A DNA stretch of 36,364 nt, from contig JAUZPB010000039.1 of NCBI GenBank assembly GCA_030706145.1, positions 1-36,364 of the forward strand, given 5' to 3'. The notes below the pieces were generated by a model that had not been told where the DNA came from, made no database searches, and saw only the letters and a list, made by a program, of their open reading frames with translations. Below are positions 1-36,364 of the stretch, in pieces (positions within the stretch are counted from its first letter, which is position 1; each line of letters begins with the position of its first letter). Source of the stretch: Bacteroidota bacterium. GTDB lineage: Bacteria > Bacteroidota > Ignavibacteria > Ignavibacteriales > SURF-24. A program made the translations under genes and the position numbers.

Positions 1-199
1 CCATGCTGCCATATTCAGAAGTTAAAATAACCTTTGCATTCTGCATAGGAGCATAATCAGGAATAGAATCAAGAGATTTATTCCAAAGGGCTTTTAATAT
101 AATCCTGGATTCTCCATCAGGAGTAACAGGAGGCTTTTCAGAACAACCTCCCAAGAGGGCCAGCAAGCTAGCTGCCAGAACAAATAGTATCTTTTTCAA
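1..199 (-). CDS. Lipoprotein, partial (runs off the left edge)
   Basis: An open frame runs leftwards out of the window from a TTG at 199-197. The visible 66 residues begin MKKILFVLAASLLALLGGCS, a bacterial lipoprotein signal with lipobox LGGC, so the mature protein should be anchored to a membrane by a lipidated cysteine. The start overlaps the TGA of the TonB-dependent receptor (TTGA arrangement). A good ribosome site, AGGAGG, lies within the last receptor codons about 7 bases upstream, which implies translational coupling to the receptor. A partner lipoprotein after a TonB receptor is common in Bacteroidota, where it may help bind the imported ligand; that role is inferred. The remaining visible sequence matched no family I recognise. 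The 3' part is missing. Confidence 0.72.
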   Translation of the reverse strand, partial: MKKILFVLAASLLALLGGCSEKPPVTPDGESRIILKALWNKSLDSIPDYAPMQNAKVILTSEYGSM

Positions 200-3195
200 T
201 CTTTACCTCCTGTGAACAATTCATCAACTATACAACTAAACTCAATTCCATAGAACAAAGAAGGATTTCTGATCTCCTCTGTATAAGTTGCAGGAGAGCT
301 ATAATTTCTCCTGATAGCCGGATCATCAAAGAGATTATTTACATAGAAAGAGACTTCAGCACCTTTGAACAGGGATTTGCTGATATTAATATTAAATAAC
401 CATTTTGCTTCTTTACGTTTAATTGACCTCTGGAAATCGTAATTTATTTTTCCATCGGCAGTAAGAAGATTATAATCCTCAGGTTCAAGAGTGTTGTCCT
501 GATTTCTTTCAAATACAACCTGTTCAGCGCGCAAAGTCACCCAGAGACCTAAAGCAGGCAGTGTATATTTTAGATAGTAGTTCAGCTGGAACCTATCACT
601 CCACTGGCTGCCATCAGGATACCAAAAGCCGATCAGAGTATCCTGAGCGCCAGGAACCTTTCCATTTGGAATTTGTCCTTTTATAGCTTCTGGTTGTGAA
701 TCATATTTTAATGTTCCTGTTGAAGCATTACTATAACTATAAGCTCCATTTACCTCTAAGTTCATATTAAGTGGCTTTATCCTGTTAGAGCGCAAAGTAA
801 ACTCAAGTCCCTTTGTAAGTGTGCGGCCATAATTTCCATATACACTGCTGTAGTTTACATAATAAGCAGTAGTCTTATTGTTAGTATTCGACACATAATA
901 AATAGGAACAGTCTGAGTTTCATTTTCATCTTTTCTGTCTTTATAATAAGCAGTAATTGATGTTCCTATAAAATCAAAGAGCTTGTGGTCATAGGCAATC
1001 TCATATTGAGTTTCTCTGTAGCCTTTAAGGTTAGGAGCCGTACGATCGAAAGAGAAATAATAATTGTGATTATTGTCAGGATTGCGCCACAAAAAAACAT
1101 CTGGTCTTTGATAAAGATAGCTCATTGCCGGTGACTTTGAGGAGGTTCCTGCACTAAGTCTAAGCTGATTTACTTTAGAGAAATAGATCAGCATGTTCAT
1201 GCGTGGGTTAAAGAAAGATCCCTGATGAGATCTAACAAGATCACCATCGCCCCACAGTCCTTTTGCATTAAACTCAAAGGGTCTGTACATTTCATATCTA
1301 AAACCAAGCATAAGGTTAAAATCAAAACCATAATGCCATGTCATTTTATCTTCGCTATAGATACTAGCAAGTGCTTGTCCTGGAATATCCTTAAATGAGT
1401 AAGATCTTCTTCCTGATTCCATACCATAGTAATTAAAAACAGAGTCAACCACTACGCCATCGCCTGTATTGGCATTATACTGAAGGTCAGTTCCACAAAG
1501 CACTTTATGAACGACATCGCCTGTAAACAAGACTTTATTCCATTCAAGGCGGCCGCCAACATTCCACTCGCGTCCTCTTGTTTCAACCTTACCAATATAA
1601 GCACCGACAGTATCGCCATTGGGTAAGATTCTGAGGTCGGACTGGACCAGTTTAGATTTCATTGAATTTTCATGCCTGTAGTTAAGCCAGAGGTTATATT
1701 CCAGGCTGGAAGAATTTTCCGAAATATTATATTTTCCCCAGTTATTATAACCAAGAGAGAAGCTCTTGTTATAATTCTTAGTCTGATAGGCATCACCTTT
1801 AGGAGCCTCATCATCAAAGATCTGCTGACCTGAAAACTTGTGGTTTATTGTAAGGTCATCAATTACCTGGCTATAGATGATCTGTCCAGTAAGTCTGGCA
1901 AATTCATCGCCAGTTTTTCTGATATCTCTTTCGCTTCTTGCATAATTTACGTTATAGTTAAGACCGTCTGTACCTAAGGCAAAGCCTCCACCCAGATTAG
2001 CTTCTTTAGTATCGGGGTTTTGCTTTATTTTAAGGCGGTTAGGCTGATAGCCGATCTTTGTTTTAATATTTATCAATCCTTCTGTAACATCGCCATATCT
2101 TACTGAAGGCAACCCAGTTACAATTTCAATTGATTCAATATTATCAGCAGGGATTGTCCTAAGGTCAATTCCTCCGCCAACGTTAGATCCGCCTGTATTT
2201 GAGCCGGTGCTTTTTTCAAACTGCATGTTAGCATTATTAGAAACCGGAGCGCCATCGACAACAACCAGTGTACCTAAAGTAGAAGCATAATCACTTTCAG
2301 CTCCATTTTTTGAGACCTGCCTGATAGCGACCATACCAGTTTTACCTATACCTGGATTATCTTTCATCTGAACGCCAGGAACAAGGTCCAAAACATCTTT
2401 AATACTTGAGGCCTGATAATGTTCAATTTCACCGCTTGAGATAGTAGTCTTTGTTGAGACGTCAGTTGGAAGAAGCTCTGTTTTACCAACGACTTCAATT
2501 CCACCTATCTGAAAAGCGGTAGGTTTAAGAACAAAATCTATATCTATAGTTTTACCATCGTGAATAGTAACTTTCTTTTCAACAGACTGATAGCTTACAA
2601 AAGAAGCAACAATAGTATAATTACCCGGTTTAAGATTTTTTATAGTAAATTTTCCAGTAAGATCTGTAGTTGCACCATAGTGGGTACCAGAGACGATAAT
2701 AGTAGCGCCAAAAAGCGGTTCACCCTTTTCATCTTTAACCTCACCCTTTAGGATTCCATTTTTTTCAGCAACGGGAGCAGATTTGAATAAAACAATCTGT
2801 CCATTTTTAAATTCCTTATAAGAAATTCCTTTGTCAGCAAGAACTATGTCAAGGACTTCTTTAAGTGGCTGAGCATGGCATCCGCAATTAACGGTCAGAT
2901 TTTCCACTAATGCATCATTATAGAGAAATTTGATTCCGGTTTTTTTTGCAATAAGCTGCAGACCATCATCCAATCTTTCATTTACCAGAGAAACTGAAAC
3001 CGGAGTATTCAGGCATGTACTTGGAGCAAAAGCAGAGATAGAAAGCAAATTATCGCCTTCAAGGTCATCATCAGCTTTTAACGATCCAATTTTCATGCTT
3101 TCATCTAGAACATTTTCCGATTCCTGGGCAAAAGAAAAGCTCACAAATGAAACAAATATTGAAGTCCACACTAAGGAGATTTTAAAAAACCTCAT
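196..3195 (-). CDS. TonB-dependent outer-membrane receptor with STN signalling domain
   Basis: A 999-residue outer-membrane receptor. A signal peptide (about 1-23, ending SFAQ) is followed by an STN/secretin-like N-terminal domain (about 65-120), a carboxypeptidase-regulatory-like beta-sandwich (about 148-226, GEPLFGATIIVSGT), a plug domain (about 240-380, with VVVDGAPVSNN and IESIEIVTGLPSVRYGD) and a long beta-barrel ending in an aromatic-rich strand (NPSLFYGIEFSCIV). The STN domain is the part that, in FecA-type transducing receptors, contacts the FecR anti-sigma factor in the periplasm. The fecR-like and ECF sigma genes directly upstream fit that wiring. The gene follows fecR by 27 bases and is coupled to the next lipoprotein. 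The start has an AGGA ribosome site 8-9 bases upstream. The ligand cannot be told from sequence. Confidence 0.93.
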   Translation of the reverse strand: MRFFKISLVWTSIFVSFVSFSFAQESENVLDESMKIGSLKADDDLEGDNLLSISAFAPSTCLNTPVSVSLVNERLDDGLQLIAKKTGIKFLYNDALVENLTVNCGCHAQPLKEVLDIVLADKGISYKEFKNGQIVLFKSAPVAEKNGILKGEVKDEKGEPLFGATIIVSGTHYGATTDLTGKFTIKNLKPGNYTIVASFVSYQSVEKKVTIHDGKTIDIDFVLKPTAFQIGGIEVVGKTELLPTDVSTKTTISSGEIEHYQASSIKDVLDLVPGVQMKDNPGIGKTGMVAIRQVSKNGAESDYASTLGTLVVVDGAPVSNNANMQFEKSTGSNTGGSNVGGGIDLRTIPADNIESIEIVTGLPSVRYGDVTEGLINIKTKIGYQPNRLKIKQNPDTKEANLGGGFALGTDGLNYNVNYARSERDIRKTGDEFARLTGQIIYSQVIDDLTINHKFSGQQIFDDEAPKGDAYQTKNYNKSFSLGYNNWGKYNISENSSSLEYNLWLNYRHENSMKSKLVQSDLRILPNGDTVGAYIGKVETRGREWNVGGRLEWNKVLFTGDVVHKVLCGTDLQYNANTGDGVVVDSVFNYYGMESGRRSYSFKDIPGQALASIYSEDKMTWHYGFDFNLMLGFRYEMYRPFEFNAKGLWGDGDLVRSHQGSFFNPRMNMLIYFSKVNQLRLSAGTSSKSPAMSYLYQRPDVFLWRNPDNNHNYYFSFDRTAPNLKGYRETQYEIAYDHKLFDFIGTSITAYYKDRKDENETQTVPIYYVSNTNNKTTAYYVNYSSVYGNYGRTLTKGLEFTLRSNRIKPLNMNLEVNGAYSYSNASTGTLKYDSQPEAIKGQIPNGKVPGAQDTLIGFWYPDGSQWSDRFQLNYYLKYTLPALGLWVTLRAEQVVFERNQDNTLEPEDYNLLTADGKINYDFQRSIKRKEAKWLFNINISKSLFKGAEVSFYVNNLFDDPAIRRNYSSPATYTEEIRNPSLFYGIEFSCIVDELFTGGKD

Positions 3196-3222
3196 TTTGA
3201 TATTCCTGTAATCCCTTTTGAA

Positions 3223-4335
3223 TTAATTAACAATTACTTTTTTACCTTCCCTGCATATATTCATTTCCATAGTTAGCGAGATCATTGATAATACATGGTC
3301 AAGGGAATCGGCATCAAAGATACCCGTTAGAGTTTTATTTTTAATTGCTTTATTAGCGTAAATAATTTGTACATTATAGTACATTTCGATTTCATTCATT
3401 ACCTCATGAAGCGGAGCATGAACAAAAGAGAGTTTATTCTCCCTCCAAGCGGTATATTGTTTAGTATTAACCTTTTCAGGTTTGCTAAAACCTTTATCAG
3501 CGACAAAAGAAGTCATCATACCTTTTGTGAGGCTAACATAATTATCGGAACTTTCTCTATAAGCTTTTACTTTTCCCTGAGCCACGACCAGGTTCAATTT
3601 ATTTGAACGGAATTTCAGGTTAAATTCCGTACCAACAACCTCTGTAATAGTTGTTCCAGTATGAACCAGAAATGGTTTTGTTTTATCGTGTGCAACTGAA
3701 AAGTAAGCTTCTCCAATAAGTTCAACTTCTCTTGTTCTGCCGCCAAAGGCAGTAGGATATGTTAGTCTGCTATTACTATTCAGATAAACAATCGTTCCAT
3801 CAGAAAGTGTAACAGTACTTTTTTCACCTCTTAATGTAACCTTTTCAACCTTAGTTACCCTGCTCTCAGAGGCAACGGAAGAGGGACTAACTAATATTTG
3901 ATCGTTACTATGAGCAATCAAATACCAGGTTAAAAACAGTACAACAACAGCTGCAGCAGCTTTACCGGTCCAGGAAAGAATACTCAAAAAGAATTCTTTT
4001 CTATACTGAACCTTCAGATTTTCCGCAGGCAATTGAACAATTGGTGAACTTTCCGATTCCGGCTTATAAAGAGCCGGAGAATTAAAATATTTTTGATCAG
4101 TCTTATTTTTTAATTTATTTTTAATAGAATCGAATTGCTGTTTTGCATCCGGAGGATCAGGGATCCTGGCATTACCAGCTTTATCCCAGAGCAACACAAA
4201 ATTTCCGAATTCTTCTTTATTGGCATCTGATTCAAGAAGCCAGCTTTCAAAGAACTCTTTTTCCTCAGGACTGACTTCATTATTAATAACTCTGACCAGA
4301 AATTGTGAATCAACGGTTTTGGGGAATACCTTCAT
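3223..4335 (-). CDS. FecR-family anti-sigma factor
   Basis: A 370-residue single-pass inner-membrane anti-sigma factor. The N-terminal cytoplasmic part (about 1-115) has the acidic FecR N-terminal look (NNEVSPEEKEFFESWLLES). A hydrophobic segment follows at about 124-142. The periplasmic FecR domain (about 165-265) contains SDGTIVYLNSNSRLTYP and GEAYFSV. The C-terminal 70 residues (YNVQIIYANKAIKNKTLTGIF onwards) look like the DUF4974 domain typical of Bacteroidota FecR proteins. In this family the protein holds its ECF sigma factor until a TonB receptor binds ligand. The gene lies between the sigma gene (105-base gap, with an AT-rich hairpin and T10 run) and the receptor (27-base gap). The function call rests on family pattern and gene order. 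Confidence 0.9.
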   Translation of the reverse strand: MKVFPKTVDSQFLVRVINNEVSPEEKEFFESWLLESDANKEEFGNFVLLWDKAGNARIPDPPDAKQQFDSIKNKLKNKTDQKYFNSPALYKPESESSPIVQLPAENLKVQYRKEFFLSILSWTGKAAAAVVVLFLTWYLIAHSNDQILVSPSSVASESRVTKVEKVTLRGEKSTVTLSDGTIVYLNSNSRLTYPTAFGGRTREVELIGEAYFSVAHDKTKPFLVHTGTTITEVVGTEFNLKFRSNKLNLVVAQGKVKAYRESSDNYVSLTKGMMTSFVADKGFSKPEKVNTKQYTAWRENKLSFVHAPLHEVMNEIEMYYNVQIIYANKAIKNKTLTGIFDADSLDHVLSMISLTMEMNICREGKKVIVN

Positions 4336-4376
4336 TGGCCTTTTTCTTTATTTTATATACCTTTATTACACCAGGT

Positions 4377-4407
4377 AAAAAAAAAAGTACTATAAAAATC
4401 TTTTATA
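4377..4407 (-). terminator. AT-only hairpin with T10 tract between sigma and fecR genes
   Basis: Read on the minus strand, TATAAAA pairs with TTTTATA (4391-4397 with 4401-4407, three-base loop). After four bases a run of ten T (4386-4377) follows. This has the form of a weak intrinsic terminator or attenuator placed after the sigma gene and before fecR. The stem is all A/T, so read-through is likely; it would lower rather than stop fecR-receptor transcription. Confidence 0.4.
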
Positions 4408-4440
4408 ATAATTTTCGAAAATAATCTAGTTATCAGTTAA

Positions 4441-4995
4441 TTAGTCAAGATGTGAGGAGAGGCGTTTTTTTAGGATAGAGATTGCCTTATTCATCTGGTT
4501 TTTCACAGTCTGAAGAGAAATTTCAAGCATTGCAGCTATCTCAGAGTAGCTAAAGCCTTCATATCTGCTCAGAATAAAAATAGCGCGGCATCTTTCCGGA
4601 AGAGTATTAATTGCCTTCTGGTAATCATCCATTAAGAAAGCCTGTTCATATTCCTTTTCAGGATTAATAAAAATATTTACCAAAACATCATTCGAATCAT
4701 ACAAAGGTTGGACGGGAGGTTTCCTGGTTATATAATTAATTGCAAGGTTACGGGCAATTTTATAGAGCAAAGCATTAGGTGAAGAGGAAAGATCAAGTTT
4801 TTCCTTTACTTCCCAGAACTTGATAAATGTATCCTGAAGTATATCATCTGTAGCCTGAGTATCACCTGTATAGCGATATAAGAACCTGAAAACAGAAGGT
4901 TGGTACATAATGAAGAATTCTTCAAATGCAGAATCATCACCCAATTTGATGCGGTAAAATAATTCTTTAAGTTTATCCTCTTCTAATTGTACCAT
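4441..4995 (-). CDS. ECF RNA polymerase sigma factor
   Basis: A 184-residue ECF (group 4) sigma-70 factor. Region 2 lies at about 25-90 (FFIMYQPSVFRFLYRYTG, then ATDDILQDTFIKFWE, the core-polymerase and -10 contact part). Region 4 lies at about 125-180 (LPERCRAIFILSRYEGFSYSEIAAMLEISLQTVKNQ), a helix-turn-helix for -35 recognition. Size and layout match the Bacteroidota sigma factors that pair with FecR. It is the first gene of the cassette sigma - fecR - TonB receptor - lipoprotein and most likely drives that cassette. No clear Shine-Dalgarno site precedes the ATG, which is common in this phylum. Regulation through the downstream anti-sigma factor is inferred from the family. Confidence 0.93.
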   Translation of the reverse strand: MVQLEEDKLKELFYRIKLGDDSAFEEFFIMYQPSVFRFLYRYTGDTQATDDILQDTFIKFWEVKEKLDLSSSPNALLYKIARNLAINYITRKPPVQPLYDSNDVLVNIFINPEKEYEQAFLMDDYQKAINTLPERCRAIFILSRYEGFSYSEIAAMLEISLQTVKNQMNKAISILKKRLSSHLD

Positions 4996-5128
4996 GCTAA
5001 AAAACGTAAATTTTATCCAATCCTGTGTCTACGGATCGCAACTTAGTACAAATAGAGGTTTTATACAAGAAAAATTTTATTTATATATTAATATTTTTCA
5101 GCAATTTGAATAAATATTTAAATAAAAT

Positions 5129-5163
5129 GTGCCACTCCCCCAATAAAAAAGTGGAAGTGGCAC
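5129..5163 (-). terminator. Terminator of the second hydrogenase operon
   Basis: GTGCCACT (5129-5136) pairs with AGTGGCAC (5156-5163), with further partial pairing inside. On the minus strand the stem is followed by ATTTTATTTAAAT. It lies 34 bases past the stop of the second hydA and should end the long hydrogenase/regulatory transcript. On the plus strand it is also followed by a T-run (CTTTTTTT). Confidence 0.7.
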
Positions 5164-5196
5164 TACTTTTTTTATAATCTTAATAAATCCAGGTCT

Positions 5197-7077
5197 CTAA
5201 GCTATAAACCTCCCACGTTTAGTATAGTGAGTATGCAAAAGTTCATGTGATTTATGGCTGCAAGGCCCTTCGGTAAGGAATTTCTCATATATATATTGAA
5301 CATGTGGATTTTCATGAGATTTCCTTAGAGTAAGAGATTCATCTTCTGCATAGATGGCCTCTGCCCTTTTCTTTCTGATTTCTTCTGAAGTTGGAATTGG
5401 CTGACCGCCACCGCCAATACATCCACCAGGGCAAGCCATTATTTCAACAAAGTGAACATCTGAGAGGAGTCCTTTTCTAAGCAGTTCCATTACTTTTTTA
5501 GCATTAGCAGTTCCATGAGCAACGATAAATTTAACTTCAACTCCCTCTAAGAAAGAGTACTCATCTTTGCAATTTTCAAGTAATACTGAGGCCTGCTTAA
5601 TGCCGTCGAAGCCACGGCAAGGTTCGATATTCAGATTAGTAAAGGGGACCTCTCTGCCAGTTACAAGTTCATAGACGGTTCTAAGGGCAGCTTCCATAAC
5701 ACCGCCAGTTGCACCAAATATAAGTCCAGCGCCAGAGGCATCACCGAAAGGCTCGTCAAAATGGCTCTTTGGCATCTCAGGAAGATAAATGCCGGCTTCT
5801 TTTATCATCTTTGCCAGTTCGCGTGTAGTCAGTCCATAGTCAACATCCTTAAACCCAGAGTCCCTCATTTCAGGGCGATTGCATTCGAACTTTTTAGCTG
5901 AGCAAGGCATAAGGGCAACAGATACAATATCTTTAGGATCGATGCCTGTTTCCTGAGCGTAGAAAGTCTTAATAACCGCACCAAACATTTGCTGAGGCGA
6001 TTTAGCAGTTGAAAGGTAATCAAGGTATTCCGGATAGAAGTGCTCTATGAATTTAACCCATCCGGGTGAGCAGGAAGTAAACTGTGGAAGTTTAACTGTT
6101 GTGTCTTTATCTACAATAACTTTTTTAAGTCTATTAAGAAGTTCAGTTCCCTCTTCCATAATTGTAAGGTCAGCAGTGAAGTTAGTATCAAAAACCCTGT
6201 CAAAGCCAATTCTTCTTAAAGCTGTATTCATTTCGCCTGTTAAGGAATGGCCAGGTTCGAGTCCAAATTCCTCACCAATTCCAGCTCTTGGAGAAGGAGC
6301 TGTCTGAATAACAACGTGTTTGGTTGGATCATCAATTGCAGCCCAGATCTCATCAGATGGGTCATTGGCCCTAAGAGCAGAGGTAGGACAGCGGTTAATG
6401 CACTGCCCGCAGTTGATGCAGATCACATCAGCAAGAGGTTTATCTAAGAACGTGCCTATATGCGTCTCGTGTCCCCTGTTGATGGCTTCAAGAACGCCAA
6501 CTTCCTGAAGATCGATACAAGTACGGACGCATCTCTTGCAAAGTATACATTTGTTCATATCTCTAATTACAGAGGCAGAAGAGCGGTCGACCTCATAGCG
6601 GGGAGTATTTACATGGCCAAAGGTATACTCATCGACGCCATATTCCTTAGCCAGGGCCTGAAGCTCGCAGTTTTGGTTTCTAAAGCAGGAATAGCATTCG
6701 CCATAGTGCTCACTTAGCATAAGGTCAAGAATATGTCTTCTTGCCTTTCTGACCATAGGAGTAGAGGTTTTAATTTTAAGAGGAGCCGTTATAGGAAAAG
6801 CGCATGCAGCCTGGAGTGTGCGCATTCCTTCAACTTCGACAACGCAAATGCGGCAAACGCCAGCAATGCACAGGTCGCTATGGTGGCAAAGCGTAGGAAT
6901 ATGGATCTGATTATCATTGCAAGCTTCCAGAATTGTAGTACCCAGAGGAACAGTAATTTTCTTTTCATTGATCTCAACTGTAATCATTCCTCCAATACCG
7001 CTTGTATCTTTTGGTTTTTCAATAACATGCGGTTTTTGGCTAACCGGAGCTCTAAGATTATCTTTACTACTTTCCAT
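5197..7077 (-). CDS. [FeFe] hydrogenase catalytic subunit, variant H-cluster motif (second HydA)
   Basis: A 626-residue group A-type [FeFe] hydrogenase. From the chosen start: [2Fe-2S] domain (C64, C75, C78, C92), His-Cys [4Fe-4S] site (H124, C128, C131, C137), two ferredoxin clusters (C177/180/183/187 and C220/223/226/230), then the H-cluster domain. L1 is TSCSPGW (334-340), where TSCCPGW is usual. L2 is MPCSAKKFE with C392. L3 is MACPGGCIGGGGQP with C549 and C553. The proton-relay cysteine (C336) and the glutamates of IMEEGTEL are kept, but the next residue, normally a [4Fe-4S] ligand, is Ser337 (codon TCA, 6069-6067). The start at 7077 has GGAGG five bases upstream; an ATG at 7095 lacks one. 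The gene overlaps the NuoF-like gene by 11 bases. It should make or use H2 with NuoE/NuoF partners; actual activity is uncertain. Confidence 0.93.
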   Translation of the reverse strand: MESSKDNLRAPVSQKPHVIEKPKDTSGIGGMITVEINEKKITVPLGTTILEACNDNQIHIPTLCHHSDLCIAGVCRICVVEVEGMRTLQAACAFPITAPLKIKTSTPMVRKARRHILDLMLSEHYGECYSCFRNQNCELQALAKEYGVDEYTFGHVNTPRYEVDRSSASVIRDMNKCILCKRCVRTCIDLQEVGVLEAINRGHETHIGTFLDKPLADVICINCGQCINRCPTSALRANDPSDEIWAAIDDPTKHVVIQTAPSPRAGIGEEFGLEPGHSLTGEMNTALRRIGFDRVFDTNFTADLTIMEEGTELLNRLKKVIVDKDTTVKLPQFTSCSPGWVKFIEHFYPEYLDYLSTAKSPQQMFGAVIKTFYAQETGIDPKDIVSVALMPCSAKKFECNRPEMRDSGFKDVDYGLTTRELAKMIKEAGIYLPEMPKSHFDEPFGDASGAGLIFGATGGVMEAALRTVYELVTGREVPFTNLNIEPCRGFDGIKQASVLLENCKDEYSFLEGVEVKFIVAHGTANAKKVMELLRKGLLSDVHFVEIMACPGGCIGGGGQPIPTSEEIRKKRAEAIYAEDESLTLRKSHENPHVQYIYEKFLTEGPCSHKSHELLHTHYTKRGRFIA

Positions 7078-8284
7078 TAGTTCCTCCGAATCCATTATAA
7101 TTAAATATTTCCTCTTTGAAGTTCTCTAAAATTGAAATAAATGCATTCGGGCTTGACTGACCCAATCCGCACTTAGAAGCGACCTGCATAGTCCTTCCAA
7201 GGTCCTTTAGCTTATTAATATAGCTGAATGTATAATTGCGCCTTTCAATATCTTTTATACCTTCAAGAAGCTTCACATTGCCAATGCGGCAAGGAGTGCA
7301 CTGTCCGCAGGATTCCTCGACAAAGAACTCCATGAAGTTTTTAAGGACTTTAAGCATACTCCTGTTTTTATCGAAAATAATGATAGAGCCGCCTGTAGCA
7401 GCATCCTCATAAGCCAGTGTTCTGTCAAATTGAGATCTTGGGATACAGCTTCCAGAGGCGCCGCCAACCTGCACGGCCTTAGCATTTTCGCCCCCTACTA
7501 TTTCGAGCAGTTCACTAATTTTAGTACCCCATGGAAGTTCATATACTCCAGGCCTGGTGCAGTCACCCGAAACGGAAAATAGCTTTGAGCCGGTTGATTT
7601 GTCAGTCCCATATTTTTTAAACCACTCACCGCCTTTAAGCAAAATATGGGGCACTGAGGCAAGAGTCTCGACATTATTTACAACTGTTGGCCTGTTCATA
7701 TAGCCAGTATTAACAGGGTATGGCGGCCTGTTTCTAGCCTCACCGCGGTTACCCTCGAGCGATTCAATCAAAGCTGTTTCTTCGCCGCAGACATAGGCGC
7801 CTGAACCAAGTCGTATGCTGATATCAAAATCGAAACCTTCCTGACCTAAAATAGAATTGCCAAGAAGATTATCTTCTCTCATTTTACTTAGGTAGTCCTC
7901 TAAAGACTGCAGCATATATTCATATTCTCCGCGAAGGTATATAATCCCTTCTTTAGCGCCAATTGTGTAGCCTGCAATTACGATTCCGTCAAAAACGAGT
8001 TCCGGATATTCAAGAAGAAGAACTCTGTCCTTAAATGTACCAGGTTCACCTTCATCAGCATTGCAGACAATGAATTTTTCTTTTGCCACAGAAGCAGCAA
8101 CGAGCATCCATTTAGTAGCTGTTGGAAAACCGGCCCCACCTCTTCCTTTTAATTTAGATTCTCTGATTTCGAAAAGAATGTTTTCCCGTCCTATCTCAAG
8201 AGCCTTCTGAATTCCCTCGCCGCGCAGATAAGGAGAAAACAAGACAGCACCCTGACGAGGAGATTTATTAATACTTATGTCCAT
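7067..8284 (-). CDS. NuoF-like NADH/FMN hydrogenase subunit, short form
   Basis: A 405-residue NuoF-family flavoprotein that would bind FMN and NAD(H) and pass electrons to the hydrogenase. Visible motifs are the FMN/NADH loop GRGGAGFPT (48-56), CNADEGEPGTFKDR, CGEETALIESLEG, and the [4Fe-4S] motif C326/C329/C332 plus C372 (ESCGQCTPC, KCGLGQ). Compared with HydB at 15190-17175 it lacks the N-terminal thioredoxin-like [2Fe-2S] domain and the C-terminal double ferredoxin domain. It is therefore the minimal NuoF core. The chosen ATG at 8284 has AGGAG five bases upstream; the GTG at 8290 overlaps that site. It follows the NuoE-like gene by about 8 bases and overlaps the second hydA. Confidence 0.92.
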   Translation of the reverse strand: MDISINKSPRQGAVLFSPYLRGEGIQKALEIGRENILFEIRESKLKGRGGAGFPTATKWMLVAASVAKEKFIVCNADEGEPGTFKDRVLLLEYPELVFDGIVIAGYTIGAKEGIIYLRGEYEYMLQSLEDYLSKMREDNLLGNSILGQEGFDFDISIRLGSGAYVCGEETALIESLEGNRGEARNRPPYPVNTGYMNRPTVVNNVETLASVPHILLKGGEWFKKYGTDKSTGSKLFSVSGDCTRPGVYELPWGTKISELLEIVGGENAKAVQVGGASGSCIPRSQFDRTLAYEDAATGGSIIIFDKNRSMLKVLKNFMEFFVEESCGQCTPCRIGNVKLLEGIKDIERRNYTFSYINKLKDLGRTMQVASKCGLGQSSPNAFISILENFKEEIFNYNGFGGTNGK

Positions 8285-8292
8285 ATTCACTC

Positions 8293-8766
8293 CTACTTTA
8301 TTTCGTTTAGAATATTGACCGCCTTCTCAGGCGTAAGATGGGTATAGACCCTGTCATTAACAATCATTGCCGGACCCTGATCGCACATACCGAGGCAATT
8401 AGCATATTCCAGAGTAATTCTTTTATCTTTTGTAGTCTGGCCGAAAGTAATGCCTAATTCCCTTTCAATAGCCTTAGCCACAGCATCTTTACCTGCCATA
8501 TCGCAAGTAATTGTTTGGCAAAGTCTTACGATATTTCTTCCATGGGGTTCGGAATGAAGGAAAGCATAAAAGGAGATAACGCTATAGACTTCAACCGGAT
8601 GAATATCCAGAAGGCGAGCTATTTCCTGCTGAGCAAAGTCGGAGATATATTTGTGTTTTCTCTGCAAGGCCTGGAGTATTGGAAGAAGAGAACTTCTTTC
8701 ATGGCCCATCAGATTAACCAGCTCTTCAATCTCCTCAGTCAAAGAATTTTTTTCAAGTAATAGCAT
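8293..8766 (-). CDS. NuoE-like [2Fe-2S] hydrogenase subunit
   Basis: A 157-residue thioredoxin-fold [2Fe-2S] protein of the NuoE/HydC/HndA family. A helical N-terminal half (about 1-70, ending EVYSVISFYAFL) precedes the cluster domain. The four ligands are C83 and C88 (CQTITC) and C124 and C128 (CLGMC), the family spacing. It should sit beside the NuoF-like subunit and shuttle electrons within the NADH-linked hydrogenase. The ribosome site AAGGAG lies inside the last codons of the upstream receiver gene, three bases separate the two genes, and translation is probably coupled. This coupling places a phosphorelay receiver in the same unit as the enzyme. Confidence 0.92.
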   Translation of the reverse strand: MLLLEKNSLTEEIEELVNLMGHERSSLLPILQALQRKHKYISDFAQQEIARLLDIHPVEVYSVISFYAFLHSEPHGRNIVRLCQTITCDMAGKDAVAKAIERELGITFGQTTKDKRITLEYANCLGMCDQGPAMIVNDRVYTHLTPEKAVNILNEIK

Positions 8767-8769
8767 ATA

Positions 8770-9150
8770 CTACTCCTTAACCTGGTGAATAATAAGCTTT
8801 TCTACTTTTTTAATCAGCTCATCTGGAGTAATAGGTTTCTCAACAAAATCGTCGACAGGCACCATTTCATTTGCACCGAAATCCATACCAACAGCTTTGG
8901 AAACCGAAGTGTACATAATGATAGGGGTGTGGATATTCTCTTTTCTGAATTTTTGAGCCAGGAAAAAGCCATCATCTGGTTCATCCATCATAACATCGAG
9001 AATGATAAGGTCGGGGTTATGAAGTTTTACGATGTCATAACCATCATTTGGATTTGTAGCCGTAATGATCTCATATCCTTTCGACTTAAGGACAAGTGAG
9101 CTGGCATCGAGAATATCGGGGTCATCATCAATAATAGCGATTAGTGCCAT
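8770..9150 (-). CDS. Stand-alone response-regulator receiver, atypical phosphoacceptor loop
   Basis: A 126-residue CheY-like receiver with no output domain. The acidic pair is D8-D10 (IIDDDP), the phosphoacceptor is D52 (LIILDVMMD), the switch T/S is at YTS and the lysine is K105 (VEKPI). After D52 the loop reads DVMMDEPDDGF: the usual proline after MM is absent and there is one extra residue before the glycine. The receiver at 10899-11312 shares this pattern. It follows the REC-PAS kinase by 124 bases, in which a sigma-70-like promoter can be seen, and is coupled to the NuoE-like gene. It is likely a phosphoacceptor for one of the adjacent kinases. Its target is unknown because no DNA-binding domain is present. 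Confidence 0.9.
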   Translation of the reverse strand: MALIAIIDDDPDILDASSLVLKSKGYEIITATNPNDGYDIVKLHNPDLIILDVMMDEPDDGFFLAQKFRKENIHTPIIMYTSVSKAVGMDFGANEMVPVDDFVEKPITPDELIKKVEKLIIHQVKE

Positions 9151-9201
9151 ATCCCTTTCTCCGATTTAGTTTTTAATAGATTGAATTAAAGCAACGATAT
9201 A

Positions 9202-9230
9202 TATATAATTTACCGAAGTCAAACTGACAA
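9202..9230 (-). promoter_or_regulatory. Possible internal sigma-70-type promoter before receiver/second hydrogenase
   Basis: On the minus strand TTGTCA (9230-9225) and TATATA (9207-9202) are separated by exactly 17 bases, about 50 bases upstream of the receiver start at 9150. It would let the receiver-NuoE-NuoF-HydA group be expressed apart from the upstream kinases. The -10 part lies in a TA repeat, so chance is possible. Confidence 0.38.
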
Positions 9231-9274
9231 AGGGAAAAAAGAGCTCCAATTAAACTATACTAAAAGAGAAAAAA

Positions 9275-10786
9275 TTATTTTTGGGTAGAAGAACTCTGAC
9301 CATTTTCCTTAATGGGCAGAAAAATCAAGAAAGTAGTACCCACATTAAATTCGCTTTCGACCTCAATTTTACCGGCATAAGAATCAACTATTCTTTTTAC
9401 AATAGACAGTCCGAGGCCAGTACCGCTAATGCCACGGGTCTTATCGTTCTTAACGCGGAAGAATTCCTGAAAGAGTTTAGCTTTTTCTTCTGCTTTAAGG
9501 CCAATTCCCGTATCAGAGACTCTGATTCGCAGGTAGTTGCCTGATCTTTTAATTTCAAGATCAATCGATCCATTGTCTTTATTATATTTAATAGCATTAC
9601 TGATGAGATTGGTAAATAACCTGTTTATCTCGTTTTGATCAGCCATCAAATGGCAGTCAGAGCAACCTATAGACAGGTTAGCTGTAATACCTTTTTTCTT
9701 AAGTTCAAGTTCAAGGAAATCGAGAGTAGATTTCAAAACCTGGGCTATATCTAGTTCTTTTATCTCACGCTGAGTCTTCCTGAGTTCCATTCTGGAGATA
9801 TCAAGAAGATCATTTACCATAGCCAAAAGTCCATTTAACCTGACATAAGATCTGTTTAAGAAATCCTTTTGTTGTTCGGGTTTAACGCCGAAGGTATCGT
9901 CAAGAATTATCTTAATGAATCCAATAACAGCCGCAACAGGAGTCTTTAGTTCATGAGCGACCATTGAAACGAACTGAGATTTTATATCTTCAACTTTTTT
10001 AGCTTCAGTAATATTTCTTATAACAGTTACCACACCGGCCAGAGAGCCATCGGCATGTGGAACAGGCGAGCATGTAGCTTCGACGATCAGTTCTTTATTT
10101 GGCTTTAATTCAATCTGAGTAGAGTAGCTATTTGGGATGTATTCATTTGAATCGATAAATTTCTTTATCATTTCGGTAATTTCAGGGGGGAGAATTTCGA
10201 GGATAACATCACCAATGAATATCTCATGAAGGTCAAGATACTTTAGTGCGCTGGAATTATAAAGGACCAATTCGCCTGTTTTATTAACAACAAGGGCCCC
10301 TTCGGTAATAGAGTTTAATATAGTTTTTAATCGGGTTTTTTCGTAGGCAATTTCAAGAAGTCTTTCTTCCCTTTCCTTCTTCAGTTTTTCAGCTTCAAGA
10401 ATTAGCAGGCGTTTTTCGTAGCCTTTTTTAAGCTGAAGAAGAAGTTCTTCGGGAGTAAAAGGTTTTGGAATATAGCTGTAAGCGCCCAATTTTGTAGATT
10501 CTATAGCAGTCTCATAGCTAGCATAAGCAGTTGCAATAAAACAAACAATATTGGGGTCAATTTTTCTGATCTCCTTTAAAACCTCAATACCATCAAGATC
10601 CGGCATTTTCAGGTCAATAATTGCAAGGTCAAAAGGCTTTGAGCGGGCAAGGTTAATGCCCTCAGTGCCATTTTCGGCAACATCGGCAATAAAGCCTTCG
10701 CTCTCGAGCAAACGCTTAGTACCGAGCCTTAAGCCCTTTTCGTCGTCAATTATCAGGACCTGTGGTTTTAAATCGTCCACAACCAT
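9275..10786 (-). CDS. REC-PAS hybrid sensor histidine kinase
   Basis: A cytoplasmic kinase of 503 residues from the chosen start. An N-terminal receiver has its phosphoacceptor at D58 (LAIIDLKMPDLDG). A linker helix rich in K and E leads to a PAS domain (about 150-265, TILNSITEGALVVNKTGELVLYN). HisKA follows with H278 (MVAHELKTPVAAVIGF), then the ATPase domain (N box NLISNAIKYN, DTGIGLKAEE, GTGLGLSIVKR). There are no membrane segments. The start at 10786 has GAGGG just upstream, while an earlier ATG at 10840 has none and lies in a repeat-like stretch. The receiver at the front would let an upstream kinase, such as the H-cluster sensor kinase two genes earlier, control this kinase. That order is inferred. 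Confidence 0.9.
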   Translation of the reverse strand: MVVDDLKPQVLIIDDEKGLRLGTKRLLESEGFIADVAENGTEGINLARSKPFDLAIIDLKMPDLDGIEVLKEIRKIDPNIVCFIATAYASYETAIESTKLGAYSYIPKPFTPEELLLQLKKGYEKRLLILEAEKLKKEREERLLEIAYEKTRLKTILNSITEGALVVNKTGELVLYNSSALKYLDLHEIFIGDVILEILPPEITEMIKKFIDSNEYIPNSYSTQIELKPNKELIVEATCSPVPHADGSLAGVVTVIRNITEAKKVEDIKSQFVSMVAHELKTPVAAVIGFIKIILDDTFGVKPEQQKDFLNRSYVRLNGLLAMVNDLLDISRMELRKTQREIKELDIAQVLKSTLDFLELELKKKGITANLSIGCSDCHLMADQNEINRLFTNLISNAIKYNKDNGSIDLEIKRSGNYLRIRVSDTGIGLKAEEKAKLFQEFFRVKNDKTRGISGTGLGLSIVKRIVDSYAGKIEVESEFNVGTTFLIFLPIKENGQSSSTQK

Positions 10787-10810
10787 TTTCCCTCTTTGTG
10801 TGTGTGATGA

Positions 10811-10881
10811 GTGTTTAGTGTTTACATGAGATTTATACATGCAAAAGAATCATTCAATAATAAACAATTCGCACTAAACAC
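10811..10881. repeat. 10-bp inverted repeat GTGTTTAGTG / CACTAAACAC
   Basis: GTGTTTAGTG (10811-10820) and its exact complement CACTAAACAC (10872-10881) flank 51 bases just upstream of the REC-PAS kinase start. Neighbouring bases repeat the same GTGTTnGGTGTTTAGTG flavour. It could be a dispersed intergenic repeat or an operator. It also argues that the ATG at 10840, inside it, is not the real start. Confidence 0.45.
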
Positions 10882-10898
10882 CCAACACCAAAAGCTAA

Positions 10899-11312
10899 TT
10901 AAACTTTTGTTTCGAAGAAAGCTTCCATTTTCTGGAGGAGTTCCTCGAAAACAATTGGTTTATTAAGGACAGCATCGCAATTGATCCATTCTTTCTCTTC
11001 GCTGGTAGAAGAACCGAACTTAAATCCGGTCATATAAGTAGCAGAAGTTAGTATGAACACAGGGATCTGTTTGCCAAAGCTATCACGTTTAATCCTATGG
11101 CAGAGAACAAAACCAGAATCATGTTCTTCCATGATAAGGTCAATTATAGCAGCATCTGGTTTTTCTTTTTTAAAAACATTCCAACCGTCTTCAACATTCT
11201 CAGCAGTAACTATCAAATACCCTTTCGATTCCAGAAGCATTTTATGTTGTTCAAGTAGATCGATGTCATCATCTACGAGCATAATTTTTTTTACTTTTTC
11301 GTTAAAAGACAT
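10899..11312 (-). CDS. Stand-alone response-regulator receiver following the H-cluster kinase
   Basis: A 137-residue receiver with no output domain. Acidic residues are in LVDDDID (14-18), the phosphoacceptor is D58 (AAIIDLIMEEHDSGF), the switch is in LTSA, and the lysine is K118 (NKPI). It shares with the receiver at 8770-9150 the missing proline and one extra residue between the phosphoacceptor and the glycine. It also has a longer stretch before the lysine. AAGGAG, overlapping the stop of the sensor kinase, gives it a strong ribosome site; only 12 bases separate the two genes. It is therefore the obvious first partner of the H-cluster sensor kinase. The downstream target is not visible. 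Confidence 0.9.
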   Translation of the reverse strand: MSFNEKVKKIMLVDDDIDLLEQHKMLLESKGYLIVTAENVEDGWNVFKKEKPDAAIIDLIMEEHDSGFVLCHRIKRDSFGKQIPVFILTSATYMTGFKFGSSTSEEKEWINCDAVLNKPIVFEELLQKMEAFFETKV

Positions 11313-11324
11313 TTAGAAAGCTCC

Positions 11325-13319
11325 TTAGTTCATAAAAATTTGATTATTTGTTAAATGCAATGGCAGTGACAGTAAAAAAGTAGTTCCCTGCCCAACAGTG
11401 CTTTGTACTTTTATATCACCCCTATGCATTTTGATTATTCCATAAGTAATTGGAAGACCCAGCCCGGTTCCCTTGCCCATTTTTTTAGTAGTGAAAAACG
11501 GAGTAAAGAGTTTACCAAGGTTTTCCTTTGGAATTCCGCAGCCGGTATCCTTTATTTCGACGCATAGATTTTTATCATTTTTGAAGATCTTAACATCTAT
11601 CTGTTTTACATTTTGCTCTTCAACTGCCTCAAAGGCATTGTTAAGAACATTAAGAAAAACTTCTTTTAACTGGTCAGCATCAGCTTCAAGTACAGGGTCA
11701 TCAGTCTGAGAGTCAATTGAAATAGAGACAGACTGATAAGCCGGGTTGACCTGATAGGTTTTGGAAATTTTCAACAACAGCTCATAAATGTTAATAGTAG
11801 AGAGCCTTAGTTTTCCCTGCCGTGCAAAGTTCAAAAGATTAGAAACAATGTTTTTGCAGCGAATAGTCTCTTCTATAATTAAACTCAGATCTTCAACATA
11901 TTGCTTTAGATCGATCTTCTTAGCCGCATCACTCTTCAGCATTGAAGAATAAAGCAGTATAGTACCCAAAGGATTATTGATCTCATGAGCAACACCAGCA
12001 GCAAGCTGGCCAATTGAAGCAAGTTTTTCGGCCGAATGGAGTTGTTCCTGTGTTTCCTTAAGTTCTGAATAAGCGTTTTCGAGCTTTTCAATTAAGAAAG
12101 GAAGGCACATCTCCTCTTCTGCTAATCCCTTTGCAATTGCTATAGCATATTCCCTGCAGGAACTATATCCGCAAGCTGTACAGTTAAGTTCATCTTTTTC
12201 GGTGAACTTATTTGACCGGATCAGTATCTCTCTAATCTTTTCCTCAGAAGGCATAGGTTTTCTCTGGCTCTTCGAGGTAAAGTTTCTTGAGAGGTTAAGA
12301 TTCCTGCTGTTATAGATATTGCTTTTCCAGATCTGCTTATCGACCGTATTAATACTCTCATTGATGTACTTAATTACCTTTTCTCTTTTAGAATAGTAAT
12401 TAAGATCGCAATCAATAGCAGGTCCGCTGATGCAGCCCTCACAAAAGAGAATATCGACGATTTTAGCATTAATATTGTTACTGGAAATTTCATCAATTAT
12501 CTCAAGGACCTTATCCTTTCCCTCACATACAATAATCTCGCGTTCGAGTATATCGCTAGAGATGCTTGCAGTCTTTAGTAGTCCGCCTGCAAGAGGATAA
12601 GATTTTCCCAAAGATGAATGCGGAGGATCAAAATCCTCATCTTCAAGATTTGAAAGAACAATTCCTTTGTTACTGAAAATAGTTTTTAGTTCGCTGAAAG
12701 TCAAAACTGCATCAATTGCATCTTTAACTTCTTCATCTACATATTCGCTTTTTTTTGCTACACAAGGTCCAATAAAAACTACTTTTGTATCCTCACCCAG
12801 ATTTGCCTTAAGGTATCTGCCCATAGCAATCATAGGCGATACAATGCGGGCAAGGCTAGGGACAAGCTCATCATGGTATTTTTCTATATAATTATAAACA
12901 GCCGGACATGAAGAACTGATAATAGTTTTATTACCAGAGTTTTCAAGTTCCTTTTGATACAAAGGAGAAATAAGGTCAGCTCCGAAAGAAGTCTCAGAGG
13001 CGAACCTAAAGCCCAACTGCCTTAGGGCAGAAGGAATTTTCCTATAATCATCGGGAAAAGAAGCCGGAAAAGAAGGAGCAACAATAGCAACTGCTTTACC
13101 GGTTGTAAGTATATCATCTAAAATTACCTCGATATCACTCTTAATCAGTTTTGCCCGTTGAGAACATACCTTTAGACAATGGCCGCAGCTAATGCATCTT
13201 TCGTCAATAACAACAGCCTGCCCATTCACTACTTTTATAGCAATGGCCGGACACTCTCTTACGCAAGAATAACATCGTTTACACTTTTGCCCTATAGTAC
13301 TGACTATACTTTCATACAT
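11325..13319 (-). CDS. H-cluster-domain sensor histidine kinase (putative H2/redox sensor)
   Basis: A 664-residue soluble fusion. Residues 10-60 are a two-cluster ferredoxin (C13/16/19/23, then C42/45/48/52). Residues about 70-320 are an [FeFe] hydrogenase-like H-cluster domain. L1 is SSSCP (135-139): the position of the proton-relay cysteine is serine while the cluster ligand C138 stays. L2 is GPCVAKK with C186. L3 is FCEGCISGP with C293 and C296. Residues 380-405 carry another Fe-S motif (C380, C383, C388, C405). A short coiled coil leads to HisKA (H445, [13 protein letters not shown]) and an ATPase domain ([27 protein letters not shown]). Loss of the relay cysteine and fusion to a kinase match the sensory (group C-like) hydrogenases. 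H2 as the signal is inferred. It follows the bifurcating hydrogenase by 105 bases. Confidence 0.9.
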
Positions 13320-13375
13320 ACTTACTTGTACCCGGCTATAATGTCATAATATAAAACAAATCCAGAAACAAAGGT

Positions 13376-13403
13376 TGTGCGGACAAAAAAGTAAGTCCGC
13401 ACA
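13376..13403 (-). terminator. Hairpin between hydA and the sensor-kinase gene
   Basis: TGTGCGGAC (13376-13384) pairs perfectly with GTCCGCACA (13395-13403) around a ten-base loop, 22 bases after the hydA stop. On the minus strand it is followed by ACCTTTGTTTC, a poor U-run. It may be a partial terminator or RNA-stabilising stem that makes the sensor operon weaker than hydCBA. Confidence 0.5.
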
Positions 13404-13424
13404 CACATGAAATTTACCTAATTA

Positions 13425-15161
13425 TCAACCAACTTTATCTTTAAGAAGCTGTTTTCTATCAGTATAGGAAGTATGCAAAATTTCATGAGCCTTATGGCTG
13501 TTAGGTGCAATAAAGAATTCTTTATAAATAGTCTTTACAGCTTCATTCTCATGAGATTTACGGCAAACCATTTCATTATCGATTTCGTAAAGGACCTTAA
13601 TTCTCTTCTGAACTTTTTCAGGTTTATTGTGAATAGGCTGACCACCGCCGTTAATGCAGCCGCCAGGGCAAGCCATTACTTCGATGAAGTCATATTTGCA
13701 AGTGCCATTTTCGACCTGTTCAAGTATAGGAGCAACATTTCCGACGCCATTTACGACAGCAATGTGCAAGTCAAGGTCGCCAACCTTAACCGTACAGTCC
13801 TTAACACCCTGCAGTCCGCGGATATCTTCGAATTCCAGTTTATCGAGCTCTTCACCCGTAATGATCTTATAGGCTGTTCTAAGAGCAGCTTCCATAACAC
13901 CGCCAGAAGTACCGAAGATAGCAGCAGCGCCAGTAGATTCGCCGAGGGGATTATCGAATTTATCTTCCGGGAGGTCATTGAAATCTATTCCAGCCATTTT
14001 GAAATATCTTACTAGTTCTCTAGTAGTAAGAACTGCATCGACATCATTCAAATGTTCTTCCTGGAGTTCTGGTCTTCCGGATTCAAATTTCTTAACCGTG
14101 CAAGGCATAATAGAAACCACATAAATATCATTAGGGTCGAGGCCCATTTTCTTTGCATAGTAAGTTTTGCTTATAGCGCCAAGCATTTCGTGAGGGGACT
14201 TACAGGTTGAAATATGCTCAAGCAGAGAAGGTTTATTTTGTTCGACATATTTTATCCAACCAGGGCAGCAGCTTGTAAACATAGGCATTGTCTTATTATT
14301 CTTTATTCTATTTACAAGTTCTGTACCTTCTTCCATAATAGTAAGATCGGCAGCAAAATTAGTATCGAAGACGCGGTCAAAACCTAGTCTTCTAAGTCCA
14401 GTTACAAGCTGTCCTGTAGCATTAGTACCCAAAGGCATGTTATATTCTTCGCCAATAGTAGCTCTTACGGCAGGGGCAACCTGAGCGATAGTGAATTTCT
14501 TTTTGTTCTGCAGAGCGTAAGCTACATCTTTAAGAGCACTTTTTTCTCTAAGAGCAGCAGTCGGGCAAACTAAAATACACTGGCCGCAGAGTATGCAATC
14601 ACTAACGTTAAGTCCTTTGTTATAAGGAGTTGTAACTATGCTAGAGAAACCTCTGTTAGTAAAGTCGATAGCGCCGACCTTTTGAATTTCGTTGCAGACC
14701 CTAACGCAGCGACCGCAGAGGATACATTTAGCAGGGTCTCTTTCCATAGAAGCGCTAGAGATATCGATAGCATGCTGTTTAGTTTCGCCTGCAAATCTAT
14801 GCTCACGTATGCCGTATTTTTCGGAAAGATCCTGAAGTTCACAATTTTTATTTCTAACGCAGATTAGGCAATCCTGAGGATGGTTTTCAACAAGGAGTTC
14901 AACAATTGTTTTGCGAGCTCTGCGGACTCGTGGAGAATTAGTCTCAACGACCATACCCTCAAAGACCGGAAAGGCACAGCTTGGAGTAAGTCCGCGTTGG
15001 CCTTCAACTTCAACGACGCAAATTCTGCAGGCACCTGAAGGAGACAAATTCTTCAGATGGCACAAAGTAGGAATATGAATACCCACAGATTTGGCTGCAT
15101 CAAGAATTGTCATTCCCTCTTCAGCATTTACTTTTATATTATTTATGGTTAACTGAACCAT
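13425..15161 (-). CDS. hydA: [FeFe] hydrogenase catalytic subunit HydA of the bifurcating trimer
   Basis: A 578-residue group A [FeFe] hydrogenase with the full canonical motif set. [2Fe-2S] ligands are C34, C45, C48, C62. The His-Cys [4Fe-4S] site is H94, C98, C101, C107. Two ferredoxin clusters follow (C146/149/152/156 and C189/192/195/199). H-cluster L1 is TSCCPGW (C298, C299), L2 MPCTVKKFE (C354) and L3 MACPGGCINGGGQP (C498, C502). The C-terminal tail RKSHENEAVKTIYKEF is typical. With HydB and HydC it should couple NADH and reduced ferredoxin to H2 production, or the reverse, as in the Thermotoga-type HydABC enzyme. It lies 28 bases after hydB. It serves as the in-window reference for the variant HydA at 5197-7077. 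Confidence 0.96.
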   Translation of the reverse strand: MVQLTINNIKVNAEEGMTILDAAKSVGIHIPTLCHLKNLSPSGACRICVVEVEGQRGLTPSCAFPVFEGMVVETNSPRVRRARKTIVELLVENHPQDCLICVRNKNCELQDLSEKYGIREHRFAGETKQHAIDISSASMERDPAKCILCGRCVRVCNEIQKVGAIDFTNRGFSSIVTTPYNKGLNVSDCILCGQCILVCPTAALREKSALKDVAYALQNKKKFTIAQVAPAVRATIGEEYNMPLGTNATGQLVTGLRRLGFDRVFDTNFAADLTIMEEGTELVNRIKNNKTMPMFTSCCPGWIKYVEQNKPSLLEHISTCKSPHEMLGAISKTYYAKKMGLDPNDIYVVSIMPCTVKKFESGRPELQEEHLNDVDAVLTTRELVRYFKMAGIDFNDLPEDKFDNPLGESTGAAAIFGTSGGVMEAALRTAYKIITGEELDKLEFEDIRGLQGVKDCTVKVGDLDLHIAVVNGVGNVAPILEQVENGTCKYDFIEVMACPGGCINGGGQPIHNKPEKVQKRIKVLYEIDNEMVCRKSHENEAVKTIYKEFFIAPNSHKAHEILHTSYTDRKQLLKDKVG

Positions 15162-15189
15162 TTTTTCACTCCAGATAATTTCAATTAAA

Positions 15190-17175
15190 TTAATTTACTT
15201 CAATTGCTTTAAAGCGGCAGGTATCGAAACACATACCGCACTGAATACATTTGTCCTGAACGATATAATGAGCCTGTCCCTTTTCACCTGCGATGGCTTC
15301 CTGAGGGCATTTTCTCATACAGAGCCCGCAGCCATTACAGATGCTGTTATCTATTGTGTAAGTAAGAAGTTCCTTGCAAACACCAGCAGGACACTTTCTA
15401 TCGTAGAGGTGTGCTTCATACTCATCTTTGAAATATCTGAGTCCCGATAAGACCGGGTTAGGAGCACTCTGTCCGAGTCCGCAAAGTGAAGTATCTTTAA
15501 TAACGTCTGCTAAACGCTGGAGATGGATAACTCCCTTAAACCTTTGTAACTGATCAATTTTATCTTTTGTATTCTTATAGCTTTTAGGAATCCTTTCAAT
15601 TATCTCAAGCATTCTTTTTGTACCCTCGCGGCATGGAACGCATTTACCGCAGGATTCATTTTTGATAAAAGTAAGAAAATACTTAGCTACGTCAACCATA
15701 CAAGTATCTTCATCCATAACAACAAATCCGCCAGAGCCCATCATAGCGCCAACGGTTTTGAGGGATTCATAGTCAACTTGTGTTTTAATAACGCTATCAG
15801 GCAGACAGCCACCGGAAGGGCCGCCAATCTGAACAGCCTTAAAGAGCTTATTATCAGGGATACCACCGCCGATATTAAAAATAATATCTTCGAGTGTAAC
15901 GCCCATTGGGACTTCAACCAAGCCGGAATTTTTTATTTTTCCGCTAAGGGCAAATACTTTTGTTCCTTTGGAGGTTGCAGTTCCAATTGAAGAGAACCAG
16001 GTTGAGCCTCTGGTAATAACCGATGAAATATTAGCCAGTGTCTCAACATTATTAATAATAGTAGGTTTGCCAAAAAGTCCAGCATTTGCAGGATAAGGAG
16101 GACGAGGTCTTGGCATACCGCGCTTTCCTTCAATAGAAGCAATAAGTGCTGTTTCCTCACCGCAGACAAAAGCGCCAGCACCTTTTTTAACTTTTAGTTC
16201 AAAGTTAAAACCGCTTCCAAGTATATTTTTACCAAGGAAGGCATATTTTTTACATTCTTTAATTGCATTTTCTAATCTTTCAATAGCTAGAGGATATTCA
16301 GCACGGCAATAAATATAGCCATGGTTTGCTTCAATTGCATAAGCAGCAATGAGCATACCCTCAATGACTCTATAAGGGTCACTTTCCAAAACTGAACGGT
16401 CCATAAAAGCGCCTGGATCGCCTTCGTCAGCATTACAAATGACATATTTGTCATCTGCCTTATTTTTAAGTGCAAGTTCCCACTTTTTGCCAGTAGGGAA
16501 TCCTGCACCACCTCTTCCTCTTAATCCGCTAGCAAGTACCTCTTTTACGACAGTTTCAGGTTTCATTAGTCTAAGGACCTTATCTAAGCCCTTAAAGCCG
16601 CCAACAGCAATATAAGAGTCGATTGAAACCGGGTCGATGATACCGCAGTTTTCAAGAACAACCTTCATCTGGTGTCTAAAGAAAGGATCCTGTTTAATTG
16701 AAGGTAATTCTTCACTTGGAGTACCATGAGTTCCTAAGAGTTTTTCCTTAAATATACCTTTTTCGACTAAAGTTCTCTGTATAAATTTAGAAACGATCTT
16801 AGGAGTAATTTCGCAATAGGAAACCCTGTCCTGACCTGGGAGTTTGATATCAACGATTACTTCTTTAGCGCAATAACCAATACAGCCTGTAGCTTCAATT
16901 CTAGCCTGAATATTGAGTCTTTCAAGTTCAGCTATAATAGTCTCTTCGACCTTTTTAGCCCCGGAAGCAAGGCCGCAGGTACCCATCCCAATAAAAATAA
17001 TAGGGAGGTCATGATCTTTGTAGGTTAATTTTCTGTTGAGTGCTTTGAATTTATCAATGCACTGCTGATCGTGATGACAAAGCGGGCCTTCAGTACAACA
17101 TGTAACAAACTGATTGCAGGGTTTTTCTTGGCTGTGCCAGCATTCGTCACAGCATTTATCGAGAAAAGTTTTCAT
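15190..17175 (-). CDS. hydB: Bifurcating hydrogenase subunit HydB (NuoF-like, with extra Fe-S domains)
   Basis: A 661-residue NADH/FMN subunit. An unusual Cys-rich N-terminus (C8, C9, C12, C20, C26, C27, C33, C39) precedes a thioredoxin-like [2Fe-2S] domain (about 55-140; C67, C98, C102). The NuoF core has GRGGAGFPTG (220-229), CNADEGDPGAFMDR, CGEETALIASIEG and the [4Fe-4S] motif C509/C512/C515 plus C565. A CPAGVC pair (C595, C600) leads into a C-terminal double ferredoxin (C613/616/619/623, C643/646/649/653). This is the domain layout of HydB in electron-bifurcating trimers, where FMN is the proposed branch point. It overlaps hydC by four bases (ATGA), so translation is coupled. Confidence 0.95.
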   Translation of the reverse strand: MKTFLDKCCDECWHSQEKPCNQFVTCCTEGPLCHHDQQCIDKFKALNRKLTYKDHDLPIIFIGMGTCGLASGAKKVEETIIAELERLNIQARIEATGCIGYCAKEVIVDIKLPGQDRVSYCEITPKIVSKFIQRTLVEKGIFKEKLLGTHGTPSEELPSIKQDPFFRHQMKVVLENCGIIDPVSIDSYIAVGGFKGLDKVLRLMKPETVVKEVLASGLRGRGGAGFPTGKKWELALKNKADDKYVICNADEGDPGAFMDRSVLESDPYRVIEGMLIAAYAIEANHGYIYCRAEYPLAIERLENAIKECKKYAFLGKNILGSGFNFELKVKKGAGAFVCGEETALIASIEGKRGMPRPRPPYPANAGLFGKPTIINNVETLANISSVITRGSTWFSSIGTATSKGTKVFALSGKIKNSGLVEVPMGVTLEDIIFNIGGGIPDNKLFKAVQIGGPSGGCLPDSVIKTQVDYESLKTVGAMMGSGGFVVMDEDTCMVDVAKYFLTFIKNESCGKCVPCREGTKRMLEIIERIPKSYKNTKDKIDQLQRFKGVIHLQRLADVIKDTSLCGLGQSAPNPVLSGLRYFKDEYEAHLYDRKCPAGVCKELLTYTIDNSICNGCGLCMRKCPQEAIAGEKGQAHYIVQDKCIQCGMCFDTCRFKAIEVN

Positions 17176-17672
17176 TTTTCACTCGTAATTTGTTCTTCAA
17201 TTTTTTCAGTTGAATTAGTTTGCGAAGCATACTTTTTAAGTATCTTCGGAATGTCTTTTACTGTTGCCCTTCCATAGTAGTCACCATTGACATTAATGAC
17301 AGGAGCAATGGAGCAGGCTCCAATGCATGCAACAGTCTCGAGTGTGAAAGTTTTGTCACGAGTAGTTTCGCCAGCCTTGCAATTGAGTTCGTTCTCTAGT
17401 GCAAAAAGCAGATTAGCAGAACCCTTAACATGGCAGGCCGTACCTCTGCAAACTCTGATAATGTTTTTACCTAAAGGTTTTAATCTGAACTGATTATAAA
17501 AAGTAGCCACACCATATATTCGGCTAAGAGGCATACCTATAAACTCAGATATATCCATTAAAGCAGTTTCCGGCAAAAAGCCATAAATATTCTGCACATC
17601 CTGTAATAAAGGAATTAAATTACTTTTGTCCTTAGGAGGATAATTCGAAAAAATGTGTGAATGCATGTCCAT
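17172..17672 (-). CDS. hydC: Bifurcating hydrogenase subunit HydC (NuoE-like [2Fe-2S])
   Basis: A 166-residue NuoE-family protein: helical N-terminal part, then a thioredoxin-fold cluster domain with C75 and C80 (CRGTAC) and C116 and C120 (CIGAC). It is the small electron-transfer subunit of the trimer and the first gene of hydCBA. The ATG at 17672 is only one base from AAGG, while an in-frame ATG two codons later (17666) has better spacing. The true start could be either. The 220 bases upstream contain a perfect 14-base palindrome and the purE terminator, so the operon has its own promoter, which I could not place with confidence. Confidence 0.94.
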   Translation of the reverse strand: MDMHSHIFSNYPPKDKSNLIPLLQDVQNIYGFLPETALMDISEFIGMPLSRIYGVATFYNQFRLKPLGKNIIRVCRGTACHVKGSANLLFALENELNCKAGETTRDKTFTLETVACIGACSIAPVINVNGDYYGRATVKDIPKILKKYASQTNSTEKIEEQITSEK

Positions 17673-17736
17673 ACCTTATATTTTGGTTCCGGTAAAACGT
17701 AAGTCAATTAATATGCCATTCGAAGTGGTCAAAAAA

Positions 17737-17750
17737 CGCAAAATTTTGCG
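17737..17750. promoter_or_regulatory. 14-base perfect palindrome upstream of hydC
   Basis: CGCAAAATTTTGCG is an exact palindrome 65 bases upstream of the hydC start, flanked by A6 on one side and T7 one base beyond on the other. Position suggests an operator for hydCBA, or a short hairpin with a U-tract. It does not match the Rex consensus I know (TTGTGAAnnnnTTCACAA). Confidence 0.4.
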
Positions 17751-17892
17751 ATTTTTTTAGGTCATGGATGTCCTATTTTAACTTTTTTTCCTAACAATAA
17801 GAAAATTTATCCCTTAAATGAGTTTTAAGAAAAAGTAGGTGCTAAGGTAGAAATATTTTATTTGTATAAGATACAGTGTAAATAGCATAAAG

Positions 17893-17921
17893 GAAAAAGG
17901 CGCCGTTAAGGCGCCTTTTTC
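17893..17921 (-). terminator. Strong intrinsic terminator after purE
   Basis: GAAAAAGGCGCC (17893-17904) pairs with GGCGCCTTTTTC (17910-17921) around a five-base loop. The T5 lies inside the stem on the minus strand. It starts just past the purE stop and isolates purE from the hydrogenase operon. Its symmetry would also let it act on the other strand. Confidence 0.85.
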
Positions 17922-17934
17922 TGCAGAAATAAGC

Positions 17935-18426
17935 TTATATTAAGGCATTATTTTTGGCCTGAGATTCTTCGGCAAGTTTATGTTTAAAGGCAATGACTTT
18001 ATTGCGGATTTCGGTATCTGAAGCACCAAGGATCTGCATAGCCAGAATTCCCGCATTTTTTGCGCCGTTAATAGCAACTGTAGCTACAGGAACACCAGAA
18101 GGCATCTGAACAATTGACAAAAGAGAGTCCATACCGTTAGTAGATTTTCCCAAAATTGGTACTCCAATTACAGGAAGTGGAGTAAAAGCAGCCGTAACGC
18201 CTGGCAGATGAGCAGCGCCACCGGCACCGGCAATAATAACCTTCAATCCCCTATCGGCAGCAGAGGAGGCATAATCAGCCAATATCTGAGGAGTGCGATG
18301 GGCGGAAATTATTTTAATTTCACACTTTACGCCGAATTGTTCACAAATAGAAGAAGCCTCTTTCATTATTGGGAGGTCGGAATCACTTCCCATAAGAATT
18401 CCCACAACCGGGCCATTAGTTTCCAT
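17935..18426 (-). CDS. purE: N5-carboxyaminoimidazole ribonucleotide mutase PurE
   Basis: A 163-residue class I PurE, which converts N5-CAIR to CAIR in purine synthesis. Family motifs are plain: GSDSDLPIM near the start, SAHRTP with the catalytic-site histidine, [12 protein letters not shown], and the [19 protein letters not shown] loop. Length is normal for the bacterial class I enzyme. purK is not in the window. A TTGACA/TATAAC promoter lies 15-42 bases upstream and a strong terminator follows, so it seems to be a single-gene unit. Confidence 0.97.
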
Positions 18427-18440
18427 AATTATTCTCTCTT

Positions 18441-18468
18441 GTTATATTCGTAGAAAACAGAATGTCAA
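18441..18468 (-). promoter_or_regulatory. Likely sigma-70 promoter of purE
   Basis: Minus strand TTGACA (18468-18463) and TATAAC (18446-18441) are 16 bases apart. The -10 ends 14 bases before the purE ATG, predicting a very short leader of roughly 7-8 bases. Confidence 0.45.
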
Positions 18469-18568
18469 TTAAATATTAACTTAAATAACAACTAAAATAT
18501 TCTTTATTTTAGGAAAAAACAATCTTGCAGTTAAGATGAAAATATATAAAGAATTATTAAAGATAAGA

Positions 18569-18605
18569 AAAAGGGAGCGGTCTCTGCTTAAAACCTCTCC
18601 CTTTT
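18569..18605 (-). terminator. Terminator after the DUF2807 lipoprotein gene
   Basis: AAAAGGGAG (18569-18577) pairs with CTCCCTTTT (18597-18605). On the minus strand the stem ends in a T-run followed by CTTATC. It lies 28 bases past the stop of the lipoprotein gene. Confidence 0.7.
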
Positions 18606-18633
18606 GAGACGTGACCTTTATACATAGAACTAA

Positions 18634-19305
18634 CTATCTTTGTGTTATTGAACCTACTCCAGAGATACTTTTACTAATATTTTTTGGATTTCCATAATAA
18701 TCCAGGTTACCAACGCCAGAGATCTCAGCTCTCAGGTTCTCAGATGCAAATACCTCTGCTTTAGCAGCGCCGCTTATTTCAACATCGGCAACTTCACAAA
18801 CAAGATCCTTTGCACTTACTTTTCCAGCTCCGGAAAGATCCATTCTAAAATGACCTGTTTTACCAGAAAGATTTAATTTACTAGCACCACTTACATTTAC
18901 TACAAAGCTTTCTGTATTGATCCCGCTTACGTTAATGTCGCAAGCTCCTGATTCATCCAATTTTTCAAGGCTTTCAGTAGCAATGCGTAAGTGCAGTTTT
19001 CTTCTTGGGTTAATATTTTTATTTGTATATATATGCAGTGTTGAGCCATCGACCTCAGTTTTAATCAAAGGAAGAATATTATCATCTCCCGTGAGCTGAA
19101 TCGAGGGTTTTTCACCACAGATCACCTCGACATCAAAAGCTCCTCCGATCTCAATTTCCTTGAAATCACTCAGATTTCTAGTTTCATCCTTAGTATTTCC
19201 ACTGCCTCTTACACCATAACCGTGGCAGCCAAAGCCGAAACCGCGGCAGCCAGTAAAGACCATGATTAAAAACAATGGAACTAAAAGCAGATAATATCCT
19301 TTCAT
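18634..19305 (-). CDS. DUF2807-type (GIN domain) lipoprotein
   Basis: A 223-residue secreted lipoprotein. The signal MKGYYLLLVPLFLIMVFTGC ends at lipidated C20. A Gly-rich stretch (GFGFGCHGYGVRGSGN) is followed by a repeating beta-helix-like region in the style of DUF2807 putative auto-transporter adhesin proteins. That pattern includes FKEIEIGGAFDVEV, LDESGACDINVSG, VSGASKLNLSG, DLSGAGKVSA, EISGAAKAEVF and ISGVGNLDYYGNP. These are common in Bacteroidota; their function is not known. The start at 19305 has GGAGG five bases upstream; an ATG four codons earlier overlaps that site. Flanking terminators suggest a single-gene unit. Confidence 0.88.
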   Translation of the reverse strand: MKGYYLLLVPLFLIMVFTGCRGFGFGCHGYGVRGSGNTKDETRNLSDFKEIEIGGAFDVEVICGEKPSIQLTGDDNILPLIKTEVDGSTLHIYTNKNINPRRKLHLRIATESLEKLDESGACDINVSGINTESFVVNVSGASKLNLSGKTGHFRMDLSGAGKVSAKDLVCEVADVEISGAAKAEVFASENLRAEISGVGNLDYYGNPKNISKSISGVGSITQR

Positions 19306-19452
19306 GGTAACCTCCATACACCTAAATATTTTATCTTTCTACCATTTTGACGAAGGAGGTATGAAAAAAGTTACAAAACAAACAGAAGTTTTTGTTTTAA
19401 ATTTTCAAATTTTTCCGATAATATGAAATTCGAATTCAGGACAATAAAAATC

Positions 19453-19481
19453 TTCACATTGTAAAAGAAATAGATTATATT
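19453..19481 (+). promoter_or_regulatory. Possible promoter of the AAA+ gene
   Basis: TTCACA (19453-19458) and TATATT (19476-19481) lie 17 bases apart on the plus strand, giving a leader of about 80 bases to the TTG start at 19570. It is the best match in the 264-base divergent gap. Confidence 0.4.
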
Positions 19482-19569
19482 TATCAGATTTTTATCGATC
19501 ATTTACCAAAAGTTACTCACAAAAAATAAGTAAAAAGAAGAAATCAGTTTTAGCCAGGAGAAAATCTCT

Positions 19570-22500
19570 TTGAATCCCGATGAAATTATACAATTATTAT
19601 CAGAAGCTTACGATCATCTTTGGCATGGGCGGTTCAGGATGGCACTTTCTGCCGCACAAAAGGTATACGATGCAATTCCAAATGACTACAATGCGACACT
19701 ATGTTTAGCATGGGCCCTTCTTGAGAATGGGAATCCTGCAAAAGCAGTAGAAATGGCAAATCTGGCAGTTGAATTAAGCGGAAATACGCTTAATGCCAGG
19801 TTATACAGAGGGTTTTTCTTAAGCAGGTTAAGCATTTATGAAGGAGCTTTATCTGACCTGGATTATGCAATTGACACACAGCAATCGCTGCTTATCTGGG
19901 CATATTTAAATAAAGCGCGCAGTCTTGCGGGTCTGGGAAGATACTTTGAAGCACTCGAGGAGTTAGAAAGGGCTATTTTAATTGATGGACACAACAGTGA
20001 GCAATTAAATAGTATAAAGAAATGGTACAAGATAGCATCTGGATTGACTGAAGATCTGACAAATAACAAGACAGATATAAAGATAGACCTGCTTAAGGAA
20101 GCAGAAGAAGCACTTAAGCAAAAAGAGAACTGGTTTGCCCTTTTTGCTTCAAGAACAATTCTTGCTGATCCAAAGCTTAATTTTTATCATGAAGATGCGC
20201 AGATCCTGGAGCTTGAGGCCATGACGGCAATGTTTCAATACCGCCCGGCATTAGAAAAGGCTGAAAGCTTAAAAGGCTTTTTTCTTGGGAATGCCAGATT
20301 TGAAAATATTTATAATTCACTTCTAAAACTTAATAATAAAATTCCAGAGAATAGTAAAATTGCAGAGACTACGGCCACTTCTCAAAAAGAATATCAGAAT
20401 AGTGCAACAATAAAGAGTATAAGTAAAAGAGTTGATTTCAGGAGTATTCCCAATCATACGGCTGAGTTTATAGACCTTAAGTTATTTGAATTAAGCAGCG
20501 ATCCATTATCTCAGGAAAACAGAAAATATATTTTACAATTTGACGAAAGCCTAACATATTTTATTGGCGCAGAGGGAATTTTCTCCAATCCTTACTATAA
20601 ACAACAGAGTGTTAGTCTGCAAGGCGAGATAGTCTGGATAATTAACGAACAAGAATTGGGACGCAATCCATTTATTATAAATGTTGAAAAAGATTGGAAT
20701 ATGGTATCTTTTGCCCAGAGCTGGGGAAGCGATAAGGCCGGGTACTGGAGAAAGGGACAAGGACGAGTAGAACTGTATATTAATGGAGAGAAAGTTTGTG
20801 AGCGTTGGTTTTTGATAGGTTCAACAGAGATAGTTCAAAACACAAATGTAAAAGAGATACCTGCTGGTCAGGAAAATAGCGAAGAAGTACTATCGCCTGT
20901 CATTCAAACAGTTAAAACCAGTGAAATTAAATCCGGAAGGTCAAATGAAAAAAAGGAAGAAAGTGAATCATTAAAGGATCTGATCCAAAAGCTGGAGGAA
21001 TACACTGGATTAAAAGAGGTAAAGCAATCAGTAAAAGATTTTATTACATACCTTGAATTTATAGATCAAAGGAAGAAACTTGGACTAAAGACGCAAGGAA
21101 GTATATCAATAAACTGTATTTTTCAGGGCAATCCTGGTACTGGAAAGACGACAATAGCCCGGCTGATGGGCAAGATACTAAAAGCGATGGGAATTCTGGA
21201 AAAAGGGCATGTAATGGAAGTCGACCGGGCTTCTCTGGTTGGGCAATATGTCGGCGAAACTGCACTAAAGACAGAGAAAGTAATAAAGGAGTCTCTTGGA
21301 GGCGTACTATTTATTGACGAAGCCTATACTTTAGTAAAAAAATCGGGCAGTTCTCAGGATTTTGGCCAGGAAGCTATAGATACTCTTCTTAAGAGAATGG
21401 AAGATTACAGTAATGAATTAGTAGTAATTGCAGCTGGTTATCCCGAAGAAATGCAGCTTTTCCTTGAATCCAACCCAGGGATCAAATCACGCTTTAACCA
21501 CATTTTTAATTTTGAAGATTTTACTCCAGATGAACTGCTTGAGATTTTCAATGGTGTAGCCAAAGAAGAAGATTTTACGATAGAAGAAAATGCACTTAAG
21601 CTTTTAAGGAAAGGCTTTACAGAGCTCTATAGAAGCAGAGATAAAACCTTTGGAAATGCACGCCTTGTAAATCAATTCTTTAATGAAGCAAAGATGAAAC
21701 TGGGAAGGCGTGTAATTAGTCTTAAAGAAGAAGAAAGAACCGAAGAGGCTTTAAGAACCATACTGGCTGAAGATATTGAAGCCATATTTGAGAGAGAAAG
21801 CGAAAAAGGATTTTCTGTCCCAATAGATGAAGAAAAGCTTTCAAATGCACTTGAAAAGTTAAATAGCCTTACAGGAATTAAATCAATAAAGAACGAGATA
21901 AATGAAATAGTAAAGCTTGTAAGATATTATAAAGAACAAGGCGAGGAAGTAGCAGACAAATTCTCCTCTCACCTTATCTTTTCCGGAAATCCGGGTACAG
22001 GAAAGACGACAGTTGCAAGACTGTTTGGTGAAATATATTCGGCTCTGGGAATACTGTCAAAGGGGCATCTGATTGATACAGACAGGCAGGGGCTTGTTGC
22101 CGGATATGTAGGGCAGACTGCAAAACAGACAAGTGAAGTAATTGATAAAGCTTTAGGTGGAACTCTCTTTATTGATGAAGCATACAGCCTTACAAAAAAA
22201 GGTGACAGTCAGGATTTTGGTCAGGAAGCAATAGATACTCTTCTTAAGAGAATGGAAGATGACCGTGGGAAATTCATAGTAATAGCAGCTGGCTATACAG
22301 AAGAGATGGATTCATTTTTAGAGAGCAATCCGGGGTTAAGGTCAAGATTTACAAAGACATTCAACTTTGAAGACTATAGTCCTGAAGAACTAATTGAGAT
22401 AACAAAAAAACAGTTGGCTTCGGAGGATAAATACTTAAGTGAGGAAGCACTTGAAGGGCTGAAAAAATACTACAATGAGTTATACAGGAACCGGGATAAA

Positions 22501-23502
22501 ACATTTGGCAATGCAAGGCTTGTAAGAAATATAGTAGATAATGCAAAGAGAAATCAGATGCTTAGGCTGGCAGATCTACCATTAGAAGAAAGGACAGAAG
22601 AAGTTTCAAAGGAAATAAAACTAATAGACCTTGAGAGCCTAATTAGCTTACAGAAAGAAAAGAAAGCCGTAAAAGTCGAAGGAGACATCGAGCTGCTTAA
22701 TAATTATATAAAGGACCTGCACTCGCTGATTGGACTAGAGTCGGTAAAAAGATCTGTAGACAAGCTAATTAATAGCCTTAAGGTGGCAAAGTTAAGAGAA
22801 GAGCGAGGTTTATCTGTAATTGAGAAAAGTCTTCATTCGGTTTTTATGGGTAATCCAGGGACAGGAAAGACAACAGTAGCAAGGCTGATGAGTAAGATAT
22901 ACAAAGAAATGGGGTTACTTGAAAGGGGTCATTTAGTTGAAGTAGACCGCACATCTTTGGTAGCCGGATACCAAGGGCAGACGGCAATAAAGACAGAGAG
23001 CATAATTGATCAGGCGCTCGGTGGAACACTATTTATCGATGAGGCATATACGCTTTCCAGAGGGGCAAATGATTTTGGCCAGGAAGCGATAGATACACTT
23101 TTAAAGAGAATGGAAGACTACAGAGGTCGTTTTGTAGTAATTGTTGCAGGATATCCAGCTGAAATGGACCATTTTCTGGATTCAAATCCGGGGCTGCAGT
23201 CAAGATTTGCAAACAATTTTGTTTTTGATGATTATAATTCAAGACAAATGCTTGAAATTGCAGTAACAATTGCATCAGAGAACGGATACAGGCTTGATGA
23301 AGGAGCACTGCAATATATGCTGGATATCTTCACAAAGCTTTATGAGAATCGTGATAAAAACTTTGGAAATGCAAGGACTGCAAGACAAATACTATATGAA
23401 TCGATTAGTAATCAGGAAGAAAGAATAGCAGGTAATTATAACTGCAGTGACAATGATCTAACGACCATAACGATCGAGGATGTAGAAAGAATAATTATTT
23501 AG
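19570..23502 (+). CDS. TPR protein with three CbxX/CfxQ-type AAA+ ATPase modules
   Basis: A 1310-residue cytoplasmic protein and the only plus-strand gene here. The N-terminus (about 1-150) has TPR-like helical repeats (ALLENGNPAKAVEMANLAVELSG, LGRYFEALEELERAILIDG). A further helical part follows, then an unassigned beta-rich domain (about 300-425) with repeated tryptophans. Three AAA+ modules of the CbbX/SpoVK/EccA kind come next. Walker A (GNPGTGKTT) starts at 520, 806 and 1094, and Walker B (LFIDEAY) is in the blocks starting at 578, 864 and 1152. Each has FGNAR sensor/arginine-type motifs and DFGQEAIDTLLKRMED. All three look able to hydrolyse ATP. The start is a TTG with AGGAG nine bases upstream. 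CbbX remodels Rubisco and EccA serves type VII secretion; the substrate here is unknown. Confidence 0.93.
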   Translation: MNPDEIIQLLSEAYDHLWHGRFRMALSAAQKVYDAIPNDYNATLCLAWALLENGNPAKAVEMANLAVELSGNTLNARLYRGFFLSRLSIYEGALSDLDYAIDTQQSLLIWAYLNKARSLAGLGRYFEALEELERAILIDGHNSEQLNSIKKWYKIASGLTEDLTNNKTDIKIDLLKEAEEALKQKENWFALFASRTILADPKLNFYHEDAQILELEAMTAMFQYRPALEKAESLKGFFLGNARFENIYNSLLKLNNKIPENSKIAETTATSQKEYQNSATIKSISKRVDFRSIPNHTAEFIDLKLFELSSDPLSQENRKYILQFDESLTYFIGAEGIFSNPYYKQQSVSLQGEIVWIINEQELGRNPFIINVEKDWNMVSFAQSWGSDKAGYWRKGQGRVELYINGEKVCERWFLIGSTEIVQNTNVKEIPAGQENSEEVLSPVIQTVKTSEIKSGRSNEKKEESESLKDLIQKLEEYTGLKEVKQSVKDFITYLEFIDQRKKLGLKTQGSISINCIFQGNPGTGKTTIARLMGKILKAMGILEKGHVMEVDRASLVGQYVGETALKTEKVIKESLGGVLFIDEAYTLVKKSGSSQDFGQEAIDTLLKRMEDYSNELVVIAAGYPEEMQLFLESNPGIKSRFNHIFNFEDFTPDELLEIFNGVAKEEDFTIEENALKLLRKGFTELYRSRDKTFGNARLVNQFFNEAKMKLGRRVISLKEEERTEEALRTILAEDIEAIFERESEKGFSVPIDEEKLSNALEKLNSLTGIKSIKNEINEIVKLVRYYKEQGEEVADKFSSHLIFSGNPGTGKTTVARLFGEIYSALGILSKGHLIDTDRQGLVAGYVGQTAKQTSEVIDKALGGTLFIDEAYSLTKKGDSQDFGQEAIDTLLKRMEDDRGKFIVIAAGYTEEMDSFLESNPGLRSRFTKTFNFEDYSPEELIEITKKQLASEDKYLSEEALEGLKKYYNELYRNRDKTFGNARLVRNIVDNAKRNQMLRLADLPLEERTEEVSKEIKLIDLESLISLQKEKKAVKVEGDIELLNNYIKDLHSLIGLESVKRSVDKLINSLKVAKLREERGLSVIEKSLHSVFMGNPGTGKTTVARLMSKIYKEMGLLERGHLVEVDRTSLVAGYQGQTAIKTESIIDQALGGTLFIDEAYTLSRGANDFGQEAIDTLLKRMEDYRGRFVVIVAGYPAEMDHFLDSNPGLQSRFANNFVFDDYNSRQMLEIAVTIASENGYRLDEGALQYMLDIFTKLYENRDKNFGNARTARQILYESISNQEERIAGNYNCSDNDLTTITIEDVERIII

Positions 23503-23522
23503 GAAGACAAGTAGTTAAAAGG

Positions 23523-23547
23523 GAAGCCCTTATTTTTTAAGGGCTTC
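23523..23547. terminator. Shared hairpin between convergent genes
   Basis: GAAGCCCTTA (23523-23532) pairs with TAAGGGCTTC (23538-23547) around TTTTT. It lies between the ends of the AAA+ gene (plus) and the VOC lipoprotein gene (minus) and overlaps the last codons of the latter. On the minus strand it is followed by CCTTTTAAC. It may end both transcripts. Confidence 0.6.
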
Positions 23548-24036
23548 AGAGAATGTCAAAATATATCCATTATTATCTTTTGCAGAGAATTCTTTTGTAC
23601 CAAGAAAAGTCTGATGAAGTTCTCTTACGATAGTAGTTTTAACTGAAACCTTGTCATATAAAGGTACAATATTGGAAACCTGAAAGAAGAGTGATACTGT
23701 ACCGCCTGCAGGAGGATTGTTATAGATACCGAATTCCTCAGAAAAGCTTTCCCTGCTTTGAAGCATGATCTCTACCCTACCGAAAGCAAGAATAGCCCGG
23801 CTAAACTTACCAGTATCAGGAATAGTTACAATTGGTTCAAAACCGAAAGTCTTTTCATAAAAGTCGATAGTCTGGTTAACATTTTCGACCATAAGATTAG
23901 GAGTAACTCTCCTAAGTTTAGCTATTTCCTCAGGGTTACCCTTAAATTTCCGTCTCAAGGGAGATTCAGAATGTTTTATACAGCCGCTAAAGCTAGCCAA
24001 CAGTAAAAGTATAACAGATAATTTAAAAAATCGCAT
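23530..24036 (-). CDS. VOC-fold (glyoxalase-like) lipoprotein
   Basis: A 168-residue protein with a lipoprotein signal (MRFFKLSVILLLLASFSGC, lipidated C19) followed by a single VOC domain. The domain reads VTPNLMVENVNQTIDFYEKTFGF, then AILAFGRVEIMLQSRESF, then a second half ending FSAKDNNGYILTFSEA. VOC proteins bind small ligands or metals in antibiotic-resistance and dioxygenase-like roles. A lipid-anchored form is unusual, because most are cytoplasmic. The ATG at 24036 directly begins the signal sequence; an ATG ten codons earlier gives a worse N-terminus. The gene converges on the AAA+ gene and follows the PAS kinase gene by 88 bases. The specific activity is unknown. Confidence 0.85.
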   Translation of the reverse strand: MRFFKLSVILLLLASFSGCIKHSESPLRRKFKGNPEEIAKLRRVTPNLMVENVNQTIDFYEKTFGFEPIVTIPDTGKFSRAILAFGRVEIMLQSRESFSEEFGIYNNPPAGGTVSLFFQVSNIVPLYDKVSVKTTIVRELHQTFLGTKEFSAKDNNGYILTFSEALKK

Positions 24037-24124
24037 TTGAAAAATTCCAAAATCTTTACATATCATTGTACATAAAAAAAATAATTACTGCCAGTAATTT
24101 AACTATTTTACCAATTAAGTTTTA

Positions 24125-27100
24125 TTATTTCTTAACAGAATCTTTGAAAACCACAGTAAACACAGTTCCCTTCCCTTTTTCGCTTTCTACCAAAATCTCT
24201 GTATTATTTAGCTCCGAATACTTCTTAACGAGTGCGAGGCCAAGTCCATTACCTTCAAATCTTCTTGTATAACCAGTCTCCTCCTGCGAAAAGGAAGAAA
24301 ATATAAAAGGCAGATAGTCTTTTGAAATACCAATCCCAGTATCTCTTACTTCAACACAAAGCTGGTTCTGCTCATTTTCAAAGACTGTAATATCAACTTT
24401 ACCTGATTTTGTATATTTTAATGCATTGTCGATAAGGTTTTGGAAGAGTTGGGTTAAAGTATATACATCGCCAAAGACCTCAACTTTTTCACTTTTCTTA
24501 AAGAGCTCAAATCCCAATCCTTTAGCCGAGGCAGTATTAGAAAACTCCCTAAATAAACTCTCAAGAATATCCTCAAAGATATCCAGAGTCCTTATACTGA
24601 GTTCATAATTGCCGGATTGCAGCTGAGACATAGTCAGGATCATATCAATTGTTCTAGTAAGTCTGCGGCCGCCACTATCAATAATCTTAAAGCTTGAGGA
24701 GAGTTCATCTTTAATTTTGCCTTCAAGTTCTTCTTTAAGAAGTGAAGTAAAGCTTAATATTGTATTTATTGGCGTCCTGATCTCATGTGACATTTGTGCC
24801 AGAAAATCTGTTTTGAGTCTATCGGCCCTTTCGGCTGCTTCTTTAGCTAAACGCATTTCAGCTTCTGCCAAGAGGCGATTTTCCTCTACGTTAATTGCCG
24901 AAGCTCCAATGCCAAGAAGGCTAAGGTCATCTTCACTTGGTACAAGATCCTCTTTATAAGAGACGCAAAGCACGCCACTAGAGAAGCCTTCGACATGAAT
25001 AGGGATTCCAAGTATTGTTTTAATGCCAAAATCTCTAATATTTGGATCTGTTACAAAGTAGTCAGTTTCTTCAAGATTTCGGAGTGTATTAAACCCTGAA
25101 AGCCTGCCATTGATAAAGTCGAAGAAAACATGTCCTTCAGGGTCATCGATCTCTCGAAAGTCCTTAGGTGTATTCCACTTTGACAGTAGTGTCAATTTCC
25201 CATTTTCAAGCTTAGTATATGTAGCATAATCGGCATTTAATTCATTGCCTACAAAGGAAACAATGCTGTCAATATTTTCATTACCATTAGCACCAAAGCC
25301 AAGGAAGCATTCATTTAATCCGGTAAGTCTTTGTTCAGCAATTTTCCTTTCAGTAATGTCATGGAAAATGCTAACCAAAACAGGTTTTGAGCCATCAAGT
25401 TCCAGCATTGAATTTAATACTTCGACCCAAACTTTTTTCCCATTCCAAAGTATAATCTCTTGCTGGAATTTTTTACGGATTGTTTTTGTCCTGAACCTGG
25501 CAAGGTGTCTGGATAAGATCCCAAGGCGTATTTCTTTTTTGAAGATCTCTGCAAAGGATTTACCAACAATATAATCTTTACTAACATCAAACATTTTGCA
25601 AAAAGACTCATTTACCATCAAAACAGTTCCATTTTCATCAGTAAGGCGTAATCCATCGGCAGAATTTTCCCATACCAGGCGGAATAAAGTCTCGGACTTG
25701 CGGAGGTTTTCCTTTGCAATAACGCTATCTGTAATGTCACGTACCATGACCAGTACTTCATTTTCGCCAGTTGGGACAATCCTGGCCTCCTCGTGCATGA
25801 TCTGCCCTTTAAAGGGGAAATCATATTCATAGACCTGGTGTTCCCTGGTTTCAAGAGCCACCTTTGATTTTTCAATAGTAAGCCTTGCAACTTCCGGAGG
25901 AAGGATTTCATCGACTCTCCTTCCAATGAGCATATCAGGTGGAAGGAGTAATTTTGAATCGTCGCTAGACTGCACCCCGACAAAGTAGTTGTCTTTGTTA
26001 ATCATAAAAAGCAGGTCAGGGATTGCATTAATAATTGCCTGAATTTTTCTTTGATTTGTCTTCAGGGCTTCTTCGACGCGTTTTCTTTCTGTAATATCCA
26101 GTAAAGAGACAATACTTTTATCTGTGCCGGGTATCAGAGCTACTGTATTGATAATATTTCTAATATTACCCCATCTATCAACGAATTTAAACTCATAGCT
26201 ACCGGGGGCAGCACCTGGATTTTTCCTTCTCAAGTTGTGGTAATCTAATAATCTTTCTTTATCGCCGGGGGCAATAAATTCCGTAAAAGGTTTTTTCCCT
26301 AATATTTCATCTTTAGAATAGCCGCTTAAATTTTCAAATTCACCATTAACAAGTGAAATTGTTCCATCAGCTTCAACAATCTGAGTTGAAGTTCCTGTAT
26401 TTTCAAAAGTAATCCTGTATTTTTCTTCGCTTTGCCTAATAGTCTGCAGGTCCTGCTTCCTATCAGAAATATCCCTTGCAATTGCCTGAATAGCAGGTTC
26501 ACCTTCAAAAAGAAAGACGCCAGCAGAGATCTCGACATCAACAACTGAACCATCAACCCTAAGCAATCTAACTTCAGTCAATGGAGCAGATCGTCCGGTT
26601 TTATTCATATATTTGAATCTTTCGACAACTAATTCTTTTGATTCAGCACTTACCAGGTCGAGTGGTGGTTTACCAATCAAGTCGTTTTTATCTTTTGCGC
26701 CGAAAATTTTGACAGCCGTTTCATTACAGAATAGGACTTTATTATCTCTATGAACAATGATAGCATAGGGAGAAAGTTCGATCAGGTTTTTGGCATTTTC
26801 AGCAAACTGGATAATTTTTTGTTCGTTAAGTTTTCTTTCTGTTATATCCCTGAAAACCAGGACAACGCCTATAATATTATTTTTATCATCTCTAATTGGT
26901 GAAGCACTGTCATCAATTGGAATTTCTTTGCCATTTTTAGAGATAAGGAGAGTATGATTAGCAAGTCCAACAACTGCTCCATTACGAATAACCTTAGCTA
27001 CCGGATGTTCAATTTTTTCCCTGGTAAATTCATTTATAATATTAAAAATTTCCTCAAGGGGTTTGCCATCTGCTTCTGAGTAAGAAAATCCGGTCAGACT

Positions 27101-27592
27101 TTCGGCCACAGTGTTCATAAATGTAACTAATCCATTAACATTCGTAGCAATTACAGCATCACCAATACTCTTAAGAGTAGTTGAGAGCCATCTTTGACTA
27201 GCTTTTAGTCTGCTTTCAGTCTTAAACTTATAGAGAGCCATTTCAATCACGGTAAAAAGTTCTCTTTGATCAAAAGGTTTTAAGACATAGCCAAATGGGT
27301 CGGTAAGTTTAGCTCTTTGAATGGTAATAGTGTCAGAATTAGCAGTAAGGAAGACGACAGGGATATCAAATTTATCTTTAATAATTTCACTTGCCTGAAT
27401 GCCATCAATATTTCCCGGAAGGCCAATATCCATAAGAACCAGGTCGGGAGAAGCAGCAGATATTTTTTCAATTGCATCTTCTCCACTACTACTGATACCT
27501 GAAATCTCATAACCCATAGCTTCAAGATCACATTTTAAGTCAAGAGCAACTATACTTTCATCTTCAACGATGAATATTTTGGCTTTAATCAT
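24125..27592 (-). CDS. REC-5xPAS-GAF hybrid histidine kinase
   Basis: A 1155-residue soluble kinase. An N-terminal receiver has phosphoacceptor D55 (LVLMDIGLPG). Five PAS modules follow (starting near 135, 260, 385, 510 and 635), most ending in the DITERK-type PAC motif. A GAF domain covers about 760-910 (NELNADYATYTKLENGKL to IHVEGFSSGVLCVSY). HisKA has H936 (LAQMSHEIRTPINTIL), and the ATPase domain has LIDNALKYTKSG, DTGIGISKD and GNGLGLALVKK. No membrane segment is seen. A receiver at the front suggests input from another kinase, and the neighbouring HisKA_2 kinase (78 bases upstream) is the natural candidate. The signals sensed by the PAS/GAF array are unknown. Confidence 0.9.
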   Translation of the reverse strand: MIKAKIFIVEDESIVALDLKCDLEAMGYEISGISSSGEDAIEKISAASPDLVLMDIGLPGNIDGIQASEIIKDKFDIPVVFLTANSDTITIQRAKLTDPFGYVLKPFDQRELFTVIEMALYKFKTESRLKASQRWLSTTLKSIGDAVIATNVNGLVTFMNTVAESLTGFSYSEADGKPLEEIFNIINEFTREKIEHPVAKVIRNGAVVGLANHTLLISKNGKEIPIDDSASPIRDDKNNIIGVVLVFRDITERKLNEQKIIQFAENAKNLIELSPYAIIVHRDNKVLFCNETAVKIFGAKDKNDLIGKPPLDLVSAESKELVVERFKYMNKTGRSAPLTEVRLLRVDGSVVDVEISAGVFLFEGEPAIQAIARDISDRKQDLQTIRQSEEKYRITFENTGTSTQIVEADGTISLVNGEFENLSGYSKDEILGKKPFTEFIAPGDKERLLDYHNLRRKNPGAAPGSYEFKFVDRWGNIRNIINTVALIPGTDKSIVSLLDITERKRVEEALKTNQRKIQAIINAIPDLLFMINKDNYFVGVQSSDDSKLLLPPDMLIGRRVDEILPPEVARLTIEKSKVALETREHQVYEYDFPFKGQIMHEEARIVPTGENEVLVMVRDITDSVIAKENLRKSETLFRLVWENSADGLRLTDENGTVLMVNESFCKMFDVSKDYIVGKSFAEIFKKEIRLGILSRHLARFRTKTIRKKFQQEIILWNGKKVWVEVLNSMLELDGSKPVLVSIFHDITERKIAEQRLTGLNECFLGFGANGNENIDSIVSFVGNELNADYATYTKLENGKLTLLSKWNTPKDFREIDDPEGHVFFDFINGRLSGFNTLRNLEETDYFVTDPNIRDFGIKTILGIPIHVEGFSSGVLCVSYKEDLVPSEDDLSLLGIGASAINVEENRLLAEAEMRLAKEAAERADRLKTDFLAQMSHEIRTPINTILSFTSLLKEELEGKIKDELSSSFKIIDSGGRRLTRTIDMILTMSQLQSGNYELSIRTLDIFEDILESLFREFSNTASAKGLGFELFKKSEKVEVFGDVYTLTQLFQNLIDNALKYTKSGKVDITVFENEQNQLCVEVRDTGIGISKDYLPFIFSSFSQEETGYTRRFEGNGLGLALVKKYSELNNTEILVESEKGKGTVFTVVFKDSVKK

Positions 27593-27670
27593 TATCTAAA
27601 AGGCTCCGGTGATTTCCCGATCGGAGATCGATGCAAGAAAAACAAATGAAATTTGAAAAAAAAATCCAAC

Positions 27671-29764
27671 TTAGTTTTTTCGAAGTGGAAATATAATAAT
27701 AAATTCGGTTATCCCGCTGAAATTTAATACTAATTTTCCTTTTAACTGATCTGTTAAGATCTTAACAAGTTGAAGTCCAAGTGTCTGAGGGTTTTCGAAG
27801 GCATCCTTTGGAAAAGTGGTGCCATTGTTGCTAATTTTCATCTTATACTCAGAATCTCCACAAGCCATAAAACTAACGAGTATCTGACCACCCAAGGTAC
27901 TATCCGGGAAAGCATGTTTTATTGCATTAGTTACAAGTTCATTTATAATTAAACCGCAAGGGATAGCAGTATCGACTCCAAGAAACAAATTATCTTCGAT
28001 CTCCAGTTTAAGATCAATGTAATTAGTGCTAACCTGGTAGGAATGGAAAAGACTTGTAGTCAAGCTTCTAGCATAATCGCAGAAGTTAATTTCAGCCAGG
28101 TTATCAGACTTATATAATCTCTCATGGATCAAAGCCATTGATTTAATGCGGTTTTGGCTGTTTTTGAACATTTCGAGAGCACTTTTATCTTTTACATAGC
28201 CTGATTGAAGGTTAAGAAGGCTTGAAATGATCTGAAGATTATTCTTAACCCTGTGATGGATCTCTTTAAGAAGTATTTCTTTTTCCTTCAGGGAAGCTTG
28301 AATGTTTCTTTCAGATTCTTTACGTTCTTCAATATTTCGGCCAATGCCCAGAGCACCGAAGACTTTTCCGGCCTCAATATTTGGAGTAGCTGTAATCTCA
28401 TAAGTCATATATTTACCTGACTTATCCATAATTCTTAATTCAAAGCTAGAAGGAGTAATGCCGCTACTTATAATCTTCACATTTTCCAAAGCGATATTTA
28501 TGTCATCCGGGTGAACCAGAGGGCCAAAATATTTGCCAAGCCAGTCTTCTTTTTTCCATCCGGTCAGCTTTTCAAAAGCAGGGTTAAGTGATGAAAATAA
28601 ATTTTCCTTATGAGAAAGGCTAAATATGATCTCAGGTGCATTTTCCACAAGATTTCTATAGCGTTCCTGGCTTTCTAAAATTTTCCTCTCGGCCTCTTTT
28701 TTTTCAGTAATATCACGAACAAGGGTCTGAAGATAAATGCTATCGTTAAACTCAATTTTGCTGAGAGCTATCTCTACATTTATTATCTCGCCTTCCTTAT
28801 TATAATAGTCCCACTCAAAGAACTGTGTTTCCCCTTTCAGGGCCAAATTTATATAGTTTTCAGCAACAATTCTTAGCTCTTTAGGATCTCCGATCTGATT
28901 TACAATTTCAGTGGGAAAGCATCCAATAATCTCACTTTTCGATTTTTGGAACATTATTGAAGCTCTTTTATTACAGTCAATTACCCTGCTATCCTTTAAG
29001 AGCAAGATAGCATCATTAGCGTAATCGAAAACCGAATGGTATTTAATTTCGCTAAAGAGCAATGCCTCACGCTGAGCTTTCAGCCTGTCTATCATCTTAT
29101 TAAAAGAATGAACCAGGTGACCGACCTCATCTTTTAATTTTGTTTCAAGTCTGCTTGAGTAATTTTGATCAGACATTTCCCCCATTGCCTGGTTTAACTG
29201 CCTGATGGGAAAGACAATGATCTTCTTAAGGCTGAAATAAATAGCTAAAACCAGAATTAGCGAGACAATAAATGTCTGAAAAATAAGTTTAACAACTAAT
29301 TCAAGTAGTTCATTGTTAATCTTTTTATATGAATAAAAGTATTCGAAATAGCCAATTCTTGAAGGATGCTTTATTTCAGTTTCAACTTTTTTAACATCTG
29401 AATTATTTTTAAAAAGGCCAGAAGATGAAGGTTCAGTATAATCCCAATGAACTACACCATTAATATTTCTTGCGCCAATAAGAAACTCTCTGTTTTCCTG
29501 TCTTAGAGCTAAAGCAATTGTTTCATCAGACTTTAGTTCATATGAAAGAATTCTTTTGATCTCAGGAAGGTTATATGTCCATAAGGGTTCTCTAAGGATG
29601 AAAGAGAGCCTGTTAAGCCTGATCTTTAAGGTATTTTCACTCTGTTCAATTAACCTGCTTTTTTCCATCTGATAATTAAAATAACCGAGCAGACCTAAAG
29701 TAACAACTACGCTAACTGTAAGTATAAATACTATCTTAAACAGAATGCTATTTTTAATTTTCAT
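27671..29764 (-). CDS. Membrane sensor kinase, HAMP-PAS-PAS-HisKA_2
   Basis: A 697-residue inner-membrane kinase. A transmembrane helix at about 7-27, a periplasmic sensor part to about 160, a second helix at about 162-183 and a HAMP domain precede two PAS domains (about 243-370 and 372-490). The phosphorylation domain is the HisKA_2 type (EIHHRVKNNLQIISSLLNLQ, H503/H504), followed by an ATPase domain (NELVTNAIKHAF, LGLQLVKILTDQL). HisKA_2 kinases often signal to receivers without DNA-binding domains. It follows a periplasmic solute-binding protein gene by 51 bases, so a binding protein presenting ligand to this sensor is a reasonable inference. It precedes the REC-PAS-GAF kinase. Confidence 0.9.
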   Translation of the reverse strand: MKIKNSILFKIVFILTVSVVVTLGLLGYFNYQMEKSRLIEQSENTLKIRLNRLSFILREPLWTYNLPEIKRILSYELKSDETIALALRQENREFLIGARNINGVVHWDYTEPSSSGLFKNNSDVKKVETEIKHPSRIGYFEYFYSYKKINNELLELVVKLIFQTFIVSLILVLAIYFSLKKIIVFPIRQLNQAMGEMSDQNYSSRLETKLKDEVGHLVHSFNKMIDRLKAQREALLFSEIKYHSVFDYANDAILLLKDSRVIDCNKRASIMFQKSKSEIIGCFPTEIVNQIGDPKELRIVAENYINLALKGETQFFEWDYYNKEGEIINVEIALSKIEFNDSIYLQTLVRDITEKKEAERKILESQERYRNLVENAPEIIFSLSHKENLFSSLNPAFEKLTGWKKEDWLGKYFGPLVHPDDINIALENVKIISSGITPSSFELRIMDKSGKYMTYEITATPNIEAGKVFGALGIGRNIEERKESERNIQASLKEKEILLKEIHHRVKNNLQIISSLLNLQSGYVKDKSALEMFKNSQNRIKSMALIHERLYKSDNLAEINFCDYARSLTTSLFHSYQVSTNYIDLKLEIEDNLFLGVDTAIPCGLIINELVTNAIKHAFPDSTLGGQILVSFMACGDSEYKMKISNNGTTFPKDAFENPQTLGLQLVKILTDQLKGKLVLNFSGITEFIIIFPLRKN

Positions 29765-29815
29765 AAGATGGTTAAGCTAAATTGTAAATAATTATTAGTA
29801 TTTAAGAGTTTAGGC

Positions 29816-30745
29816 TCACTTTGCATATTTCAACAAAATCTCTTTATATCTGGCTGTCTTCTTAAAAGCCTGCAAATGCTTTGAGAATTCCTCAACAAAT
29901 TTTCTGCTAATTTTCTTTTTCGAGAAAGCGGTATAAATTGGGTCCTTACAAACAGAGGGTTTTAGGAATGTAAATTTATTGACGTTATCCATTCTTGCTG
30001 CAAGAAATTTGATCCCTTCAATAGGGCCAATACCAAGCTGAACTCTTTTGTTCGCAACTAGTCTGATAATATCGTTATTATAAGTTACTTCGCTTTTTTT
30101 TAGATAATTTGCTTTATCAAAATATTTACCATAGCTGGTTGATGATCTGACACCGATGGAATAATTTTTAAGTTTCTGAAGGTTTCCATCAAAACTGATA
30201 TGGTTATTATTCAAGCAGAAAAATCCAACTTCTAAAAGGACATTACAGGTTGAAGGAAACCAAAGGAACTGTTCCCGTTCGGGTGTCTTAAATATAGAAA
30301 TTAGTGCATCGGCACTGCCTGATTTAACCATTTCAATACATCTGGCCCAAGGATATATCTTATAAACTGCATGAATTCCCATTGAAGAAAGCACTTCTTT
30401 AGTAATGTCAGCTTCAAAGCCTGTAGGTTTAAGATAATCAAAACTAATAAGTAAGCTTCTAAGCTCCTCAGTAGAAACTTCTGAAAGATCAGAATTAAGC
30501 TCGTAGCAATTAGTATGTTTATTATACCTGTAGCAGCTAAAAAGCAAGCTCTGATCTTCAGGGTCACTGATCTTTTGCAGTAGTTCTTTATTGAAGGCAT
30601 CTTTTGCAATACTTGAAGGGACATCTTCGTAATAGGTATTAGGAGGATAATGTTCCATAACCACAGTAAATTGTGCCTTGGCATAGCCAGGTAAGACTAA
30701 GAAAAGGAACCATATACAGATAAATATTTTCGATAATAATATCAT
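29816..30745 (-). CDS. Periplasmic solute-binding protein, family 3-like
   Basis: A 309-residue exported protein. A signal peptide (MILLSKIFICIWFLFLVLPGYAKAQ) is followed by an SBP_bac_3-like fold. Recognisable parts are GFEADITKEVLSSMGIHAVYKIYPWARCIEMVKSGSADALIS and the later block SIGVRSSTSYGKYF, with ARYKEILLKYAK at the end. Family members bind amino acids or similar small molecules. No ABC transporter permease or ATPase gene is next to it. It sits between the PduT-like gene (20 bases) and a membrane kinase (51 bases), so it may work as a sensor input rather than in transport. The ATG at 30745 is chosen over a TTG two codons earlier; neither has a clear ribosome site. Confidence 0.82.
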   Translation of the reverse strand: MILLSKIFICIWFLFLVLPGYAKAQFTVVMEHYPPNTYYEDVPSSIAKDAFNKELLQKISDPEDQSLLFSCYRYNKHTNCYELNSDLSEVSTEELRSLLISFDYLKPTGFEADITKEVLSSMGIHAVYKIYPWARCIEMVKSGSADALISIFKTPEREQFLWFPSTCNVLLEVGFFCLNNNHISFDGNLQKLKNYSIGVRSSTSYGKYFDKANYLKKSEVTYNNDIIRLVANKRVQLGIGPIEGIKFLAARMDNVNKFTFLKPSVCKDPIYTAFSKKKISRKFVEEFSKHLQAFKKTARYKEILLKYAK

Positions 30746-30765
30746 TTGCAAATAGTCATTACTTA

Positions 30766-31317
30766 TCAGATCATTTCATTTAACAATTCCTGTCTTGGAG
30801 AAGCAATTACAACTTTGTTGACCAGTAGTCCCCTGTCAGAGGCGACTTTAGCACCGGCTTCAACAGCAGCAGAGACTGCAGCAACTTCTCCTGTACAAGT
30901 AAAGAAAGCTTTTCCGCCTAAGGCCATAGCCAGTCTAAGTTCAATCAGAGTCACAGAAGCAGATTTAACAGCAGCATCAGCAGCTTCGATAAGAGATGCG
31001 ACAGAAAAAGTCTCAACTATACCTAAAGACTCAAGTGTCTGAATGCCGCTATGTCCGGCAATAGCAGGAAAGATCTGTTCGTGAACATTAGGTATAACAA
31101 ATGTATCAATAACTGCAAAACCAATTTTACTTACAGCTGAATCAACAGCAGTCTGAACTGCAGCAACATCTCCTCCAATAAGTACAATATATTTACCGGA
31201 ACAGATAGTCCGGGAAATTATCAGTTCTACATCTGAGGTCTTAAGCATAGTATCTGCTGCAAGCATACCAGCAGCAATGCTAGATAGTTCGATTAAACCA
31301 ATTGAGTTCTTTTCCAT
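30766..31317 (-). CDS. pduT: PduT-like tandem-BMC shell protein with Fe-S cysteine
   Basis: A 183-residue protein made of two BMC domains (about 4-85 and 98-175; IGLIELSSIAAGMLAADTML and VGIVETFSVASLIEAADAAV-like starts). It forms pseudohexameric trimers in microcompartment shells. Its closest match from memory is PduT: LISRTICSGKYIVLIGGDVAAVQ resembles the segment that holds the PduT pore cysteine, here C39. In PduT three such cysteines from the trimer bind a [4Fe-4S] cluster at the pore. The gene follows the PduS-like gene by 24 bases, the same pair as in propanediol utilisation. No other shell protein or signature enzyme is in the window, so the compartment, if any, must be encoded elsewhere. 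Confidence 0.92.
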   Translation of the reverse strand: MEKNSIGLIELSSIAAGMLAADTMLKTSDVELIISRTICSGKYIVLIGGDVAAVQTAVDSAVSKIGFAVIDTFVIPNVHEQIFPAIAGHSGIQTLESLGIVETFSVASLIEAADAAVKSASVTLIELRLAMALGGKAFFTCTGEVAAVSAAVEAGAKVASDRGLLVNKVVIASPRQELLNEMI

Positions 31318-31341
31318 TTACTTTTATTTTTGTCTTTTTAC

Positions 31342-32658
31342 TTACACTGCAATAATTTTTAAATAATCTTCAGAAATTTCAGTAACCTTTCCGCCAATTG
31401 AAGCATGAACATTAGCACCAAGTTTCCCTTCTGGTATAGCTGCAATTAGTTGTCCTTTTTTTACATGGTCCCCTATTTTAACAACCGGAACAGAGGGTTC
31501 ACCAACATGCTGTTTAAGATAAATTTTTACAGAATGAGGAATTAGCTCCTCTTTATTAAAGGGAGTATGCAGGTTAAAGTTTTGAAGGTTAAGTTTTTTA
31601 ATAAGCTGTTTTACAGGAACTCTTCTGCCTTCTTTTATAGGATGCACTTTTACAGGGTGAGACTGGACATATTTGAAAGAAGCTTTTCTCATTTCAGCTT
31701 TTGACTGGTCGCAAGCTTCTTTTGGATAAAGTTCTTCAGGACAGGAGTAAAGAGAACAAAGTCCGCAGCTGCAGCAAAGCTCAGCATACTGATTCCAAAG
31801 TTCTGAAGAAGCAGATGTAAATACTAAAGAGCGCATAACCTTATGGGGCTGGACATTATAGCCGAGCAAATATCTTGGGCAAAATTCAGTACATGAGCTG
31901 CACTGGTCACAAGCGGATTTTCCAATCCTCAACTTCGATGGCTGAGATCTCCCTTTTCTATTGACCAGGTAATGATCCTTAGGAAGGACGATAATACCAG
32001 CAGTAGTTTTCTTAACGACCTCATTAAGATCATAAGTCAAGCTTCCCATCATTACACCGCTAACAAAGATAGCATAATCACGAACTGAAGGGCCGCCAGC
32101 ATAGTCAATCAGCTTTTCAAAGCTTGTACCTAAAGGAGCAAAGAAAGTAGATGGTTTTTTAACAGCGCCCGTTACAGTCAGAAGTTTATCTGTAACAGGT
32201 ATTCCCTCTGCGGCTCTTGAAATATTAAAAAAGGTCTCAACGTTATTAACAATACATCCAACATTTAATGGGATACCAGCCGGAGGAATCAATCTTTTAG
32301 TAACAGAGTAGACCAGTTCATATTCATCCCCGGCAGGGTAAAAATCGCCGAGTTCGCAAATTTCGATTGGATGGTCAGAAATATTAGATTCAATAGCTTC
32401 AATGGCCTTTGCATTTTTGCTTTTTATGCCGAAATATCCAAGCCTGGCTGAAGTATTTTCGATCATAAGGCTCATGCCGTTAACAACTTCAGGAGCAAAG
32501 TTCACCATTACCTCAAAGTCTTTATGAAGAAGAGGTTCGCACTCGGCTCCATTAGCAATAACAAATTCAACTTTAGACTTTGCTTTAATGTGAGTAGGAA
32601 ACCCGGCACCTCCGGCACCAACGACTCCGGCATTAAGCAATTTCTCAACAAAGTCCAT
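31342..32658 (-). CDS. pduS: PduS/RnfC-like flavo-iron-sulfur protein
   Basis: A 438-residue protein related to PduS and to the RnfC subunit. The N-terminal FMN/NADH part has AGVVGAGGAGFPTHIK (10-25) and ECEPLLHKD (39-47). An SLBB-like middle region follows. Two [4Fe-4S] sites are C250/C253/C256/C260 and C295/C298/C301/C306. A C-terminal barrel-sandwich segment ends the protein (about 395-438, VKIGDHVKKGQLIAAIPEG). In Salmonella, PduS takes electrons from NADH and is linked to cobalamin reduction, and PduT is its shell partner. The order PduS then PduT is kept here. No cobalamin-dependent diol dehydratase is present. It starts three bases after the phosphatase gene. Confidence 0.92.
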   Translation of the reverse strand: MDFVEKLLNAGVVGAGGAGFPTHIKAKSKVEFVIANGAECEPLLHKDFEVMVNFAPEVVNGMSLMIENTSARLGYFGIKSKNAKAIEAIESNISDHPIEICELGDFYPAGDEYELVYSVTKRLIPPAGIPLNVGCIVNNVETFFNISRAAEGIPVTDKLLTVTGAVKKPSTFFAPLGTSFEKLIDYAGGPSVRDYAIFVSGVMMGSLTYDLNEVVKKTTAGIIVLPKDHYLVNRKGRSQPSKLRIGKSACDQCSSCTEFCPRYLLGYNVQPHKVMRSLVFTSASSELWNQYAELCCSCGLCSLYSCPEELYPKEACDQSKAEMRKASFKYVQSHPVKVHPIKEGRRVPVKQLIKKLNLQNFNLHTPFNKEELIPHSVKIYLKQHVGEPSVPVVKIGDHVKKGQLIAAIPEGKLGANVHASIGGKVTEISEDYLKIIAV

Positions 32659-32661
32659 AAC

Positions 32662-33894
32662 TCAGTAAGTCCTTTTAATAACGACGAGAGTTTTATCATC
32701 GCAATAAACCCCGTCCTTTGAGAAATGAATAACATCATTTAATATTGAGTAAGCGATTTCCTTTGGGGAGAGGTGAACAGCATCCTTGATAATTTTTTCT
32801 AATCTATGCTCCTCATACAGCACGCCGCTAATATCCTGTGCTTCAGTAATGCCGTCAGTATAGATTACAAGCACATCTCCTTTTGAGAAGTTAATATTAT
32901 CGGTTTCATATTTGGCATGGGGTGCAGGGCCAAGCAGTGGGCCAGTAGGCATAAGGTATTCGATCTCACCAGAATCAGCTTTGATAAAGATTGGAGGATT
33001 ATGTCCTGCGTTTGCATAGAGAAAAAGACCATTTCGGTCTGTAGAGATCTCGCCATAGAAAAGAGTAGTAAATTTAGCCTCACTGAAAATCTTGTGTACG
33101 AGGTCGTTCATTCTTTTCAAAATTGAAGAGATCTTGATCTGAAAAGTGCTAGCCATTCTAAGAGCACCAGATACATACATAGCTTCAGCTGCAGCGCTAA
33201 GGCCCTTGCTTGCAGCATCACCCACAGCAATTCCGAGGCGTTCTTCATCATCACCAATCTTTAGATAATCAAAAAAATCGCCGCCAACAATCTCAGCAGG
33301 CACAGTAACACCAAACATATCATAATTATGGAATCTGTACTCATGTTCGGGAAGTATGCTTTTCTGAAGCTGTTTAGCACGATCAATATCCTCTCTCATA
33401 TGGAGAGTGCTTTGAGCCAGGCGTCTTTCCTTAAGCTGTGAGCTTAGAACAGTAGCAACAATATTCAAAGTATATCTCAGCTCATCATTAATATTATTGC
33501 TATTAAGAGCAAGGAGATATTCATAAAAAGGTTTACCATCAATTTTTATTCGATGGCCGACACCAGAGGCTGAATACTTAAAGATACCTTTTTTACGAAG
33601 AACCATATTAGTCTCATCGGCTAATATGGTTCTTTCATTTGCAATAAGTTCAAATATTGGATAGTCTTTCAGGTAAATAGAAAAGTCCTTGTTGATCTTC
33701 TCAACCTGGCCAGTTTGATATAAAAGCCTGTATGCTCTGTTGTCTTTATCCAGGACCCATAATCTTCCGCCTGTAATTCCAGTCTCTTCCTTAAGAATGA
33801 TCTCATTAAGTACAGTACCGAGCATTTCCTCTTCGTTTTTATATTGCCCGGCAGCAACCTTATCTATTGTTCTATAAAGTCTTTTCTGGTTCAT
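32662..33894 (-). CDS. GAF-like/PP2C (SpoIIE/RsbU-type) serine phosphatase
   Basis: A 410-residue cytoplasmic phosphatase. The N-terminal 150 residues look like a divergent GAF-type sensor, followed by a short helix (RAKQLQKSILPEH, the usual RsbU linker). The PP2C domain runs from about 190 to the end, with metal-binding aspartates in GGDFFD (D206, D209), GDAASKG, YTDGITEAQ and the final DDKTLVVIK. Such phosphatases reset anti-anti-sigma proteins in partner-switching stress systems. No STAS or HPK-type anti-sigma gene is in the window. It lies 18 bases after the peptidase gene and 3 bases before the PduS-like gene. PP2C genes are also known near [FeFe] hydrogenase genes in other anaerobes, but this is recalled, not tested. 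Confidence 0.9.
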   Translation of the reverse strand: MNQKRLYRTIDKVAAGQYKNEEEMLGTVLNEIILKEETGITGGRLWVLDKDNRAYRLLYQTGQVEKINKDFSIYLKDYPIFELIANERTILADETNMVLRKKGIFKYSASGVGHRIKIDGKPFYEYLLALNSNNINDELRYTLNIVATVLSSQLKERRLAQSTLHMREDIDRAKQLQKSILPEHEYRFHNYDMFGVTVPAEIVGGDFFDYLKIGDDEERLGIAVGDAASKGLSAAAEAMYVSGALRMASTFQIKISSILKRMNDLVHKIFSEAKFTTLFYGEISTDRNGLFLYANAGHNPPIFIKADSGEIEYLMPTGPLLGPAPHAKYETDNINFSKGDVLVIYTDGITEAQDISGVLYEEHRLEKIIKDAVHLSPKEIAYSILNDVIHFSKDGVYCDDKTLVVIKRTY

Positions 33895-33912
33895 TTAACA
33901 TTCGGCTTGATT

Positions 33913-35196
33913 TCATTCTGTATAAAAGTTTATCATATCGATTATTGCCTGTTTGCAGACAGGGCAAAAGTTATTTACAGTAGCAGATTTCATACTGCAA
34001 TCAATTCGTGGTCTGTAAACACCTTTTGGGACATAACCTCCGCCTTCAAAAACTCCTGTTTTAGAAACGTACGCTTTGTCCTCTGGAGTAGGGACAGGTA
34101 CATCCTTATCGACTAAGTTTTTCCATTTTTTATCGAAATGGACTAAAGTTGTAATATTTGGTTCCCAGGGTTCAATGCCCTCTGGATAAAAGTTCTCGTA
34201 AGCAACATCTGATGTATAATATTCATCTGCCAGGCCTGCAAAGGCATGGCCAAACTCATGAGTGAAGATATACTCGTCATACTTATTATTGCTAACACAA
34301 ACGGAATAATGGTTATATATAGCGCCACCTCCGTATTTAGTTGAATTAACAAGTATATAAATCTGATCATATGGAGCATTAGCAGCAACATCTCTTAGAG
34401 TCTTATTATCTGAGGTCATACAATAGCGCTCCAGATCAAAGGTGTAAAACATTGTATTTACTAATGTTTCATTCCAAATATTTGAAGCAGGAATATCGGT
34501 ACCTGATTCTTTAGAAGGTGCTTCAACTCCCCATATATTAAATTTGTCTTTATTTTCTCTATAAGGAGAGCAGCTAAAAAGATAGCCAGCGAACCTTTGA
34601 CAATCCTCTTTGAACTTATTCATTTCCTCTTTTTTGTAGCCTTCGGGAATAATTAAAAGGTCGACTTTTTGAGAAGGGTCACCTGAGAAACGAACCTTAA
34701 AATAATCGAACTTATTGTGTCTTTCAGGGGAGATGAAATAATTATTTGGATTAACAAAATATGTAAACTTCTTTTCAAATAAGTTCTTAGCATTTCTGTT
34801 ATGAAATTCAACTCTTATGGTATGTTTAGGGAAAGGCATTACAACAGTTTCACTGAAAGTCTTTATAGTATGTTTAGCTTCCTCGGTTGTCTGCCATTCA
34901 CTAAAAAGCGTTGAATAACCGCGTGAATAAATGAGTTTACTTGAACTTGAGTCAAACACGTAAACCATATACTTACCATACTCGAATTTATCCAAAAGAT
35001 TTTTTTTCGAGCCACCCCAGAATGGTTCCTTCTTTAATTCATCCATTGAATATGAATCATTCTTTGCATCCCCTGTATGGAAATAATCAATTCTAAGAGT
35101 ATAGGGATAAAAGTTATCATCAAAATTAGACTGTGCAAATGCACAGCAGTTTGCTATGAGAAAGAAGAAGAATGTAATTTTTCCAAAGCATTTCAT
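33913..35196 (-). CDS. M64-type (IgA peptidase-like) secreted metallopeptidase
   Basis: A 427-residue exported zinc peptidase. The signal peptide is MKCFGKITFFFFLIANCCAFAQ. An N-terminal beta domain (about 25-165) matches the M64 N-terminal domain in position and style. The peptidase domain begins near VDLLIIPEGYKKEEM. The active site is HEFGHAFAGLADEY (313-326), an HExxH helix with the later Gly and Asp expected of the family. Cysteines near the C-terminus (C402 region, FCPVCKQAI) may form a disulfide or metal site. The family name comes from a Clostridium ramosum IgA peptidase, but most Bacteroidota members have unknown substrates. It is the first gene of the run leading into the PP2C-PduS-PduT group. 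Confidence 0.88.
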   Translation of the reverse strand: MKCFGKITFFFFLIANCCAFAQSNFDDNFYPYTLRIDYFHTGDAKNDSYSMDELKKEPFWGGSKKNLLDKFEYGKYMVYVFDSSSSKLIYSRGYSTLFSEWQTTEEAKHTIKTFSETVVMPFPKHTIRVEFHNRNAKNLFEKKFTYFVNPNNYFISPERHNKFDYFKVRFSGDPSQKVDLLIIPEGYKKEEMNKFKEDCQRFAGYLFSCSPYRENKDKFNIWGVEAPSKESGTDIPASNIWNETLVNTMFYTFDLERYCMTSDNKTLRDVAANAPYDQIYILVNSTKYGGGAIYNHYSVCVSNNKYDEYIFTHEFGHAFAGLADEYYTSDVAYENFYPEGIEPWEPNITTLVHFDKKWKNLVDKDVPVPTPEDKAYVSKTGVFEGGGYVPKGVYRPRIDCSMKSATVNNFCPVCKQAIIDMINFYTE

Positions 35197-35259
35197 ATAG
35201 CATTCCGGTTTTAGTTGAAACAGATAAGTAATTTTATATAATAAGGATACAAGCTTCCT

Positions 35260-35844
35260 TTACTTACTTATTTTCCTTGATCCAGGTTTAACAACAGGAA
35301 TGTTCTCTTTGCAAAGAGGGCATTCATTAGGAGAATAAGAAACCACGTCGAGCTTAAGAGCACTAACCTGGGGAACGCCAAAGAGAACGTTACCATTACT
35401 GCGGTCGACGATCATTCCAACACCGACTACTTCTCCCCCGTTTTCTCTAACGATATCAATTACCTCGAAGACCGATCCACCTGTTGTAACAACGTCTTCA
35501 CAAACAAGAACCTTTTCACCAGGCTGTATAGAAAATCCACGTCTAAGTGTAAGGTTTTTGTCTTCACGTTCTGCAAAAATTGATTTTTTGCCCAGCTGCC
35601 TTGCAACCTCCTGACCTACAACAATTCCACCGATTGCAGGAGCAATAACAGTATCTATCTCATAATTCTTAAAATAATCCGCTATTTTATTGCAAATAAG
35701 TTCTGTATAGTTCATATATTGAAGCACTTTAGCACATTGGAAGTACTGGTTACTGTGCCTGCCTGAGGTTAAAAGGAAATGGCCCTGAAGCAAAGCTCCG
35801 GTCTTAAGAAAGATTTCCATCGTTTCATTATCTGTAAGTGGCAT
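35260..35844 (-). CDS. pyrE: Orotate phosphoribosyltransferase
   Basis: A 194-residue PyrE, which joins orotate and PRPP to give OMP in pyrimidine synthesis. The substrate-side motif [12 protein letters not shown] is near the N-terminus. The PRPP loop is [13 protein letters not shown] (112-124). The catalytic loop region is [15 protein letters not shown]. The C-terminal [17 protein letters not shown] is typical of one PyrE branch. The ATG at 35844 has AGGA six to seven bases upstream; a longer frame from 35919 adds 25 residues that do not fit the family. It follows the dehydratase gene by about 130 bases. Confidence 0.95.
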
Positions 35845-35973
35845 AAGTATTCCTATTTTTTCGAAAATATGTTTGCAAGATAAACATACCTCGGGAAGGT
35901 TGCAAGGATAAAGTGACAAGAAGCCATCCAGGCTTTTTTGCGGAAAGTAATTGAGTTAAATCTAACGATCTGT

Positions 35974-36255
35974 TCAGCTTTCTAAAAGGCTTATGCGCTT
36001 TGCCAGAGTAAAGTCTTTTTCGGTAACTCCCCCTTCGCTATGTGTAGTAAGGCTCACTTTCATCTTACTATAGGAGTAAATGGAAATATCAGGATGGTGA
36101 TCCATTTTTTCTGCTTCGGCTGCGATTTTTACAAGAAAGCTAACGGCATTTACAAAACTTCCTGTATTGAATTCCTTATAGAGCACCTGGTTTTCATATA
36201 TCCATCCGCTAAGGTCAGTAAGCTTTGTCTTTATCTCATCTTTTGTAAGTACCAT
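35974..36255 (-). CDS. Pterin-4a-carbinolamine dehydratase
   Basis: A 93-residue PCD/DCoH-family protein, complete. The active-site signature EKMDHHPDISI contains H53, H54 and D56. The N-terminal SGWIYENQVLYKEFNTGSF and the C-terminal THSEGGVTEKDFTLAKRI also fit. It recycles 4a-hydroxytetrahydropterin after aromatic amino-acid hydroxylation. In many anaerobes without a hydroxylase it is proposed to have another pterin role, for example with molybdopterin. GAGG lies eight bases before the ATG. No hydroxylase gene is in view. Confidence 0.94.
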   Translation of the reverse strand: MVLTKDEIKTKLTDLSGWIYENQVLYKEFNTGSFVNAVSFLVKIAAEAEKMDHHPDISIYSYSKMKVSLTTHSEGGVTEKDFTLAKRISLLES

Positions 36256-36364
36256 AAAAATAGCCTCTTTCAGTTAGTTAATTCAAAGTAAAAAGCCATA
36301 TGGAAAAAGGTAAGATAAAAAGAAAGTGATGGCATGAAAAAGGACAAAAAGATTATAAAAAAAG

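What the first reader, a model, noticed from the sequence alone, without database searches (positions are those of the whole stretch)
30766..32658. Orphan PduS-PduT pair: a shell electron conduit without its microcompartment
Seen: a PduS-like protein with both [4Fe-4S] sites and a PduT-like tandem-BMC protein with the cluster cysteine C39 are adjacent, with no BMC-H, pentamer or signature enzyme in the window. Known: PduS and PduT move electrons between NADH and the inside of the propanediol compartment. Inferred: either a satellite of a distant BMC locus, or the pair now works outside a compartment, possibly in the same redox economy as the nearby hydrogenases.
Basis: partly seen in the sequence, partly recalled or inferred. 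Interest (0 to 1): 0.68.

Follow-up and report, generated by a model that had tools for sequence, protein, structure and literature searches.

The report
Redox gate of a scattered organelle
The two genes are not orphans: they belong to a bacterial protein organelle whose shell genes are scattered over at least four places in the genome, and whose cargo, unassigned in the literature we could search, most likely breaks down the deoxyribose sugar of DNA.

Summary
The window's genome (order Ignavibacteriales) encodes a full shell set: two BMC-H (C146), three BMC-P (C24 pair, C291) and the window's PduT-like BMC-T. They lie at four dispersed sites among housekeeping genes, with no main operon. This matches the FRAG type of Sutter et al. 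2021, whose function is listed as unknown.

New here is a cargo assignment. Genomes with the dispersed shell carry a deoxyribose-phosphate aldolase (DeoC) with an N-terminal extension resembling an encapsulation peptide. All but two also carry an acetylating acetaldehyde dehydrogenase with a C-terminal one. Relatives without the shell lack both. Across the class, 65 of 72 BMC-P genomes have the extended DeoC; none of 125 others does. A tree of flanking genes needs five shell losses, each with both cargo changes. Phosphopentomutase (deoB) is beside the BMC-P pair in 21 of 21 genomes. One same-class genome has RpiB, DeoC, dehydrogenase, BMC-H and BMC-P in one operon, an SPU-type locus.

PduST is an accessory module, missing from four shell-bearing genomes. 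It probably passes electrons from lumenal NADH through the shell (inferred). In the window's own genome deoC falls in an assembly hole. Coupling to the nearby hydrogenases is unproven.

The parts
30766..31317 (-). PduT-like tandem BMC-T shell protein, 183 aa
   Evidence: PF00936 x2, E 5.7e-46; PDB PduT homologs 1e-44 to 1e-52
31201..31203 (-). codon of Cys39, predicted ligand of the pore [4Fe-4S] cluster
   Evidence: Cys in 80/80 related loci; aligned with C38 of 3nwg
31342..32658 (-). PduS-like NADH/FMN/2x[4Fe-4S] oxidoreductase, 438 aa
   Evidence: Complex1_51K, SLBB, Fer4_17, RnfC_N; RnfC structures 7zc6, 9eri
31741..31776 (-). PduS second cluster motif C295xxC298xxC301xxxxC306
   Evidence: invariant in 75/76 loci, one unaligned
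31879..31911 (-). PduS first cluster motif C250xxC253xxC256xxxC260
   Evidence: invariant in 74-75/76 loci, rest unaligned
32602..32619 (-). PduS GxGxxG nucleotide-binding motif
32662..33894 (-). SpoIIE-type PP2C phosphatase directly upstream of PduS, 3 bp apart; likely co-transcribed, role unknown
   Evidence: PF07228; kept next to PduST in 11 related loci

Best explanation
PduS-PduT are the redox module of a dispersed (FRAG-type) bacterial microcompartment of Ignavibacteria whose cargo is deoxyribose-phosphate aldolase plus acetylating acetaldehyde dehydrogenase. Deoxyribose-1-phosphate from deoxynucleosides is converted by phosphopentomutase (DeoB, encoded beside the BMC-P pair) to deoxyribose-5-phosphate. 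This enters the shell (BMC-H1/H2, BMC-T, three BMC-P). [quoted passage not shown] The dehydrogenase, held by its C-terminal peptide, turns acetaldehyde into acetyl-CoA and NADH. PduS on the lumen side oxidises part of this NADH and passes electrons through the PduT pore cluster to a cytosolic acceptor, so the lumen need not rely only on NAD+ exchange. Supported by sequence data: shell set, dispersal, terminal extensions, enzyme families, co-occurrence, co-loss, and an operon version in a relative. Inferred: actual encapsulation, flux, electron direction and acceptor.
For: Own genome: 2 BMC-H, tandem BMC-T and 3 BMC-P at four sites. Order: shell in 49 of 59 genomes. Dehydrogenase with conserved C-terminal amphipathic tail, in 47 of 49 shell-bearing and 0 of 10 others; the own copy passes the TIGR02518 acetaldehyde dehydrogenase cut-off, 621.4 vs 620.1 bits. 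DeoC with N-terminal EP-like extension in all 45 shell-bearing genomes inspected and in none of 10 without. Class: EP-DeoC 65/72 BMC-P+ vs 0/125 BMC-P-. Five shell losses on a FolD+SpoU+AroA tree, all with loss of the DeoC peptide and the dehydrogenase. deoB next to the BMC-P pair in 21/21. Operon RpiB-DeoC(63%)-BMC-P-ALDH(53%)-BMC-H(82%)...BMC-P-BMC-P in G128 (L269). Elusimicrobia operons with PduST about 62% identical for PduT plus TIM, PduL, RpiB, DeoC (L072, L094, L102, L106, L119). PduS binding to PduT, NADH oxidation and FeS clusters are published for enteric homologs (PMC2982820).
Against: deoC is absent from the window's own assembly; it is missing together with its neighbours folD and aroA, so an assembly hole is likely but not proven. 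PduL is absent in the own genome, so lumenal CoA recycling is unexplained. Hydrophobic moment of the DeoC N-terminus is not exceptional (72nd percentile). The DeoC core tree puts the shell-less DeoCs together on long branches with only two changes. Independent-pair sign tests are 4/4 concordant but too few for significance (p 0.125). Two shell-bearing genomes (G048, G058) lack the dehydrogenase. PduST is dispensable (missing in G008, G012, G037, G042), so its role is not essential to the pathway.
Confidence: 0.8

Rival explanations
1. The pair is a true orphan that works outside any compartment, for example in electron exchange with the nearby NADH-dependent [FeFe] hydrogenases.
For: PduST lies about 16 kb from HydA here and on the same contig within about 8-30 kb in a number of relatives; in shell-bearing genomes PduST loss goes with hydrogenase loss, 3/5 vs 1/44.
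Against: The window PduS ortholog is absent from all 10 shell-less relatives although most of them keep the hydrogenase; three complete genomes have the two 136-340 kb apart; co-loss not significant after tree correction; PduT is a shell-forming protein with a published midpoint of about +99 mV in the enteric homolog.
Confidence: 0.05
2. The pair is a satellite of a conventional BMC (PDU, EUT, GRM or PVM-like) encoded in one main operon of the same genome.
For: Some relatives (G002, G006, G033, G034, G038, G054) have such operons with PduP-like dehydrogenase and mostly PduL and AckA.
Against: In the own genome every BMC-H and BMC-P hit is at the dispersed sites, PduL is absent and no operon-type PduP was seen. 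Where an operon BMC exists it usually carries its own 40-46% PduST copy.
Confidence: 0.04
3. The dispersed shell is real but its cargo is something else; DeoC and the dehydrogenase carry the extensions for another reason and co-vary through shared ecology.
For: No localisation data; amphipathicity of the DeoC N-terminus is ordinary; RpiB, a defining SPU enzyme, was not tested genome-wide.
Against: Extensions appear and vanish with the shell; an operon with the same parts exists in the class; SPU BMCs with DeoC are an established type (PMC8217296, PMC4207490).
Confidence: 0.08
4. PduST is in the compartment but runs inward, supplying electrons from cytosol to a lumenal reductase, or is a remnant of an ancestral locus without present function.
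For: Dispensable in four shell-bearing genomes; Axen et al. considered remnant status for PduS in SPU loci (PMC4207490).
Against: All nine cofactor cysteines invariant across a wide span; published potentials favour outward flow from NADH.
Confidence: 0.15

Closest known systems
FRAG BMC (Sutter et al. 2021, PMC8217296)
   Same: Shell genes at several genomic locations with no defined locus, a BMC-P triplet, occurrence in Ignavibacteriae, mostly remote from enzyme genes
   Different: FRAG was defined by shell composition with no signature enzyme known; here EP-tagged DeoC, an EP-tagged acetaldehyde dehydrogenase, neighbouring DeoB and a PduST module are tied to it
SPU (sugar phosphate utilization) BMC
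   Same: DeoC, acetylating acetaldehyde dehydrogenase, BMC-H, three BMC-P; a same-class operon (L269) has homologous parts at 53-82% identity plus RpiB
   Different: SPU is one clustered locus with RpiB and usually PduL; here the genes are dispersed, PduL is absent from the own genome and RpiB was not tested
PDU BMC PduS-PduT (Salmonella, Citrobacter)
   Same: Adjacent pair, same domains, same cluster cysteines, same BMC-T fold
   Different: No PDU operon here; in PDU PduS serves B12 recycling for diol dehydratase, while the proposed cargo here needs no B12; PduT below the equivalog cut-off
HO BMC (Haliangium) with distal DeoC
   Same: Sutter et al. note a DeoC-type enzyme elsewhere in the genome with an EP-like N-terminal extension in some HO genomes
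   Different: HO has a main locus; FRAG here has none

Membership tests
FRAG BMC | shell genes at multiple genomic locations, no main locus | tested here: met
   C24 pair, C146 pair, C279 (window), C291 single; neighbours are housekeeping genes
FRAG BMC | BMC-P triplet | tested here: met
   three PF03319 genes in own genome and typically three per relative
FRAG BMC | assignment to FRAG1-7 by shell-protein HMMs | not testable with these tools
   subtype HMMs not on hand
SPU BMC | DeoC-type aldolase (pfam01791) carrying an encapsulation peptide | tested here: inconclusive
   met in all inspected shell-bearing relatives; absent from own assembly with flanking folD and aroA
SPU BMC | acetaldehyde-type AldDh with encapsulation peptide | tested here: met
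   L154 9358-10953, TIGR02518 621.4 vs 620.1 bits, conserved C-terminal tail in 16/16
SPU BMC | RpiB (pfam02502) | not tested
   no genome-wide search left; found in L269 and Elusimicrobia loci only
SPU BMC | genes clustered in one locus | tested here: not met
   dispersed in own genome and order
PDU BMC | PduL phosphotransacylase in genome | tested here: not met
   no PF06130 match in own genome
PDU BMC | PduT equivalog (TIGR02526 cut-off) | tested here: not met
   119 vs 250 bits
PDU BMC | B12-dependent diol dehydratase | not tested
   no genome-wide search left; none next to any shell gene
PduS-PduT pair | PduS domain set, two tetra-Cys motifs, tandem BMC-T with pore Cys, adjacency | tested here: met
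Encapsulation peptide | terminal helix of about 18 residues, amphipathic, joined by a poorly conserved linker | tested here: inconclusive
   definition from PMC12339742. ALDH tail fits: conserved terminal helix after a variable linker, 89th percentile moment; DeoC N-terminus conserved but moment only 72nd percentile and the linker is partly conserved

The most novel reading that the evidence does not exclude
A class-wide ancestral deoxyribose (DNA-degrading) organelle was broken up so that shell, cargo and redox gate each sit alone in housekeeping operons, giving a constitutive rather than substrate-induced microcompartment with a removable PduST electron exit.
Probability: 0.45. Interest if true: 0.75.

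Novelty: new variant of a known kind. Interest (0 to 1): 0.62.

Why it matters
FRAG microcompartments were catalogued in 2021 as enigmatic, with shell genes but no signature enzyme. Tying the Ignavibacterial form to an EP-tagged DeoC and acetaldehyde dehydrogenase turns an unknown organelle into a testable DNA-sugar catabolism, in a widespread order of environmental bacteria. It also shows that reading BMC function from one operon misses organelles whose parts are spread over a genome. The PduST pair becomes a case where a B12-free compartment keeps or drops its electron gate, which makes the long-open question of what PduST does outside PDU testable by comparing close relatives with and without it.

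Tried and rejected
Orphan reading: rejected after locating the remaining shell genes. Cargo encoded beside PduST in Ignavibacteria: rejected, neighbours are housekeeping; AckA next to PduT in a few loci was followed but is not general. PduL as part of the own system: absent. Simple deoC loss in the own genome: disfavoured because folD and aroA are missing too. Amphipathicity as proof of an encapsulation peptide in DeoC: tried, not discriminating. DeoC core tree as species proxy: gave only two changes and long branches; replaced by FolD+SpoU+AroA. Hydrogenase link: uncorrected association only. Structure prediction was not used because sequence matches to solved PduT proteins were already decisive.

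Full report
What is there. The two ORFs are as described. PduT-like 30766-31317(-) is a tandem BMC-T with C39; PduS-like 31342-32658(-) has all four expected domains, both tetra-cysteine motifs and GxGxxG. C39 aligns with C38 of 3nwg, and 3n79 has Ser there. C39 is Cys in 80 of 80 related loci and the eight PduS cysteines are invariant where aligned. The pair is kept adjacent almost everywhere. A SpoIIE-type phosphatase lies 3 bp upstream of PduS and stays there in 11 related loci.

Where the rest is. A whole-genome search found four BMC domains (two are the window's own) and three BMC-P. Two BMC-H genes lie between ruvX and ybbR/tmk on C146. Two BMC-P genes lie between deoB and an rpoD-like sigma gene on C24, and one BMC-P next to dprA on C291. 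So the genome has all three shell classes, at four sites, none beside enzymes of a main operon except deoB. Titles of related contigs place it in Ignavibacteria. Among 59 genomes, 57 have BMC domains and 53 have BMC-P. The usual pattern is four BMC domains plus three BMC-P. Sutter et al. 2021 call such systems FRAG: up to six locations, a BMC-P triplet, Ignavibacteriae among the hosts, no signature enzyme known (PMC8217296). Axen et al. 2014 had noticed seven BMC-P over five loci in Melioribacter roseus (PMC4207490). The finding's own refutation condition is thus met in spirit: the pair belongs to a microcompartment, but one without an operon.

Finding the cargo. A PduP-like dehydrogenase from a Calditrichota PduST locus was used as probe in 59 genomes. 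It revealed a 521-561 aa dehydrogenase in 47 of 49 shell-bearing genomes and 0 of 10 others (Fisher 1e-9). The extra length is a C-terminal tail: a conserved IEERLRARAGN segment, a variable linker and a terminal helix of the form GISExEIxKIIKEFK in 16 of 16. The window genome's copy (L154 9358-10953) passes the TIGR02518 acetaldehyde dehydrogenase (acetylating) cut-off, narrowly: 621.4 vs 620.1 bits. Since deoB sits beside the BMC-P pair and DeoC is a known acetaldehyde source, DeoC was tested. Shell-bearing genomes have DeoC with an extension of about 65-70 aa starting MxxSxIDKVVSQVFxEKALxxFYC. The ten shell-less genomes have no such extension; G056 keeps a degenerate one and G033/G040 an unrelated one. 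This includes G002, G006, G033 and G054, which own other BMC operons.

How strong is the link. Class-wide, 197 genomes: EP-DeoC in 65 of 72 BMC-P genomes and 0 of 125 others. Eight of the 65 were called from alignments starting at residue 15-35 with long frames; without them the count is 57 of 72. Of the seven exceptions, four (G111, G136, G190, G216) have operon-type BMCs seen in L271-L274 and G006 another operon (L241); G084 is cut by a contig end, and the seventh is the window's own genome. These tests ignore kinship. A tree of FolD+SpoU+AroA, the genes flanking deoC, needs five shell losses (four forced by supported branches), and in each the DeoC peptide and the dehydrogenase go too. Supported independent pairs number only four, all concordant, so the sign test cannot reach significance. 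The DeoC core tree itself groups shell-less enzymes on long branches, which may be real divergence or an artefact.

Operon versions. In G128, same class, one operon reads RpiB (with N-terminal extension), DeoC (63% identical), BMC-P, dehydrogenase (53%), BMC-H (82%), an actin-like protein, a CcmP-like protein, an unknown, BMC-P, BMC-P. This is an SPU-type locus made of the same parts. Elusimicrobia loci have PduS-PduT (PduT about 62% identical), TIM, PduL, BMC-H, BMC-P, PduP, RpiB and DeoC. deoB is next to the BMC-P pair in 21 of 21 order genomes checked; two class genomes (L284, L286) lack it there.

The hole in the own genome. deoC is not found in the window's assembly. A concatenated query of DeoC, FolD, SpoU and AroA found only SpoU paralogs at E up to 10. 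The four genes are neighbours in relatives and FolD/AroA are normally indispensable, so a missing assembly segment is the best reading. For this one genome, EP-DeoC is inferred from its sisters G003 and G004.

Mechanism. Supported by sequence: shell set, dispersal, cargo candidates with tails, co-loss, pathway context. Published for homologs: DeoC makes glyceraldehyde-3-phosphate and acetaldehyde; PduS oxidises NADH through FMN and two clusters and binds PduT; PduT has a pore cluster near +99 mV. Inferred: DeoC and dehydrogenase are inside; NADH made there is partly reoxidised by PduS and electrons leave through PduT. PduST is missing in G008, G012, G037 and G042, which keep shell and cargo, so it is accessory. 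PduST loss tends to go with FeFe-hydrogenase loss; shared oxygen exposure could explain this, since both hold oxygen-labile clusters, and the data cannot separate the options.

Literature check. Searches for FRAG, for DeoC or deoxyribose with microcompartments, and for Ignavibacteria with microcompartments found no earlier assignment of DeoC to FRAG in the open-access library. Subscription papers and preprints were not searchable, so priority is not certain. The SPU idea of DNA-sugar use, and distal EP-DeoC for the HO type, are prior art (PMC8217296).

Verdict. Observation confirmed; orphan reading rejected; system is a new variant of a known kind: a dispersed SPU-like microcompartment with PduST as redox module.

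Noticed in passing
window 5197-17672: Two NADH-linked [FeFe] hydrogenase gene sets, with a sensory-type protein between them that joins an Fe-hydrogenase domain to a histidine kinase (11325-13319).
   Followed up: partly
L005:10053-10649 and homologs in L224, L225, L226, L238, L239: The second BMC-H carries a long C-terminal tail ending in a conserved domain (VHKLRRLARGLxxFPIKGREISKANR) with no Pfam match; function unknown.
   Followed up: partly
L204-L206, L210-L213, L215, L220, L223: A small gene that looks like a PIN-domain toxin (by eye, not scanned), in some with a further small ORF beside it, is inserted between deoB and the BMC-P pair in about half of the genomes.
   Followed up: no
G056 (L202, L293): A genome apparently in mid-loss: no BMC-P, dehydrogenase or PduS, two BMC domains kept, DeoC with a degenerate N-terminal peptide.
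   Followed up: partly
L048, L073, L076: A 125-147 aa gene that looks like a GxxExxY-type protein (by eye, not scanned) lies between pduS and pduT in three loci.
   Followed up: no
G000 genome: No PduL in the genome although an acyl-CoA-forming dehydrogenase is predicted in the lumen; how CoA is recycled is open.
   Followed up: no
L280 (G070): Half-clustered variant: BMC-P triplet, PduL, PduP-like dehydrogenase, BMC-H and AckA together, with the extended DeoC about 77 kb away.
   Followed up: no
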